DNA of 64,000 bases, taken from the NCBI RefSeq assembly GCF_016735685.1, contig NZ_JAERRA010000001.1, positions 62,001-126,000 on the forward strand. Reading direction: 5' to 3'. Shown here piece by piece: positions 1-64,000 of this stretch. Numbering within the stretch: the stretch's first letter is position 1; each line of letters begins with the position of its first letter. Origin of the DNA: Piscinibacter lacus (lineage in GTDB: Bacteria; Pseudomonadota; Gammaproteobacteria; Burkholderiales; Burkholderiaceae_C). Both the position numbers and the translations under genes were made by a program. Below the pieces are notes generated by a model, which was given only the letters and a program-made list of their open reading frames with translations, was not told the DNA's origin and did no database searches.

Positions 1-1
1 C

Positions 2-1705
2 CCCAGCACCGCGCTGGCCGAATCGGCCGGCCTGCTGTGCCAGCGCGGCATCGTGGTGAGCGACACGCTCCAGACCGTGACCGACCCGCGCATCTACGCC
101 CTGGGCGAATGCGCCGCGCACCGTGGCGTGGCCTATGGCCTGGTCGCGCCGCTGTTCGAGCAGGCCAAGGTCTGCGCCAACCACCTGGCCGGCTTCGGCA
201 TCGGCCGCTACACCGGCAGCCAGGTCAGCACCAAGCTCAAGGTGACCGGCATCGACCTGTTCAGCGCCGGCGACTTCATCGGCGGCGAGGGCAGCGAAGC
301 CATCGTGATGAGCGACCCCTACGGGGGCGTCTACAAGAAGCTGGTCGTGCGCGGCGACAAGCTGATCGGCGCCTGCCTCTACGGCGACACGGTGGACGGA
401 AGCTGGTACTTCAAGCTGATCCGCGAAGGCAAGCCCGTCCACGAGATCCGCGACCGCCTGATGTTCGGCGAATCCAGCCTGGGCGACACCGGCCACCAGG
501 GCCAGAGCAAGGCCGCCGCCATGGCCGACAGCGACGAGGTCTGCGGCTGCAACGGCGTCACCAAGGGCGCCATCTGCAAGGCCATCCAGGACAAGGGCCT
601 GTTCACGCTGGAGGACGTGCGCAAGCACACCAAGGCCAGCGCGAGCTGCGGCTCCTGCACCGGCCTGGTCGAGCAGATCCTGATGAGCACGGCGGGCGGC
701 GACTACTCTGCCACCCCCACCACCAAGGCCATGTGCGGCTGCACCGAGCACGGCCACCAGGCCGTGCGCGACGCGATCCGCGTGCAGCACCTCACCACGC
801 ACGACGCCGTCTTCGCGCAGATGAACTGGCGCACGCCCAATGGCTGCGCGAGCTGCCGGCCGGCGATCAACTACTACATGCTCTCCACCTGGCCCAAGGA
901 GGCGGTGGACGATCCGCAGAGCCGCTTCATCAACGAGCGCAGCCACGCCAACATTCAGAAGGACGGGACCTACAGCGTCATCCCGCGCATGTGGGGCGGC
1001 GAGACCAGCGCGGCCGAGCTGCGCCGCATCGCCGACGTGGCCGACAAGTACCAGATCCCCACCGTCAAGGTGACCGGCGGCCAGCGCATCGACCTGCTCG
1101 GCGTGAAGAAGGAAGACCTGCCCGCCGTCTGGCAGGAGATCGGCATGCCCAGCGGCCATGCCTATGCCAAGGCCCTGCGCACGGTGAAGACCTGCGTGGG
1201 CAGCGAGTGGTGCCGCTTCGGCACCCAGGACAGCACGCAGATGGGCAAGGACCTGGAGCGCGCGCTCTGGCGCATGTACGCGCCGCACAAGGTCAAGCTG
1301 GCGGTGAGCGGCTGCCCGCGCAACTGCGCCGAGAGCGGCATCAAGGACGTCGGCGTGATCGGCGTCGATTCCGGCTGGGAGCTCTACATCGGCGGCAACG
1401 GCGGCATCAAGACCGAGGTCGCGGTCTTCTTCTGCAAGGTCCGGACGCCCGAGGAGGTGCTGGAGTACGCCGGCGCCTTCCTGCAGCTCTACCGCGAGGA
1501 GGGCTGGTACCTGGAGCGCACCTGCCACTACCTGGCGCGCGTCGGTCTGGACCACATCAAGGCTCGCGTGCTCGACGACGCCGCGAACCGCAAGGCCCTG
1601 TGGGAGCGCCTGCAGTTCGCGCTGGATGGCGAGCCCGACCCCTGGTTCGAGCACGCCAAGGCCCAGGTCGACGTGCGGCAGTTCGAGCCGCTGTCGCTGG
1701 AATGA
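2..1705 (+). CDS. nirB: Assimilatory NAD(P)H nitrite reductase large subunit, 3' part (5' end outside window)
   Basis: The last 567 residues of the large subunit of cytoplasmic nitrite reductase, which takes nitrite to ammonium with NAD(P)H. The reading frame is open from base 2, so the N-terminal FAD/NAD domain is mostly cut off. The visible part holds the end of that domain (GECAAHRG), a BFD-like [2Fe-2S] region with CGC-x8-C and SCGSC near 540-665, and the siroheme/[4Fe-4S] region. In the latter the four Cys lie in CVGSEWC (about 1193-1213) and CPRNC (about 1313-1327). It is followed 48 bp later by nirD and then by nasA and a siroheme methyltransferase, so the block is an assimilatory nitrate operon. 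Identity is secure. Only the missing 5' end limits the call. Confidence 0.95.
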   Translation, partial: PSTALAESAGLLCQRGIVVSDTLQTVTDPRIYALGECAAHRGVAYGLVAPLFEQAKVCANHLAGFGIGRYTGSQVSTKLKVTGIDLFSAGDFIGGEGSEAIVMSDPYGGVYKKLVVRGDKLIGACLYGDTVDGSWYFKLIREGKPVHEIRDRLMFGESSLGDTGHQGQSKAAAMADSDEVCGCNGVTKGAICKAIQDKGLFTLEDVRKHTKASASCGSCTGLVEQILMSTAGGDYSATPTTKAMCGCTEHGHQAVRDAIRVQHLTTHDAVFAQMNWRTPNGCASCRPAINYYMLSTWPKEAVDDPQSRFINERSHANIQKDGTYSVIPRMWGGETSAAELRRIADVADKYQIPTVKVTGGQRIDLLGVKKEDLPAVWQEIGMPSGHAYAKALRTVKTCVGSEWCRFGTQDSTQMGKDLERALWRMYAPHKVKLAVSGCPRNCAESGIKDVGVIGVDSGWELYIGGNGGIKTEVAVFFCKVRTPEEVLEYAGAFLQLYREEGWYLERTCHYLARVGLDHIKARVLDDAANRKALWERLQFALDGEPDPWFEHAKAQVDVRQFEPLSLE

Positions 1706-1753
1706 TCGCTGCATCGGCCCTCCGCTGCCCCCTTCTCTTTCCAGGATCACCCC

Positions 1754-2179
1754 ATGAGCCCCCAAGACTGGAAGCCGCTCTGCCGCGTCGAGGACATTCC
1801 CAAGCTCGGCGCCCGCCGCGTGCGGCGTGCCGCGGGCGCGGAGCTGGCCGTGTTCCGCACCGCCGACGACCGCGTCTTTGCCCTGCTCGATCGCTGCCCG
1901 CACAAGGGCGGGCCGCTGTCGCAGGGCATCGTCTTCGGCGAGCGCGTCGCCTGCCCGCTGCACAACTGGACGATCGGCCTGGCCGACGGCTGCGCCCAGG
2001 CGCCCGACGAGGGCCGCACGCCGACCTTCGCGGTCAAGGTGGAGGCCGGTCAGGTCTTCCTCGATGCCGCCGAGCTGCGCAGCCTGGCGCTTGAGCCCGG
2101 CCTGGCCCCTTGCCGCGGAAGCTGCGGCCCGACCCCGGCCGGCGAGGCCGCCCCGGCGCCCGCCGACGCCCGCGCCTGA
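1754..2179 (+). CDS. nirD: Nitrite reductase small subunit, Rieske-type
   Basis: A 141-residue partner of NirB, expected to help pass electrons or stabilise the large subunit in the cytoplasm. It carries a complete Rieske ligand set, CPH at residues 48-50 and CPLH at 67-70, so it probably binds a [2Fe-2S] cluster; some NirD proteins have lost these ligands. The start ATG lies just after CCAGGATC, a modest ribosome site. The last 30 residues are Ala/Pro-rich and are probably not part of the fold. It sits between nirB and nasA on the same strand. Confidence 0.93.
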   Translation: MSPQDWKPLCRVEDIPKLGARRVRRAAGAELAVFRTADDRVFALLDRCPHKGGPLSQGIVFGERVACPLHNWTIGLADGCAQAPDEGRTPTFAVKVEAGQVFLDAAELRSLALEPGLAPCRGSCGPTPAGEAAPAPADARA

Positions 2180-2207
2180 GCCGGCCCGCCCCCTGCCCGA
2201 GCCCGCC

Positions 2208-5204
2208 ATGCGCGAAACGAAGTCCACCTGCCCCTACTGCGGCGTCGGCTGCGGCGTGATCATCACGAGCGAGGGCGAGGAGATCACCGGCGTGCGCGGC
2301 GATCCCGCCCACCCGGCCAACTTCGGCCGCCTGTGCAGCAAGGGCAGCACCCTGCACCTGACCGCCACCGCGCCCATCAAGCGGCATGAGCGCCTGCGCC
2401 AGCCGATGCAGCGCCTGCAACGCGGCGGCGCGCTGACGCCGCTGGCCTGGGACGCCGCCCTGGACCAGGTGGCCGAGCGCTTCGCCGCGATCGCCGCCGA
2501 GCACGGCCCCGATGCCCTGGGCTTCTACCTCTCCGGCCAGTTGCTGACCGAGGACTACTACGTCTTCAACAAGCTGGCCAAGGGCCTGCTGGGCACCAAC
2601 AACGTCGACACCAATTCGCGGCTGTGCATGTCCAGCGCGGTGGCGGGCTACAAGCAGAGCCTGGGCGCCGATGCGCCGCCCTGCAACTACGAGGACTTCG
2701 ACCACGCCGGCTGCCTCTTCATCGCCGGCGCCAACCCGGCCTGGGCCCATCCCATCCTGTTCCGCCGCATCGAGGACGCGCGCCGCGCGAATCCGGCGAT
2801 GAAGATCATCGTGGTGGACCCGCGCCGCACCGACACGGCCGAGGACGCCGACCTCTTCCTGCAAATCCAGCCCGGCAGCGATGTGGCGCTCTTCCACGCC
2901 ATGCTGCATGTGATGGTCTGGGAGGAATGGGTGGACGCCGCCTGGATCGCCCGCCACACCACCGGCTGGGACGCGATCAAGCGCCAGGTGCATGCCATGG
3001 GCCCGCGCGAGGCCGCGCGCATCTGCGGCGTGCCGGCCGAAGCCATCGTGCAGGCCGCACGCTGGTTTGCCTGGGGCGGGGCCGATGCGGCGCCGGCCGA
3101 GGCCCGCCAGCGCGCCGCCACCCTCTCGCTCTACTGCCAGGGCCTGAACCAGAGCAGCAGCGGCACGGCCAAGAACAGCGCGCTGATCAATCTGCACCTG
3201 GCCTGCGCGCAGATCGGCCGGCCCGGCGCCGGGCCCTTCTCGCTGACCGGTCAGCCCAATGCCATGGGCGGGCGCGAGGTGGGCGGCATGGCCACCCTGA
3301 TGTCCGGCCACCGCGACCTGGCCAACCCGCAGCACCGTGCCGAGGTGGCCGCGCTCTGGGGCGTGGACGCCGTGCCAGACAAGCCCGGCCAGGCCGCGAT
3401 GGCGATGTTCGAGGCCGCGGCCCGCGGCGAGATCAAGGCCCTGTGGATCGCCTGCACCAACCCCGCCCAGTCCCTGCCCGACCAGGCCCTGGTGCGCGTG
3501 GCCCTGGCCCGCTGCGAATTCGTCGTGCTGCAGGAAGCCTTCGGCGGCACCGAGACCGCCGCCCTGGCCGACCTGCTGCTGCCCGCCGCCACCTGGGGCG
3601 AGAAGGACGGCAGCGTCACCAACAGCGAGCGCCGCATCAGCCGCGTGCGCGCCGCCGTGCCGCCCCCCGGTGAGGCGCGTGCAGACTGGCAGATCGCGGT
3701 CGACGTGGCCCAGCGCCTGGAAGCGCGGCTGCGCCCCGGCCGGGCCACGCTCTTTCCCTACCCCACGCCCGAAGCGGTCTGGAACGAGCACCGCGAAAGC
3801 ACCCGGGGCCGCGACCTCGACATCACCGGCCTGAGCTGGGCCCGGCTGGAGGCCGAAGGCCCGCAGCACTGGCCCTGCGCCGATGCCGATGCGCCGGCCA
3901 CGGCCCGGCTCTACACCGACTTCCGCTTCGCGACCGCCGATGGCCGCGCCCGCTTCATCGACACGCCCTGGAAGCCAGTGGCCGAGCCCTGCGATGCGCG
4001 CCACCCCTTCGCCCTGAGCACCGGCCGCCTGCGCGACCAGTGGCATGGCCTGAGCCGCAGCGGCACGGTGGCCCGGCTGTGGGCGCATGCGCCGCAGCCG
4101 GTCGTGCAGATGCATCCGCAGGACCTGGCCCGCCGCGGCCTGCGCGAAGGCGAGCTGGCCGAGCTGAAGAGCCGCCGCGGCAGCCTGGTGCTGCCGGTGC
4201 AGGCCGATGCGCGGGTCGCGCCGCTGCAAGCCTTCGTCGCCATGCACTGGGGCGAAGCGGTGCTGGCCGGCCGCGATGCCCAGGGCCGGCTGCGGGCCGG
4301 CGTGAACCAGCTCATGCACCGCCGGGTCGATCCGCAGTCGCAGCAGCCGGAGCTGAAGCACGCCGCCATCGCCATCCGGCCGGCCACCCTGCCCTGGCGC
4401 CTGTTCGCCGCCTGCTGGCTGCCGGCCGAGGAGCTGCCGGCCCTGCGCGGCGCGCTGCGCGCCTGGGCCGATGCGCAAGCCGGCCTGCGCCACCGCAGCC
4501 TGGTGCCGGTGGCCGCCCCGCCGGTCGCGGCCGACGACCCGCTGGGCGACCGACCGGGCCTGCGCCTGCACCTGGCCGCCGAGACCGCACTGGCCCCCGA
4601 GGCCCTGGCCGCGCTGGAAGCTCTGCTCGGCTTGGACCGCGGCCTGCTGCTGCGCTATGCCGACCCGCGCGGCGGCCAGCGCCGCCTGCTGCGCCTGGCC
4701 GGCCCGGGCGCGGCGGCCCGGCTGGAGACCCTGCTGATCGCCGGCCCGCTGGTCGGTGCCGACGGCATGACCGAGGCCCTGCCCGCCGCCGCCCCGACTG
4801 CCACCGGCCCGGCCACCGAACCCGCCCGCCGCCGCGGCCCCAGCAGCGTCAGCGCGCCCGTGGCGGCCGGCTCACGCGGTGAGCCGGCCGCCGCCTGGCT
4901 GCAAGGCTGGTGGGCCGATCGCCTGCCGATCGGCGCGCACACCCGCAGCCTGCTCGCGCCCCATCCGGCCGCGCCGGCCGAGGATGCGGCCCGGCCCGCC
5001 CGCGGCCGCCAGGTCTGCAACTGCCTGGACGTATCCGAGCCGGCCATCCGCAGCACGCTGGCCGGCCTGCCCGGCAGCGCGGCCGAACGGCTGGGCGGCC
5101 TGCAAGCCGCGCTGGGCTGCGGCACGTCCTGCGGCTCCTGCCTGCCCGAGCTGCGCCGCATGGTGCAAGACGTGGCCTGCCCGCGCACCGCCGCCACGGC
5201 CTGA
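2208..5204 (+). CDS. nasA: Assimilatory nitrate reductase catalytic subunit with C-terminal [2Fe-2S] domain
   Basis: A 998-residue molybdenum enzyme that reduces nitrate to nitrite in the cytoplasm and feeds NirBD. The N-terminus has the [4Fe-4S] motif CPYCGVGCGV followed by LCSKGS, then the Mo-bisPGD oxidoreductase domain and a molydopterin dinucleotide-binding domain. A BFD-like [2Fe-2S] domain closes the protein from about residue 935 (QVCNCLD, then GCGTSCGSC). Start choice: ATG at 2208 gives the family's usual MRETKSTCPYCG beginning. The frame stays open further upstream across the end of nirD, but that part looks like spurious reading. A low-complexity Ala/Pro linker of about 30 residues near 4780-4900 separates the MoCo part from the ferredoxin-like tail. 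The NAD(P)H-accepting partner subunit is not seen here. Confidence 0.93.
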   Translation: MRETKSTCPYCGVGCGVIITSEGEEITGVRGDPAHPANFGRLCSKGSTLHLTATAPIKRHERLRQPMQRLQRGGALTPLAWDAALDQVAERFAAIAAEHGPDALGFYLSGQLLTEDYYVFNKLAKGLLGTNNVDTNSRLCMSSAVAGYKQSLGADAPPCNYEDFDHAGCLFIAGANPAWAHPILFRRIEDARRANPAMKIIVVDPRRTDTAEDADLFLQIQPGSDVALFHAMLHVMVWEEWVDAAWIARHTTGWDAIKRQVHAMGPREAARICGVPAEAIVQAARWFAWGGADAAPAEARQRAATLSLYCQGLNQSSSGTAKNSALINLHLACAQIGRPGAGPFSLTGQPNAMGGREVGGMATLMSGHRDLANPQHRAEVAALWGVDAVPDKPGQAAMAMFEAAARGEIKALWIACTNPAQSLPDQALVRVALARCEFVVLQEAFGGTETAALADLLLPAATWGEKDGSVTNSERRISRVRAAVPPPGEARADWQIAVDVAQRLEARLRPGRATLFPYPTPEAVWNEHRESTRGRDLDITGLSWARLEAEGPQHWPCADADAPATARLYTDFRFATADGRARFIDTPWKPVAEPCDARHPFALSTGRLRDQWHGLSRSGTVARLWAHAPQPVVQMHPQDLARRGLREGELAELKSRRGSLVLPVQADARVAPLQAFVAMHWGEAVLAGRDAQGRLRAGVNQLMHRRVDPQSQQPELKHAAIAIRPATLPWRLFAACWLPAEELPALRGALRAWADAQAGLRHRSLVPVAAPPVAADDPLGDRPGLRLHLAAETALAPEALAALEALLGLDRGLLLRYADPRGGQRRLLRLAGPGAAARLETLLIAGPLVGADGMTEALPAAAPTATGPATEPARRRGPSSVSAPVAAGSRGEPAAAWLQGWWADRLPIGAHTRSLLAPHPAAPAEDAARPARGRQVCNCLDVSEPAIRSTLAGLPGSAAERLGGLQAALGCGTSCGSCLPELRRMVQDVACPRTAATA

Positions 5205-5252
5205 GCCGCGGTTCGGCCCCGCCCCCGCCTGCCCCCTTCCAAGGAGTCCGCC

Positions 5253-6062
5253 ATGACCGTTACCGCCCCGGCCGCCCTGCCCACCGTCTGGCTGGTCGGC
5301 GCCGGCCCCGGCGACCCGGAGCTGCTGACCCTGCGCGCCGCCCGCCTGCTCGGCGCGGCCGATGTGGTGCTCTGCGACGACCTGGTCGACCGCCGCGTGC
5401 TCGCCCTGCTCAAGCCCGAGGCGCGGGTGCTCGCGGTCGGCAAGCGCGGCGGCTGCGTGTCGACCGAGCAGGCCTTCATCCATCAGCTCATGGTGCGCGA
5501 GGCGCGCGCCGGCCGGCGCGTGGTCCGGCTCAAGGGCGGCGACCCCTTCGTCTTCGGCCGGGGCGGCGAGGAAGTCGATGCCCTGCGCGAGGCGGGGCTG
5601 GACGTGCAGGTCGTCCCCGGCCTCAGCGCCGGCGTGGCCGGCCCAGCGGCCTTCGGCATCCCGGTGACCGACCGCCGCCATGCGCGCGGCCTGGTGCTGG
5701 TGACCGGCCATGCGCAGGACGGCGGCGCCGGCCCCGACTGGCCCAGCCTGGCCGCCGCCGCGCGGGCCAGCGCCCTGACCCTGGTCGTCTACATGGGCGT
5801 GGCGCGCAGCGCGGCCATCGCCCGGGCCCTGATCGACGGCGGCCTGCCAGCCGACACGCCCGCCGCCGTCGTGCAGGCCGCGCACACCGAGGCGCAACGC
5901 CTGGGCGTCAGCACCCTGGCCGGGCTGCCCGCGCTGATCGCCCGCGAGGGCTTTGCCAGCCCGGCCGTGCTGGTCATCGGCGAAGTGCTGCACGCCGCCG
6001 CGCTGGCGCGCGAGGCGCTGGCGGGCGCAGCGGCTGAGCCTGGGCTGCGCCGCCTGGGCTGA
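5253..6062 (+). CDS. cobA: Uroporphyrinogen-III C-methyltransferase (siroheme synthesis)
   Basis: 269 residues of the SUMT family, which methylates uroporphyrinogen III at C2 and C7 to give precorrin-2 for siroheme. The N-terminus has the typical [20 protein letters not shown] loop, then [18 protein letters not shown] and the VPGLSAG motif, all hallmark SAM/substrate sites of the family. The protein lacks the CysG dehydrogenase/chelatase domains, so those steps must come from elsewhere. A good ribosome site (CCAAGGAG) precedes the ATG. It lies 48 bp after nasA and so provides the NirB cofactor within the same operon. Confidence 0.93.
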
Positions 6063-6148
6063 GGCCTTCCCGAGCGCCGCCGGCTTCGCCCCGAGCCGCT
6101 GGCCGCGATGCGGAAGGCCGCCCAGCGCGGTGGCATCATGCGCCCGCC

Positions 6149-6934
6149 ATGAGCCTGCTTGCGATCGATGTCGGCAACACCCGCCTGAAATGGGCCCTGC
6201 ATGCGGCTGCCGATCCCGGCAGCGGGCCGCTGGCGCAGGGCGTGGTCTTCCTGGAGCACATCGAGCAACTGGCCGAGCGCGACTGGGCGGCTCTGCCGCC
6301 ACCCGAGGCCATGATCGGCTGCTGCGTGGCCGGCGACACGGTGCGCCGCCGCGTGCAGGAGCAACTGGAGCTGTGGGACAGCCTGCCGCCGCGCTGGGTG
6401 GTGCCGGCGCTGCGCGAGGCCGGGGTGAGCAATGGCTACGACCATCCGGCCCGGCTGGGCAGCGACCGCTGGGTGGCGCTGATCGGCGCGCACTGGCGGC
6501 AGCGCCAGGCCGGCGACCGGCGGCCGGTGCTGGTGGTGATGGTCGGCACGGCCGTCACGGTCGATGCTCTGGACAGCGAGGGCCGCTTCCTGGGCGGCCT
6601 GATCCTGCCGGGCCACGGCATCATGCTGCGGGCCCTGGAATCGGGCACCGCCGGCCTGCGCGTGCCGACCGGCGAAGTCGTGCCCTTCCCGACCAACACC
6701 AGCGATGCGCTGACCAGCGGCGGCACCTATGCGATTGCCGGCGCGATCGAGCGCATGCACCACCATCTGGCTGCCCGCTGCGGCCTGGCGCCGCGGGTGG
6801 TGATGAGCGGCGGCGCCGGCTGGAAGATGGCACCGCACCTGAGCGTGCCGCACGAGCTGGTCGACGGCCTGATCTTCGACGGCCTGCTGGCCGTGGCCGA
6901 GGCGCGCGAGCGCGACCGGGCCGCCGCGGGCTGA
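6149..6934 (+). CDS. coaX: Type III pantothenate kinase
   Basis: 261 residues that phosphorylate pantothenate, the first step of coenzyme A synthesis, in the cytoplasm. The ASKHA fold is visible as [15 protein letters not shown] at the start, [11 protein letters not shown] in the middle, GTAVTVDAL for the second phosphate motif, and a GGAGW motif near the C-terminus. In many betaproteobacteria this gene follows a biotin ligase gene; here it follows the siroheme methyltransferase by 86 bp. It converges with hslU. Confidence 0.93.
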
Positions 6935-6935
6935 G

Positions 6936-6952
6936 GCCCCGCGCCGCGGGGC
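6936..6952. terminator. Perfect GC palindrome between convergent coaX and hslU
   Basis: Between the coaX stop (6932-6934) and the hslU stop (6953-6955) lies GCCCCGCG-C-CGCGGGGC, a perfect inverted repeat filling almost the whole 18-bp gap. There is no T-tract on either side. It may act as a two-way transcription block, but that is inferred from position and symmetry only. Confidence 0.5.
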
Positions 6953-8374
6953 TCAGAGGATGAAGCGCGACAGGTCCTCGTTGCGCGCCAGCGAGGCCAG
7001 GCGCTGGTCCACATAGGCCGCATCGATCACCACGGTCTGGCCGGCGCGGGCCGGTGCATCGAAGCTGATCTCGTCGAGCAGCCGCTCCATCACCGTGGCC
7101 AGGCGGCGGGCGCCGATGTTCTCGGTGCGCTCATTGACCTCGCAGGCGATGGCGGCCAGGCGCTGCACGCCCTCGGGCATGAACTGCAGGCTGACGCCCT
7201 CGGTGGCCAGCAGGGCGATGACCTGGCGGGTCAGGCTGGCTTCGGTGCCGGTGAGGATGGCCTCGAACTCGGCAACGCCGAGGGCGCCCAGCTCGACACG
7301 GATCGGGAAGCGGCCCTGCAGCTCGGGGATCAGGTCGCTGGGCCGGCTGAGGTGAAAGGCGCCGGAGGCGATGAAGAGCATGTGGTCGGTGCGCACCATG
7401 CCGTACTTGGTGCTGACCGTCGTGCCCTCCACCAGGGGCAGCAGGTCGCGCTGCACGCCCTGGCGGCTGACCTCGGCCTGGCCACTGCTGCCGCCACGGC
7501 TGGCGACCTTGTCGATCTCGTCGATGAAGACGATGCCGTGCTGCTCGGCCCGCTGCAGGGCCAGGGCGCGGGTCTCGTCCTCGTTGACGCGCTTGGTGGC
7601 TTCCTCGTCGATGAGCAGCTTGCGCGCCTCGGCGATCGGCAGCTTGCGCATCGCGCGCTTGCCGGCCCCCAGGCCGGCGAACAGGCCCTTGAGCTGCTCG
7701 GCCATCTCGTCCATGCCCGGCATGCCGGGCATCGCGGCAATCTCCACGCCGGGCCGAGCCTCGGCCAGCTCGATCTCGATCACGGTGGCGTCCAGCCTGC
7801 CTTCGCGCAAGCGCTTGCGCATGACCTGGCGGGCGGTGTTCTCGGGCGCCGGCACCGGCGCGGCGGGCGCCTCGGCCGCGCCGCCGAAGCCGAAGGGATC
7901 GGGCCGCGCCGCGGCGCTGCGCGGCGGCGGCACCAGCACATCGAGCAGGCGCTCCTCGGCCGCGTCCTCGGCCTGGGCGCGCTGGGCCGCCACGGCGGCC
8001 TCGCGGGCCTGCTTGACGGCCACCTCGACCAGGTCGCGGATGATGGTGTCCACATCCTTGCCGACATAGCCGACCTCGGTGAACTTGGTGGCCTCGACCT
8101 TGATGAAGGGCGCATCGGCCAGCCGGGCCAGGCGGCGCGCGATCTCGGTCTTGCCCACCCCGGTCGGGCCGATCATCAGGATGTTCTTGGGCGTGATCTC
8201 GGCCCGCAGGCCGGGCTCGACGCGGGCCCGCCGCCAGCGGTTGCGCAGGGCGATGGCCACGGCGCGCTTGGCCTCGTGCTGGCCGACGATGTGGCGGTCC
8301 AGCTCGGCGACGATCTGGGCCGGGCTCAGGTCGCGCAGGCCTTCGGTGGATGTCGGGGCAAGCGGCTCGCTCAT
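6953..8374 (-). CDS. hslU: HslUV protease, ATPase/unfoldase subunit
   Basis: 473 residues of the AAA+ ring that unfolds substrates and threads them into HslV. Walker A is GPTGVGKTE, Walker B is [10 protein letters not shown], and the long I-domain lies between them with a Gly/Ala/Pro-rich stretch. The family's N-terminal [17 protein letters not shown] follows a short leader, and the end is the typical EDLSRFIL, which docks into HslV. The start codon overlaps the hslV stop by 4 bp, which suggests translational coupling. Confidence 0.96.
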
Positions 8375-8919
8375 TCGAGCACCTCGATGGTGTGGTTCAG
8401 GTTGGTGTAGATGCAGAGCTCGCCCGCGATGGTGAGCGCCTGCTTCACCACCTGCTCGGCGCCCAGCGTGGTGTGGTCGACCAGGGCCTTGGCCGCCGCC
8501 TGGGCATAGGCGCCGCCGGAGCCGATGGCCACGATGCCGTGCTCGGGCTCCAGCACATCGCCGTTGCCGGTGATGATGAGGCTGTGCTCGCGGTCGGCCA
8601 CGGCCAGCATGGCTTCGAGCTTGCGCAGCACGCGGTCGCTGCGCCAGTCCTGGGTCAGGGCCACGGCGGCGCGCATCAGGTGGCCCTGGTGCTTTTCGAG
8701 CTGGGCCTCGAAGCGGTCGAAGAGGGTGAAGGCATCGGCCGTCGCGCCGGCAAAGCCGGCCAGCACCTGGCCGCGGTGCAGCTTGCGCACCTTGCGGGCG
8801 GTCGACTTGGCGACGATCACGCCCAGCGTGACCTGGCCGTCGCCGCCCAGGGCAACCTGCCAGCCGGTTTCGGTGCGGCGACGCACGCCGAGGATGGTGG
8901 TGCCGTGGTAGCTGTCCAT
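8371..8919 (-). CDS. hslV: HslUV protease, peptidase subunit
   Basis: 182 residues of the proteasome-like threonine peptidase. The sequence [14 protein letters not shown] places the catalytic threonine (Thr7) after a six-residue propeptide that would be removed. [11 protein letters not shown] segment and [12 protein letters not shown] follow, as in the family. The gene lies 67 bp after the STAS-domain gene and directly before hslU on the minus strand. No clear heat-shock promoter was seen in the 67-bp gap, so transcription may run in from dksA and the STAS gene. Confidence 0.95.
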
Positions 8920-8986
8920 GAGGAAGGGTGCGGGAAGGGGGAACGGTTCCGCGCGACGCCCGGCGGGCGCGGCGGACGGGGCCGGC

Positions 8987-10084
8987 TCAATCCTCGCGCA
9001 GTTGCAGCGCGGCGTGGGCCGGCAGGCCGATGGCCTGCAGCAGGGGCACGATGAGCCGGTGCGGCTGCTCGATGCGCAACTGGCAGCCGGCCGCGCGGCG
9101 CTGCAAGACCCAGTGCAGCAGCTCGGCGGCGGCCGCGGGCTCGATGCGTTGCAGCTCGCGGCAATCGAGCAGCAGGGTGCCGCGGCGCAGGGCGAGCAGC
9201 TCGGGCTGGGCCAGCCGCTCGGCCAGCGGCGCCTGCTGCACGCCGTCCAGCCGCAGCCAGCCTTCAGCCGGGATCAAGGGCTGCGGCCGCTGCCAGCGCG
9301 GCGGCGGCCCGGCAAAGCGGGCCTGGAACTCCAGCACCAGCGCGTCGAAGGCCGGCCCGCGGCCCAGGGCGCGCAGCAGGTCGGCCAGGGCGCGCCAGGC
9401 CTCGGGCTCTTCGGCCTGGGCGGCGCCGGGGGCGATGCGGGCGCGCAGGGCCTGCTCGGCGGCCTCGACCGCACCGCGTGCGAAAGCGAAGGCGGCCGCT
9501 TCCAGGCCGGGCTCGCGGCCGGTCGCGCCTTCCGCGGCGGCCCGCTCGGGCAGGGCCGGCCAGGGATCGGGCACGAGGGTGGTGCTCTCGAAGCGGCGCC
9601 GGCCGGCCGGTCGGCCCGCAGGCCGGCGCGGGGGCAGGGGCGGGGGTTCGGTCTGACGGCCCTCCCAGTCCCCGGGCCGGGGCGCGCCGGGCAGGGCCTC
9701 GGCGCTCATCTGGCGCTCGATGGCGTCGATCTTGGCGCGCACTTCCTGCTCGGCGCGGCGCCGCGCCTCGGAAAGCCAGGGCAGCACGCTGTCGTCGAGC
9801 ATGGAGCTGGGCTCCAGGGTGGCCGGGCCCACGGCGGTCGGGCCTTCGCGGCGCAGGCGGCGCAGCGCGTCGAATTCGCGCTTGCGCACGAAATCATTGC
9901 GGCGCTTGCGCTCGATCATGGCCTTCAACTCGCCCCGGGCGATCAGGGTGTCGGGCCCGGTCAGGCCGAAGCTGCTGACCTCGCCCGCCAGGGGCGCCTG
10001 GGCCGTGCCGCGCAGGCGGCGGGCCATGTTCAGCAGCAGACCGCCACCGCCCTTGCGCGGCCCGGCGGAGGGGTCGTCGCTCAT
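8987..10084 (-). CDS. STAS-domain protein of unknown function
   Basis: A 365-residue protein with no catalytic motif that I can see. The N-terminal third is charged and helical ([20 protein letters not shown], then an Arg-rich stretch). The middle is Pro/Arg-rich low complexity, followed by an Ala-rich helical part. The last 100 residues look like a STAS domain, with the strand-helix pattern [20 protein letters not shown] and a following [26 protein letters not shown] domains usually mediate regulatory protein contacts. It lies between dksA (46 bp) and hslV (67 bp) and is probably co-transcribed with them. Its function is unknown. Confidence 0.8.
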
Positions 10085-10130
10085 GCGCGCAGGCCGGGTG
10101 CGGGGGGCAGCAGGCGCAGGCGCATCCGCT

Positions 10131-10760
10131 TCAGTCGCCGAACATCTTCTGCTTCATCTCGCGGCGCTGCTGCGCTTCCAGCGAGAGGGTGGCCGTCGGG
10201 CGGGCCAGCAGGCGGCCGAGGCCGATGGGCTCGCCGGTCTCGTCGCAGTAGCCGTATTCGCCGGTCTCGATGCGCGAGATCGACTGCGAGATCTTCTTCA
10301 GCAGCTTGCGCTCGCGGTCGCGGGTGCGCAGCTCCAGGGCATGCTCTTCCTCGATCGTGGCGCGGTCGGCCGGGTCGGGGACGATGGAGGTGTCCTCGCG
10401 CAGGTGCTCGGTGGTCTCGCCGGCGTTGTCGAGCAGGTCGTTCTTCTGCTGCATCAGCTTGGCGCGGAAGAAGTCGAGCTGCTGCTCGTTCATGTACGCG
10501 TCCTCCGGCATGGCGAGCAGTTCCGCCTCGCTCAGCTCGCGGCCCGGCTTGGTCTTCCAGGCATTGGCCAGCTTGGGATCGGGCTTCTTCTTGGCGGGGG
10601 AGGAGAGATCACTCACGGCAGGCATCGGAGGCGGTTGAACGGGATGGGGCACGGGGCCTGCCACAGGGACAGGGGCCGGCGCGGGGGCCGCCGCGGCCGC
10701 CTTGGAGGCGGTGCGTTTCGCGGGGGATGCCGGCTTCGGCGAGGCAGGGGACTGGCTCAC
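10131..10760 (-). CDS. dksA: RNA polymerase-binding factor DksA, cysteine-poor form
   Basis: 209 residues. DksA binds the RNA polymerase secondary channel and works with ppGpp to control rRNA and amino-acid promoters. The coiled-coil tip motif is intact (DPADRA, residues 129-134). The zinc-finger region aligns with E. coli DksA, but only the first of the four Cys remains (Cys172). The other positions are Thr175, Ser193 and Ala196 (YCDETG and TLSLEAQ), so classical zinc binding is not expected. An unusual Ala/Pro/Lys-rich N-terminal extension of about 55 residues precedes the conserved part. A COG0523 metallochaperone-type gene lies immediately upstream on the same strand. Confidence 0.93.
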   Translation of the reverse strand: MSQSPASPKPASPAKRTASKAAAAAPAPAPVPVAGPVPHPVQPPPMPAVSDLSSPAKKKPDPKLANAWKTKPGRELSEAELLAMPEDAYMNEQQLDFFRAKLMQQKNDLLDNAGETTEHLREDTSIVPDPADRATIEEEHALELRTRDRERKLLKKISQSISRIETGEYGYCDETGEPIGLGRLLARPTATLSLEAQQRREMKQKMFGD

Positions 10761-10917
10761 GGACGCGGTCTCCTCGGGGCTGGACCCTCGACCCGGCCGC
10801 TCGTCGGATGACGGGGCCCGGGTTCAAAAGCGCGCGGATTGTAGCGATGGCTCCTTGGGCCAGGACGCCCCCCTCGCACGGGGGCTGTCGCGACTTGTGA
10901 ACGGCTGCATGCAGGTC

Positions 10918-11982
10918 TCAGACCAGACAGCCTTCCAGCCCCTGTTCAAGCAGCTCGCGCGGCAGGTCGACGCCGATGAAGACCAGCCGGCTCTGCTTGG
11001 CCTCGCCCTCGGCCCACTTCGGCCCGACATCGCTGCCCATCAACTGGTGCACGCCCTGGAAGATGACCTTGCGGTCCATGCCCTTGACCCGCAGCACGCC
11101 CTTGTAGCGCAGCATCTTGGGGCCGTAGACATTGACGATGGCGCCGAGGAAGTCCTCGAGCTTCTCCGGGTCGAAGGGCTTGGTGCTGCGGAAGACGAAG
11201 CTCTTCACATCGTCGTCGTGATGGTGGTGATGCGGGTGGTCGCAGGCCTCGCCGGGGGCATGGTCGTGGCCGCAGTCTTCGCCGTGGGCATGACCGTGCC
11301 CGGGGTGGCCGTGGTCGTCGGCATTGAGGAAGTCCGGGTCGATGTCGAGCTTGGCATTCAGATTGAAGCCCTTGAGGTCGAAGACCTGGGCGATCGGCAC
11401 CTCGCCGAAGTGCACCTTCTGGATCGGCGCACGCGGGTTCATGTGCTTGATCCGGTGCACCAGGGCCTCGACCTCGGCTGGCTCGACCAGGTCGGTCTTG
11501 CTGAGGAAGAGCCGGTCGGCGAAGCCGATCTGGCGGCGCACCTCCTGGCGGCTGTCGAGCTGCTGCTGCGCATGCTTGGCATCGACCAGGGTCAGGATGG
11601 CATCGAGCAGGAAGCTCTCGGCGATCTCGTCGTCGATGAAGAAGGTCTGCGCGACCGGGCCCGGATCGGCCAGGCCGGTGGTCTCGATGACGACGCGCTC
11701 GAAGTCCAGCTCGCCCTTGCGGCGCTTCTCGGCCAGGGTGGCCAGGGTCACGCGCAGGTCCTCGCGGATGGTGCAGCAGATGCAGCCATTGCTCATCTGG
11801 ATGATCTGCTCGTTGGTGTCGGCCACGAGGATCTCGTTGTCGATGTTCTCCTCGCCGAACTCGTTCTCGATGACGGCGATCTTCTGGCCGTGGGCCTCGG
11901 TCAGCACGCGGCGCAGCAGGGTGGTCTTGCCGCTGCCCAGGAAGCCGGTGAGGATGGTGGCGGGGATGAGACCTTGGGACAT
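10918..11982 (-). CDS. COG0523/CobW-family GTPase, probable zinc metallochaperone
   Basis: 354 residues of the G3E GTPase family. Walker A is GFLGSGKT (residues 13-20), the metal-binding CxCC motif is CICC at 67-70, and the CobW C-terminal domain follows. Between the two domains, at about residues 217-255, is a His/Asp-rich loop with many HGH and HHHHH runs, typical of nickel or zinc handling. The ATG at 11982 is chosen because it starts the conserved SQGLIPATILTGFLGSGKTT block; an upstream in-frame GTG would add 41 residues that look spurious. It is 157 bp upstream of dksA on the same strand and divergent from corC. Substrate metal is inferred, not shown. Confidence 0.88.
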   Translation of the reverse strand: MSQGLIPATILTGFLGSGKTTLLRRVLTEAHGQKIAVIENEFGEENIDNEILVADTNEQIIQMSNGCICCTIREDLRVTLATLAEKRRKGELDFERVVIETTGLADPGPVAQTFFIDDEIAESFLLDAILTLVDAKHAQQQLDSRQEVRRQIGFADRLFLSKTDLVEPAEVEALVHRIKHMNPRAPIQKVHFGEVPIAQVFDLKGFNLNAKLDIDPDFLNADDHGHPGHGHAHGEDCGHDHAPGEACDHPHHHHHDDDVKSFVFRSTKPFDPEKLEDFLGAIVNVYGPKMLRYKGVLRVKGMDRKVIFQGVHQLMGSDVGPKWAEGEAKQSRLVFIGVDLPRELLEQGLEGCLV

Positions 11983-12110
11983 GGCAGGACCTGTGGGAAT
12001 GTCGAGGGAGGAGCGCAGATGCGGCCTGCGGCCCCCCGCTTCAAGGGGCGGGCCGGGGGCCTTCATGGGCCTCGGGTATTCTCGCGCCGTCCCGACTACC
12101 GACACCTGCC

Positions 12111-13001
12111 GTGTCAGACGCTCACCCGAGTCGGCCGCCGCGAGGCGCCGAAACCGGCGGCGACAAGCGCTCCCTGTTCGAGCGCGTCGTCGAATTCCTT
12201 TCGCCCGGTCCCGATTCGACCGACGAACTCATCGAGACCCTGGCCGAGGCCGAGCAGCGCGAGCTGATCGAGCCGGAATCGCGCCAGATGCTCGAAGGCG
12301 TGCTGCGCATGGCCGAGATGAGCGCGGGCGACGTGATGGTCGCCGCGCCGCGCATGGACCTGCTCGACTTCGATGCGCCCTACGACGAGCTGCTCGATGA
12401 GGTCATCAAGACGGCGCACTCGCGCTTCCCCGTCTACGAGGGCGAGCGCGACAACATCATCGGCATCCTGATGGCCAAGGACCTGCTGAAGCTGCAACGC
12501 TCGCCGGACCTCAGCTTGCGCACCCTGCTGCGGCCGGCCGTCTTCGTGCCCGAAAGCAAGGGCCTGAATGAACTGCTGCGCGACTTCCGCAGCAACCGCA
12601 ACCACCTGGCCATCGTCATCGACGAATTCGGCAAGACCGCGGGCCTGATCACCATCGAGGATGTGCTCGAAGAGATCGTCGGCGAGATCGAGGACGAGTT
12701 CGACGACAAGGACGGCGAGTCCGGCGTCTTCACCCTGGCCGATGGCAGCTACCGCGTGGCCGGCGATGCGCCGATCGACGAAGTGAATGCCCGGCTCGGC
12801 AGCAGCCTGTCCGCCGAGGAACATGACACCGTGGCCGGCCTCGTCGCCACCGAGCACGGCCGCGTGCCGCGGCGCGGTGAGACGGTGCGGGTCGGCGGCC
12901 TGGTCTTCGCGGTGATGCTCGCGCGCGGCGGGTCCGTGCGCTGGTTCAAGGTGCAGCGCAGCGTCGAAGAGGCCCCGAGCGCCGAGCGCGAGGCCCCGTG
13001 A
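12111..13001 (+). CDS. corC: CorC/HlyC-family protein with CBS domains
   Basis: 296 residues, soluble, with two CBS modules (from [15 protein letters not shown] and from [13 protein letters not shown]) followed by the CorC_HlyC domain ([20 protein letters not shown]). The family is tied to magnesium and cobalt efflux and envelope stability, though its exact role is still debated. The start is a GTG at 12111, which gives the standard N-terminus. A TATTCT at 12077-12082 may serve as the -10 element. The stop overlaps the lnt start by 4 bp, the usual ybeX-lnt pairing. Confidence 0.9.
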
Positions 13002-14560
13002 GCCCCGGCCGCGCCGCCGCCCTGGCGCTGGGCCTGGGGGCGCTGCAGGCTTTTGCCTTTGCGCCCTGGTCGCTGCCGGCCCTGCAGATTGCCTGCGTCG
13101 CGGGCCTGGCCCTGCTGCTGGGCCGCGCCGCCACGCCGCGCCAGGGCGCGGCCCTGGGCCTGGCCTTCGGTTTCGGCTGGCTGGCCCATGGCGTGTGGTG
13201 GCTCTACATCAGCATGCACACCCACGGCGGCATGCCGGGTGCGCTGGCCGCGGCGGCGGTGGCGGCGCTCAGCGCCGCGCTCTCGCTCTACCTGGCCGGC
13301 GCGATGGCGCTGGCGGTGCGGCTGCGCAGCGGCCGGGCGTGGCGCGACGTGCCGGTCTTCGCCGCGCTCTGGCTGCTGGCCGAGCTGGCGCGGGCGCTGA
13401 TCTTCACCGGCTTCCCCTGGGCCGCGAGCGGCTACGCCCACCTGGAGGGGCCGGGCGCCGCGCTGGCGCCCTGGGTCGGCGTCTACGGCATCGGCGCCTG
13501 GGCGGCCGCGCTTGGCGCGCTGCTGGCCGCCGTGCTGCGCGGCGGCGCGCGCTTGCGCCATGGTGTGGCCGCCGCCCTGCTCGGCCTGGCCCCGCTGGCC
13601 CTGCCGCAGGATTTCACCCGCCCGGCCGGCACGCTGCGCGTGGCGCTGTTGCAGACCGCCGTGCCGCAGGGCGAGAAGTTCAGCCCCGCCCTGCAGCCCG
13701 CCGTGCTGGAGTGGCTGATGGCGCGGCTGGCCGACAGCCCGGTCGATCTGGTGGTGGCGCCGGAAACCGCGCTGCCCCTGCTGCCCGAGGACCTGCCGCC
13801 CGGCCTGTGGGCCGCGCTCAGCGGGGCCTTCGCGCCCGGCGGCCCGGCCGGCGACAAGGTCGCGCTCATCGGCCTGCCGCTGACCCGGCTGGAAGCCGAC
13901 GGCCGCCTGGCCTACACCAACTCGGTGGCCGGCTTCTCGGCCGCCTTGCCGCCGGCCACCGGCCCGCTGCCGCCGGGCGCGGCCGAGCCGGCGGCGCCCT
14001 ACCGCTACGACAAGCACCACTTGGTGCCCTTCGGCGAGTTCATCCCGCCGGGCTTCCGCTGGTTCGTCGACCTGATGCGCATGCCCCTGGGCGATTTCGG
14101 CCGCGGCCCGGTCGTCGCGCCCTCGCTGCCGGTGGCCGGCCAGCGCATCGGGCCGAACATCTGCTACGAGGACTTGTTCGGCGAGGAGCTGGCGGCCCGC
14201 TATGTCGGCACCGGCGACGCGCCGACCGTGCTGGTCAACCTCAGCAACCTGGCCTGGTTCGACGGCAGCCGCGCGCTGGACCAGCACCGCGAGATCTCCC
14301 GCATGCGCAGCCTGGAACTTCAGCGCCCCATGCTGCGCGCCACCAACACCGGCGCCACCGTGGCCCTGGACCACCGCGGCCGGCTGCTGGACGCGCTGCC
14401 ACACGGCGAACGCGGCGTGCTGCAAGTGCAGGTGGAAGGCCGCGAGGGCCTGACGCCCTACACCCGCTGGGCCGGCCGCTGGGGCCTGGCCCCGCTGGCC
14501 GGCCTGGCCGGGCTGACCGTGCTGGCCCTCGGCGCCTGGCGCCGCCCGCGGCGGGGCTGA
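12998..14560 (+). CDS. lnt: Apolipoprotein N-acyltransferase
   Basis: 520 residues of the inner-membrane enzyme that adds the third acyl chain to lipoproteins. The first 200 residues form several hydrophobic helices. A periplasmic nitrilase-fold domain follows with the catalytic triad Glu256 (VVAPET), Lys339 (RYDKHH) and Cys389 (GPNICYED). A last hydrophobic helix lies near the C-terminus. The GTG start overlaps the corC stop (GTGA), so the two are translationally coupled. The window encodes several lipoproteins that would be its substrates. Confidence 0.94.
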   Translation: MSPGRAAALALGLGALQAFAFAPWSLPALQIACVAGLALLLGRAATPRQGAALGLAFGFGWLAHGVWWLYISMHTHGGMPGALAAAAVAALSAALSLYLAGAMALAVRLRSGRAWRDVPVFAALWLLAELARALIFTGFPWAASGYAHLEGPGAALAPWVGVYGIGAWAAALGALLAAVLRGGARLRHGVAAALLGLAPLALPQDFTRPAGTLRVALLQTAVPQGEKFSPALQPAVLEWLMARLADSPVDLVVAPETALPLLPEDLPPGLWAALSGAFAPGGPAGDKVALIGLPLTRLEADGRLAYTNSVAGFSAALPPATGPLPPGAAEPAAPYRYDKHHLVPFGEFIPPGFRWFVDLMRMPLGDFGRGPVVAPSLPVAGQRIGPNICYEDLFGEELAARYVGTGDAPTVLVNLSNLAWFDGSRALDQHREISRMRSLELQRPMLRATNTGATVALDHRGRLLDALPHGERGVLQVQVEGREGLTPYTRWAGRWGLAPLAGLAGLTVLALGAWRRPRRG

Positions 14561-14602
14561 TGCGGCGCTGAAGCGGGCCCGGCGCGGGTGGGGCGCGGGT
14601 GA

Positions 14603-15733
<1,131 letters not shown>

Positions 15734-15753
15734 GGGCCGCCGGGGCCGGCTCC

Positions 15754-15759
15754 TAGAAT
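15754..15759 (+). promoter_or_regulatory. Candidate -10 element for glyQ-glyS
   Basis: TAGAAT in the 74-bp gap between the asparaginase gene and glyQ, set in the context GGCTCCTAGAATCGTC. The distance fits a start of transcription near 15766. No convincing -35 hexamer is seen, so this remains a candidate. Confidence 0.4.
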
Positions 15760-15807
15760 CGTCGGCTCTGGCCGCCGGCACCCCGCATGGCGCGCCGACC
15801 CGACGCC

Positions 15808-16761
15808 ATGCTGAGCTTCCAACAGATCATCCTCCGCCTCCAGCAGTACTGGAGCGACCGCGGCTGCGCCCTGCTGCAACCCTATGACATGGAAGTGGGC
15901 GCCGGCACCAGCCACACCGCCACCTTCCTGCGCGCGCTCGGCCCCGAGCCCTGGAATGCCGCCTATGTGCAGCCCAGCCGCCGTCCCAAGGACGGCCGCT
16001 ACGGCGAGAACCCCAACCGCCTGCAGCACTACTACCAGTTCCAGGTCGTGCTCAAGCCGGCGCCGGCCGACATCCTGGAGCTGTACCTCGGCAGCCTCGA
16101 AGCCCTGGGCTTCGACCTGAAGCAGAACGACATCCGCTTCGTCGAGGACGATTGGGAGAACCCCACCCTGGGCGCCTGGGGCCTGGGCTGGGAGGTCTGG
16201 CTCAACGGCATGGAGGTGACGCAGTTCACCTACTTCCAGCAGGTCGGCGGGATCGACTGCAAGCCCATCACCGGCGAGATCACCTACGGCCTGGAGCGCC
16301 TGGCGATGTATCTGCAGGGCGTGGAGAAGGTCTACGACCTGGTCTGGACCACCGATGCCCAGGGTCGCAGCCTGAGCTATGGCGACGTCTACTTGCAGAA
16401 CGAGCAGGAGCAGAGCGCCTACAACTTCGAGCACAGCAACGTCGACTTCCTCTTGCAGGCCTTCGGCGCGCACGAAGGCACGGCCGAGCAGCTCATGGGC
16501 CAGCAGCTCGCCCTGCCGGCCTACGAGCAGGTGCTCAAGGCCGCCCACACCTTCAACCTGCTGGACGCGCGCGGCGCGATCAGCGTGACCGAGCGGGCGG
16601 CCTACATCGGCCGCATCCGCAAGCTGGCGCGCAGCGTCGCGCAGAGCTACCTCGACAGCCGCGCCCGCCTGGGCTTCCCCATGGCCCCGCGCGCCTGGGC
16701 CGAGGACGTGCTGGCGCAACTTGCCGCCCGCCAAGAGAAGAACGACAAGAAGGCGGCCTGA
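15808..16761 (+). CDS. glyQ: Glycyl-tRNA synthetase alpha subunit
   Basis: 317 residues of the catalytic subunit of the bacterial alpha2beta2 glycyl-tRNA synthetase. Conserved blocks are visible: [54 protein letters not shown] and [20 protein letters not shown] place the start at MLSFQQ because that matches betaproteobacterial GlyQ; an ATG 21 bp upstream (15787, MARRPDA) is possible. glyS follows after 2 bp. Confidence 0.95.
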
Positions 16762-16763
16762 GC

Positions 16764-18914
16764 ATGAGCGACGTGAAGAACCTGCTGGTTGAGCTCTTCG
16801 TCGAAGAGCTGCCGCCCAAGGCGCTGAAGAAGCTGGGCGAGGCCTTCGCCGGCACGCTGCAAGCCGGCCTGCGCCAGCGCAGCCTGCTGGACGAGGCCAG
16901 CGCGCTGACCGTCTACGCCAGCCCGCGCCGCCTCGGCGCCCACCTGACGGCGGTGCGCGCCGTGGCGCCGGACCGGGCCGTCTCCGTCAAGCTGATGCCC
17001 GCCAGCGTGGCCCTGGACGCCACCGGCCAGCCCAGCCCCGCGCTGCTCAAGAAGCTGGCCGCGCTGGGCGCCGGGCCCGAGGCCGTGGCCGGCCTGCGCC
17101 GCGCGCCCGACGGCAAGGCCGAGGCCCTGTTCCTCGACCGCGTCGAGCCCGGCCTGGCCCTGGCCGCCGGCCTGCAGGCCGCGCTGGACGAGGCCCTGGC
17201 GGGCCTGCCCATCCCCAAGGTGATGACCTACCAGCTCGCCGACGGCTGGAGCGATGTGAAGTTCGTCCGCCCGGCCCATGGCCTGGTCGCGCTGCATGAC
17301 GAGGCGGTGGTGCCGGTGCAGGCCCTGGGCCTGGTGGCCGGCCGCAGCACCCACGGCCACCGCTTCGAGGCCGCGGTCGATCCGGTGGTGATCCGTGACG
17401 CGGACGGCTACGCCACGCAGATCGAGGCCGAGGGCGCGGTGATCCCCGGCTTCGCCGCGCGCCGCGCCGAGATCGTCCGCCAGCTCGCCGCCGCCGCGCA
17501 GGCCGCCGGCCCGGCGCTCAAGCCCATCGAGGACGAGGCCCTGCTCGACGAGGTCACCGCCCTGGTCGAGCGGCCGAATGTGCTGACCGGCCGCTTCGAT
17601 CCGGCCTTCCTAGACGTGCCGCAGGAATGCCTCATCCTCACGATGAAGGCCAACCAGAAGTACTTCCCGCTGCTCGACGCCGCCGGCAAGCTGACCCATC
17701 AGTTCCTGATCGTCAGCAACATCCGCCCGGCCGACCCGAGCGCGGTGGTGGGTGGCAACGAACGCGTGGTGCGCCCGCGCCTGGCCGATGCCAAGTTCTT
17801 CTACGACCAGGACCGCAAGAAGACCCTGGCCGAGCGGGCCGAAGGCCTGGGCAAGGTGGTCTACCACGGCAAGCTGGGCAGCCAGGCCGAGCGCAGCGAG
17901 CGCGTGCGGCGCATCGCCCACGCCGTGGTCGAGCAGCTTGGCGCGGCCGTGCAGCCCTGGACGGTGGATGCCAAGGACCACTTCGACCTGCTGGCCGTCA
18001 AGGCCGACCAGGCTGCCCGCCTGGCCAAGGCCGACCTGCTGACCGACATGGTCGGCGAGTTCCCCGAGCTGCAAGGCGTGATGGGCGGCTACTACGCCCG
18101 CCACGAAGGCCTGCGCGACGGCGTGGCCCTCGCCCTCGAGGACCACTACAAGCCGCGCTTCGCCGGCGACGCCCTGCCGCGCAACACCACCGGCACCGTG
18201 CTGGCCCTGGCCGACAAGCTGGAGACCCTGGTCGGCCTCTTCGGCATCGGCGAGCTGCCGACCGGCGACAAAGACCCCTACGCCCTGCGCCGCCATGCCC
18301 TGGGCGTCATCCGCCTCATCACCGAGAAGCAGCTCGCGCTGGACCTGGACGCCCTGCTGGCCGCCGCGCTGCCCGCCTTCGGCGGCCTGATCGCCGACCC
18401 GCGCGAGGCCCTGCGCAGCTTCTTCGACGACCGCTTCGCCGGTAGCCTGCGCGAGCAGGGCTACAGCGCCCAGGAAGTCGAGGCCGTGCTGGCCCTGCGC
18501 CCCGGCCGCCTGGCCGAAGTGCCCAAGCGCCTGGCCGCCGTGCGCGCCTTCGCCGCCCTGCCCGAGGCCGCGGCGCTGGCCGCCGCCAACAAGCGGGTGG
18601 GCAACATCCTGAAGAAGGTCGAGGGCGGCGTCGAAGCGCGCATCGACCCGGCCCTGTTGAAGGAGCCCGCCGAGGCCGCGCTCGCCCAGGCCCTGGCCCA
18701 GGTGCAGCCGGCGGCCGATGCAGCCTTCGAGGCCGGCGACCTGACCGCCTCGCTGCAGGCCCTGGCCGCGCTGCGTGCGCCGGTCGATGCCTTCTTCGAC
18801 GGCGTGATGGTCAACGCCGAGGACCCGGCGCTGCGCGCCAACCGCCTCGGCCTGCTGGCCACCCTGCATGCCGCGATGAACCGCGTGGCCGACCTGGCCC
18901 GCCTGGCCGCCTGA
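16764..18914 (+). CDS. glyS: Glycyl-tRNA synthetase beta subunit
   Basis: 716 residues of the tRNA-binding beta subunit. The start MSDVKNLLVELFVEELPPKALK is diagnostic. Inside are the blocks VMTYQLADGWSDVKFVRPAHG and LTMKANQKYFPLLD, and an HD-like helical region (LTDMVGEFPELQGVMGGYYARHEG) characteristic of the family. The frame is also open upstream through glyQ, but the ATG at 16764 directly after the glyQ stop is clearly the start. Transcribed with glyQ. Confidence 0.95.
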   Translation: MSDVKNLLVELFVEELPPKALKKLGEAFAGTLQAGLRQRSLLDEASALTVYASPRRLGAHLTAVRAVAPDRAVSVKLMPASVALDATGQPSPALLKKLAALGAGPEAVAGLRRAPDGKAEALFLDRVEPGLALAAGLQAALDEALAGLPIPKVMTYQLADGWSDVKFVRPAHGLVALHDEAVVPVQALGLVAGRSTHGHRFEAAVDPVVIRDADGYATQIEAEGAVIPGFAARRAEIVRQLAAAAQAAGPALKPIEDEALLDEVTALVERPNVLTGRFDPAFLDVPQECLILTMKANQKYFPLLDAAGKLTHQFLIVSNIRPADPSAVVGGNERVVRPRLADAKFFYDQDRKKTLAERAEGLGKVVYHGKLGSQAERSERVRRIAHAVVEQLGAAVQPWTVDAKDHFDLLAVKADQAARLAKADLLTDMVGEFPELQGVMGGYYARHEGLRDGVALALEDHYKPRFAGDALPRNTTGTVLALADKLETLVGLFGIGELPTGDKDPYALRRHALGVIRLITEKQLALDLDALLAAALPAFGGLIADPREALRSFFDDRFAGSLREQGYSAQEVEAVLALRPGRLAEVPKRLAAVRAFAALPEAAALAAANKRVGNILKKVEGGVEARIDPALLKEPAEAALAQALAQVQPAADAAFEAGDLTASLQALAALRAPVDAFFDGVMVNAEDPALRANRLGLLATLHAAMNRVADLARLAA

Positions 18915-18934
18915 TCTTCCCTCCGGAGCCCGCC

Positions 18935-19579
18935 ATGCCCAGCCCGCGCGACGCCGCGACCAAGCTTGTGATCCTCGACCGCGACGGCACCATCAATGCC
19001 GACCGCGACGACTATGTGAAGTCGCCCGAGGAATGGATCCCCCTGCCCGGTGCGCTCGAAGGCGTGGCGCGGCTGAACGAATCGGGCTTCCATGTCGCGG
19101 TCGTCACCAACCAGAGCGGCATCGGCCGCGGCCTCTTCGACATGGCCACCCTCAACGCCATGCACCTGAAGATGCACGGCCTGATGGCCGAGGTGGGCGC
19201 GCGGGTCGACGCGGTCTTCTTCTGCCCGCACGGCCCCAGCGAGGACTGCAACTGCCGCAAGCCCAAGCCCGGCCTGTTCGAGCAGGTCGGCCAGCGCTTC
19301 GGCGTGAACCTGAAGGGCGTGCCGGCCATCGGCGATTCCCTGCGCGACCTGCAGGCCGCCGCCGCCGTCGGCTGCGAAACCCACCTGGTGCGCACCGGCA
19401 AGGCCGAGGGGCTCAGCGACGAAGCCGTGGCCGAACTGGCCGCCCAGGTTCCGGGCACCGTGGTGCATGCCGACCTGCGTGCCGCAGCCGACTGGCTGAT
19501 CCGGCGCGAGCGCAGCCGCAAGGCCGCCGCCCAGGCCGCCAAGGCCCAGGCCGCCGCCGGCGGCGCCAGCGCCGGATGA
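18935..19579 (+). CDS. gmhB: D-glycero-beta-D-manno-heptose-1,7-bisphosphate 7-phosphatase
   Basis: 214 residues of a HAD phosphatase for the ADP-heptose pathway of lipopolysaccharide core. Motif I is LDRDGTIN with the two Asp, and VTNQSGIGRG is motif II. The zinc-loop Cys/His set appears as CPHGPSEDCNC, followed by RKPKPG and IGDSLRDL. The last 30 residues are an Ala/Lys-rich tail not expected in the fold. It sits 20 bp after glyS, and its stop overlaps the plsC ATG (ATGA). Confidence 0.93.
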   Translation: MPSPRDAATKLVILDRDGTINADRDDYVKSPEEWIPLPGALEGVARLNESGFHVAVVTNQSGIGRGLFDMATLNAMHLKMHGLMAEVGARVDAVFFCPHGPSEDCNCRKPKPGLFEQVGQRFGVNLKGVPAIGDSLRDLQAAAAVGCETHLVRTGKAEGLSDEAVAELAAQVPGTVVHADLRAAADWLIRRERSRKAAAQAAKAQAAAGGASAG

Positions 19580-20340
19580 GCGCCGCCGCCACGACGCTGG
19601 CCGCGCTGCGCTCCACCGTCTTCCTGCTGTGGATGGCCGGCACGCTGATCGTCTACGCCAGCGTGGCGGTGCTGCTTTCGCTGGTGCTGCGCGGCAAGCC
19701 CTTCTACTGGTTCTGCAGCGGCTGGATGCGGCTGGCGGTTCATGGCGCGCGCTGGATCTGCGGCGTGCGCTGGCGCCTGCACGGCTACGAGCGGGTCGAG
19801 GCCCTGGACCGCGCCGGCACGCCGGTGATCCTGACGCCCAAGCACCAGTCGGCCTGGGAGACGCTGGCCTTCCCGGCGCTGATGCCGCGGCCGCTGGCCT
19901 TCGTGTTCAAGCGCGAGCTGCTCTTCATCCCCTTCTTCGGCTGGGCGATCGCGCGGCTGGACATGATCCACATCGACCGCAGCAAGCGCGCCCAGGCCTG
20001 GGCCAAGGTGGCGCGGCAGGGGGCGGAGTTCCTGCAGCGCGGGCTGTGGGTGATCATGTTCCCCGAGGGCACGCGCACGCCGCGCGGCGCCCAGGGCGAC
20101 TACAAGACGGGCGGCGCGCGCCTGGCGCTGGCGACCGATGCGGTGCTGCTGCCGATCGCGCTGACCTCGGCGCGCTGCTGGCCCAAGGGCGGCTTCATCA
20201 AGCGGCCGGGCGTGATCGACGTGTCCTTCGGCCCGCCCATCCCCAGCGCAGGCCGCTCGCCCGAGGCCCTGATGGCCGAAGCCGAGGCCTGGATCGAGGC
20301 GGAGATGCGGCGGCTGGATCCCGCGGCTTATCGAGGCTAA
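19576..20340 (+). CDS. plsC: 1-acyl-sn-glycerol-3-phosphate acyltransferase family protein
   Basis: 254 residues of the membrane acyltransferase that makes phosphatidate. An N-terminal hydrophobic segment (about 10-40) leads to the catalytic motif KHQSAWET, an HX4E version of the usual HX4D that I recall as common in this branch of betaproteobacteria. MFPEGTRTPRG follows as the substrate motif. The start overlaps the gmhB stop by 4 bp, so glyQ-glyS-gmhB-plsC read as one unit. It could instead act on another lysolipid. Confidence 0.88.
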   Translation: MSAAATTLAALRSTVFLLWMAGTLIVYASVAVLLSLVLRGKPFYWFCSGWMRLAVHGARWICGVRWRLHGYERVEALDRAGTPVILTPKHQSAWETLAFPALMPRPLAFVFKRELLFIPFFGWAIARLDMIHIDRSKRAQAWAKVARQGAEFLQRGLWVIMFPEGTRTPRGAQGDYKTGGARLALATDAVLLPIALTSARCWPKGGFIKRPGVIDVSFGPPIPSAGRSPEALMAEAEAWIEAEMRRLDPAAYRG

Positions 20341-20398
20341 GCCCAGGGGCTGGGCGCTTCATGAGTGCTTGATCCTGCGTGTCGAAGCGCGGTGGGCT

Positions 20399-20477
20399 GG
20401 CGTGGTGAGGCGCAGGGCCGTGGTGTGGTGAGGCGCGGGGCTCTGGCGTGGTTAGGCGCGGGGCTCTGGCGCGGTGA
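20399..20477. repeat. 23-bp tandem repeat, about 3.4 copies
   Basis: Three full 23-bp units (20399-20421, 20422-20444, 20445-20467) and a partial fourth (20468-20477), each built around GG(C/T)GTGGTGAGGCGC. Units 2 and 3 differ at only two positions; unit 1 differs more at its end. It begins about 60 bp after the plsC stop. Confidence 0.85.
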
Positions 20478-20570
20478 AAGCCGGCGAGCCCCCACCCCCG
20501 GCGGGGCTTCGGGGCTGGCCCCCGCCGAAGGCGGGGGTGCCCTGCGCTTCTCGCGTCGAGAACCCTCCGG

Positions 20571-20604
20571 CCCCAACTCGCGCTGCGCGCTCAGACAAGG
20601 GGCC
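20571..20604 (+). repeat. REP-like element, copy A
   Basis: A 34-bp block beginning CCCCAACTC and ending CTCAGACAAGGGGCC, with a small internal hairpin GCGC-TGC-GCGC at its centre. The same block lies inverted at 20909-20944. The two copies differ by a compensated base pair in the central stem. Confidence 0.75.
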
Positions 20605-20908
20605 TCCCGGGCCCTCGCCGCTGCGATGCTCGGCGGCGCCCAGGCGCCCCGCCGGGGGTGGGGGCTCGCCTTGCGGCATCGCGGGCGCACGCAAGAACAG
20701 ATGCGGCGGTCGCGCCGCCAGACCGCAGCGAGCGCAGCGATGCGGCTCTTGTCGCCCGGTACGTGCGGCGCGATGTGCTGGCGCGCAGCAACCCATCAGC
20801 GAGCGCCAGCGATGCGGCCCCCCGCGGTGCGGGCGGGGGTTGCGGGGCGATCAGAAGCCTCGCCGAGCCGCGCAGTGGGGGCGGGTTGCCGGGGCAGGGC
20901 CCCGGCTC

Positions 20909-20944
20909 GGCCCCCCTTGTCTGAGCCCGCAGGGCGAGTTGGGG
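20909..20944 (-). repeat. REP-like element, copy B (inverted)
   Basis: Inverted relative of the element at 20571-20604, 36 bp. Read on the minus strand it begins CCCCAACTC, has the central hairpin GCCC-TGC-GGGC and ends CTCAGACAAGGGGGGCC. It differs from copy A by a 2-bp insertion and one compensated pair. Confidence 0.75.
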
Positions 20945-21141
20945 GGACGACCCGCCGCCGCGAGCAGCGAGGGAAGCCGGGGCCCCGAACGGGGCCCCGG
21001 CCGAGGCTTCGCCCCGCAGCCCCAGCCCGCACCGCGGGGGGCACGCGCCACCCGCCGCACCCCACCCTCACCTCGCCCCAACAAACCCGGCGCCAAGCGC
21101 GGGCCCCAAGCACAAGGCCCCGCGCCCGAAGCCCGAAGCGC

Positions 21142-22482
21142 TCAGGACACCTCCAGCGGATCCCGCTTCGCCGGTGACCCCACCCCCGCCACCTGCAGCG
21201 CCGGCCCGCCGCGCAATCGCCGCTCGATGGCCTCGGCCAGGTAGAGCGCATCACGCGCCACGCCGGAGAAACGGCCCGAGCCCCAGGTGTGGAGCCAGGG
21301 CAGGCCCAGGAAGTACAGGCCCGGCTGCGGGCTGATGCCGCGCTGATGCACCGGATGGCCCCGGCCGTTGAAGACCGGTGCATCGACCCAGGCGAAATCC
21401 GGCTCGAAGCCGATGCACCAGACGATGGCTGCCAGCCCCGCCTCCGCCAGCGGCAATGCGGTGCGCTCGGCGGGCGGCGCCCAGACCGGCGTGTAGACCG
21501 AGGCCGGCGGCGCCGCCAGCCCCTGCGCGGCGATGTGCTTGTCGATCGCCGCATTGATGCCGTTGTAGACCCGGTCGGCCTGGTCCAGCGCGGCGGCCAG
21601 GCCCGGCTCGAAGAGCAGGCGCTCGCCGTCGAAGCCGCGCAGCAGGCCGTAGAGCTGCATGCCCTCGGCGGCGAACTGGCGCAGGTCGATGTCGCGCCCG
21701 CCGTCGCGGCCGGTCACGTAGTGGTTGGTGTTGTCGCGCACGCCCTCGCGCAGCGGATGCTGCTCGACCGGCATGTCGTAGTAGCCCATGTCGGCCAGCC
21801 AGTCGACCACGTCGCGGCCGCGGTAGAAGCGCGCGCAGCGCGGCGCGTCACCCACCGCCAGCAGCACCTGGCGGCCGGCCAGATGCAGGTCCTCGGCGAT
21901 CTGCGAACCGCTCTGGCCCGAGCCGACCACCAGCACCGCGCCGGGCGGGAACTGCGCCGGATTGCGGTACTGCTCGGAATGGACCTGCACGATGCCCGGC
22001 GGCAGGCGCTCGGCCAGCCGCGGCACGATGGGCCGGTGGTAGCCGCCGGAGGCCACCACCACTTCATCGGCCGTGCAGGTGCCGGCCGAGGTCTGCACGC
22101 GGAAGCCGCCCTCGGGCCGCGGCGACACGCGCTGCACGGCCACGCCCTCGACCAGCGGCGGATCGACCTTGGCGCGGAAGGCGGCCAGGTAGTCGAGGAT
22201 CTGCGGCTTGGTCATGAAGCCATGCGGCTCGGGGCCGTCGTAGTCATGGCCCGGCAGCTTGCACTGCCAGTTGGGCGTGACCAGGCTGAAGGCATCCCAG
22301 CGCGCATCGGCCCAGGCATGCAGGGCCTGCTGCTTCTCCAGCACCAGGTGGACGAGACCGCGCTGCTGCAGGTAGTGCGAGACCGACAGGCCGGCCTGCC
22401 CGCCCCCGACGACCAGCACCGGATGGTGGGGCGGCGGGGCATCGGCAGCACCGAGGGCCTGGGCGGGGTCGAGGTTCGGCAT
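21142..22482 (-). CDS. nitH: Flavin-dependent oxidoreductase of the Nit1C cluster (MSMEG_0569-like)
   Basis: 446 residues resembling flavin-containing monooxygenases. The FAD-binding motif VLVVGGGQAGLSVSHYLQQRG lies at the N-terminus and a second dinucleotide motif VLVVGSGQSGSQIAEDLH in the middle. The sequence ends in a conserved GLPWLHTWGSGRFSGV region. The ATG at 22482 is chosen because AGGAGA precedes it by a normal distance. It is the last gene of an eight-gene minus-strand cluster. In related clusters this oxidoreductase is one of the fixed members, but its substrate is unknown. The nit letter follows the published Nit1C naming as I recall it. Confidence 0.82.
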   Translation of the reverse strand: MPNLDPAQALGAADAPPPHHPVLVVGGGQAGLSVSHYLQQRGLVHLVLEKQQALHAWADARWDAFSLVTPNWQCKLPGHDYDGPEPHGFMTKPQILDYLAAFRAKVDPPLVEGVAVQRVSPRPEGGFRVQTSAGTCTADEVVVASGGYHRPIVPRLAERLPPGIVQVHSEQYRNPAQFPPGAVLVVGSGQSGSQIAEDLHLAGRQVLLAVGDAPRCARFYRGRDVVDWLADMGYYDMPVEQHPLREGVRDNTNHYVTGRDGGRDIDLRQFAAEGMQLYGLLRGFDGERLLFEPGLAAALDQADRVYNGINAAIDKHIAAQGLAAPPASVYTPVWAPPAERTALPLAEAGLAAIVWCIGFEPDFAWVDAPVFNGRGHPVHQRGISPQPGLYFLGLPWLHTWGSGRFSGVARDALYLAEAIERRLRGGPALQVAGVGSPAKRDPLEVS

Positions 22483-22520
22483 GGCGATCTCCTGGGAAGG
22501 GGTGGCGGACGGGCCGCGGC

Positions 22521-22802
22521 TCAGGCGGGGTCGAAGGGCAGCAGCTCGATCCGCGCCTCGAGGCCGAAGCGGGTGGCGGTGGCCTCGATCTGCGCAAGCT
22601 GGTCGGCCGCAGCCGAGCAGGCGAAGCCGTACTTGGCCCGCACCCGCTCGGAGGCAATCTGCATGCAGTCGCGGATCTCGACCAGGAAGGCGTCCAGCCG
22701 CATCGGGCCGGGCCGCAGGCGCTCGCGCACGATCAGCGAGGGCGAGTAGCAGGCCATCACCGTCTGATCGGGCCAGCGCAGGTGGTAGGTCATCGCGGGC
22801 AT
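22521..22802 (-). CDS. nitG: Small nitrogen-starvation-response protein of the Nit1C cluster (MSMEG_0570-like)
   Basis: 93 residues, no known catalytic motif. It opens with MTYHLRWPDQ and YSPSLIVRERL, has a central AFLVEIRDCMQIASERVRAKYGFACSAA stretch and ends on EARIELLPFD. The pattern and position match the short protein of unknown function that recurs in Nit1C clusters. A start 9 bp downstream (MTYHL) is equally possible. It lies between the glycosyltransferase and the flavin oxidoreductase. Confidence 0.78.
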   Translation of the reverse strand: MPAMTYHLRWPDQTVMACYSPSLIVRERLRPGPMRLDAFLVEIRDCMQIASERVRAKYGFACSAAADQLAQIEATATRFGLEARIELLPFDPA

Positions 22803-22823
22803 GGTGGTCTCGGGCGGAGGGCT

Positions 22824-24179
22824 TCAGGCCGGCAGGTGCAGGGGCAGCGGCGCGGCATGCCGCGCCAGGTGGGCGCGGTAGACGGCCAGGTGGCGTTCGG
22901 CGCTGCGCGCCCAGGCGTAGCGGGCGCAGACGGCCGGTGGCGCCGGACGCGGCCGGTCCAGCGCCTGGACGAGGGCGGCCTGCAGCGTCTCGGGGGCCAG
23001 GGGGTCGCACCAGCTGACCGCAGCGGCCAGCTCGGGCTCGGCCCGCGGGTCGAGGTATTCGGTGAAGGGCGGGTTCTGCGGCACGACCACCGGGCAGCCG
23101 CTGGCCAGGGCCTCCAGCACGACCAGGCCGAAGCCCTCGTTCAGCGAAGGCAGGGCCATCACGTCGGCGCGACGGTAGAGCGAGGGCATCAGCTCGTCGG
23201 GCAGCGGGCCGGTGACGATGACCGGGCTGCCCGGCCCGCCCCAGGGGCCGCGGGCCTCGGCGGCGGCGCAGGCCTCCAGCCGGGCACGGAAGGCGGCCAC
23301 CTCACGGCCGTGGTCGAGCAGGCTGGCGCCACCGGCGATCAGCAGCTGCGCGCCGGGCCGGGCCTGGCGCAGGCCCAGGAAGGCTTCGAGCAGGCGGGCG
23401 GTGTTCTTGCGCGCCTCGATGCCGCCGACCGCGAGCACCACCGGGCCGCCGCCCAGGCCCCAGCGGCGCGCGAGCAGCGCATCGAGCGGCCCCGCGGCCG
23501 GCTGGAAGCGCTGCAGGTCGACGCCGTTGGGCACGGCCTCGGCCGGCCGGCCCCAGTCGCGGGCGAGCTGTCCGGCCCAGTGCGCGCTGACGCACAGCAG
23601 GGTGTCGGCCTCGCGCACGCCGCGTTGCTGGAAGGCGTCGATCACCGGATCGCTGTAGCGGTCCAGGTGGTGCACGGTGCGCAGCCAGGGGCCAATGCGG
23701 CCTTGGGCACGCAGTTCGGCCAGGGCATTGGCGCCGATGCCGTCATGCGCATGCAGCAGGTCCCAGCGGGCCCCGGCGGCCAGGCGGGCGCGCAGATGGG
23801 CGATGTAGCCGGCGATGCGGGCCTCGACCATGGCGCGGGTCGCGCCCGGCGGGGTGGCGGGCACCGGCACCTCCTCGACGGTGCAGGCCGGCGTGCGGAA
23901 CAGCTTCTCGCCCGGCGCGGCCGGCGCGAACAGGGTGACGGCATGGCCGGCCGCGGTCAGGGCCTCGGCCAGCTCCAGACTGTGCACCACGCCGCCGCGC
24001 GGAAGCACCGAATGGGTCAGCAGGCCGATGCGCAGCACCTCGCCCGGGGCGGCCGAGGGGGCGCCGGCCTCGATCACGGTGCCGCGGCTGGCCGGCCAGT
24101 GCCAGCGTTCGCCGGGGCTGCGGCTGATGCGGCGCGGACGGTTCGGCCCGGCGGGGCGTTCGGAGGCGGGCTCAGCCAT
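22824..24179 (-). CDS. Glycosyltransferase of the Nit1C cluster (MSMEG_0565-like, GT4-type)
   Basis: 451 residues with the GT-B fold. The N-terminal acceptor part contains IGLLTHSVLPRGGVVHSLELAEAL and HAHDGIGA. The C-terminal nucleotide-sugar part has VLAVGGIEARKNTARLLEAF, LPSLNEGFGLVVLEALASGCPVV and the EX7E pair within it. The start ATG (24179) overlaps the end of the AIR-synthase-like gene by 8 bp; the next 50 residues are poorly conserved in style. Acceptor and donor are unknown. Its fixed place in a nitrile/cyanide-linked cluster is a clue that a sugar conjugate is made or handled. Confidence 0.82.
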   Translation of the reverse strand: MAEPASERPAGPNRPRRISRSPGERWHWPASRGTVIEAGAPSAAPGEVLRIGLLTHSVLPRGGVVHSLELAEALTAAGHAVTLFAPAAPGEKLFRTPACTVEEVPVPATPPGATRAMVEARIAGYIAHLRARLAAGARWDLLHAHDGIGANALAELRAQGRIGPWLRTVHHLDRYSDPVIDAFQQRGVREADTLLCVSAHWAGQLARDWGRPAEAVPNGVDLQRFQPAAGPLDALLARRWGLGGGPVVLAVGGIEARKNTARLLEAFLGLRQARPGAQLLIAGGASLLDHGREVAAFRARLEACAAAEARGPWGGPGSPVIVTGPLPDELMPSLYRRADVMALPSLNEGFGLVVLEALASGCPVVVPQNPPFTEYLDPRAEPELAAAVSWCDPLAPETLQAALVQALDRPRPAPPAVCARYAWARSAERHLAVYRAHLARHAAPLPLHLPA

Positions 24180-25317
24180 GGACGGACTCGCGATCGGCCG
24201 CAGCCGCGACGGGAAGGATGAAGGACTGCATGCCGGCATCCCACAGCAGGATTGGCGCCAGCCCCGGCACGCTGCCGGCGGCCAGGCACAGCGCGCGGCC
24301 GGGCTCGACGCGGCCGACGGCTGCGCAGGCCAGGCCGGCGGCGGCGAAGTGGTCCTGCACAGCCTGCACCCGGTCCGGCGCCACGCTCAGCACGAAGCCG
24401 TAGCTCGGGAAGGCCTGCAACCAGCGCAGGCGCTCGGCCGGCGCCAGGCCGGGCGGGGCCGGCAGGGCGTCCAGGTCGACGGTGGCGCCCACCCCGGAAG
24501 CCTCCAGCAGCATCAGGGTGCTGCCGAGCACGCCGGCCATGCTGATGTCCTTGGCGGCGCGGCACAGGCCAGCCTCGGCCAGGGCGGGCAGCAGGGCCAG
24601 GTCGGCGCGCAAGCGCTCGGGCGGGGCCTGGGTGCTGGCATTCCAGTAGGGCGCCTCGCCGCGCCAGGCGCCGCGCAGGTCGACGACGACCATCAGCATG
24701 TCGCCCGGCCGCGCCTCGAAGCTGCTGAGCAGGGCGCGCGCGTGGCCGAGCACCGCCACCGCAAGCTGGCCATGCGCCGCACGCAGATTGCTGTGGCCGC
24801 CCAGCACCGGCACGCCGTAGCGGGCGGATGCGGCGGCCAGGCCGGCCAGCACGGGGGCGGCGGCTTCGGCATCGGTCGCCCAGATCGCATCGACCACACC
24901 GATGGCGCGGCCGCCCATGGCGGCGATGTCGCTGAGGTTGACCATCAGCGCGCTGTAGCCGGCGAACCAGGGGTCGCGGGCGACGAAGTCCTCGACCAGG
25001 CCCTCGATCGCGAAAAGCAGGTGGCCGCCCCCGCCCGCCGAGGCCGGCAGGGGAATGGCGGCGGTGTCGTCGCCATTGGGCACGGCCGCCGCCGGGCCGG
25101 TGGCGGCCCAGGCCGGGTCCAGCGCCAGGGCCCAGGCCGGCGGGCGGGCGGATGCGTCGGTGGCGGCCGGGTCGAGCGCGGCGCGCACCGGCGCGATGTC
25201 GGTCTTGTGCGCGAAGCCGCGGCTGGCGCGCAGCGCCTCGGCCAGGGCGGCCAGGGCCCGGGCAGGCTCGATTTCGGCCGCGATCGGCGGCAGGGTCGGC
25301 ACCGGCACGGCAGGCAT
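24172..25317 (-). CDS. nitF: AIR-synthase-like protein of the Nit1C cluster (Sll0787-like)
   Basis: 381 residues of the PurM/ThiL/SelD ATP-binding superfamily. Typical pieces are the acidic NGDDTAAIPLP near residue 80, MVNLSDIAAMGGRAIGVVDAIW, GVPVLGGHSNL and a C-terminal AKDISMAGVLGSTLMLLEASG. These enzymes usually activate a carbonyl or amide with ATP. The start ATG lies 8 bp before the end of the upstream GNAT gene in the same operon. The actual substrate is unknown. Confidence 0.82.
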   Translation of the reverse strand: MPAVPVPTLPPIAAEIEPARALAALAEALRASRGFAHKTDIAPVRAALDPAATDASARPPAWALALDPAWAATGPAAAVPNGDDTAAIPLPASAGGGGHLLFAIEGLVEDFVARDPWFAGYSALMVNLSDIAAMGGRAIGVVDAIWATDAEAAAPVLAGLAAASARYGVPVLGGHSNLRAAHGQLAVAVLGHARALLSSFEARPGDMLMVVVDLRGAWRGEAPYWNASTQAPPERLRADLALLPALAEAGLCRAAKDISMAGVLGSTLMLLEASGVGATVDLDALPAPPGLAPAERLRWLQAFPSYGFVLSVAPDRVQAVQDHFAAAGLACAAVGRVEPGRALCLAAGSVPGLAPILLWDAGMQSFILPVAAAADRESVHG

Positions 25318-25325
25318 GCGCGGCC

Positions 25326-25943
25326 TCAGGCGCGGCGCGCGAAGGCCGCGCTGACGAAGCCGGCCTCGGCCCGCGGGCAGGGCGGATAGGCCTTCAGCTC
25401 GGCCTGCATGAAGCGGTGCGGCCGGCCGTGCAGCGTGCGCGGCCCCAGGCTCTTCCAGTGCAGCTTCTCGAACAGCGGCACATTGGCTTCCTGCACATGC
25501 GCGAAGAAGCCGTGCGCGCCCTGGGCATGCGCGCTGCACACGGCCAGGCGGATCAGGGTGGCGCCGATGCGGCCGACGCTGCGGAAGGCCGGATGCACGG
25601 CCAGGCGCGAGCCCCACCACACGCCGGGCTCCTGCTGCGGGTCTGCATCGGCCGCCTGGTGCAGGCGCACGGTGCCGACGACCTGCTCGGGCTGGCCGCC
25701 CCAGCAGGCCACGGCGACCAGGGTCTGGGCGATCGAGTCGAGGGCATCGCGGTCGTCGCCAACGAAGACGCCCTGCTCGGCACAGAAGACGGCGCGACGC
25801 AGGCGGGCGGCGCCGTCCAGCTCCCAGGGCAGCACCGCGCGCTTGATGCGGAACTCGGCCGGCACGAAGGCCTGCGGCAGCTCGCACCAGGGCGGCAGCG
25901 CGGCGGGCGCGGGCCGGGGCAGGAGGGCGGGGGACGCGTTCAT
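25326..25943 (-). CDS. nitE: GNAT-family N-acetyltransferase of the Nit1C cluster (MSMEG_0567/Sll0786-like)
   Basis: 205 residues with a GNAT fold. FRIKRAVLPWELDGAARLRRAVFCAEQGVF is the conserved opening. GSRLAVHPAFRSVGRIGATLIRLAV holds the acyl-CoA-binding turn, and FFAHVQEANVPLFEKLHWKSLG is near the end. The ATG at 25943 overlaps the stop of the radical SAM gene (ATGA), implying coupled translation. Acyl donor and acceptor are not known. Confidence 0.82.
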   Translation of the reverse strand: MNASPALLPRPAPAALPPWCELPQAFVPAEFRIKRAVLPWELDGAARLRRAVFCAEQGVFVGDDRDALDSIAQTLVAVACWGGQPEQVVGTVRLHQAADADPQQEPGVWWGSRLAVHPAFRSVGRIGATLIRLAVCSAHAQGAHGFFAHVQEANVPLFEKLHWKSLGPRTLHGRPHRFMQAELKAYPPCPRAEAGFVSAAFARRA

Positions 25944-27094
25944 GCCGGCACCCCGTCGAGCGCGCTTTCGTGCACGGCCAGGGTCGAGCAGGCACCGCAC
26001 TTGCCGCAGCCGGCACGGATGTCGGCCGCGCGCAGGCCGCCGGCCTGGAGCATCGCGGCCAGCGGCTGAAGCAGGGCCTGCATGAAGTCGGCCGAGGGGG
26101 CGGGATGGTCTTCCAGCGGCGTGCCGCGGATGGGCACGAAGGGCACGACGAAGGGGTAGACGCCGATCGCGATCAGCTTCTCGCACATCGCCAGGATGGC
26201 TTCGGGCGGATCGCCCAGGCCGGCCAGCAGGTAGCTGCTGACCTGGCCACGGCCGAAGACGGCCACCGCCGCCTCGAAGGCGCTGAAGTAGCGCGACAGC
26301 GGCACGCTGGCCTTGCCGGGCATCAGCTTGTCGCGCAGCGCGGGGCTGACCAGCTCCAGGTGCATGCCGACGGTGGCCACGCCGGCGGCTTGCAGGCGCG
26401 CGAACCAGCGGTCGTCGTCGGGCGGTTCGAGCTGGGCCTGGAGGGGCAGGCTGCGGGCGGGGGTGAGCGCGGCGATGGCCGCAGTGATGGCTTCCGCGCT
26501 GTCGCACAGGACTTGCGCGCCCCGGTCCGGCGTGGGCGGCGTGCCGGTGGTCAGCACCATGTGCTTGACGTCGTCGAGCAGCACGGCGGCGCAGGCCACC
26601 TCGGCAAGCTGGGCCGGCGTCTTGTGCGCGAGGGTGCGGCCGGCCGCGAGCGACTGGCCGATCGCGCAGAACTGGCAGGCCTTGCGCCGGCTCTCGTAGC
26701 GGATGCAGGTCTGGAGCACGGTGGTGGCCAGCACGTCGCGGCCGTGCAGGGTGGCGATCTGGCGGTAGGGGATGCCGTCGGCGGTCTGCCGCGCATAGAA
26801 GCGCGGTTCGGCGGTGAAGCGGATCTCGGCAATCGGGATGCCGCCGCGCTTGAGCACGCTGCGGCCATCGGCCCCCGGCGCCTCGGCCGCATAGGCGGAA
26901 GCGAAGGCCTGGGCGGTGTGCACCGGCACCATCACGGTGTGGCCGTCGACGGTGACGGCCTGGTGGTCGCTGGGCCCGGCGCCGCCGCGGCGGCTGGCGG
27001 CCCCGGCCTGCGGGTCGAGCAGGCGCAGGCCCTGGGCCTGCAACTCGCTCATCAGCACGCGGGCAGCGGGGGTGGGGACGGAGGCGGTGGCCAT
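25940..27094 (-). CDS. nitD: Radical SAM protein of the Nit1C cluster (MSMEG_0568/Sll0785-like)
   Basis: 384 residues resembling biotin-synthase-type radical SAM enzymes. The cluster-binding motif is CIRYESRRKACQFC (Cys130, Cys140, Cys143), giving C-x9-C-x2-C instead of the usual C-x3-C-x2-C. A second Cys group, AGCGKCGACS, sits close to the C-terminus and might hold an auxiliary iron-sulphur site. The ATG at 27094 is chosen as the start of the conserved VLMSELQAQGLRLLD region. It lies between nitrilase and GNAT genes. The reaction is unknown. Confidence 0.84.
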   Translation of the reverse strand: MATASVPTPAARVLMSELQAQGLRLLDPQAGAASRRGGAGPSDHQAVTVDGHTVMVPVHTAQAFASAYAAEAPGADGRSVLKRGGIPIAEIRFTAEPRFYARQTADGIPYRQIATLHGRDVLATTVLQTCIRYESRRKACQFCAIGQSLAAGRTLAHKTPAQLAEVACAAVLLDDVKHMVLTTGTPPTPDRGAQVLCDSAEAITAAIAALTPARSLPLQAQLEPPDDDRWFARLQAAGVATVGMHLELVSPALRDKLMPGKASVPLSRYFSAFEAAVAVFGRGQVSSYLLAGLGDPPEAILAMCEKLIAIGVYPFVVPFVPIRGTPLEDHPAPSADFMQALLQPLAAMLQAGGLRAADIRAGCGKCGACSTLAVHESALDGVPA

Positions 27095-27132
27095 GGCGGG
27101 GCGTCCTTCCAGGGGGCAGCGGGCAGGGGCGA

Positions 27133-28254
27133 TCAGGGCCGGGCCGGCTGGGCAGCCGGCACCTGGGCGGGGCGGGCCGCGGCGGCGGGCGGGGGCGCGG
27201 TCGGGTCGAGGGGACGCACCGGCGCAAGCTCGGCGGGCACAGCCGGCGCGGCGGGGACTGGGCAGGGTGACAGCGTCGATGCCAGGGCCGCAGCCGGCGC
27301 CGCAGCCCCCGGCGGCCCGCCCGCCATGCCCACCACCGCCTGCGCCGGCCGGGTGTTGATCGCCAGGCTCAGCAGCTCGGGCCGGGCATAGTGGCCGACC
27401 GAATCCATCATCCGCTTGCGCTTGTCGATCAGCGCGAAGTCGAGGTCGGCGACGACCATGCCCTCGCCCTCCTTGAGCGGCGGCGCCAGGTGCACGCCCT
27501 CGGGCGAGACGATGGCGCTGCAGCAACCACCGCGCAGGGCCTTCTGCAGGGCGGGGTCGGGCGTGATGCTGGCGATCTGCACCTCATGCAGCCAGCCGGT
27601 GGCATTGACGACGAAGCAGCCCGATTCCAGCGCGTGATGGCGGATGGCGACTTCCATCTGGTCGGCAAAGATCGGCCCGACCATCGAGCCGGGGAATTGC
27701 GCGACGTGGATCTCCTCGCCCTGGGCCATCAGCGCATAGCGGGCCAGGGGGTTGTAGTGCTCCCAGCAGGCCAGGGCGCCGACGCGGCCGACCGCCGTGT
27801 CGACCACCCGCAGCCCGGCGGCATCGCCCTGGCCCCAGACCATGCGCTCGTGGTAGGTCGGCGTGATCTTGCGGCGGTGCAGCAGCAGCCGGCCATCGGC
27901 ATCGAAGACGAGCTGGGCGTTGTAGAGGCTGCCGCCGTCGCGCTCGTTGATGCCGAGCACGACGACCAGGCCGTGGCGGCGCGCGGCGGCGGCCACGGCC
28001 TCCACCTCGGGGCCCGGCACGCGCGGGGCGTGGGCCATCAGGCGCAGGTGGTCGGCGCCCATCGCCACCGGCGGCTTGATGAAGCTGAAGTAGGGGTAGT
28101 AGGGGACGAAGGTCTCGGGAAAGACGACGAGCTGCGCCCCCCTGGCCGCGGCCTGGGCCAGGGCCTCGACCACGCGCTCGGTGGTGCCGGCGGGGCGGTC
28201 CAGGTCCGGCGCGAGCTGCACGGCGGCGGCGCGGACGATGCGGTGGGGCAGCAT
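27133..28254 (-). CDS. nitC: Nitrilase of the Nit1C / Nit6803 type
   Basis: 373 residues of the nitrilase family, which hydrolyses C-N triple bonds to acid plus ammonia. The catalytic triad is visible as Glu47 (VVFPETF), Lys129 (LHRRKITPT) and Cys163 (LACWEHYNP). The family core ends near residue 315. It is followed by about 55 residues rich in Pro and Ala, which look unstructured and are an oddity of this copy. It is the second gene of the minus-strand cluster. Published work ties this nitrilase group to cyanide assimilation; the substrate here is inferred. Confidence 0.88.
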
Positions 28255-28291
28255 GGGCGGAGGCAGTTGGTGGGCAGCGCGTGGCGCGGCG

Positions 28292-28323
28292 GCCCCGCCA
28301 CGACCCGTGGGCCGCGGCGGGGC
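28292..28323. other. GC-rich inverted repeat between nitB and nitC
   Basis: In the 75-bp gap between the first two cluster genes, GCCCCGCC (28292-28299) is repeated inverted as GGCGGGGC (28316-28323) with a 16-base loop. It could act as a transcript stabiliser or partial terminator. This is a prediction from symmetry alone. Confidence 0.35.
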
Positions 28324-28329
28324 GCGGCA

Positions 28330-28812
28330 TCACAGGGTCCAGCTGTGCAGCATGAAGGCGTTGTCGCGGCGGTGGATCAGGGTCAGGTCCAGCACGTCCA
28401 GCGGGTTGATGGGGATCACGCCCTCGATCAGGTTCTTCTCGCTGTGGCCGTAGAGCGCTTGCAGCGCGAAGCGGCAGGCGTAGACCTTGCCGCCTTCGGC
28501 GATGAACTTCTCGATCTGCTTGTTGAAGTTCAGGTGGCCGGGGAAGGCCTCGTCGCCGATCGTCGGGAAGCCGCGCTGCACGCCCAGGGTGACGCCGGGG
28601 CCGTAGAGCAGCACCGAGGTCTCGAAGCCCTTGCGCAGCAGGCGCAGGGCCTGCAGCAGGTTGACCAGGCCGATCGAGCCTTCGAAGGCCACCGTGTGGA
28701 AGGTGACCAGGGCCTTCTCGCCCGGCTGGGCTTTCACGTCCTCGAAGACCTTCTCTTCGTAATCGACAAGGACATCGCCTTTCTGGCGCATCGGCAGGGT
28801 GACTTTGGGCAT
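28330..28812 (-). CDS. nitB: First gene of the Nit1C cluster (MSMEG_0572/Sll0783-like, function unknown)
   Basis: 160 residues, no enzyme motif recognised. It reads [23 protein letters not shown], then [41 protein letters not shown], which looks like an alpha/beta DsrE-like fold, and ends [11 protein letters not shown] single Cys lies in [14 protein letters not shown]. Homologues are induced by nitrogen starvation in cyanobacteria, from memory. The ATG at 28812 is preceded by CTGGAGCC. The gene is the promoter-proximal member of the operon, with a sigma-54 site about 75 bp upstream. Confidence 0.82.
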
Positions 28813-28886
28813 GGCGGCTCCAGGGGATGGGCGGTGCGGGACAGCAGGAAGGAAGGCCGGCCCCGCGGCTCGGCACCGTCCTGCAT

Positions 28887-28902
28887 TGCATCGGCCGTGC
28901 CA
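28887..28902 (-). promoter_or_regulatory. Sigma-54 (-24/-12) promoter for the nit cluster
   Basis: On the minus strand TGGCACGGCCGATGCA reads as TGGCACG-N4-ATGCA, against the consensus TGGCACG-N4-TTGCA, with one mismatch and the exact GG-N10-GC spacing. Transcription would start near 28876, about 64 bases before the nitB ATG. Sigma-54 use requires an enhancer-binding activator such as NtrC, which is not encoded beside it. Confidence 0.75.
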
Positions 28903-28930
28903 TGCCCGGGCCGCGGCGCAGGCCCGGGCC

Positions 28931-28951
28931 TGCAATCAAGTGCCGATCAAG
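28931..28951 (+). promoter_or_regulatory. TGCAATCAAG repeat, first pair
   Basis: TGCAATCAAG at 28931-28940 is followed directly by the related GCCGATCAAG (28942-28951), a direct repeat with 11-bp period. It lies just upstream of the sigma-54 promoter of the nit cluster. A likely half-site for the divergent MocR-type regulator. Confidence 0.6.
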
Positions 28952-29028
28952 CCGCCGCCATGGGCCTGGCCTGTCGACGAGGCCGGTGCCGCCGCGCCGC
29001 GGCCCGCACGTTGGCGGGCGGATGCACT

Positions 29029-29056
29029 ACGGGATTACCCGTGACCGGCCGGTCAC
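29029..29056. promoter_or_regulatory. Two abutting palindromes in the nit/MocR divergent region
   Basis: ACGGG-ATTA-CCCGT (29029-29042) runs into the perfect 16-bp palindrome GTGACCGGCCGGTCAC (29041-29056). Both are candidate operators. They sit about 150 bp upstream of the sigma-54 site, a usual distance for an activator. Confidence 0.5.
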
Positions 29057-29124
29057 CGGCATGGAGGCTCGCGATCGGGCGCACCGGCAGGTGGCGCGCG
29101 GCCGCACCGGCGCAGGGGCGGATC

Positions 29125-29147
29125 TGCAATCAAGCCGCGCGATCAAG
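29125..29147 (+). promoter_or_regulatory. TGCAATCAAG repeat, second pair
   Basis: An exact TGCAATCAAG at 29125-29134 and a half-copy CGCGATCAAG ending at 29147, a direct repeat with 13-bp offset. It lies about 90 bp before the MocR start codon. Confidence 0.6.
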
Positions 29148-29192
29148 CCGTGCTGGTGCGGCCGGCCGGCGGGCCGGGGCCGGCACGTCTCA

Positions 29193-29224
29193 TGCAATCA
29201 AGTCGGCATGCGCCTGCAATCAAG
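29193..29224 (+). promoter_or_regulatory. TGCAATCAAG repeat, third pair (22-bp spacing)
   Basis: Two exact TGCAATCAAG copies at 29193-29202 and 29215-29224, 22 bp apart, that is two helical turns. The second ends 12 bp before the MocR ATG, where a bound protein would block its own gene. This arrangement suggests autoregulation. Confidence 0.65.
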
Positions 29225-29236
29225 AGCCCGCCCCGC

Positions 29237-30664
29237 ATGAGCCCCCTGCCGGCCCACTGGCGCCGCCGCCTTCAGCAGCCCGACCGGCCGGCCTACCTGC
29301 TGCTGGCCGAGCTGATCGCCGAGGACGTGCGCAGCGGCCGCCTGGTCGCGCGCGACCGCCTGCCGACGCTGCGCGAGCTGGCCCAGGCGACCGGGCTGAA
29401 CTACACGACGGTCGCGCGGGGTTATGCCGAGGCGCAGCGCCGCGGCCTGATCGATGCACAGAGCGGCCGCGGCAGCTATGTGCGCGGCAGCGCGCCGGCC
29501 CTGCCGCTGCGCGGCGGCGCAGCGATGACGATGAACCTGCCGCCCGAGCCCGACGACCCGGCCCTGCTGGCGCGCATCCGCGAGGGCGCGCAAGCCGTGT
29601 TCGGCGAGGCCGACCTGCATGCGCTGCTGCGCTACCAGGCCTTCGGCGGCAGCGCCGAGGACCGCGCCGCCGGGGCCGACTGGCTGGCTGCGCAAGTGCC
29701 GGGCGTGACGGCCGAACGCACCCTGGTCGCGCCGGGCATCCACAGCGTGCTGGTGGCGCTGATCTCGCAGTTCGCGCGGCCGGGGCAGTTGATCTGCGTG
29801 GAATGCCTGGGCTACCCGGGGCTCAAGGCGATCGCCGCGCAACTGGGCGTGCAACTGCATGCCCTGCCCTGCGACGAGGAAGGTCCGAGCGCCCTGGCCT
29901 TCGAACATGCCTGCAAGCACTTGCAGCCCCGCGCGCTCTACCTGAACCCGACGCTGCAGAACCCCTCGACGCTGACCATCAGCCGCGCCCGCCGCGAGCT
30001 GCTGGCCGACCTGGCCCTGCATCACAGCGTGCCGATCATCGAGGACGAGGCCTACGCCATGCTGCCCGCGCGGCTGGATGCGCCGGCCCTGTCCACCCTG
30101 GCGCCGGGCCTGGGCTGGTATGTGAGCGGCCTGTCGAAGTGCTTCGGCGCCGGCCTGCGCACCGCCTATGTGGCCGCGCCGAGCGCGCGCGAGGCCGAGC
30201 GCCTGGCCGGCACGCTGCGCGGCCTGTCGGTGATGGCCTCGCCGCTCAGCAATGCGCTGGCGACCCGCTGGCTGCGCGACGGCACCGCCGCGCGCATGCT
30301 GGACGCCGTGCGCCAGATCGGCCGCGAGCGCCAGGCCCTGGCCCGCGAGCTGCTCGGCGCGGTGATGCCGGCCCGCACCCAGGGCGCGCCCGGCGGGCCG
30401 CCGGGCTTGATCGCGCCGGAGGATGGCTTCCATGCCTGGCTGCGCCTGGGCCCGCCCTGGCAGCCGGTCGAGCTGGCCGCCTGGCTGCGCGACCAGGGCG
30501 TGGGCGCGGTCGCGAGCGTCGCCTTCTCGACCGACGGCGACCCGCCCGATGCGCTGCGCCTGTGCCTGGGCGGGCCGCAGTCGCATGCCGACTGCCGGGC
30601 CATGCTCGGCCGCCTGGCCGAGGCGCTGGACCATCCGCGCGCCGCCCAGGGCGCGGCGATGTAG
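29237..30664 (+). CDS. MocR/GntR-type regulator with aminotransferase-like domain
   Basis: 475 residues. The N-terminal winged helix (about residues 15-85) has RLPTLRELAQATGLNYTTVARGYAEA. The remainder is a fold-type I aminotransferase domain with the PLP-binding lysine in SGLSKCFGAG (Lys301), NPTLQNPSTLT and EDEAYAM. MocR regulators use PLP or an amine/amino acid to sense metabolites. The ATG at 29237 is preferred, since an upstream GTG at 29150 would place two TGCAATCAAG operators inside the gene. It is divergent from the nit cluster and so is its likely regulator. Confidence 0.88.
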   Translation: MSPLPAHWRRRLQQPDRPAYLLLAELIAEDVRSGRLVARDRLPTLRELAQATGLNYTTVARGYAEAQRRGLIDAQSGRGSYVRGSAPALPLRGGAAMTMNLPPEPDDPALLARIREGAQAVFGEADLHALLRYQAFGGSAEDRAAGADWLAAQVPGVTAERTLVAPGIHSVLVALISQFARPGQLICVECLGYPGLKAIAAQLGVQLHALPCDEEGPSALAFEHACKHLQPRALYLNPTLQNPSTLTISRARRELLADLALHHSVPIIEDEAYAMLPARLDAPALSTLAPGLGWYVSGLSKCFGAGLRTAYVAAPSAREAERLAGTLRGLSVMASPLSNALATRWLRDGTAARMLDAVRQIGRERQALARELLGAVMPARTQGAPGGPPGLIAPEDGFHAWLRLGPPWQPVELAAWLRDQGVGAVASVAFSTDGDPPDALRLCLGGPQSHADCRAMLGRLAEALDHPRAAQGAAM

Positions 30665-30717
30665 GCCGGGCCGGGCGCGCGCCGCAGGCGGCGTTCGGGG
30701 CCATGGAGGCCCCCACC

Positions 30718-30723
30718 TACAAT
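30718..30723 (+). promoter_or_regulatory. Candidate -10 element for yajC-secD-secF
   Basis: TACAAT in the context CACCTACAATCCCGCGC, 106 bp before the yajC start. This is a common promoter look in this group. A recognisable -35 is missing, so confidence is modest. Confidence 0.4.
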
Positions 30724-30828
30724 CCCGCGCTTCATGCGCCCGGCGCGCCACGGTGAGCCGTGCGCCGCCCCGGTCGCCCGCGCGGGCCGGCCCGCGACCC
30801 AACCGACCCCTCCACGAAGGATCCGATC

Positions 30829-31161
30829 GTGTTCATTGCCCAAGCCTTTGCCCAGACCGCCCCCGCCGCCGCGCCTGCCGGCGGCCCGGAGTCCAGCCTG
30901 CTGTCAATGCTGCCGCTGCTGCTGATGTTCGTGGTGCTGTACTTCGTGATGATCCGGCCGCAGATGAAGAAGCAGAAGGAGCACAAGGCCATGATCGACG
31001 CCCTGGCCAAGGGCGACGAGGTCGTCACCGGCGGCGGCCTGCTGGGCCGGGTGAGCAAGCTGGGCGAGGCGATCCTGCATGTGGAACTGGCCGACGGTGT
31101 CGAGGTCCAGATCCAGCGCCAAGCCGTGGTGCAGGTGCTGCCCAAGGGCACGCTGAAGTGA
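30829..31161 (+). CDS. yajC: Preprotein translocase accessory subunit YajC
   Basis: 110 residues with a single membrane helix (MLPLLLMFVVLYFVMIRPQMKKQKEHKAM) and a cytoplasmic part with GDEVVTGGGLLGRVSKLGE. It accompanies SecDF in the Sec translocon. The GTG at 30829 is chosen: it gives MFIAQAFAQ, the usual start, and has AAGGA upstream. An upstream ATG in frame would add 23 residues of junk. The usual upstream genes queA and tgt are not here; a MocR gene takes that place. Confidence 0.93.
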   Translation: MFIAQAFAQTAPAAAPAGGPESSLLSMLPLLLMFVVLYFVMIRPQMKKQKEHKAMIDALAKGDEVVTGGGLLGRVSKLGEAILHVELADGVEVQIQRQAVVQVLPKGTLK

Positions 31162-31196
31162 TCCGGGCGGCCCGCCGGCCGCCCCCGAGCCCCACC

Positions 31197-31234
31197 GCAA
31201 GGCCGCGGACGCCCGCCGGGCGCCGCGGCCTTGC
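31197..31234. terminator. Long hairpin between yajC and secD
   Basis: GCAAGGCCGCGG (31197-31208) pairs with CCGCGGCCTTGC (31223-31234), and inside it CGCCC pairs with GGGCG around a GCC loop, leaving one bulged A. This gives a 17-bp GC stem without a U-tract, 45 bp before secD. It may attenuate read-through from yajC or stabilise the transcript. Confidence 0.5.
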
Positions 31235-31278
31235 CCCCAAGAAGAAGCCCCCTGCACGGGGCCTGCGAGGATGAGGCA

Positions 31279-33168
31279 ATGAATCGTTATCCCTGGTGGA
31301 AGTACGCGATCCTGGTGGTCGCGCTGGTCGTCGGCCTGCTCTACGCGCTGCCCAACCTCTATGGCGAGGCGCCGGCGGTGCAGGTCTCCAGCGGCAAGGC
31401 CACCGTCAAGGTGACGGCCGAGCTGCTGCCGCGCGTGGAAGGCGCGCTGCGCGAAGCCGGGGTGAATGCCGACTTCGTGCAGCTCGAAGGCAGCTCGATC
31501 CGCGCCCGCTTCGAGAACACCGACACCCAGATCAAGGCCAAGGACGCGATCGCCAAGGCCCTGAACCCCGACCCGGCCGACCCCGGCTACATCGTCGCGC
31601 TCAACCTGGTCAGCCGCTCGCCGGCCTGGCTGGGCAGCCTGCATGCCCTGCCCATGTACCTGGGCCTGGACCTGCGCGGCGGCGTGCACTTCCTGATGCA
31701 GGTCGACATGCCCGCGGCCCTGGACCGCCGCATCGAGGCCCTGGGCGCCGACATGCGCACCGTGCTGCGTGACAAGGGCATCCGCCATGCCGGCGTGAAC
31801 CGCGAAGGCCGCCGCATCGACCTGCGCTTCCGCGATGCCGAAACCCGCATCAAGGCACGCGAGGCCCTGCTGGAGGCCCTGCCCGACCTGAACTTCGCCG
31901 ACGCCGCCGACGGCAGCGACCTGCTGCTGCGCGCCACGCTCAAGCCCGAGGCCGCGCTGCGCCTGCAAGACCAGGCGCTCAAGCAGAACATCAACACCCT
32001 GCACAACCGGATCAATGAACTCGGCGTGGCCGAGCCGGTGATCCAGCAGCAGGGCGCCGACCGCGTCGTGGTGCAACTGCCCGGCGTGCAGGACACCGCC
32101 AAGGCCAAGGACATCATCGGCCGCACCGCCACGCTGGAAGTGCGCATGGTCGACGACAGCCCCGAGGCCCTGGGCGGCCTGAACGGCGGCGTGCTGCCGC
32201 TGGGCACCGAGCGCTTCCAGGACCGCAACGGCCAGGCCATCGTCGTCAAGAAGGCCGTGGTGCTGACCGGCGAGAACCTGACCGACGCCCAGCCCGGCTT
32301 CGACGGCCAGACCCAGGAGCCGACCGTCAACCTGACGCTCGACGGCAAGGGCGCGCGCATCTTCCGCGACGTGACGCGCGAGAACGTCGGCAAGCGCATG
32401 GCCATCCTGCTGTTCGAGAAGGGCCGTGGCGAGGTGGTGACCGCGCCGGTGATCCGCAGCGAGATCGGCGGCGGCCGGGTGCAGATCAGCGGCCGCATGA
32501 CGACGCAGGAAGCCAATGACACCGCGCTGCTGCTGCGCGCCGGCTCGCTGGCCGCACCGATGGAGATCATCGAGGAGCGCACCATCGGCCCGAGCCTGGG
32601 CGCCGAGAACATCGCCAAGGGCTTCAACAGCGTGATGTGGGGCTTCGCGGCCATCGCGGTCTTCATGTGCGCCTACTACATGCTGTTCGGCGTGTTCTCC
32701 TCGCTGGCGCTGGCGCTGAACCTGCTGCTGCTGACGGCCGTGCTGTCGATGCTGCAAGCCACGCTGACGCTGCCGGGCATCGCCGCCATCGCCCTGACCC
32801 TGGGCATGGCGATCGACGCGAACGTGCTGATCAACGAGCGGGTTCGTGAGGAACTGCGCAATGGCGCGGCGCCGCAGACGGCCATCCACCTCGGCTACGA
32901 GCGGGCTTTTGCGACCATCCTCGACTCGAACATCACCACGCTGATCGCGGGCGTGGCCCTGCTGGCCTTCGGTTCCGGCCCGGTGCGCGGCTTTGCCGTC
33001 GTGCACTGCCTGGGCATCCTGACCTCGATGTTCTCGGCGGTGCTGTTCTCGCGCGGCCTGGTCAACCTCTGGTACGGCCGCCAGAAGAAGCTGAAGACGG
33101 TGTCCATCGGCCAGGTCTGGAAGCCCCAGACGACGACTCCCGGCTCGACCCCGGCCCCGCGCGGCTGA
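31279..33168 (+). CDS. secD: Protein translocase subunit SecD
   Basis: 629 residues with six expected membrane helices and a large periplasmic part. SecDF use the proton gradient to pull proteins through the Sec channel. Seen: N-terminal helix YPWWKYAILVVALVVGLLYALPNLYGE, the motif LGLDLRGGVHFLMQVD, and the C-terminal RND-like block ALTLGMAIDANVLINERVREE and GFAVVHCLGILTSMFSAVLFSR. The ATG at 31279 is 117 bp after the yajC stop. secF follows after 35 bp. Confidence 0.95.
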   Translation: MNRYPWWKYAILVVALVVGLLYALPNLYGEAPAVQVSSGKATVKVTAELLPRVEGALREAGVNADFVQLEGSSIRARFENTDTQIKAKDAIAKALNPDPADPGYIVALNLVSRSPAWLGSLHALPMYLGLDLRGGVHFLMQVDMPAALDRRIEALGADMRTVLRDKGIRHAGVNREGRRIDLRFRDAETRIKAREALLEALPDLNFADAADGSDLLLRATLKPEAALRLQDQALKQNINTLHNRINELGVAEPVIQQQGADRVVVQLPGVQDTAKAKDIIGRTATLEVRMVDDSPEALGGLNGGVLPLGTERFQDRNGQAIVVKKAVVLTGENLTDAQPGFDGQTQEPTVNLTLDGKGARIFRDVTRENVGKRMAILLFEKGRGEVVTAPVIRSEIGGGRVQISGRMTTQEANDTALLLRAGSLAAPMEIIEERTIGPSLGAENIAKGFNSVMWGFAAIAVFMCAYYMLFGVFSSLALALNLLLLTAVLSMLQATLTLPGIAAIALTLGMAIDANVLINERVREELRNGAAPQTAIHLGYERAFATILDSNITTLIAGVALLAFGSGPVRGFAVVHCLGILTSMFSAVLFSRGLVNLWYGRQKKLKTVSIGQVWKPQTTTPGSTPAPRG

Positions 33169-33203
33169 GGCCGTCCCGAAGCGCGATTCCCCAAGGACCT
33201 CCC

Positions 33204-34247
33204 ATGGAGCTTTTCCGCATCCGCAGCGACATCCCCTTCATGCGCCATGCCCTGGTGCTGAACGCGATCTCCCTGCTCACCTTCGTCGCCGCGGTCTTCT
33301 TCATCGCCACCCGCGGCCTGCACCTTTCGATCGAGTTCACCGGCGGCACCGTGCTGGAGGTGGCCTACACCCAGGCCGCCGACATCGACAAGGTGCGCAG
33401 CGCCGTCGAGGCCCAGAAGCTCGGCGAGGTGCAGGTGCAGAACTTCGGCAGCTCGCGCGACGTGCTGATCCGCCTGCCCCTGCGCGGCGAGAACAGCGCC
33501 GCCGCCCAGCAGACCCTGGTCGATTCGGTCTTCAGTACCCTGTGCACGGCCGAGTCGGGCACGGTCAGCCGCATCGAATCGGTCTCGGCCGAAGGCGAGC
33601 AGCTCAGCCGCCAGGCCTGCATGGCCGGCGAAGCCGAGCCGGTGACGCTCAAGCGCAGCGAGTTCGTCGGCCCCTCGGTGGGCGCCGAACTGGCCCGCGA
33701 CGGCGCCATCGCCCTGGCCGTGACCATCGTCGGGATCATGATCTACCTGGCGATCCGCTTCGAATGGAAGTTCGCGGTGGCCGGCATCGTCGCCAACCTG
33801 CACGACGTGATCATCATCCTGGGCTTCTTCGCCTTCTTCCAGTGGGAGTTCTCGCTCTCGGTGCTGGCGGCGGTGCTGGCGGTGCTGGGCTACTCGGTCA
33901 ACGAGTCGGTGGTGATCTTCGACCGCGTGCGCGAGGCCTTCCGCAAGTTCCGCAAGCTCGACACGCCGCAGGTCATCGACCACGCCATCACCAGCACGAT
34001 CAGCCGCACCGTCATCACCCACGGCTCGACGCAGATCATGGTGCTGTCGATGCTGATCTTCGGCGGCGCGACCCTGCACTACTTCGCGCTGGCGCTGACC
34101 ATCGGCATCCTGTTCGGCATCTATTCCTCGGTCTTCGTGGCCGCGGCGATCGCGATGTGGCTGGGCGTCAAGCGCGAGGACCTGATCAAGGCGCCGGTGC
34201 GCCGCGAGGGCGATCCGGACGATCCCAACGCGGGCGCGGTGGTCTGA
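33204..34247 (+). CDS. secF: Protein translocase subunit SecF
   Basis: 347 residues, partner of SecD. Opening MELFRIRSDIPFMRHALVLNAIS, then the LSIEFTGGTVLEV motif, and SVNESVVIFDRVREAFRK with the membrane helices around it. The C-terminus is a short acidic tail. A good CAAGGAC ribosome site lies upstream. The next gene starts 8 bp after its stop. Confidence 0.95.
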   Translation: MELFRIRSDIPFMRHALVLNAISLLTFVAAVFFIATRGLHLSIEFTGGTVLEVAYTQAADIDKVRSAVEAQKLGEVQVQNFGSSRDVLIRLPLRGENSAAAQQTLVDSVFSTLCTAESGTVSRIESVSAEGEQLSRQACMAGEAEPVTLKRSEFVGPSVGAELARDGAIALAVTIVGIMIYLAIRFEWKFAVAGIVANLHDVIIILGFFAFFQWEFSLSVLAAVLAVLGYSVNESVVIFDRVREAFRKFRKLDTPQVIDHAITSTISRTVITHGSTQIMVLSMLIFGGATLHYFALALTIGILFGIYSSVFVAAAIAMWLGVKREDLIKAPVRREGDPDDPNAGAVV

Positions 34248-34255
34248 CCCCTGGC

Positions 34256-36367
34256 GTGGACGGGACGCGCCAGCCCCCTCCCCCGCCCGACCCGGCTGCC
34301 GCGCAGGCCCGGGCGGCCCTGGCCCGAGGCTGGGCGGAGGGGCTCGCGCCCGGCCTGAAGCTGCTGGCCGAAGCCGCCGCGCAACTGGCCGCCAGCGCCC
34401 AGCCGGCGCCCGAGCTGCGCCTGCGCCGCCAGCGCGCGGCCCGCGAACTGGCCAGCGCCCGCGAGACCCTGGGCTGCCTGCTGGCGCGGGTCTTCGCGCC
34501 GGATGCCGGCGATTCCGAGGCCCTGCCGCTGCTGCAGTTCGTCGAGGATGAAAGCGGCGACCGCGAGATCCTCGCCTCGCGCCTGGCCCTGGCCCTGGGC
34601 GAGGCCGCCGGCGCCGAGGGCCTGCGACTGCAACAGCACCTGCGGGCGCTGGCGGACCCGCTGCATGCCGAAGCGCCGGCCGCGCTGGCCCGGCAGATCG
34701 TCGAACGCTGGCAGCGTGCCGACCTGGCCCTGGCCCACTGGCGCACCCTGCAAGCCTTGCTGCACAACCACTTCGGCCGGCTGTATGCGCAGGCGGTGCG
34801 GGACGGGCTCGCGGTGTTGGACGGGCAGGCGGCGCCGGGCGGCAGCCCGGTCGCCGACCGGCCCGGCCCGCTGCTCGACGCCGCCACCGGCCTGCCTCCG
34901 GCGCCGCCCGATGCCGGGCCGCGCCTGCTCGATCGCCTGCATGCCCTGGCGGCCGGCGAGGCCGGGCCGCCCTCCCTGCTGCCGGCCAGCCCGGCCCTGG
35001 CCGCAGCCATTGCCGAGGCCCAGCGCGAGCCGCTGCTGCCCGTCGGCGAAGCCTGGACGGTGCCGGGCGAGGCCCTCTTCGACCGCCTGCACGACCGCAC
35101 CCTGGCGCTGAAGGCCGTCACCGACCGGCCCAGCCAGCGCGCGACCATCGAGATCGTCGCGCTCATGTTCCAGAGCCTGCTCGGCGAGGAGCGCCTGCCC
35201 GCCGCGCTGCGCCTGGGCCTGGCCCGGCTGCAACTGCCGGTGCTGCGGGTGGCGCTGGACGAGCCCGAGGTCTTCGGCCAGGCCAGCCATCCCGCGCGCC
35301 GGCTGATCGACCGCCTGGGCGCCTGCGCCCTGGGCTTCGAGCCCGGCCCGCCGGCCGCCGATGCGGCCCTGGGCAACGAGCTGGAGCGCCTGGTGCATCT
35401 GGTCGAGGCCTATCCGGACAGCGGCCGGCGCGTCTTCGAAACCGCGCTGGCCGAGTTCGAGGCCTTCGTCGCCGGTCCGCTTCAGCAGGCGAGCGGCGGC
35501 CCGGGCCCGCAGGCCCTGCCGCTGGTCCAGCGCATGGAGGAACGCGAGGCGCGCGTCGTGCAGGCCACCGTGGTGCTGCGCGAGCTGCTGGCCGGCGAGC
35601 TGCCGCCGCCGCGGCTGCGCGACTTCCTCTTCCATGTCTGGGCCGAGGTGCTGGCCACCACCGCCTTGCAGACCGGCGACCTGGATAGCCCCGCCTGCCT
35701 GCGGCTGCGCGCCGCGGCGGGCGAGCTGCTGTGGCTGAGCCAGGCCAAGCACGACCGTGCCGAGCGCGCCGAAGCCCTGCGCCGCCTGCCGCCGCTGATG
35801 CTGGACCTGCGCGAGGGCATGCGCCAGGCCGGCCTGGCGCCACACCAGCAGGACGAGCATCTGCGCAGCTTGCAGGCCCTGCTGCACGAGGCCTTCTCGG
35901 CCCGCGGCACGGACGAAGACCTGGCCGCCCGCCTGGCCGGCCTGGGCCGGCGCCTGGACGCGCTGGAGGGCCTCAGCCCCGACGCCGGCCGGATGGCCGA
36001 GGACGCCGTGCTCGCCATCGAACAGGCCGAGGGCGCAGGCCCGCCCCTGCATCTGGTGCGCAGCGGCGGCCTGCCGCCCAGCACGCCGACGCTGGCGCGT
36101 GCGGCCGAGCTGGCCGTGGGATCGTGGTTCCGCTGGCAGCCCGGCGCGGGCCGCAGCGAGCTGCTGCAACTCGCCTGGATGGGGCGGCGCAAGCGCCTGG
36201 CCCTGCTGCTGGGCCGGGACGGCCGGGCCTGGCTGTTTCCGCTGACGCGGCTGGCCGCGCATCTGCAGGCCGGCAGCCTGGAGCCGGCGGAAACCGAGGC
36301 CTGGAGCGCCCGCGCGCTGCGCGAAACCCTGGCCCGCCTGGACGCCGAGCCGCAGCGCCTGCGCTGA
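34256..36367 (+). CDS. DUF1631 family protein
   Basis: 703 residues, mostly helical, without catalytic motifs. The style is DUF1631: QAVRDGLAVLDGQ, DRPSQRATIEIVALMFQSLLGEERLPAALRLGLARLQLPVLRVALDEPEVFGQASHPARRLIDRLG and a C-terminal part LAVGSWFRWQPGAGRSELLQLAWMGRRKRL. The latter has the look of a PilZ-like barrel, which would bind c-di-GMP if real. No start is certain: GTG at 34256 gives MDGTRQ and follows secF by 8 bp. It converges with smg. Confidence 0.78.
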   Translation: MDGTRQPPPPPDPAAAQARAALARGWAEGLAPGLKLLAEAAAQLAASAQPAPELRLRRQRAARELASARETLGCLLARVFAPDAGDSEALPLLQFVEDESGDREILASRLALALGEAAGAEGLRLQQHLRALADPLHAEAPAALARQIVERWQRADLALAHWRTLQALLHNHFGRLYAQAVRDGLAVLDGQAAPGGSPVADRPGPLLDAATGLPPAPPDAGPRLLDRLHALAAGEAGPPSLLPASPALAAAIAEAQREPLLPVGEAWTVPGEALFDRLHDRTLALKAVTDRPSQRATIEIVALMFQSLLGEERLPAALRLGLARLQLPVLRVALDEPEVFGQASHPARRLIDRLGACALGFEPGPPAADAALGNELERLVHLVEAYPDSGRRVFETALAEFEAFVAGPLQQASGGPGPQALPLVQRMEEREARVVQATVVLRELLAGELPPPRLRDFLFHVWAEVLATTALQTGDLDSPACLRLRAAAGELLWLSQAKHDRAERAEALRRLPPLMLDLREGMRQAGLAPHQQDEHLRSLQALLHEAFSARGTDEDLAARLAGLGRRLDALEGLSPDAGRMAEDAVLAIEQAEGAGPPLHLVRSGGLPPSTPTLARAAELAVGSWFRWQPGAGRSELLQLAWMGRRKRLALLLGRDGRAWLFPLTRLAAHLQAGSLEPAETEAWSARALRETLARLDAEPQRLR

Positions 36368-36395
36368 GCGCTTCAGAGCCGGTCCCGGCCGGCCT

Positions 36396-36848
36396 TCAGT
36401 GGATAAGCCGGTCTTCGTCGGCGACGAAAAGCTCGTCGAGGATGAGCGCATCGGGCTCTTCGCCCAGGCTCCAGAAGACCATCAACACGATGATCTTCAA
36501 GTCTTCCAGCGGCAGCGGGCCGCCGGGGATGGCCATCGCGCGGTCGATCACCATCTCGCGCATCGGCGGGCGCAGCACGCCGGCCGAGGCGAGGAAGCTG
36601 ATGAAGCCGATCGAGGCTTCGCCGAGGTGCTCGGATTCGGCGTCGGTGTAGACGCGCAGGCCCGAGCCGGGCGCGGCATGCTCGGCCGAGTCGGCAGCGC
36701 CGGCCAGGCCTTCCAGCCAATCCAGGGCCTCCTGGATCTCCTCGCGCTCGAAACCCACCGCGGAGAGCTTGCGCGAAAGCTGCCGGGGCTCGGGACAAGC
36801 GTCCGGCCGCCAGTAGTTTTCGTACAGGTAAACGAGCACATCGAACAT
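36396..36848 (-). CDS. smg: Smg (DUF494) family protein
   Basis: 150 residues of the DUF494 family whose gene usually sits beside dprA, as here (68-bp gap). Function is not established. The conserved N-terminus is MFDVLVYLYENYW, with the block SEHLGEASIGFISFLASAGVL and ILDELFVADEDRLIH at the end. The ATG at 36848 is preferred because AAGG lies eight bases upstream; a GTG nine bases further up (36857) is also possible. Confidence 0.88.
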   Translation of the reverse strand: MFDVLVYLYENYWRPDACPEPRQLSRKLSAVGFEREEIQEALDWLEGLAGAADSAEHAAPGSGLRVYTDAESEHLGEASIGFISFLASAGVLRPPMREMVIDRAMAIPGGPLPLEDLKIIVLMVFWSLGEEPDALILDELFVADEDRLIH

Positions 36849-36916
36849 GTTTTCCACCTTACCACAGGCGCTTTGATCGGCCGTGCGGCGTCGATGCCGG
36901 CCCTGCGACCGGCGTC

Positions 36917-38116
36917 TCAGGCCCGGCCGCGGCGCTGCACGCGGCCGCCGCCCAGGCGGGCCAGACGGCCGTCCAGCTCCAGCGCCAGCAACTGCACATT
37001 GAGGCTCGCGGCGTCCAGGCCGGTGCGGGCGACCAGGGTGTCGAGGTCGACCGGATCGTGGCCGAGGGCGCGCAGGAGCGGGTCGGTCTCGTCCCCTTCA
37101 GCGGTGGGTTGGGCGGTGGGCTCGGCGCCGGATGCGCCCGTGGCCTCGCCCGGTTCTGCGACCGGGCCTTCCACCGCCACCACCCGCGGCGCCGCATCGG
37201 CCAGCCGCCCGGCCAGCACGCCCCCCAGGGCATCGAGCACGTCGTCAACCGTCTCCACAAGCTGCGCGCCCTGCTTGATCAGGCTGTGGCAGCCGCGTGA
37301 CTGCGGGCTGTCGATGGAGCCGGGGATGGCCAGCACCTCGCGGCCGGCCTCAGCGGCCAGCCGGGCGGTGATCAGCGAGCCCGAGGCCAGCGCCGCCTCG
37401 ATCACCAGCGTGCCCTGGCCCAGGCCGGCGATCAGCCGGTTGCGGCGCGGGAAGTTTGCCGCCAGCGGCGGCGTGCCCAGCGGGTACTCGCTGAGCAACA
37501 GGCCGTCGGCGACGATGCGCCGCGCCAGGGCGGCATGCGAAGCCGGGTAGAGGCGGTCGATGCCGGTGCCGATCACGGCCAGCGTGCCGGCGCCGCCCGC
37601 CGCGGCCAGGGCGCCCTCATGCGCCGCCGCGTCGATGCCGCGCGCCAGGCCGGAGACGATCAGCAGGCCGCGCGCCGCCAGGTCCCGGGCGAAGGCGCGG
37701 GCATGGTCCGCCCCGGCCGGGGTGGGGTTGCGGCTGCCGACCACCGCCAGGGCGGGTGCCGCCAGCCGGTCCAGCAGGCCCTCGGCATAGAGCCAGAGCG
37801 GCGGATCGGGCAGGCTGAGCAAGGCCTCGGGGTAATCGGCATCGCCCAGGGCCAGCAGATGGCGCTGCGGCGCGCCGGCCTGCCAGGCCTCGACAGCGGC
37901 CAGGCGCCGGGCCCAGGCCTCGGGCGCCTCAGCCGGCCGGGCCGGGGCGCCGACGAAGGCATGGCGCTGCGCCTCGGGCAGGGCCTGCACCTGCTCGGGC
38001 CCGCCGAAGCGGCGCAGCAGGGCGCGTTGCGCGGCCGGGCGGTGGCCGCTGGATTCGACCAGCCAGAGCCAGGCCCGGCGCTCGGGCGGCAGCGGCTGCG
38101 GGGCGGGGGCCTGCAT
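36917..38116 (-). CDS. dprA: DNA-processing protein DprA
   Basis: 399 residues. DprA loads RecA on incoming single-stranded DNA in natural transformation. Central Rossmann-like domain has [49 protein letters not shown] and [14 protein letters not shown]. The last 60 residues form a winged-helix-type domain ([36 protein letters not shown]). It is followed by smg and preceded by a LysM gene on the same strand (12-bp gap). No other competence gene is in the window. Confidence 0.94.
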
Positions 38117-38128
38117 GGGGGCCGTCGC

Positions 38129-39295
38129 TCAGGGTGCGGTGAAGCGGTCGCCCGCGCCCAGCGGACCCTCGGCCTCCAGCACCAGGGCATAGGCGCTGCG
38201 CTCGAAGCTGCGCAGCACGAAGAGCAGGCCGCGGCGCTGGTCGGGCAGGCGCAGCGGCGCGGCCGGCTCGACGGTGACATCGCGGGCCAGCGCGCCCGCC
38301 CGCCAAACGGCCAGCACATGGCCGTGCGCCAGGCCATCGCGGCGCCCGCGGTTGAGGATGACGATCTGCTGCGCGCCGGCCATCAGCGCATCGCCATGCA
38401 CGCGCACCAGGCGACCGCTGAGGGCCGGATCGGGCGCATGCGGCAGGTAGCTGGGCGATTCGGCGGGCGGCCGCGGCAGCAGGCGGTCGCCGACCTGGGC
38501 CTCCTCGCGGCTGGCGCCCAGGCGCAGCCGGGCCGGCATGGTCAGGCCGTCGGGCGCCAGGCCGGCGGGCTGTTCGAGCCGGGCATCGGCGACGAAACGG
38601 GCCTCGTGGCCCAGCAGCTCGCCGGTCTCCGGGTCGAACAGGGGCTGCGCGCGGCGGAAGATGCGCCAATCCGCCGTGCCCTCCAAGGGGCCCAGGGCAT
38701 AGGCCGGGTCGCCACGGCCGAGCAGCATGCGGCCCTCGGGCGTGGCCACCAGGCGGGGGGCTTGCAGCAGGGCCTCGTCGTCGACGATCAGGGCCTCGTT
38801 CAGGAAGGCGGCGATCGAGCGCCAGGGCACGGCGCTCAGCGCCGGCTCGGCCGGGCCGGCATCGCGCACGCGGGCGAGCACGCGCTCGACCGGCAAGCCG
38901 TCTGCCGTCGGCTCGCCCGCGCCCAGCAGGCGCAGGCGGGCGCGGCCGTCGCGGCGCTCCAGCCGCAGGCGCTGGCCGGGATAGATCAGGTGCGGGTTGC
39001 GCACCGCCTCCAGGTTCATGCCCCACAGCTCGGGCCAGCGCCAGGGCGAGCGCAGGAAGAGCCGGGACAGGCCCCACAACGTGTCGCCCGGCACGACCAG
39101 GTGCTCGTCGGGCGCATCGGGCGCCAGCTCGGCCAGCGGCACGCCGGCGGCGGCCACCTGCTCGGCCGTGCCGCGCTGCGCGGGCGTCACCGGCCAGGGC
39201 GGTACGGCCCCGGCCGGCAGGCCAGCCGCGCCCAGGCCGAGCAGCAGAACCATGCCGCACAAGGCGGGCCGGAAGGGGGGGCGGCTCAAGGGCAT
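38129..39295 (-). CDS. Secreted LysM-domain protein
   Basis: 388 residues with a signal peptide (about 1-30, [16 protein letters not shown] style) and one LysM domain ([28 protein letters not shown], ending [10 protein letters not shown]) for binding peptidoglycan. The rest is a beta-rich part with a repeating [13 protein letters not shown] style. Members of this family sit beside dprA in betaproteobacteria. The ATG at 39295 starts the signal peptide. It is divergent from def. The precise role is unknown. Confidence 0.85.
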
Positions 39296-39460
39296 CACGG
39301 GGCTCCGGCAGCGAGCCCGCCCGGCCGCCACGCAGGCGACAGGGCTTGGGCGAAAATGGGGATCTGGCCGACGATTCTGTCGGGCCCCGCCTCGCGCCAA
39401 ACCCGAAAAAGGGGGGTGGCCGGGGCCCGGCCGAGCCGACCCCGAACCGCCCGTCCCGCC

Positions 39461-39973
39461 ATGGCCCTGCTCCCCATCCTGCGCTATCCCGATCCTCGCC
39501 TGCACACCGTGGCCCGCCCGGTGGCAGCCGTCGATGCGCGCATCCGCCAACTGGCCGCCGACATGTTCGAGACCATGTTCGCCGCCAAGGGCATCGGCCT
39601 GGCCGCGACTCAGGTCAATGTGCATGAGCAATTGATCGTGATGGACGTGTCTGAAGCCCGGAACGAGCCGCTGGTGCTGATCAACCCCGAATTGGTCGCG
39701 ACCAGTTCCGAGCGCGCCCTGGGCGACGAGGGCTGCCTCTCGGTGCCGCAGATCTTCGACAAGGTCGAGCGTTTCGAGCGCGTGACCGTGCGCTTCCTCG
39801 ACCTCGACGGCCAGGCGCGCACCCTGGACGCCGAGGGCCTGCTGGCCGTCTGCATCCAGCACGAGATGGATCACCTCAAGGGCAAGGTCTTCGTCGAATA
39901 CCTCTCCCCGCTCAAGCGCAACCGCATCAAGAGCAAGCTGGCCAAGCGCAGCCGCGACGAGGCCGAGGCCTGA
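39461..39973 (+). CDS. def: Peptide deformylase
   Basis: 170 residues that remove the formyl group from new proteins. Three family motifs are intact: [16 protein letters not shown] and QHEMDHLKG, giving the metal ligands Cys and two His. The ATG at 39461 starts [18 protein letters not shown], as expected. The frame is open far upstream through the LysM gene's antisense side, which I regard as spurious. The stop overlaps the fmt ATG by one base (TGATG). Confidence 0.96.
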
Positions 39974-40947
39974 TGCGGATTGCCTTTGCCGGCACCCCGG
40001 TCTTTGCCGCCCGGGCGCTGGAGGCCCTGCATGCCGCGGGGCACACGGTCGCCCTGGTGCTGACCCAGCCCGACCGCCCGGCCGGCCGCGGCATGAAGTT
40101 GCAGCCCTCGCCGGTCAAGCAGTTCGCCCTGGCCCAGGGCCTGCCGCTGGCCCAGCCGCAGGGCTTGAAGCTCGACGGCCGCTTTGCCGCCGAAGCCCAG
40201 GCGGCCCAGGCCGCGCTGCAAGCCGCCGAAATCGAGCTGATGGTGGTGGCCGCCTACGGCCTGATCCTGCCGGACTGGACGCTGAAGCTGCCGCCGCGCG
40301 GCTGCCTGAACATCCATGCCTCGCTGCTGCCGCGCTGGCGCGGCGCGGCGCCCATCCACCGCGCCATCGAGGCCGGGGATGCCGAAACCGGCACGACGAT
40401 CATGCAGATGGACGCCGGCCTGGACACCGGCGACATGCTGTCGGTCGAGCGCCTGCCCATCGCGCCCGACGAGAACACCGCCCACCTGCACGACCGCCTG
40501 GCCGCGCAGGGCGCACGGCTGATCGTCGACACCCTGGCCCGGCTGGACCGCGGCGAGCCGCTGCCCGCCACGCCCCAGCCGGCCGAGGGCGCCTGCTATG
40601 CCGCCAAGATCGACAAGGCCGAGGCGACGATCGACTGGTCGCTGCCCGCCAGCACGCTGGCGCGCCGCGTGCTGGCCTTCGACCCGGCCCCGGGCGCGCA
40701 CTTCACGCGAACGGCTGCCGACGGCCGGGCCGAGACGATCAAGCTCTGGCGCGCCCGGCCCGTGCCCGGTCAAGGCCAGCCCGGCGAGGTGCTGGCGCTC
40801 GATGCCCGGGCCGGCGTGCTGCACGTGGCCTGCGGCGAAGGCGCCCTGCAAATCGACGAGCTGCAACGCCCCGGCGGCAAGCGCCTGCCGGCCCGCGAGC
40901 TGCTGCCTGCCCTGGCCCTTCAAGTTGGCGAGCGCCTGGGCGGCTGA
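39973..40947 (+). CDS. fmt: Methionyl-tRNA formyltransferase
   Basis: 324 residues that formylate initiator Met-tRNA, the opposite step to Def. Opening [18 protein letters not shown], then [31 protein letters not shown] [19 protein letters not shown] with the catalytic Asn and His, and DTGDML. A C-terminal OB-like domain follows ([30 protein letters not shown]). It is translationally coupled to def. The initiator tRNA itself is encoded at 53.5 kb. Confidence 0.95.
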
Positions 40948-40970
40948 AGGCCGCGCCGGTCGGCGCCGGC

Positions 40971-41354
40971 TCAGCCGCCTGCGCGCAGCGCCGGCAGCAG
41001 CAGGGCCAGCAGGCCGACCCCCAGCAGCAGGCCCAGCCCCAGCAGGCGGCGCCTCAGGGTCTCGACCCGGGCGATGAGCTGGGCGTTCTGCTCTGCCAGG
41101 GCCTGGATCAGTTCGGAAGAAGCCAGCATCTGCGCCTGAAGCGCGTCCACCGAGGCTTCGAGCGCGGCCAGGCGCTGGCCGGGCGGGTCGGCGGCATGGG
41201 CCACCGGCGCCGGCCCGGCCGGGGCCTCGCCCGCTGCCGGCTTGCGGGCCACGGCGCGCCACAGCTTGCGGGCGCCGTCGGCCACCTGGGGCGCGCGGGT
41301 GATCACCTCGCCCCAGGGCACGGCTTGCAGGACGGTGAGCCAGGGAATCGGCAT
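40971..41354 (-). CDS. Small membrane-anchored coiled-coil protein, unknown
   Basis: 127 residues with no known domain. Residues 1-40 are mixed, 40-58 are Pro/Ala-rich, 58-100 form a likely coiled coil ([43 protein letters not shown]), and 104-124 are one hydrophobic helix. This gives a tail-anchored topology. It lies between fmt and htpX in the opposite direction. It may be a small cell-envelope protein; no function can be assigned. Confidence 0.6.
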
Positions 41355-41503
41355 GGCAGCAGGGCCGCAAGGGCGGCGTCAAGGATGGAAACAGGCGGCA
41401 GGACGACGATGCATGCCGGCGCCGGCTTGAACTCCCGGCGCCCACCCGCATCTACTGCCGCACGGGCACGCCCTTTGACGGGCCCGCCGAAAGGACGTTC
41501 ACG

Positions 41504-42349
41504 ATGTTCAACCTGATGAAGACCGCCATGCTGATGGCGGCCATCACCGCGCTGTTCATGGCCCTGGGCCAGATGATCGGCGGCAGCCAGGGCATGGTGC
41601 TCGCGCTGCTGGTCGCGATCGGGATGAATTTCTTCAGCTACTGGTTCTCCGACAAGATGGTCCTGCGCATGTACAACGCGCAGGAAGTCGACGAGGCCAC
41701 GGCGCCACAGTTCTACCGCATGGTCGCCGAGCTGGCCCAGCGGGCCGAGCTGCCCATGCCCAAGGTCTACCTGATCCAGGAAGACGCGCCGAACGCCTTT
41801 GCCACCGGCCGCAACCCCGAGCATGCCGCCGTGGCCGCCACCACCGGACTGCTGCGTGTGCTGAGCGAGCGCGAGGTGCGCGGCGTGATGGCCCACGAGC
41901 TGGCGCACGTGAAGCACCGCGACATCCTGATCAGCACCATCAGCGCCACCATGGCCGGCGCGATCTCGATGCTGGCGAACTTCGCCATGCTCTTCGGCGG
42001 GCGCGACAGCGAAGGCCGGCCGGCCAACCCGATCGCCAGCATCGCGGTGATGATCCTCGCGCCGCTGGCCGCCAGTCTGATCCAGATGGCGATCAGCCGC
42101 GCCCGCGAGTTCGAGGCCGACCGCGGCGGCGCCGAAATCTCCGGCGACCCGCTGGCCCTGGCCAGCGCGCTCAACAAGATCGCCGGCCGCGCCGCGCAGA
42201 TCCCGCTGGAGACGACCGAGCGCCACCCCGAAACCGCGCAGATGATGATCATGAACCCGCTGTCCGGCGGCGGGCTGCGCGGCCTGTTCTCCACCCACCC
42301 GGCCACCGAGGAGCGGGTCGCCCGGCTCGTCGCGCTGGCGCGCGGCTGA
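41504..42349 (+). CDS. htpX: Membrane metalloprotease HtpX
   Basis: 281 residues of the inner-membrane zinc protease that clears damaged membrane proteins. The zinc site is HELAHVKH in [13 protein letters not shown], with the third ligand Glu in [10 protein letters not shown]. Four hydrophobic segments surround it (two near the N-terminus, two in the middle). The start [22 protein letters not shown] is standard. Confidence 0.94.
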
Positions 42350-42414
42350 GGCCGAGCCCGGGGCGGGGGCGCGCTTAGCGATCCTCGCCCCAGCCGGGCT
42401 GACGGGCGCGCGCG

Positions 42415-43026
42415 TCAGCAGTACGCCTCGGCCGGCACCGCGCAATCCACGCAATCGTCATCAAGCAGCCCCTGCCATGCCGGCACCGCCGGCCAGCGCG
42501 CCAGCATGTCGCGCACCTGCGCGCCGTGGGCCGCCAGGGCGGATGCATCGAGCGCATGAGCATCGTGCAGGGCCAGCGGCGGCAGGTAGCGCAGGCCGCA
42601 AAGCCGGGCCGTCTGCTCCCAGGGGGTCAGGAACACCTCGATCCCATGGCGGTTGTGCCCGGCCGGCTGGTAACTGGCCGCGCTGCCGCCCGTCGTCGGC
42701 AGCAGCCACAGCGCCTTGCCGCGCAGCGCCTGCCCCCCGGGCCCATAAGCCCAGCCAAAAGCCAGCACCTCGTCGATCCACAGCTTCAGCAGCGCCGGCA
42801 CGCTGTACCACTGCACGGGGAAGGCCCAGACGATCAGCTCCGCCTCGGCCAGCCGCGCCTGCTCGGCCGGCACGTCGATCAGGTAGTCGGGGCAGCGGGC
42901 ATACAAGTCGAGCAGCTCGACCGGCCCGCCCGGGCCGGCCAGCGGCGCCAGCGCAGCCTGCACCGCGCGGTTGGCCCGCGAGGCCTGCAAGTCGGGATGG
43001 GCAAGGACGACGAGGATCCGGGCCAT
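42415..43026 (-). CDS. NAD(P)H-dependent quinone reductase family flavoprotein (KefF/MdaB-like)
   Basis: 203 residues of the flavodoxin-like Flavodoxin_2 family. Opening ARILVVLAHPDLQASRANRAV, the flavin-binding QWYSVPALLKLWIDEVLAFGWAYGPGG, then GKALWLLPTTGGSAASY. The family reduces quinones or serves as KefC ancillary protein. The ATG at 43026 is chosen. The C-terminus CVDCAVPAEAYC is unusually Cys-rich. Substrate unknown. Confidence 0.85.
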   Translation of the reverse strand: MARILVVLAHPDLQASRANRAVQAALAPLAGPGGPVELLDLYARCPDYLIDVPAEQARLAEAELIVWAFPVQWYSVPALLKLWIDEVLAFGWAYGPGGQALRGKALWLLPTTGGSAASYQPAGHNRHGIEVFLTPWEQTARLCGLRYLPPLALHDAHALDASALAAHGAQVRDMLARWPAVPAWQGLLDDDCVDCAVPAEAYC

Positions 43027-43620
43027 GGTGGGTGCGGGGTGGGTGCAGGCGGGGCGGAGCGGCTTGGGGCAAGTGGGCATGAGCATAGCGAGCCAAAAGC
43101 GACAAGTCGCAGCCCGCACACCCCGACCGCTCCGCCGGCCAGTTCCGCAGCGCCGTCGCCGCGCAAGCCCGGGTGCGCCGGCCAGCTCGAAGGCTGAAGG
43201 CAGGTCGGCGGGATTCGGTTGCGACGGGGATAGGCAACGCCCCGTCGAGAAGGGTTCGCGGTGAGTCGCTGAGAAGCAATACGCAAGGCAGGCTGGCTTG
43301 CGAAAGGTGCGCACCTGTTAGGCACAACTACAAACCGAACAATCGCGCAGGCGCTCGACTCAAGCCAGGATCAGCATCGGCACATCGCTGCATGCACTCG
43401 GCGCAAGGACAACACACGATGGGAGCCGACGCCATAAGGGTTAGGCCAGAAAAAGCCTGTGCGCCACCCACTCAAGGCGGTGTACGCGCTCTCTGGGCAC
43501 AAGCGGACGGCTCCGCTATCCTGCGCATGTGCGTTATCCGAAGCGCGCGCTGGGCGCCAAGCGCGGTACGCTGAAGTGGCGCCCATCAAATATTAGGCTT
43601 TCACGCATAGTTCGCAAAGC
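43027..43620. other. 594-bp stretch before the AT-richer islet, no gene seen
   Basis: No credible protein. Two GTTAGGC words lie at 43317-43323 and 43440-43446, the form of an integron core site, and G+C drops towards the right-hand end. No integrase gene or attI is seen, so cassette origin is only a suspicion. Confidence 0.4.
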
Positions 43621-44169
43621 ATGATTCACGAATCCAGACACTGGAAAGAACCCTTGCTGCGCGCGGCCACTTGGTTGTCGAAGCTATGCGTTGAGGAAGG
43701 TGACGCGGGCGAAAGGTCGCTCGTCCGTGTGGAGCGCGAATTGTTCATCGGTTTCTACGCCATCCGCAAGCTGCTTGAGACCTTCAAAGTTTCGCCATCA
43801 ACTAAAGAACTAAAGCTTGCACTTCAGGCTTATACGGCCCTGCCCGATCGTAAGGTTGATTACTTCAATAGAGCAGATATTGACAAGTTTTTTAATTTGA
43901 GCCACCCAATGAATGAGCACCGAAACATTGGGTTCATATGCAACCAAATTGTTCATAGCTACATATTCATCATAGACTTGCGTGAAGATGGTGCGCTTAA
44001 CGGATTTTTTGTAACTCCGGACTCCATGCGATTCAAAAAGCTCTACTTCATCGAGTTAGGTCAAGTTGTACACGCATTAAGGCTCGTAGGAAAGGACTAT
44101 CCACGCAACATGCAATACCAGCGCAACCCAAAAACAGGACAATGGGAAGTCCATGAACAGCTCGTCTAA
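43621..44169 (+). CDS. Hypothetical protein of the low-G+C islet
   Basis: 182 residues, no recognised domain. It has a helical first half (RAATWLSKLCVEEGDAGERSLVRVERELFIGFYAIRKLLETF) and later a NEHRNIGFICNQIVHSYIFIIDLREDG stretch that looks like a helix-strand core. Base and codon use (AAA, AAT, ATA common) differ strongly from the flanking genes, indicating recent transfer. The stop TAA is embedded in GTCTAAC (44164-44170), the form of an integron inverse core site. It is co-oriented with the next gene. Confidence 0.65.
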   Translation: MIHESRHWKEPLLRAATWLSKLCVEEGDAGERSLVRVERELFIGFYAIRKLLETFKVSPSTKELKLALQAYTALPDRKVDYFNRADIDKFFNLSHPMNEHRNIGFICNQIVHSYIFIIDLREDGALNGFFVTPDSMRFKKLYFIELGQVVHALRLVGKDYPRNMQYQRNPKTGQWEVHEQLV

Positions 44170-44250
44170 CCTGCGCCAGCTGCTATTTTAACTAGTTGCT
44201 CAGCTCGGACGCCCGTGCTTCGCTTGGCCGTTGGTTAATTTTATTATTGT
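44164..44250 (+). other. Candidate degenerate attC-like end of a gene cassette
   Basis: GTCTAAC (44164-44170) starts a region containing CTCGGACGCCCGTGCTTCGC, a look common in attC sites, and ends around GTTGGTTAAT. The right-hand core does not fit GTTRRRY and the arms do not pair well. So it is a suspicion of a decayed site, not a call. Confidence 0.25.
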
Positions 44251-44270
44251 GCCTGAAGGCAGCGTGTCGC

Positions 44271-44977
44271 ATGAAGCTGATATTTTTTGATGAAGCCAAG
44301 AATGACGACGACTATGCTTACTACCACATTGGTGGTGTTGGCATCGATGATGAGCATCTAGGCATAGTCGAGAAACAAATAAATAAGGTAGTCGAGGAAG
44401 CTTTTGGTCACTCACGACTGGTGCGCGGCAATGAACTTCATGCTGCAGAAATTTATCACCGCAAAAAACACTTTAAAGGTTGGGCGGACTTCAGTGCACG
44501 CATCGCGCTAATGAAAAAGCTGATGCAAATCCTCTCGATGCCGCAACTAAGTTTGATTGACATACAGGTCAATGCAGCAAAGCTTCGGCAAAATCAAGCC
44601 CCAGATGAGGTGGCCTTTATGTTCCTCTGCGAAAGGGCAAATGATCTCTGCAAAGCGTGTGGGTGCTTGGGCATACTAATCGGAGATCGGGAAAGCGATC
44701 GTGTTGCGGAACGATACGCTGGCAGCCTATCATGCTACAGAGCCGGCGGCACTGACTTCGCTCTCGGGCGGGAAATAAACAACCTCGTGGATTCGGTCCA
44801 TTTCACGCACTCTCACCTCAGCCGCTTTTGCAGTTAGCCGATATCTACACTTGGCTTCTTCAGTTCCGGAATAGGAACCGCAGTTCTGATAACATCCGCC
44901 ACAAAGCCATTTTTGATATTTGGGCCGGTGATGAAATAACTATCCATCCGTCAAAGTATAAAGCATGGCCATTATGA
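44271..44977 (+). pseudogene. DUF3800-like gene disrupted by a frameshift
   Basis: The reading from ATG 44271 gives MKLIFFDEAKNDDDYAYYHIGG, where FFDEA matches the acidic start of DUF3800 proteins, and continues for 188 residues to a stop at 44835-44837. In the -1 frame from about 44816 the sequence reads PQPLLQLADIYTWLLQFRN and runs to TGA at 44975-44977. LQLAD is the conserved C-terminal block of DUF3800, so the two pieces belong to one gene with a one-base shift near 44811-44816. DUF3800 is a putative metal-dependent nuclease-like family of unclear role, often in mobile or defence settings. Decay or sequencing error are both possible. Confidence 0.7.
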
Positions 44978-45281
44978 TGCTAAGGCGCAATCAATCGTCG
45001 TGGACGATTTTTTACACATCACCCATTTTGATGCCCCAACCTGCACCTTACTAATCGCATCTAAAATCAAGCATCAAAACGAGTCGCCAGCAAGATCTTA
45101 CCGCGACAAACATACTGAACACACCGAGCCACCAAAATATGTTCAATCTGGGCAACCGTACCTCTATTACCCCACCTATAGATGCACCCCTCCTATTAGT
45201 TTGTCAGACCTCATGAATATGCAACAGCTTTACGATTACCGTCCAATTTATCGCAACCACTCATCAGCAGGCACAATTATC
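44978..45281. other. 304-bp AT-richer spacer inside the islet
   Basis: A frame is open through it from 45000, but its composition (DDFLHITHFDAPTC...) has no signal of a real protein and it lies upstream of a credible signal-peptide start at 45282. No repeat or promoter is convincing. Confidence 0.4.
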
Positions 45282-45701
45282 ATGCTACGTCGAAAAGTGA
45301 GCAAAATAAACATTGCATCCTTCGTGTTAATGCTTCTATTGTCATGCGCCGCACACTCTCAACAAGCGTGGCTCGAAGTGGCGAAAAATGATGACGGCAT
45401 TTGGGAGGTTCAGAATGGCAGCTTTGAGGAAACCAAGACTAAGGGAGGTGAAGCAATAGCGATTGTTGTTAGTCGTGTTACAAATAGGTCGACGAATAGA
45501 ATTGACCTACGGAAATCTTATGTCACTCTATCCGCATGCGAGAGAAGAATGGGCAAGATCGTGACGCTAGATCTTGACGGAAAATTCAGATTCGAGAACG
45601 ATTTTGTGGTTGGCGGCGAAACAATTGCAAGCGCTGTGGCTGAATTCATTTGCGAGGTTTATTCAATCCGAGCAAAAGAAGCTGAGAAAAAATGGGTATA
45701 G
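45282..45701 (+). CDS. Small exported protein of the low-G+C islet, unknown
   Basis: 139 residues with a cleavable signal peptide (KINIASFVLMLLLSCAAHSQQ), so exported. The mature part WLEVAKNDDGIWEVQNGSFEETKTKGGEAIAIVVSRVTN has a beta-rich look, with the word VAKNDDGIWEV near its start. The ATG at 45282 is chosen because it begins the signal peptide; an upstream in-frame ATG at 45000 would put 94 unlikely residues before it. A+T-rich codons mark it as acquired. No family was recognised. Confidence 0.6.
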   Translation: MLRRKVSKINIASFVLMLLLSCAAHSQQAWLEVAKNDDGIWEVQNGSFEETKTKGGEAIAIVVSRVTNRSTNRIDLRKSYVTLSACERRMGKIVTLDLDGKFRFENDFVVGGETIASAVAEFICEVYSIRAKEAEKKWV

Positions 45702-46000
45702 CAGGTTGGTGCAGCCTCACGCAGATACAGACCCATTCGGCCACTGCGATTAGTGAACGCACAGGGCAGCTCTCTCCAGCCAATGCGACATGCAGCGACA
45801 ACGTTATCGAAGAACACCGTCAAATCTTCAGCTGGGCTTTTCAAGGTTTTTCAAGGTGCAGACACGAACTCCTCGGCAGCCTCCCGCTTACCCGTTTGGG
45901 TATGCAGTCTTGATGGTTACCGATTTTGGCCGGCGCTGACCAGCCTAGTCGGTACAGGGCTCCTTCAGCAGTTCCAGACGCTCCGCCCACAATCCCCGCC
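45702..46000. other. 299-bp spacer between the islet and the MOSC gene
   Basis: Sequence composition returns from A+T-rich to G+C-rich around 45900. Short frames in both directions have no recognisable content. The region may contain a remnant of a mobile element, but I cannot name one. Confidence 0.35.
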
Positions 46001-46522
46001 ATGGACGACCTCCGCACCCTGATCTCCCGCCACCCCACCCCGGGCCGGCTTGAGCAGCTTCTGCTGCGGCCCGCCCGCGGGCAGCCGGGCCTGGCGGTGG
46101 ATGCGGCGGAGGCGCTGGCGGGCCGGGGTTTGCGGGGGGACCGCAGTGCGGCCCGGGCGCCAAGCCGGCCGGAGGGGGGCAAGCGGCAGGTGACGCTGAT
46201 CCAGGCGGAGCATCTGGCGCTGATTGCCGGTTGGACGGGCCGGCCGCTGGCCGAGCTGGGCAGCTTGCGGCGCAATCTGGTGGTGTCGGGCCTGAACCTG
46301 CTGGGCTCGCGCTCGCCGTTTGCCGACCGGCCTTTGCGGCTGCGGATCGGGGCGGAGGTGCTGCTGGAGATCACCGGCCCCTGCGACCCTTGCTCGAAGA
46401 TGGAGGCGCTGCTGGGCCCGGGGGGCTACAACGCGGTGCGCGGACATGGCGGGGTGTGCGCGCGGGTGCTGCAGGGCGGCTGGCTGCGGGCGGGAGACGC
46501 GTTGCAGGTGGAAGCGGGCTGA
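46001..46522 (+). CDS. MOSC-domain protein
   Basis: 173 residues with a MOSC domain, named after molybdenum cofactor sulphurases, proposed to carry sulphur to metal centres. Conserved piece: the PCDPCSKMEALLGPGGYNAVRGHGGVCARVLQGG block, holding the invariant Cys. The ATG at 46001 is chosen; the longer frame upstream is in islet sequence. In a genome with a molybdenum nitrate reductase this could serve molybdoenzymes, but that link is only inferred. Confidence 0.82.
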   Translation: MDDLRTLISRHPTPGRLEQLLLRPARGQPGLAVDAAEALAGRGLRGDRSAARAPSRPEGGKRQVTLIQAEHLALIAGWTGRPLAELGSLRRNLVVSGLNLLGSRSPFADRPLRLRIGAEVLLEITGPCDPCSKMEALLGPGGYNAVRGHGGVCARVLQGGWLRAGDALQVEAG

Positions 46523-46588
46523 GGCGCTTCAGGCCGCCACCCCGGCCACCGGGGGTGCCGGCCCGGCGGTGCAGCGGGTGGCCGGGCT

Positions 46589-48376
46589 TCAGCCGGCCGC
46601 AGCGGGCGGTGTGCTGGGCCGGAACTCGCCGCCCAGGGTGCACACGGCCTGGTGGTGGGTGAGGAAGACCTGGCCGCCCATTTGTTGCAGGAAGTCGCTG
46701 CGCTGCAAGCGGTCCATCACCGGGCCTTTGACCTCGGAGAGGTGCAGGGCGATGCCGGCCTCGTGCAGGCGGTGGGCGATGGCTTCCAGGCTTTCCAGCG
46801 CGCTGGCGTCGATGGCGTTGATGGCGGAGCACTGCAGCACGACGTGGCGCAGCTCGGGGTGCTGGGCGACGGCGGCGTTGATGTGGTCTTCCACGGCGCG
46901 GGCGTTGGCGAAGTAGAGGCTTTCGTCGATGCGCAGACCGAGCAGGCCTTCACGCGTCAGCACGGCATGGCGCTGCACGTTGCGATAGGACTCGGTGCCC
47001 GGCACCTGGCCGACTTCGGCGATGTGCGGCCGGCTGCTGCGGTAGAGGTGCAGGGCCAGGGAGATGCCGACGCCGACGATGAGCCCGGGCTCCACGCCCA
47101 GGCCCAGGGTGGCCAGCAGGGTGCCGGCCACGGCGAGGAAGTCGGCCTTGGCATAGCCCCAGGTGCGGCGCAGCACGCTGAAATCGACCAGCGAAAGCAC
47201 GGCCACGATGATGGTGGCGGCCAGGGTGGCTTGCGGCAGGTGATAGAGCGCAGGCGTCAGCAGCAGGCCGGCCAGCAGGATGCCGCCGGCGGTGTAGACC
47301 CCGGCCGCGGGGGTGCGCGCGCCGGCATCGAAGTTGACGACCGAGCGGGCGAAGCCGCCCGTGACCGGGTAGCCGCCGCTGAAGGCGGCGCCGACGTTGC
47401 CGGCGCCGAGGGCGATCAGCTCGCGGTCGGGCAGGATGCGCTCGCGGCGCTTGGCGGCCAGGGTCTGGGCGACGGAGACCGATTCGACGAAGCCGACGAT
47501 GCTGATGAGCAGGGCGGGCAGGGCAAGCTCGCGCCACAGGGTCGGGTCCAGGCTGGGCAGGCTCAGCGGCGGCAGGCCGGCGGGGATGCTGCCGACGACC
47601 TTGACGCCCTGGCCGGCCCAATCGAGGGCCTGGCTGAGGGCGGTGCTGGCGATCAGGGCCACCACGGGCGCGGCGCGGCTGAGGATGTCGGCCAGCCGCG
47701 GGCCCAGGCCCAGGCGCAGCAGCAGGGGCTTGAGGTGGCGGCGGCTGAGCACCAGCCATGCCAGCACGGCCAGGCCGATGGCCAGGGTGAGGCCGTGCGT
47801 CTGCGGCAGTTGCTGGATGAGGGCGGGCAGCAGGGTGGGCAGGTCCTGCCCCTCGGCGCGCACATTGAGCAGGGTCTTGAGCTGGCCGGTGGCGATCAGC
47901 AGGCCCGAGGCGGTGATGAAGCCGGCGATCACCGGATGGCTGAGGAAGCTGGCCAGGAAGCCCAGGCGCAGCAGGCCCATCAGCAGCAGCATGAGGCCGG
48001 AGATGAGGGCCAGGGCCATGGCGGCCTGCATGCGGGCGGCGTCGTCGAGCAGCAGGGCGGGGTCGAGGCCGCCGAGGGCTGCGGCCGTCATCAGCGAGAT
48101 GACGGCCACCGGCCCCACGGCCAGCGCGCTGCTGCTGCCGAACATGGCATAGAGCAGCAGCGGCGCGATGCTGGCGTAAAGCCCCGCCTGCGGCGGCAGG
48201 CCGGCGAGCTGGGCATAGGCCAGGCTCTGCGGGATGAGCATCAGGGTGACGATGAGCGCGGCGATGCCGTCGCGGGCCCCGGTGTCGCGCGAGTAGGCGC
48301 GCAGCCAGCTCGGCAGCAGGCGCGAGCCGCGATCGTGGCTTGCCTTGGGTTTGGGGGTCAGGGGGCTCGGTTGCAT
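46589..48376 (-). CDS. SulP-family anion transporter with STAS domain
   Basis: 595 residues. About 10-12 membrane helices begin at LIVTLMLIPQSLAYAQLAGLPPQAGLYAS, the SulP signature, and extend to about residue 430. A C-terminal STAS domain follows (ILRIDESLYFANARAVEDHI, HVVLQCSAINAIDASALESLEAIA). SulP proteins move sulphate, bicarbonate or other anions across the inner membrane; the substrate is not deducible here. The ATG at 48376 is chosen because MQPSPLTPKPKAS is a plausible cytoplasmic start. It is divergent from the cyd operon. Confidence 0.9.
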   Translation of the reverse strand: MQPSPLTPKPKASHDRGSRLLPSWLRAYSRDTGARDGIAALIVTLMLIPQSLAYAQLAGLPPQAGLYASIAPLLLYAMFGSSSALAVGPVAVISLMTAAALGGLDPALLLDDAARMQAAMALALISGLMLLLMGLLRLGFLASFLSHPVIAGFITASGLLIATGQLKTLLNVRAEGQDLPTLLPALIQQLPQTHGLTLAIGLAVLAWLVLSRRHLKPLLLRLGLGPRLADILSRAAPVVALIASTALSQALDWAGQGVKVVGSIPAGLPPLSLPSLDPTLWRELALPALLISIVGFVESVSVAQTLAAKRRERILPDRELIALGAGNVGAAFSGGYPVTGGFARSVVNFDAGARTPAAGVYTAGGILLAGLLLTPALYHLPQATLAATIIVAVLSLVDFSVLRRTWGYAKADFLAVAGTLLATLGLGVEPGLIVGVGISLALHLYRSSRPHIAEVGQVPGTESYRNVQRHAVLTREGLLGLRIDESLYFANARAVEDHINAAVAQHPELRHVVLQCSAINAIDASALESLEAIAHRLHEAGIALHLSEVKGPVMDRLQRSDFLQQMGGQVFLTHHQAVCTLGGEFRPSTPPAAAG

Positions 48377-48491
48377 GGGGGAAGGTTGTGGCGCAAGCGC
48401 TGCCACGACATCCTGCCACCGCTGCCAGGCGGCCCCCGGGGCAATGCGAGGCCGGATGGGCCGGCGAGAGGCGCAAACTTGGGGCGCCGGC

Positions 48492-48508
48492 CCGATGCGC
48501 CGCATCGG
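48492..48508. promoter_or_regulatory. 17-bp palindrome upstream of cydP
   Basis: CCGATGCG-C-CGCATCGG is a perfect inverted repeat in the divergent region between the SulP gene and cydP. It is flanked by AAACTTGG at 48475-48482 and again at 48523-48530 (48-bp offset). It may be an operator for the cyd operon. No FNR-type TTGAT-N4-ATCAA box is seen. Confidence 0.5.
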
Positions 48509-48542
48509 ACGACGCAGGCACGAAACTTGGACTGATCCCTCC

Positions 48543-48722
48543 ATGAGCCCCGCCGATCACCGTCTCCTGCGCCATCTGCTGATCGCCGTTGCGATCAAGA
48601 TCGTGGTGCTGACGTTGCTGTGGTGGGTCTTCATCCGCGAAGCCCGCGTGCCAGTGGACAGTGAGCGCGCGGCCGCCCATCTCGGAGGCGCCGCCTCCGG
48701 ACCTTCAGGAGCCTCGAAGTGA
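48543..48722 (+). CDS. cydP: Cytochrome oxidase putative small subunit CydP
   Basis: 59 residues: a short cytoplasmic start, one membrane helix (LLIAVAIKIVVLTLLWWVFI) and a hydrophilic tail. Small single-helix proteins of this kind precede cydAB in betaproteobacteria and are named CydP. Its stop overlaps the cydA GTG start by 3 bases (48719-48722), so it is coupled to cydA. It may help assemble or stabilise cytochrome bd. Confidence 0.82.
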   Translation: MSPADHRLLRHLLIAVAIKIVVLTLLWWVFIREARVPVDSERAAAHLGGAASGPSGASK

Positions 48723-50302
48723 TCTCCGAACAACTCGTCGACTTGTCGCGGCTGCAGTTCGCCGCGACGGCGATGTACCACTTCCTCTTCGTGCCGCTGA
48801 CGCTGGGCATGGTCTGGCTACTGGTCATCATGGAATCGGTCTATGTGATGACCGGCAAGGTGATCTGGAAGGACATGACCCGCTTCTGGGGCAAGCTCTT
48901 CGGCATCAACTTCGCGCTGGGCGTGACCACCGGCATCACGCTGGAATTCCAGTTCGGCACCAACTGGGCCTATTACTCGCACTACGTGGGCGACATCTTC
49001 GGCGCGCCGCTGGCCATCGAAGGGCTGATGGCCTTCTTCCTCGAATCGACCTTCATCGGCCTGTTCTTCTTCGGCTGGGACCGGCTTAGCCGGCCGCAGC
49101 ACCTGCTGGTGACCACGCTGATGGCGGTGGGCACCAACCTGTCGGCGCTGTGGATCCTGATCGCCAACGGCTGGATGCAGAACCCGGTGGGCGCGGAGTT
49201 CAACTGGCAGACCATGCGCATGGAAATGGTCGACTTCTGGGCCATCGTCTTCAACCCGGATGCGCAGGCCAAGTTCGTGCACACGGTGTCGGCCGGCTAC
49301 GTGACCGGGGCGATGTTCGTGCTGTCGATCTCAAGCTGGTACCTGCTGAAGGGCCGCGATGTGGAGTTCGCCAAGCGCAGCTTCCGCGTGGCCTCGGCCT
49401 TCGGCCTGGCCTCGGTGCTGAGCGTGATCGTGCTGGGCGACGAGTCGGGCTACACGGTGGGCGAGGCCCAGCAGACCAAGATGGCCGCCATCGAGGCGAT
49501 GTGGGAGACCGAGCCCGCGCCGGCCAGCTTCAATGTGATCGCGGGCATCAACGAGGCGGAGCAGAAGAACGACTGGTCCGTGCACATCCCCTATGTGATG
49601 GGCCTGATCGGCACGCGCTCGCTCACCAAGGAGATCCCGGGCATCCACGAGATCAAGGCCAAGAACCGCGAGCGCATCCTGCGCGGCATCGTCGCCGTGC
49701 AGGCGCTGGAAACACTGCGCGCCGCCCGCGCCCGCCAGACCAGCGCGCCCGAGGCCGAGGCCGTGCTCAAGGCCCATGTGGACGACCTGGGCTTCGGCCT
49801 GCTACTGAAGAAGTATGTGCAGGATGTCTCCCAGGCCACGCCCGAGATGATCCAGAAGGCGGTGGACGACACGGTGCCGCGCGTCACGCCGATGTTCTGG
49901 GCCTTCCGCGCGATGGTGGGCCTGGGCTTCCTGATGCTGGCCCTGTTCGCGATGAGTTTCTGGGTCACGCTCAAGGGCCAGTTCACCCAGCGGCCCTGGC
50001 TGCTGAAGGCGGCGCTGTGGATGCTGCCGGCGCCGTGGATTGCCTGCGAGCTGGGCTGGTTCGTTGCCGAATACGGCCGCCAGCCCTGGACGATCTACGG
50101 CGTGCTGCCGACGCACATGAGCGTGTCCACGCTCAGCGTGGAGAGCCTGTACGGCTCGCTGGCCGGCTTCCTGGTCTTCTACACGGTGCTGCTGGTCGTC
50201 GAGGTCTACCTGATGCTGAAGTTCGCGCGCCAGGGCCCCGGCAGCCTGGGCACCGGCCGCTACCAGGACGAGGCCATCCATCACGGCCCGGCCCACGCCT
50301 GA
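48719..50302 (+). CDS. cydA: Cytochrome bd ubiquinol oxidase subunit I
   Basis: 527 residues of the heme-bearing subunit of an oxygen-scavenging quinol oxidase. The N-terminal LSRLQFAATAMYHFLFVPLTLG carries the heme b595 His (His21). GRQPWTIYGVLPT in the C-terminal part and the Q-loop region around residues 250-330 are as in the family. The start is a GTG at 48719, which overlaps the cydP stop. The length (527) is that of the long Q-loop type. Confidence 0.95.
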   Translation: MISEQLVDLSRLQFAATAMYHFLFVPLTLGMVWLLVIMESVYVMTGKVIWKDMTRFWGKLFGINFALGVTTGITLEFQFGTNWAYYSHYVGDIFGAPLAIEGLMAFFLESTFIGLFFFGWDRLSRPQHLLVTTLMAVGTNLSALWILIANGWMQNPVGAEFNWQTMRMEMVDFWAIVFNPDAQAKFVHTVSAGYVTGAMFVLSISSWYLLKGRDVEFAKRSFRVASAFGLASVLSVIVLGDESGYTVGEAQQTKMAAIEAMWETEPAPASFNVIAGINEAEQKNDWSVHIPYVMGLIGTRSLTKEIPGIHEIKAKNRERILRGIVAVQALETLRAARARQTSAPEAEAVLKAHVDDLGFGLLLKKYVQDVSQATPEMIQKAVDDTVPRVTPMFWAFRAMVGLGFLMLALFAMSFWVTLKGQFTQRPWLLKAALWMLPAPWIACELGWFVAEYGRQPWTIYGVLPTHMSVSTLSVESLYGSLAGFLVFYTVLLVVEVYLMLKFARQGPGSLGTGRYQDEAIHHGPAHA

Positions 50303-50317
50303 GCCCGGAGGACCCCC

Positions 50318-51469
50318 ATGCTTGAATTCTTCGACTACCCGACGCTGAAGCTGATCTGGTGGGGCCTGGTCGGCGTGCTGCTGATCGGCTTTGCGGTGAT
50401 GGACGGGCATGACATGGGCGTCGGCACCCTGCTGCCCTTCGTGGGCCGCAACGATGTCGAGCGCCGCGTCGTCATCAACACCGTCGGCCCGCACTGGGAC
50501 GGCAACCAGGTCTGGTTCATCACCGGCGGCGGGGCCATCTTCGCGGCCTGGCCGCTGGTCTATGCCACCGCCTTCAGCGGCTTCTACTGGGCCATGCTGG
50601 CGGTGCTGTGGGCGCTGTTCTTCCGGCCGGTGGGCTTCGACTACCGCAGCAAGATCCAAGATCCGCGCTGGCGCAGCTTCTGGGACTGGGGCCTGTTCGT
50701 CGGCGGGGCCGTGCCGCCGCTGATCTTCGGCGTGGCCTTCGGCAACCTCTTCCAGGGCGTGCCCTTCCAGTTCGACGAGCTGCTGATCTCCACCTACACC
50801 GGCAGCTTCTGGGGCCTGCTGAACCCCTTCGCGCTGCTGGTGGGCCTGGTGTCGAGCGCGATGATCACCATGCACGGCGGCGCCTACCTGGCGCACCGCA
50901 CCGAAGGGGCCCTCCAGGCCCGCGCGGTGCGCGGCGCCACGGGTGCGGCGGTGCTGACGGTGCTGGGCTTCGTCGCGGCCGGCCTGTGGCTGCGCTACGG
51001 CGGCATCGAGGGCTATGCGATCAGCTCGGTCGTCGACCCGGCCGCCCTGCCCGACCCGCTGGCCAAGACGGTGGTGCGCAGCGCCGACGCCTGGTGGGCC
51101 AACTACGCGGCCCTGCCGGCGCTGTGGGCCCTGCCGGCCCTGGGCCTGCTCGGCGCGCTGGGTTGCGTGCTGCTGCTGAAGCGGGGCCACACGCTGGCGG
51201 CCTTCGTCAGCTCGGCGCTGTCGATGGCCGGGATCATCGTCACGGCTGCTGCCGCGCTCTTCCCCTTCATCATGCCCTCGTCCAGCCAGCCGCAGGCCAG
51301 CCTGACCGTCTGGGACAGCACCTCCAGCCACCTGACCCTGGGCCTGATGCTGGGCGCGACGGTGATCTTCATGCCCCTGGTGGTCTTCTATACCGGCTGG
51401 GCCTACCGGGTGATGCGCGGCAAGGTGACGGTGGAGCACATCCAGCGCAACGAGCACAGCGCTTATTGA
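50318..51469 (+). CDS. cydB: Cytochrome bd ubiquinol oxidase subunit II
   Basis: 383 residues with nine or so membrane helices. Start LEFFDYPTLKLIWWGLVGVLLIGFAVMDGHDMGVGTLLPF, then NTVGPHWDGNQVWFITGGGAIFAAWP, the family's diagnostic block. It lies 15 bp after cydA with a CGGAGGA ribosome site. Confidence 0.95.
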   Translation: MLEFFDYPTLKLIWWGLVGVLLIGFAVMDGHDMGVGTLLPFVGRNDVERRVVINTVGPHWDGNQVWFITGGGAIFAAWPLVYATAFSGFYWAMLAVLWALFFRPVGFDYRSKIQDPRWRSFWDWGLFVGGAVPPLIFGVAFGNLFQGVPFQFDELLISTYTGSFWGLLNPFALLVGLVSSAMITMHGGAYLAHRTEGALQARAVRGATGAAVLTVLGFVAAGLWLRYGGIEGYAISSVVDPAALPDPLAKTVVRSADAWWANYAALPALWALPALGLLGALGCVLLLKRGHTLAAFVSSALSMAGIIVTAAAALFPFIMPSSSQPQASLTVWDSTSSHLTLGLMLGATVIFMPLVVFYTGWAYRVMRGKVTVEHIQRNEHSAY

Positions 51470-51483
51470 GACAGGAGCCAACC

Positions 51484-51615
51484 ATGTGGTACTTCGCTTG
51501 GGTGCTGGGTGTCGGCTTTGCCGTGCTGCTGGCCGTGATGAATGCGATGTGGGGCGAGAACGAGGAAGCGCGCGCCGCCTCCAACGCGGCCGACCCCGGC
51601 CCGGACGGCGCATGA
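51484..51615 (+). CDS. cydX: Cytochrome bd small subunit CydX
   Basis: 43 residues: MWYFAWVLGVGFAVLLAVMNAMW is the standard CydX helix with the conserved Tyr/Trp start, followed by a short acidic tail. CydX binds CydA and keeps the oxidase stable. Good ribosome site (AGACAGGAGCC). Too small for most gene finders. Stop overlaps the next ATG (ATGA). Confidence 0.9.
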   Translation: MWYFAWVLGVGFAVLLAVMNAMWGENEEARAASNAADPGPDGA

Positions 51616-51977
51616 AGCCCGCCCCGCCGCCGACCGCTCCCGCGCCGGCCGAGGCGACGCGCGCGGCAACCGCCCCCCCACCGCCCCGCGCGTCGGACGC
51701 CGAGGCGGCCGCCGCGCCCTCCAGCCGACTGCACCTGCCCTGCCTGCTGCTGGGCCTGGGGCTGATGCTGGCCGGCACGCTCTACCCGCCGCTCTTCGCC
51801 GACGCACAGGGCAAGGCCGACCATGGCCTGGCCATGCTCTTCTTCTGGTCGATGAGCGCGGGCTTCATCCGCGGCGTCGGCTTTGTGCCGCGCGCCTGGC
51901 TGTGGCGGCTGCTGTTCTCGCCAGCCGCCTGCCTGGTCGCGCTGCTTGCAGCGCTGGGGCTGAAGCTCAGCGGCTGA
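51612..51977 (+). CDS. Cyd-operon YbgE-family membrane protein
   Basis: 121 residues. A 40-residue Pro/Ala-rich cytoplasmic start precedes three hydrophobic helices, the first in CLLLGLGLMLAGTLYPPLFA. The conserved MSAGFIRGVGFVPRAWLWRLLFSP is the YbgE hallmark. It overlaps the cydX stop (ATGA) and so belongs to the cyd operon. Role in the oxidase is unknown. Confidence 0.8.
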   Translation: MKPAPPPTAPAPAEATRAATAPPPPRASDAEAAAAPSSRLHLPCLLLGLGLMLAGTLYPPLFADAQGKADHGLAMLFFWSMSAGFIRGVGFVPRAWLWRLLFSPAACLVALLAALGLKLSG

Positions 51978-52041
51978 GCTTCAGGTCGCGGCTTCCCGCA
52001 AGGCCCGCGGGGCGGAGCCTGCGACGAGGTGTCGACAGTCT

Positions 52042-53169
52042 TCAGTCGTCCGCCAGCCGCCAGCCGTCACGACCCCCTTGCTTGGCCGCATAGAGGGCAG
52101 CATCGGCCCGGGCCAGCGCGGCATCGAAGTCGGCCTCGGGCTGCCAGGCCGCCAGGCCGATCGAGACGGTGAGCTTCAGCGGCCTGACGCCCTCGGGCTG
52201 GACCGGCCGGTCGCGGAAGGCCTGGCACACCTTCTCGGCGATCCGCCGGGCGTCGTCCGGCCGGGCGCCACGCAGGAGCAGCAGAAACTCTTCACCGCCC
52301 CAGCGGGCCACCAGGTCGCTGCCCCGCACGCAGGCACGCAGCCGTGCGGCGGCCTCGCGCAGCACGGCGTCGCCGGCGGGATGTCCGTGCGTGTCGTTGA
52401 TGCGCTTGAAGTGGTCCAGATCCGCCAGCAGCACGATGCCGAGCGGCGCAGATGCCGCGGCCGTGTCGGAACGGCGCACCGCCAGGTCCACGGCCCTGCG
52501 GTTGCCCAGGCCGGTCAGGGCGTCGACCAGGGCCTCGCGCTCCAGGCCCTCGATGCGCGCGGCCTTGGACAAGGTCATGCTGAAGAGCTGGGCCAGGGCC
52601 TCGAAAAGCCGGATGCCGGTCTGCGAGAAGTAGTTCTCGGTGTCGGCATAGAAGACGGCCAGCCCGCACTTGCCCGGCTCGGTCGAGCCCAGCGGCAGGG
52701 CCAGCACGCTGCGCGTTGCATGCTGGCGCGCCATCTCGCGCCAGGGGCCGAAGCTGGAGCGGGCCGAGACCTCGTACTCCTGCGGGCCGATGCCATTCAG
52801 GCTGCGGAAGGCCGGGCCGAGCCGGGTCAGGAAGCTGCGCTCGATGACCAGCGATTCGGCATAGGCGCGTGCTGCACCGGCCATGTACTGGGGTCGGATC
52901 GCCTGCGTGTCGCGATCGCCGAACCAGACCCAGGCCAGCTTGATGCGCGGCGCGAAGCGGGTCAGGCTCTCGCAGTAGGCGGTGACGATCGCGGCGGTGT
53001 CGGTGCTGTCCTGGGCCATCAGGCGCACCGCGGTCTGCAGCACCGATTCGGACAGGGCCAGTTGCTCGGCCGGCACGTCCAGGCACTGGGCCGCGGTCTC
53101 GTCGGACCCCCGGGCAAGGGGCGCGGACGACGGCCTTTGCAAAAGGTTGAGGAAGTTCTTCCAGGACAT
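52042..53169 (-). CDS. Diguanylate cyclase with GAF-like sensor part
   Basis: 375 residues. The first half (about 45-205) resembles a GAF domain. The second half is a GGDEF domain: DALTGLGNRRAVDLAV starts it, DLDHFKRINDTHGHPAGDAVL follows, and the active site is GGEEF at 291-295. The inhibitory I-site RGSD at 282-285 is intact. It makes c-di-GMP. No membrane helix is seen. The ATG at 53169 is chosen as the start of MSWKNFLNLLQRP; longer upstream reading is unlikely because it passes through the terminator of the tRNA gene. Confidence 0.9.
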   Translation of the reverse strand: MSWKNFLNLLQRPSSAPLARGSDETAAQCLDVPAEQLALSESVLQTAVRLMAQDSTDTAAIVTAYCESLTRFAPRIKLAWVWFGDRDTQAIRPQYMAGAARAYAESLVIERSFLTRLGPAFRSLNGIGPQEYEVSARSSFGPWREMARQHATRSVLALPLGSTEPGKCGLAVFYADTENYFSQTGIRLFEALAQLFSMTLSKAARIEGLEREALVDALTGLGNRRAVDLAVRRSDTAAASAPLGIVLLADLDHFKRINDTHGHPAGDAVLREAAARLRACVRGSDLVARWGGEEFLLLLRGARPDDARRIAEKVCQAFRDRPVQPEGVRPLKLTVSIGLAAWQPEADFDAALARADAALYAAKQGGRDGWRLADD

Positions 53170-53393
53170 GGAGCGATCGGGCAAGGCGGGGCCGAAAGGA
53201 CGTGCGCGGTACGAGTCCAGACGCAAGCCTTGCGCGGATCGCACGATGTCCGATGCAGTTCGCCTGCGTGCCTGACCGCAGGATACGACCGGCAAGCCTC
53301 GGGTCGTCCTTGTGTTGCCAGCGGATGCAAGGCCCGCGTGCACCAGTGCGCAAGAGCACCGATCCATGAGGAGCGCCGGTGAACCGGAGCCCC

Positions 53394-53431
53394 AAAACAA
53401 GAAGGGCCTGCACTGCTGCAGGCCCTTCTTG
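53394..53431 (-). terminator. Rho-independent terminator after tRNA-fMet
   Basis: On the minus strand CAAGAAGGGCCTGCA pairs with TGCAGGCCCTTCTTG around a 4-base loop (53398-53431), a perfect 15-bp stem, followed by TTTTGGGG. It lies 34 bp downstream of the tRNA 3' end. Confidence 0.85.
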
Positions 53432-53463
53432 CAAGCAAGGCGCCCGGAGCGCCTCACGATTCC

Positions 53464-53541
<78 letters not shown>

Positions 53542-53553
53542 ACTGAAGCTGGC

Positions 53554-53559
53554 ACTATA
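53554..53559 (-). promoter_or_regulatory. Candidate -10 element of tRNA-fMet
   Basis: TATAGT on the minus strand, 13 bases before the tRNA 5' end, in the context GTGCTATAGTGCC. This places the transcription start near 53547. A -35 hexamer is unclear. Confidence 0.5.
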
Positions 53560-53756
53560 GCACGCCCTGCGGCGGTCTTCGGGCCCCGGCCCGCCCGGCG
53601 GCAAGATGCGGGCTCGCGACCTGTGCGCGAACGCGGCTCGGGTCGTGCACGGCAGCCCGGGCTGCCGTGTCCGGGCCTGGCGGATACTCCATCGGAGCAT
53701 GGGGCCTTGCGCTAAGGGCCTTGCTCGTTTCCACCCGCGGTCAACCGAGGCCATGC

Positions 53757-54707
53757 ATGCGCGCGACCCTTCTTGATCCTGTCCTGCAGGCGGAGCTCGC
53801 CGTCGAGGGCACGGTGGCGTCCCCCGTCCTCGATGCCGCCGCAGTGGCCGCGCTGCTGGCCGAGCTGCAAGGCCTGCGTCCAGCCGACGGCTTCGCACCG
53901 ACCGCCCGGGACGGGCTGCTCAATCATCACGTCACGCTGCTGGACCGCGATGTCGCCTACCGCCGCGCGACGCATGCGCTGCTGGTGCGGCACTTTCAGC
54001 CGGCGATCGATCGGCTGCTCGACCGGCACCGCGTCGTTGCGGCCAACTTTCACGTCAAGCAGCCCGGCGACGGGGCTTTCCCCTCGCATCAGAACTGGCC
54101 GGTGCTGCCGCTGGACCAGACCTCGGTGACGGTCTGGTGTGCGCTGGTCGACACGGAGGTCGAGAACGGCACGCTGCATGCGATCCCGCGCAGTCACAAG
54201 CTGCTGCCGCATGTCGAAGGCCCGGCGGTGCGCCCCTACTTCGACAGCTTCCGCCCGCAATTGACCCGCTACATGAAGGCCTATCCGGCGCGCGCCGGCC
54301 ATGGTCACATCTTCGACGACAGCCTGATCCACGGCTCGCCGGTGAACCGCGGCCAGGGGCCGCGCATCGCGGTGCAGTTGATCTGTGTGCCGGAGGAGTC
54401 GCAGCCGGTCTTCTTCTATCCCTGTGGCGAGCGCTTCGAGGTCATTGCGGCGGAGAGCGACTTCTATGTCGAGCAGTCGGCTCGCGAGCTGGTCGAGCGT
54501 CAGCCCGGCTGGCGCAGCCTGGGCTTCGTCGAGAACCGCAACCGCCTGATCGACGAAGCCGAGTTCCGCCGGCTGCTGGGCCTGGCCCCGGATCCGGCTC
54601 CGGATCCGGCCCAGCAGCCAGCCGGAACACAGACCCGCCCGCCGCCGACGCTGGGCAGCCGCCTGCGGGCCAAGGCAGCCGGCTGGGCCCAGGCCCTGCG
54701 CGGCTGA
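53757..54707 (+). CDS. Phytanoyl-CoA dioxygenase (PhyH)-family protein
   Basis: 316 residues of the Fe(II)/2-oxoglutarate oxygenase superfamily. Core block: PSHQNWPVLPLDQTSVTVWCALVDTEVENGTLHAIPRSHK, then DSLIHGSPVNRGQGPRIAVQL with the distal His192 and Arg203. The first metal motif reads H-Q-N (His111, Asn113) where H-x-D is expected, which may weaken iron binding. A C-terminal Pro-rich tail of about 50 residues follows. The ATG at 53757 is preferred, but a GTG 90 bp upstream is possible. Substrate unknown. Confidence 0.75.
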   Translation: MRATLLDPVLQAELAVEGTVASPVLDAAAVAALLAELQGLRPADGFAPTARDGLLNHHVTLLDRDVAYRRATHALLVRHFQPAIDRLLDRHRVVAANFHVKQPGDGAFPSHQNWPVLPLDQTSVTVWCALVDTEVENGTLHAIPRSHKLLPHVEGPAVRPYFDSFRPQLTRYMKAYPARAGHGHIFDDSLIHGSPVNRGQGPRIAVQLICVPEESQPVFFYPCGERFEVIAAESDFYVEQSARELVERQPGWRSLGFVENRNRLIDEAEFRRLLGLAPDPAPDPAQQPAGTQTRPPPTLGSRLRAKAAGWAQALRG

Positions 54708-54735
54708 AGGGGCGCGCGCAGCGCCCGGCGGCCGC

Positions 54736-55047
54736 TCAGTCGTCGTCGCGATCCTTGTCGCGGCGGCCGTCGCGGCCGCGGGACCCGGAACGCTTGCGGT
54801 CGTCGCGGCCTTCGTCGGCCTTCTCGGTGCTCTTGTTGCCGATGACACCGCCGATCACCGCACCGCCCAGCGTGCCCGTGGTGCTGCCGCCGGTCAGGAC
54901 GGAGCCGGCGGCCGCCCCGACCGCCGCCCCGATGGCGGTGTTGCGGTCCCGGTCGGACATCGAGGCGCAGGCGCCGAGCCCGGCGAGCGCCATCAGGCTC
55001 GCCAGGGCCCGGCCCGCGAGGGCAAGGCGGGGGGAATGAATGGTCAT
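54736..55047 (-). CDS. Small lipoprotein with glycine-zipper domain
   Basis: 103 residues. Lipobox LGAC (LASLMALAGLGAC) marks lipid attachment after the signal peptide. TAIGAAVGAAAGSVLTGGSTTGTLGGAVIGGVIGN is a glycine-zipper pair of the type in 17-kDa surface antigens. A charged Lys/Arg/Asp tail ends it. The ATG at 55047 is chosen as the start of the signal peptide. It lies between the PhyH gene and a DUF5666 gene. Confidence 0.8.
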   Translation of the reverse strand: MTIHSPRLALAGRALASLMALAGLGACASMSDRDRNTAIGAAVGAAAGSVLTGGSTTGTLGGAVIGGVIGNKSTEKADEGRDDRKRSGSRGRDGRRDKDRDDD

Positions 55048-55103
55048 GGAACTCTCCAGCTCGACGCCGGCGGCTGCGCCGGCAGGACGGGACGGCGCAG
55101 CCG

Positions 55104-56387
55104 TCAATCGTTGCGCTCGATGCGAACGGCCAGGAAGCGGCTTGCGCTCCCGCTGCCACTGTTGATCACGGCATCCACTTCGATGTTGGCATTCGCAAAG
55201 GTGGCAGCACTCAGGCCGTCGCGGAAGACCGTGCGGCTGTTGTAGGCGATGGACTGCCCGCGGACCGTGAAGGTTCCTTCACCCCCCTGGCCGGTGACGG
55301 CCGTGGCCACGCCCTTGAACTCGAAGGGCGCGTCGTCGCGGTCGTCGCCGTCGCGGTCGTCGCCTTCGTCACCGTCGTCGAAGCGGTCCAGCTCCACCTT
55401 GCGGGCTTGCAGCACGCCGTTGACGACCGAGCCCTCGACCTCGACCCGCGCGCCGAGCACCACGCCCGTCTGACCATCCTCGAAGTTGGTGCTGCTGCTG
55501 GTGCTGACCGGGTAGCCGTTCACCTCGAAACTTTCCCGCGAGGTGAAGGCAGTGATCAGGCCCTCGATCTCCGCGCGGTTGAAGGCATCGTCCCGGCCGA
55601 AGCCGCGCGCCTTGAGCTGCACCCGCGTGGCCGTGTAGACGCCCGCGACCGGCGTCTTGTTCAGGCGCACGCTGACACGCGCGTTGTCGCTGAGGCTGCC
55701 GTTGATGCGGGTGGCGCTGTCCGTGCTGACGCGCACGGCGCCGACGTTGAAGGACTGCGCCGGCACCGTGCCGCTCAGGCCCGTGACGCTGCCGCGGACG
55801 CGGTAGTCGCCACCGAAGGCCGAGACCGTGGCCGATTCCAGCTCGATGCGGGTGGCCACCAGGGTGCCGCTGGCATCGGGCAGGCCATGCACCTCCACCA
55901 CATTGCCGTTGCCGCCGGCCACCAGCGCGCTGAAGCCCGCCACGCCCTCATAGACCGTGGTGGCCGTCACCCGCACCGGGGTGCCGAGCACGGTCAGGGT
56001 GTCGCTCAGGCTGTTCTTGGCTTCGACCGGGCCCTTGAGCTCGGTGCGGATCTCGAAGCGGCTGGCCGTGCCGTTCAGGCCGTCGTCATTGATGCGGCCG
56101 ACCACATCGACCACGACGCCGAGCTTGAGCGGGTCGTCGCTGCTGCGGCTGACGGAGCTGCCGTCGTCGTCGATCACGGTGGCGCTGCCGTCCTCGTAGC
56201 GCACGCCGTTGACGATGATCGATCCGAGGCCGCTGATCGGCCCGCTGCTGAAGCCGCTGGCCGTGGACGAGGACCCGCCCCCGCCGCCGCCGCATGCGGC
56301 CAGCAAGGTGGCCAGGCTGAGGGCCGCCAGCGGCAGGGCCGGGCGCCGGGGCGCCGTGCGGCGGGAAGTCGTGTTCGAGAACGTCAT
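55104..56387 (-). CDS. DUF5666 lipoprotein, copy 1
   Basis: 427 residues. The signal peptide LPLAALSLATLLAAC gives a lipoprotein with Cys at the lipobox, followed by a Gly run. Then GFSSGPISGLGSIIVNGVRYEDGSATVIDDDGS opens a set of repeated beta domains, the DUF5666 fold, including AEIEGLITAFTSRESFEVNGYPVSTSSSTNFEDG and VLGARVEVEGSVVNGVLQARKVELD. An acidic stretch DDGDEGDDRDGDDRDDAP may bind divalent cations. Paralogue of the gene at 57503, equal in length. It is divergent from DUF6502. Confidence 0.82.
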   Translation of the reverse strand: MTFSNTTSRRTAPRRPALPLAALSLATLLAACGGGGGGSSSTASGFSSGPISGLGSIIVNGVRYEDGSATVIDDDGSSVSRSSDDPLKLGVVVDVVGRINDDGLNGTASRFEIRTELKGPVEAKNSLSDTLTVLGTPVRVTATTVYEGVAGFSALVAGGNGNVVEVHGLPDASGTLVATRIELESATVSAFGGDYRVRGSVTGLSGTVPAQSFNVGAVRVSTDSATRINGSLSDNARVSVRLNKTPVAGVYTATRVQLKARGFGRDDAFNRAEIEGLITAFTSRESFEVNGYPVSTSSSTNFEDGQTGVVLGARVEVEGSVVNGVLQARKVELDRFDDGDEGDDRDGDDRDDAPFEFKGVATAVTGQGGEGTFTVRGQSIAYNSRTVFRDGLSAATFANANIEVDAVINSGSGSASRFLAVRIERND

Positions 56388-56574
56388 GAGAGCTCCTCTC
56401 GTGGCCCCTCGGGGCCGGGTTGAACCGCCCCGAGCACAGCGGCTCCGAGGTCGATGGACTGATATTAATGTGCAAGTTGCACATTTACAAGCACGAGAAG
56501 GCAAGACCCCAGCCCGGAAAGCCCGCTGGACAAGACAGCCAAAGATGTGCACGAAGCCCATTTAGACTCCAGCC
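56388..56574. promoter_or_regulatory. Divergent promoter region with 17-bp palindrome
   Basis: This 187-bp region separates two divergent genes. ATGTGCAA-G-TTGCACAT (56468-56484) is a perfect palindrome near its middle. TAGACT at 56563-56568 may be the -10 of the DUF6502 gene, which would put the transcript start almost at the ATG, a leaderless messenger. Confidence 0.6.
56468..56484. promoter_or_regulatory. Candidate operator: ATGTGCAAGTTGCACAT
   Basis: Perfect 17-bp inverted repeat centred on G56476, between the divergent DUF5666 and DUF6502 genes. Such symmetry is typical of a dimeric DNA-binding protein, and it lies where it can control both genes. Which protein binds is unknown. Confidence 0.65.
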
Positions 56575-57498
56575 ATGGACGCAGGCGACACCCCAGACGC
56601 GCCCGCCCGGCCCGACCTGGCGGCGCTGCTGGCCGCCGTCCAGGCCTTGCTGCAGCCGCTGGCGCAGCTCGCCGTGACGCGTGGCCTGCCTTGCGGCGTC
56701 GTCGAGGAAAGCCTGCGCGCCGCCTTCGTCGACGCCGCCCTGCGCGCGCATGCCGACAGCACGCCCGGCCGCGCGGTCAGCCGCGTCAGCGCGGCCACCG
56801 GCCTGAACCGCCGCGAGGTGGGCCGCCTGATCCAGGCCCGCAGCGCCCAGGGCGCAGGCCGGCCGGCGCGCTCGCCGGTGTCCGAGCTGGTGACGCGCTG
56901 GCTGGCCGACCCCGCGCTGCGCGATGCCGATGGCCTGCCCGTGCCGCTGCCGCGCCAGGGCCCGGCGCCCAGCTTCGAGGCGCTCGCGCAGACGGTCACC
57001 CGCGACGTCCATCCACGCAGCCTGCTGCAGGAGCTGCTGCGCCTGGGCGTCGCACGGCTCGATGCACACGACGCCGTCCACCTGGCCCAGCAGGCTTTCG
57101 TGCCGCGCGAGGACCAGGTGCGCATGCTCGGCTTCCTGGCGGAGAACGTGGGCGATCACCTGCATGCCGCCGTCGAGAACGTCGGCGGCCGGGACCCTGC
57201 CCATGTCGAGCAGGCGATCTACCAGGACGCGATGTCGGCAACCGCCGTCGAGGCCATGCGCCCGCTGATCCGCGAGCACTGGCGCCGCCTGCTCGCCGAA
57301 GCCATTCCCCGCCTCGAAGCCCTGGAAGCCGAGGACCGCGCCCAAGGGCGCCCCATGGACCAGCGCCTGCGCCTGGGCCTGTTCAGCTACAGCACGGCCG
57401 TGCCCCCCACCGAAACGGGCACGGCCGACGCGGACACCGATCCGCCCACCCACCGATCTTCCGGTGCACGACGAAAGCGCCCCCCGGCGCAGGAGTAA
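56575..57498 (+). CDS. DUF6502 family protein
   Basis: 307 residues, mainly helical. The N-terminal LLQPLAQLAVTRGLPCGVVEESLRAAFVDAAL and RVSAATGLNRREVGRLIQ resemble a helix-turn-helix arrangement, so it may be a regulator, as this family has been supposed. VHLAQQAFVPREDQVRMLGFLAENVGDHLHAAVENV is the conserved later block. It lies between two DUF5666 lipoprotein genes and its stop precedes the next ATG by 4 bp, with AGGAG in between. Function unknown. Confidence 0.75.
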   Translation: MDAGDTPDAPARPDLAALLAAVQALLQPLAQLAVTRGLPCGVVEESLRAAFVDAALRAHADSTPGRAVSRVSAATGLNRREVGRLIQARSAQGAGRPARSPVSELVTRWLADPALRDADGLPVPLPRQGPAPSFEALAQTVTRDVHPRSLLQELLRLGVARLDAHDAVHLAQQAFVPREDQVRMLGFLAENVGDHLHAAVENVGGRDPAHVEQAIYQDAMSATAVEAMRPLIREHWRRLLAEAIPRLEALEAEDRAQGRPMDQRLRLGLFSYSTAVPPTETGTADADTDPPTHRSSGARRKRPPAQE

Positions 57499-57502
57499 GC
57501 AG

Positions 57503-58786
57503 ATGCCTTTCCACGACACGACCGCCTGGCATGCCTTCCGGCCGTCCACCTGGCGCCGCGGGCTGCTGGCTGCGGCCGCCAGCGCGCTGCTGATCGCAGC
57601 CTGCGGTGGCGGCGGGGGCTCGGCCGGCCTGCCGGGCAGCGGCGGCACCGGCTTTGCCAGCGGCCCGATCAGCGGCTTCGGCTCGGTCATCGTCAACGGC
57701 GTGCGCTACGACGACCGCGCCGCCGAACTGCGCGACGAGGACGGCCAGCGGCTCAGCCGCAGCGGCAGCATGGGCGACCCGCTGCAGCTCGGCGTGCTCG
57801 TCGATCTTGAAGGCCGCGTGGCCGCCGACGGCCTGAGCGGCACGGCCGACCGGGTGGTGCTGCGCCCCGAGGTCATCGGCCTCGTCGATGCGGTCGATGC
57901 CGCGGCGGCCAGCCTGCGGGTGCTGGGCCAGGCGGTGAAGGTCAAGCGCACCACCGTCTTCACCGGCCTGGGCGGTCTGGCCGACCTGGCCGCAGGCGAG
58001 GTGGTGGCGGTTCACGGGCTGCTGGACGACACCGGCGCGGTCGTGGCCACCCGGGTCGAGCGGCTCGCCCCCAGCGTGGCGGCCTACACCGGGGATTTCC
58101 GGATCCGCGGCCCGCTCGACAGCCTCAGTGGCAGCGCCCCGACGCAGAGCTTCCGCGTGTCCGGCCTGCGCCTGCGGACCGATGCCGGCACCGTGGTCAG
58201 CGGCAACCTGGCCAACGGCGCGCTGCTCAGCGTGCGACTGGCCAAGTCGCCGAGCGAGGGCGTCTACCGCGCCCTGCGCGTGACGGTGCGGTCGCCGGGC
58301 TTCGCCGCGGCTTCGCTGCCGCGGGCCGAGATCGAGGGCTTCATCACCCGCTTCGACAGCCTGATGGCCTTCGAGGTCAATGGCTTCCCGGTGCGCACCG
58401 ATGGCAGCACGCTCTTCGAGGACGGCACGGACGGCGTGCGCCTGGGCGCGCGCATCGAAGTGGAAGGCCCGGTGGTGCAGGGCGTGTTGCAGGCGCGCCG
58501 GCTGGAAATCGAGAAGCTCGACGACAACGACGAGGGCAATGACGACCAGGAGGACGATGCCTCCTTCGAGTTCGTCGGCACCGCCAGCGAGGTGCAGGGC
58601 GATGCCGTGAGCGGGCGCTTCACCGTCCAGGGCCAGCGCCTGAGCTACGACAGCCGCACCCGCTTCGACGATGGCCTGGTCCCGTCGCAGCTCAACGGCC
58701 AGCGGGTCGAGGTGGATGCCGAGGCCGACGGCGTGGAGAACGGCGTGACGCGCTACCGCGCCACGCGGGTGGAGCGCGAGGACTGA
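57503..58786 (+). CDS. DUF5666 lipoprotein, copy 2
   Basis: 427 residues, the same length as the copy at 55104. Lipobox LLIAAC then a Gly run, GFASGPISGFGSVIVNGVRYDDRAAELRDEDG, and later RAEIEGFITRFDSLMAFEVNGFPVRTDGSTLFEDG match copy 1 nearly block by block, also VRLGARIEVEGPVVQGVLQARRLEIEKLDD and the acidic stretch. It follows DUF6502 in one operon. It converges on the response regulator gene. Confidence 0.82.
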   Translation: MPFHDTTAWHAFRPSTWRRGLLAAAASALLIAACGGGGGSAGLPGSGGTGFASGPISGFGSVIVNGVRYDDRAAELRDEDGQRLSRSGSMGDPLQLGVLVDLEGRVAADGLSGTADRVVLRPEVIGLVDAVDAAAASLRVLGQAVKVKRTTVFTGLGGLADLAAGEVVAVHGLLDDTGAVVATRVERLAPSVAAYTGDFRIRGPLDSLSGSAPTQSFRVSGLRLRTDAGTVVSGNLANGALLSVRLAKSPSEGVYRALRVTVRSPGFAAASLPRAEIEGFITRFDSLMAFEVNGFPVRTDGSTLFEDGTDGVRLGARIEVEGPVVQGVLQARRLEIEKLDDNDEGNDDQEDDASFEFVGTASEVQGDAVSGRFTVQGQRLSYDSRTRFDDGLVPSQLNGQRVEVDAEADGVENGVTRYRATRVERED

Positions 58787-58805
58787 AGCCCGGCCCGCGA
58801 CCGCC

Positions 58806-60269
<1,464 letters not shown>

Positions 60270-60311
60270 GGCAGGCTTGCGGCGGGCGGCTCGGCAGGAA
60301 ACGGCGCAAGC

Positions 60312-61694
60312 CTAGCCGGCGCTGCGCGGCAGGCGCAGCTCCATGCGCAAGCCGCGGCCGGCGCGCGGGCCGGCCCGCAGGGCGCCACCCAAGCGCTCGG
60401 CCGCCCGGCGCGCCAGCGCCAGCCCCATGCCCAGCCCGCGCGGCTTGGTGGTGAAGAAGGGCTCGAAGATCCGGTCGAGCTGATCGGGCGGCACGCCGGG
60501 GCCCTCGTCCTCGACCTCGACGACGAAGTCGCCCGCATCGGCATGCAGCCGCAAGCGGATGGCCTGGCCGGCGGTCGTGGCCTCCAGCGCATTGCTGAGC
60601 AGGCTGTCGAGCAACTGGGCGAGCAGCTCGGGATCGGCCTCGACCGGATGCGGCCCCGGCGCCAGGGTCAGCTCGAAGGGCTTGCCCTGGGCGCGGGCCG
60701 CGGCCTCGATGCGCGGCGTCACCTCGCGCAGCACGCGGCCCAGATCGGCCCCGGTCAGCCGCGCGCCGCGTTGCTGGGCATAGCCCAGCAGGGTGCGCAC
60801 CAGCGTCTCGATGCGGTCGACATGCTGGATCAGCTCGCCGGTCAGCGCCTCTGGCGCATCGCCCAGCTCGCGGTGCAGCTCGGCGCTGCTGCGGATCGAG
60901 CCGAGCGGATTGCGGATGCTGTGCGCGACCGCGCCCGACAGCTCGCCGATGCGGACCAGGGTCTCGGCTTCGACCAGCTTGCGCTGCTGCAAGCGCAGCG
61001 CGGCATCGGCCCGCCGCATGAACCAGACCAGACACAGGAAGATGAAGAGCCCGCCCCCCAACGCCGAAAGCGCCACCAGGCGCCGGCCGCTGTCCAGCGC
61101 AGCCACCAGGGCCAGCGGACGCCGGTAGAGCTCGATCACGCCGATCACCGCCTGCCCCCCGGCCGCGCGCACCGGCAGGTAGTTCTCGATGAACTCGTCG
61201 GCCCGGGCATCCATCAGCATGTGCTCGCTCTTGAGCTGCGGATCGGGCCCGTCGGTGTCGCGATGCACCACCACCGCGCCGGCCAGGGCCGCATCCAGCT
61301 CCTCGTTCGGCCCGAAGCGGCGGCCGATCATCTCCGGCCGGCTCGACCACAGCACCTGCTTGTCGAGCCGGTAGACGTTGATGCGCAGCACCTCGGGCAA
61401 GGCGCTGAGGTGGGCAAGGAACTCGACCACCTCGGCCGCCGGCACCTGCCCCTCACCCTGGAACCAGGGCGCCACGCCCTGGGTATCGATCACGCTTTGC
61501 AGCAGGTCGGCACTGGTCAGGCCATCGCGCTGCAGCAACTGCCGCTCCAGGAAGCCCGACAGCAGCCAGGCCAGCGCCAGGGTCACCACCAGGGTGGCGG
61601 CGGCACCGGCGAGGATGAAGCTGTGAAGCAGGCCGAGGGTGGGCAGGCGGGGCAGGGGCATGGGGGCAGCGGGAAGGGGCACACCGCGCATCAT
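60312..61694 (-). CDS. Sensor histidine kinase
   Basis: 460 residues with two membrane helices (about 20-45 and 205-227) enclosing a periplasmic sensor part of about 150 residues, then HisKA and HATPase. The H box is AHSIRNPLGSIRSSAEL (His258), with Ser where Glu or Asp usually follows the His. The N, G1 and G2 boxes appear as LLDSLLSNALEAT, VEDEGPGVP and GLGMGLALARRAAERLGG. The partner response regulator lies downstream. A start at 61661 is possible too. Signal unknown. Confidence 0.92.
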   Translation of the reverse strand: MMRGVPLPAAPMPLPRLPTLGLLHSFILAGAAATLVVTLALAWLLSGFLERQLLQRDGLTSADLLQSVIDTQGVAPWFQGEGQVPAAEVVEFLAHLSALPEVLRINVYRLDKQVLWSSRPEMIGRRFGPNEELDAALAGAVVVHRDTDGPDPQLKSEHMLMDARADEFIENYLPVRAAGGQAVIGVIELYRRPLALVAALDSGRRLVALSALGGGLFIFLCLVWFMRRADAALRLQQRKLVEAETLVRIGELSGAVAHSIRNPLGSIRSSAELHRELGDAPEALTGELIQHVDRIETLVRTLLGYAQQRGARLTGADLGRVLREVTPRIEAAARAQGKPFELTLAPGPHPVEADPELLAQLLDSLLSNALEATTAGQAIRLRLHADAGDFVVEVEDEGPGVPPDQLDRIFEPFFTTKPRGLGMGLALARRAAERLGGALRAGPRAGRGLRMELRLPRSAG

Positions 61695-61804
61695 CCCGAG
61701 ATCGCGAGCCAGCCGAGCGCGCGCAGGGCCGGCGCCAGGGGCTTTCTCATTTCAACCCGGCCGAAGGCCTTGCGCGGCCGGCATGAGGCGGAAACGGCCC
61801 GGGC

Positions 61805-63646
61805 TCAGGGTGCAATGTCCACCTTGAAGCGCGCGGCGCCATAGCGCCCGCAAGCCGGCCCCTGGCAGCCGGGCTCGGGCCGGCCGAGCAGGGGGGACAG
61901 GCCGTCGCTGCGGGCTTGCAGCATGCGGTCGGCGGCCTCGCCGCTTGGCAGCTTCAGGAAGAAGTAGGCGCGGTCCTGGCCCAGTTCGGACAGGTCGCGC
62001 GGGGTCTCGGTGACCACGACGAGGAAATGCTCGGCGCCGGCCGGCTCGGAGGTCTCCAGCGCCCAACTGGTCTGGGGCAGCTTGAGCGTTTCGCCGGCCT
62101 GGATGCGGTTGTCGGGCGCCTGGCTGTTCGGGAAGAGCAGCAGCAGCTCGCCGTCCGGGCCCTGCACATAGACGTGGACATGGCCGGCACGGGCCGAGCG
62201 CACGGTGAAGCCGAGCAGGTCCTGCCCGATGCGCAGCACCGGCTTGACGGGACGGGCCTCGACCTGGAAATCGGGGCTCTGGCCCGCGACCACGCGGTCG
62301 AACTGCTCCAGCACATTGAAGCGGGCGGCGGTGGCCGGCCCGGCCGCGGGACCGGCCGACGGGACGGGCGAGGCGGAAGCTGGCGCCGGGGGGGCTTCGG
62401 CCGCCGTGGGCGCGGCGGGCTCGCCGCGCAGGAAGAGCGCTGCCGCGCCCGCGGCCAGCAGCACGGCGCCGCCCGCGGCCAGGGCCAGGCCGCGGCTGCG
62501 GCCGGGTGCGTCCGGAGCACGGGCGCCCGCCGGCGCCGCGGCCGGCACCCGCGCCGGCGCGGCTGCGCGGGCCGGCGCGGGTGCCGGGGCGGCCGTGACA
62601 TCGCCCAGGCCCAGGTCGCCGCGGAAGGCGGCGATGCTGGGGGTGCGGTCCTCGGGCCGCACCCCCAGGGCGCGGTCGATGGCCTGGAGAAAGCGCTCGC
62701 TGTAGCGGCCGGCGGCAAGGTCCTGCAGCGGCTGGTAGCTGTCGCCGATCAGGCGGCCAACGGCCGGCGGCGGGGTGCGGCCGACGATGGCGAAATGCAT
62801 GGTGGCGGCCAGGGCGTAGACATCGGTCCACGGCCCCTGCTTCATGCCGGGGGTTTCGGCGTACTGCTCGACCGGCGCATAGCCGGGCTTGAGGATGACA
62901 GTCAGGGCCTGCGTCATGTCGCCGATCACCCGGCGCGCTGCGCCGAAGTCCAGCAGCAGCGGCCGCTCGCTGCCTTGCAGCAGGATGACGTTGTCGGGCG
63001 CGATGTCGCGGTGGTAGCAGTTCTCGGCATGGACGACGGCCAGCGCTTCGGTCAGCGGCGCAAGCAGTTCCATCAGCCAGGCCTCGTCGGGCGGCTGACC
63101 CAGGCCCTTGAGATGGTCCTTGAGCGTGGTGCCCTCGTAGAAGGGCATGACCATGTAGGCCGTGCCATTGGCCTCCCAGAAACGGTAGACCTTGACCAGC
63201 GAGGGATGGTCGAACTGGGCCAGCAGCTTGGCCTCGTTCACGAAGCTGCGCAGGCCGACCTCGAAGGTCTCCTGGTGGCGGGCCGAGCGCACCTGCACCT
63301 GGGTGGCGCCGCTGCGCGCGGCGAGGGCCGAGGGCATGTATTCCTTGAGCGCCACCCGCCGCTCCAGCGAATGGTCCCAGGCCAGGTAGACGATGCCGAA
63401 ACCGCCCTCGCCCAGCACGCTGGTCAGCTCGAACTCCCCGAGAAAGCTGCCGATGGGCAGGGCATTGCCGTGCTCGGCTGCGGCCTCCTTGCCGGAGCCC
63501 GGCGGCGCGGGCGGGGCCTCAGGGGCCGGCGCGGCGGGCGGCTGCACGGGCTCGGGCTGCGGCGCTGCATCCGCGGGCGCCGCTTGCGGCGGCAGGGACC
63601 GCGGACGGATCACCGTTCGGTCGTCATCGGGATCGGGTGTACTCAT
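61805..63646 (-). CDS. Ser/Thr protein kinase with DUF4384-like C-terminal domain
   Basis: 613 residues. Pro-rich cytoplasmic start, then a Hanks-type kinase domain (about 72-330): GEGGFGIVY, Lys101 in VALKEYMP, HRD loop in CYHRDIAPDN (Asp214), and LLDFGAARR. A Pro/Ala linker and one membrane helix (RGLALAAGGAVLLAAGAAALFL, about residue 385) lead to an exported DUF4384-like domain (FTVRSARAGHVHVYVQGPDGELLLLFPNSQAPDNRIQAGETLKLP). Such a topology lets an outside signal control the kinase. The ATG at 63646 is chosen. It is divergent from the channel-like gene. Confidence 0.85.
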   Translation of the reverse strand: MSTPDPDDDRTVIRPRSLPPQAAPADAAPQPEPVQPPAAPAPEAPPAPPGSGKEAAAEHGNALPIGSFLGEFELTSVLGEGGFGIVYLAWDHSLERRVALKEYMPSALAARSGATQVQVRSARHQETFEVGLRSFVNEAKLLAQFDHPSLVKVYRFWEANGTAYMVMPFYEGTTLKDHLKGLGQPPDEAWLMELLAPLTEALAVVHAENCYHRDIAPDNVILLQGSERPLLLDFGAARRVIGDMTQALTVILKPGYAPVEQYAETPGMKQGPWTDVYALAATMHFAIVGRTPPPAVGRLIGDSYQPLQDLAAGRYSERFLQAIDRALGVRPEDRTPSIAAFRGDLGLGDVTAAPAPAPARAAAPARVPAAAPAGARAPDAPGRSRGLALAAGGAVLLAAGAAALFLRGEPAAPTAAEAPPAPASASPVPSAGPAAGPATAARFNVLEQFDRVVAGQSPDFQVEARPVKPVLRIGQDLLGFTVRSARAGHVHVYVQGPDGELLLLFPNSQAPDNRIQAGETLKLPQTSWALETSEPAGAEHFLVVVTETPRDLSELGQDRAYFFLKLPSGEAADRMLQARSDGLSPLLGRPEPGCQGPACGRYGAARFKVDIAP

Positions 63647-63802
63647 CGTGCGGCAAGTCGGTTGAAATCCCATCACGCCCGGGGCGCTGCATCGCACAGG
63701 ATTGTGGCGTGCATCCCGGCCCGGCCGGAACGTGGTTTGCATGCGGCTCCCCCGGGTTGGCCGCCGCAACGCCCTTGTCCATGACCCTGCAGAGAGGATT
63801 TC

Positions 63803-64000
63803 ATGCCCCGACGATTTGCATCCTGGGGGATTCGCCTGTTCCACATGGTTCTTCTGGCCCTGGCGGGGGCGCTGGCGGCTGGCCCGGCCCTCGCCGCGCC
63901 TTCGGAAGTCGTGATCGGCGCTTATGTCAACAAGATTCAGGACCTGAATTTCCGCGAGAACAAGTACGCGCTGGATTTCTATCTGTGGTTCCGCTGGAAG
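63803..64000 (+). CDS. Start of a probable pentameric ligand-gated ion channel (truncated by window end)
   Basis: The first 66 residues of an exported protein. A signal peptide (RLFHMVLLALAGALAAGPALA) is followed by SEVVIGAYVNKIQDLNFRENKYALDFYLWFRWK. This matches in layout the first beta strands of bacterial Cys-loop channels such as ELIC (VSVSIFINKIYGV...TYKVDGYIVAQW). AGAGAGGA precedes the ATG. The membrane helices would lie beyond the window. Divergent from a membrane Ser/Thr kinase. Another exported beta protein cannot be ruled out. Confidence 0.6.
   Translation, partial: MPRRFASWGIRLFHMVLLALAGALAAGPALAAPSEVVIGAYVNKIQDLNFRENKYALDFYLWFRWK

Follow-up and report, generated by a model that had tools for sequence, protein, structure and literature searches.

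A complete Nit1C cluster of the glycosyltransferase-bearing type, adjoined by a divergent gene for a MocR-type regulator, is present in the window, the 64,000-nucleotide stretch of Piscinibacter lacus DNA that was analysed. The eight genes run in a single direction on the minus strand, from position 28812 to 21142. The Nit1C cluster itself is already known as a means by which some bacteria draw nitrogen from cyanide-like compounds, and its glycosyltransferase-bearing type has been described since 2005 (PMC1199592). Nit1C ranges over cyanobacteria, Proteobacteria and hundreds of plasmids. With a recurrent regulator, a defined candidate operator and, in many clusters, a gene for acyl activation at a fixed position, its function becomes open to targeted tests of the acyl thioester that NitE takes, the ligand that the regulator senses and the metabolite that is lost without nitD to nitF. 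The neighbours in other genomes suggest that the cluster may also build a small molecule, a conjecture now within reach of experiment.

Gene content of the cluster and the divergent regulator

The set that defines Nit1C comprises a hypothetical protein, a nitrilase, a radical SAM protein, an acetyltransferase, an AIR synthase, a small hypothetical protein and a flavoprotein, with an optional glycosyltransferase. In the window, nitB to nitH and the optional gene are all present on one strand and in the published order. nitB (28330..28812) encodes a 160-aa protein of the MSMEG_0572/Sll0783 family (TIGR04044, 277.5 bits, cut-off 109.85) and nitC (27133..28254) a Nit6803 family nitrilase of 373 aa as called (TIGR04048, 561.4 bits, cut-off 502.6). 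These are followed by nitD (25940..27094), an MSMEG_0568 family radical SAM protein (TIGR04043, 551.4 bits, cut-off 303.7), nitE (25326..25943), an MSMEG_0567/Sll0786 family GNAT N-acyltransferase (TIGR04045, 207.3 bits, cut-off 68.45), and nitF (24172..25317), an sll0787 family AIR-synthase-like protein (TIGR04049, 401.6 bits, cut-off 321.3). The MSMEG_0565 family GT4 glycosyltransferase gene (about 22824..24038; TIGR04047, 449.5 bits for 24035-22824, cut-off 259.85) has an uncertain start codon, and GTG at 24038 was taken as the start. nitG (22521..22802) encodes a 93-aa MSMEG_0570 family protein (TIGR04042, 96.6 bits, cut-off 79.85) and nitH (21142..22482) an MSMEG_0569 family flavin-dependent oxidoreductase (TIGR04046, 653.2 bits, cut-off 498.35).

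All eight proteins exceeded the curated NCBIfam cut-offs, so the Nit1C-type assignment made in a first-pass annotation withstood the family search that the annotation itself had proposed as its test. The place and order that it gave for eight co-directional genes were likewise confirmed, with the strand now identified as minus. Its report of few-base overlaps between several genes was not borne out: only nitD and nitE overlap, by 4 bases, and with the called starts the remaining six gaps measure 8 to about 136 bases.

The regulator gene lies on the plus strand at 29237..30664, divergent from nitB. Its product carries a GntR DNA-binding domain (Pfam PF00392) fused to an aminotransferase-like domain (Aminotran_1_2, PF00155), the architecture of a MocR-type regulator. 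The nearest named model is EhuR/EnuR, with NF052286 (EhuR) giving 322.3 bits for ORF 29150-30661, below the curated cut-off of 480 for membership of that subfamily.

Conservation was examined in the best 80 of 502 relatives, a set weighted to Burkholderiales and Bradyrhizobium in which the loci are related to each other and counts are non-independent. Only intact proteins with 70% or more of the query length were retained (80 B, 76 C, 76 D, 73 E, 71 F, 49 T, 69 G and 69 H). The gene order BCDEF(T)GH was found in 66 of the 80 loci and, with split matches, in 2 further loci; 9 are broken or cut by contig ends and 3 differ. A glycosyltransferase gene is present in 54 of the 69 related loci carrying both nitG and nitH. 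A MocR-type gene is divergent from nitB in 71 of the 80 loci and downstream in 6 more, the divergent form occurring across 33 of 37 genera or groups, as labelled by hand. NitB and NitD scored over cut-off in the identical 16 of 398 sampled Pseudomonadota genomes, and NitB was found in 515 of 72,556 plasmid records.

Direct repeats between the regulator gene and nitB

A candidate operator, TTGATCGGCACTTGATTGCA, is located at 28931..28950 on the minus strand, 119-138 bases upstream of nitB, as a direct repeat with a period of 11. A second candidate operator pair with a period of 13 lies at 29125..29146, and two exact TTGATTGCA half-sites with a period of 22 lie at 29193..29223, just upstream of the regulator start, both on the minus strand. 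The window as a whole contains five exact TTGATYGCA sites, four of which fall within 28813-29236.

TTGATYGCA pairs 11 bp apart were found in 54 of 80 upstream regions compared with 3 of 760 control windows, which were random, mostly coding stretches from the same loci. Enrichment was also observed for pairs 9 bp apart (26/80 versus 1/763 controls) and 13 bp apart (29/80 versus 1/751). Because of the coding content of the controls, dinucleotide shuffles were added; 30 of these gave a mean of 1.0 and a largest count of 4 of 80 for the 11-bp pairs.

At up to 2 mismatches, the operator at 28931..28950 is one of two sites in its own genome and the sole exact one, the pattern having been derived from it. 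The other site (G000:C2:486193, 1 mismatch) has neighbouring genes that were judged by eye to be aldehyde-dehydrogenase-like and DUF779-like; with this single extra site and no clear target, a wider MocR regulon in the genome was rejected. In 15 other Nit1C genomes, the strict pattern with at most 1 mismatch was matched at 30 sites, spread over 9 genomes and absent from 6, versus 2 sites for the reversed pattern. Only 3 of the 15 genomes (G249, G322 and G379) have a match immediately upstream of nitB. One genome (G050) has an overlapping double match to the operator pattern inside an operon judged by eye to encode a sugar ABC transporter.

Proposed function and alternatives

The reading we favour, tentatively and at a little short of an even chance, is a cluster under MocR control through the repeats, in which a nitrilase step is accompanied by a small molecule made or processed by the other genes. 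The regulator would bind the TTGATYGCA direct repeats between its own gene and nitB and would use PLP to sense a pathway compound, either a small amine or an N-acyl amino compound. When cells starve for nitrogen, or when cyanide or nitriles are present, NitC would hydrolyse a nitrile (for cyanide, a cyanohydrin), giving ammonia and a carboxylic acid. A small molecule would be made or processed by the remaining Nit1C genes: NitE would use a thioester as donor of a short acyl group, the thioester being supplied in some genomes by the acyl-activating product of a gene that comes after the last nit gene; NitF would perform an ATP-using kinase- or cyclisation-type step; NitD and NitB would contribute a radical, perhaps sulfur-handling, step; NitH would oxidise; and the optional glycosyltransferase would add a sugar.

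The nitrilase is of Nit6803 type by both TIGR04048 and its best PDB match (3wuy, a nitrilase, E 9.3e-144), and the CWEH nitrilase motif is kept in all 76 NitC proteins. This intact motif fits an alternative in which the whole cluster serves NitC for cyanide or nitrile assimilation only, the remaining proteins providing detoxification, repair or redox functions around cyanohydrin hydrolysis. Links of Nit1C to cyanide and nitrogen starvation are published (PMC11049912, PMC8567248, PMC3901256). NitC is required for cyanide assimilation in Pseudomonas, and cyanide residue or cyanoalanine induces Nit1C proteins (PMC11049912, PMC8567248, PMC5333837), the cyanide-containing residue inducing all of NitB-H (PMC5333837). 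Cyanobacterial papers take the same assimilation view (PMC9716671, PMC10119275, PMC3901256). When starved of nitrogen, a Synechocystis nitB (sll0783) mutant showed changes in redox balance and in storage polymer, and the authors read the cluster as nitrile degradation (PMC3901256). The mutant phenotype, as reported there, arises without added cyanide. The passages of PMC1199592, PMC11049912 and PMC3901256 assign chemistry to the nitrilase only. Against an assimilation-only role, which we regard as plausible though doubtful, the radical SAM protein, N-acyltransferase, AIRS-type ATP enzyme and acyl-activating genes have no obvious part in cyanohydrin hydrolysis.

In 28 of the 80 loci an LnmK-type acyltransferase/decarboxylase gene comes after the last nit gene, and in 13 of these it is followed by a methylmalonyl-CoA mutase gene. 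Three plasmids (L102, L151 and L152) carry a PrpE-like (propionate-CoA-ligase-like) gene after the last nit gene. NitE matches FeeM and Acetyltransf_1 in Pfam, and an acyl-activating gene in this position is expected if this GNAT protein accepts an activated acyl group. Among the 68 loci in which nitH is present and over 900 bases lie beyond it, 40 lack an LnmK-type gene, and none was found in the window or in its own genome. TIGR04099 scored over cut-off in 5 of 398 Pseudomonadota genomes, where the 3 best-scoring genes adjoin Nit1C. Genes of LnmK type are also present away from Nit1C, within a polysaccharide region in Roseobacter and within a polyketide-type region in Azospirillum. Locus L061 retains nitB, nitE, nitH, LnmK and the mutase without a nitrilase, which also counts against assimilation alone, though the same genome has a full cluster elsewhere (L085). 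The first-pass annotation had considered the extra enzymes too many for cyanide hydrolysis; accessory genes, regulator, repeats and predicted folds together favour, without proving, a cluster that does more than hydrolyse cyanide.

The predicted NitB fold is DsrE/YchN-like: the best AF2 model (pLDDT 75.6; range over five models, 48.4 to 75.6) matched DsrE/YchN/Tus proteins or unnamed proteins, and Cys113 is invariant in 22 of 22 aligned sequences. Judged from the predicted folds, NitB and NitD may perhaps handle sulfur. It is very improbable that NitB persulfide handling converts cyanide to thiocyanate or a thio-conjugate ahead of the nitrilase: the fold does not show function, the passages of the cited papers describe no sulfur phenotype, and no sulfurtransferase family was noticed by eye among the 40 largest flank families. 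Two cysteines of NitG, C18 and C62, are invariant in 14 of 14 sequences, and the search for relatives gave a single match at E 0.36.

NitD contains CX9CX2C in 81 of 81 sequences and a C-terminal CX2CX2C in 80 of 81. Its AF2 model (pLDDT 88.9) is predicted to be nearest to lipoyl synthases, its NCBIfam relatives are LipS2 and a variant radical SAM model, and its profile gave no match to PDB sequences at E 0.01. Lipoyl synthases (LipA/LIAS) combine the radical SAM motif CX3CX2C with N-terminal auxiliary-cluster cysteines, whereas NitD has the two motifs above and no invariant cysteine before C130; a lipoyl synthase assignment therefore fails. The CX9CX2C motif is reminiscent of Elp3. An Elp3-like reading of NitD and NitE was set aside given these NCBIfam relatives and the absence of Elp3 among the fold matches listed, an absence that is not proof.

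NitF matches AIRS and AIRS_C in Pfam and has ThiL, PurL, HypE and SelD as PDB relatives. In nitrile-forming AIRS proteins of the HypE type, a conserved C-terminal cysteine bears the carbamoyl/cyano group. HypE-like nitrile synthesis was rejected because the invariant or nearly invariant NitF columns include no cysteine; some cysteine occurs within the last 40 residues in 45 of 71 proteins.

The flanks were surveyed through their 40 largest families, named by eye and mostly lacking annotation; L069 was excluded from the clustering because its contig is short. An ABC-transporter ATPase family occurs in 19 loci at varying positions; 5 loci have an amidase-like family. An improbable alternative is catabolism to ammonia of a nitrile conjugate from plants or microbes, either N-acyl or glycosylated, with LnmK, the mutase and PrpE-like enzymes removing the released C3 acid. 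Propionate disposal also suits the propionyl and methylmalonyl enzymes, and the nearest named MocR regulator governs use of an amine-containing nutrient (PMC8739950). The glycosyltransferase and GNAT protein, however, work in the building direction, and neither a glycosidase nor an ABC-transporter or amidase-like family at a constant place was noticed by eye among those 40 families. For the nitrile-bearing conjugate releasing ammonia that had been suggested from the window, nothing was seen to indicate a nitrile on a conjugate or ammonia from one.

A bolder form of the favoured reading, rather unlikely as a whole, is that Nit1C is a widespread biosynthetic pathway for an N-acylated, possibly sulfur-containing metabolite built from a thioester-activated short acyl group. 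The nitrilase would be an internal ammonia-yielding step, and the MocR regulator would sense an intermediate and switch the cluster through the TTGATYGCA direct repeats. The acyl group would be propionyl where LnmK, methylmalonyl-CoA mutase or PrpE-like ligases occur.

Comparison with known systems

The open-access literature searched did not yield a divergent MocR gene, TTGATYGCA repeats or an acyl-activating gene beside Nit1C; in papers naming the nitrilase, Pseudomonas mocR is described as part of a separate cio cluster. EnuR/EhuR, regulators of ectoine use, share the domain make-up of the window regulator and provide its nearest named model. EnuR senses N-acetyl-diaminobutyrate via PLP and has the inverted-repeat consensus ATTGT-N6-ACAAT (PMC8739950), whereas the candidate operators here are direct repeats; inspection by eye of positions 28810-29250 of the window found neither ATTGT nor ACAAT. 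In the related loci, the product of the accessory gene is recognised by the LnmK domain model TIGR04098, as in LnmK of leinamycin-type clusters (PMC9396626), whereas neither a carrier protein nor a polyketide synthase was noticed next to the gene at the loci inspected.

The nit1C cluster of Pseudomonas pseudoalcaligenes/oleovorans CECT 5344 (PMC11049912) has nitBCDEFGH in the same order as the window. Its description places a divergent sigma54 Fis-type NitA beside nitB and lists no glycosyltransferase, whereas the window has a MocR-type regulator and a glycosyltransferase. The Burkholderia and Rubrivivax clusters of Podar 2005 (PMC1199592) agree with that of the window in genes, order, glycosyltransferase between ORF5 and ORF6, strand and last flavoprotein; that paper already treats the cluster as acting as one unit, with its function unassigned there. 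Its account, based on few genomes, gives no conserved genes beyond the cluster, whereas the present comparison places a divergent MocR-type gene at 71 of 80 loci and an LnmK-type gene at 28 of 80.

Composition and distribution of the Nit1C cluster

All eight genes assigned to a Nit1C set in the first-pass annotation scored above the curated NCBIfam cut-offs, the family-model test proposed there, and the cluster is almost certainly Nit1C. In order, nitB, nitC, nitD, nitE, nitF, a glycosyltransferase, nitG and nitH occupy 28812 to 21142 on the minus strand of a window with 71.7% G+C. The several few-base overlaps also described there were not borne out, because with these starts the sole overlap is one of 4 bases between nitD and nitE, and the remaining gaps span 8 to about 136 bases. 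The window genome is very near that of Aquariibacter albus SJAQ100, whose locus encodes a 100% identical NitB and seven further proteins that are 91 to 100% identical. To one side of the regulator-Nit1C block (about 21142-30664) lie glyQ, glyS and a PF01553 acyltransferase gene, and to the other secD and secF, all within 15787-34247; the block sits as if it were a cassette inserted into a housekeeping region.

Relatives were retrieved by NitB alignment, and the best 80 of 502 loci were compared. The order BCDEF(T)GH, where T is the optional glycosyltransferase, was found in 66 of these 80 and, with split matches, in 2 more; 9 were broken or ended by the contig, and the order deviated in L061, L080 and L098. 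Of the 69 loci having both G and H, 54 include the glycosyltransferase. Locus L061 (8473-15523) is partial, retaining only nitB, nitE, nitH, a gene of the LnmK acyltransferase/decarboxylase family and methylmalonyl-CoA mutase, without a nitrilase; it is no proof that this module works alone, because a complete cluster (L085) is present in the same genome. Upstream of the partial cluster lies a gene identified by eye as encoding a CobW-like GTPase. L098 contains B, C, D, H and an LnmK-family gene, with nitF elsewhere in the same genome.

NitB and NitD exceeded their cut-offs in the same 16 of 398 sampled Pseudomonadota genomes, and NitB was found in 515 of 72,556 plasmid records. A Klebsiella plasmid segment carrying Nit1C and an AMP-binding gene (L102) was matched by 428 plasmid records (374 from Klebsiella, 30 from Escherichia), 404 of which contain at least 80% of it. 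Synechocystis sp. PCC 6714 has its Nit1C on plasmid pSYLB (L099), where nitH is divergent and a LuxR-type regulator adjoins. Three loci, from Vreelandella and two Marinomonas (L059, L090, L092), carry an additional nitrilase-like match upstream of nitB, a distant one at 33-35% identity.

More distant matches were also observed. A Rahnella plasmid (L100:7698-8888) encodes a NitD relative (31.9% identity, CX8CX2C) that adjoins an MFS transporter, and the annotation of the surrounding stretch lists no further nit gene. In many genomes (L128-L141), a stretch resembling NitD lies within long open frames of 726 to 939 codons, most of them members of a single family (f39); at 103 to 122 bits it stays under the cut-off. 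Among control genomes, the NitB model matched Methanosarcina acetivorans below cut-off. NitF reached 195 bits against methanogenesis marker 2, short of its cut-off. Part of Nit1C possibly has an archaeal relative.

A divergent MocR-type gene and candidate operator repeats

Divergent from nitB on the plus strand (29237-30664) lies a regulator gene termed MocR-type because its product combines a GntR domain with an aminotransferase-like domain. Of the named models, EhuR comes nearest, with 322.3 bits against a cut-off of 480. Among the best 80 of 502 relatives, 71 loci (33 of 37 groups) have a divergent homologue no more than 2.5 kb upstream of nitB, and 6 more have one downstream in the cluster direction; none was matched in L021, L061 or L069, the last on a short contig. 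A PLP-dependent aminotransferase family protein is annotated beside nitB in 5 of 7 plasmid loci, divergent in four and co-directional in Acetobacter; none is so annotated in the Synechocystis and Acinetobacter loci.

The commonest 8-mers, GCGATCAA and TGATCGCA, each occurred in 45 of 71 intergenic regions, compared with at most 8 in a single shuffle. Pairs of the half-site TTGATYGCA were then counted in the 400-base stretch preceding nitB, with windows from the same loci as controls. Pairs spaced by 11 bp with up to two mismatches were found in 54 of the best 80 of 502 loci versus 3 of 760 control windows, and with one mismatch in 37 of 80 versus 0 of 754; counts over the 80 are not independent because the loci are related, and by group the pair was found in 26 of 37. 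When these upstream regions were dinucleotide-shuffled 30 times, the count at two mismatches averaged 1.0 and never exceeded 4, and at one mismatch it was 0. Spacings of 9 and 13 bp were less enriched (26 and 29 of 80). Of the 71 loci with a divergent regulator, 47 have the 11-bp pair; so do 7 of the 9 that lack one, namely 5 of the 6 whose regulator is downstream plus L061 and L069. Among 15 other Nit1C genomes, only 3 had a match to a stricter repeat pattern immediately before nitB. The window contains candidate operator pairs at 28931-28950 (11 bp) and 29125-29146 (13 bp), and at 29193-29223 two half-sites match exactly with a spacing of 22 bp. Of five exact sites in the 64 kb, four fall in the 424-base intergenic region. 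We infer that the MocR-type regulator binds these repeats.

Acyl genes after the last nit gene and the function of the cluster

An LnmK-family gene follows the last nit gene in 28 of the best 80 of 502 loci (13 groups), an assignment made by TIGR04099/TIGR04098 in three scanned genes; nitH and more than 900 bases beyond it were available in 68 of the 80. The gene lies about 1 kb beyond the last nit gene in L093 and is a fragment in L062. Methylmalonyl-CoA mutase comes next in 13 of the 28 (one mutase scanned). TIGR04099 exceeded its cut-off in 5 of 398 Pseudomonadota genomes; three matches (283 to 299 bits) adjoin Nit1C, and the remaining two genomes score about 131 and have no NitB above cut-off. 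The chance of at least 3 of 5 falling in the 16-genome set is about 5e-4 (hand calculation). A profile search found no TIGR04099-type gene in the window's own genome. Outside Nit1C, LnmK-type genes occur on a Roseobacter plasmid, within a polysaccharide region, and in Azospirillum, where giant SDR-annotated genes stand on both sides and a phosphopantetheine-binding protein is also encoded.

The slot is also occupied in plasmid loci: by an annotated Pnap_2097 (LnmK-type) gene in Agrobacterium, and by genes for propionate-CoA-ligase-like enzymes, which score 443.5 to 526.9 bits against a PrpE cut-off of 955, in Klebsiella, Acetobacter and Pantoea. The Aquabacterium gene is annotated as acyl-CoA/acyl-ACP dehydrogenase and had no Pfam match at 1e-5. 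In Acinetobacter, 4-hydroxybenzoate monooxygenase follows the nit genes, and in Synechocystis no LnmK-type, propionate-CoA-ligase-like or acyl-CoA dehydrogenase gene is annotated in the slot.

Leinamycin-type LnmK converts methylmalonyl-CoA to a propionyl-S-carrier, according to the available part of the source (PMC9396626). The simplest reading is that the accessory genes would ready an acyl group for the GNAT protein NitE. We tentatively favor, at somewhat below an even chance, a dual role in which nitriles are hydrolyzed and a small-molecule pathway draws on an activated acyl group. The first-pass argument that the extra enzymes exceed simple cyanide hydrolysis is partly supported; cyanide and nitrile use alone is a possible, if doubtful, account, breakdown of a conjugate is unlikely, and thio-conversion of cyanide is very improbable. 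For a Synechocystis mutant of the nitB homologue sll0783, the accessible text reports altered redox balance under nitrogen starvation, with nitrile degradation presumed and no function named (PMC3901256).

Comparison with published Nit1C systems

Podar and colleagues named Nit1C in 2005, and the available part of their paper already notes that in Burkholderia and Rubrivivax a glycosyltransferase gene separates ORF5 from ORF6 (PMC1199592), an arrangement that the glycosyltransferase-bearing window cluster resembles. Because Nit1C is published, glycosyltransferase included, the window cluster is a complete further copy of a described type. As far as the literature searched shows, the MocR-type regulator, the candidate operator and the acyl slot are unreported; together they make the question of Nit1C function testable. 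The accessible portions of literature mentioning both MocR and nitrilase contained no MocR-Nit1C connection, and a MocR repressor in Pseudomonas is described there as governing a separate cio-nit4 cluster. The Pseudomonas Nit1C regulator is given in the available text as NitA, of the sigma54 type (PMC11049912), whereas the window cluster has a MocR-type gene divergent from nitB.
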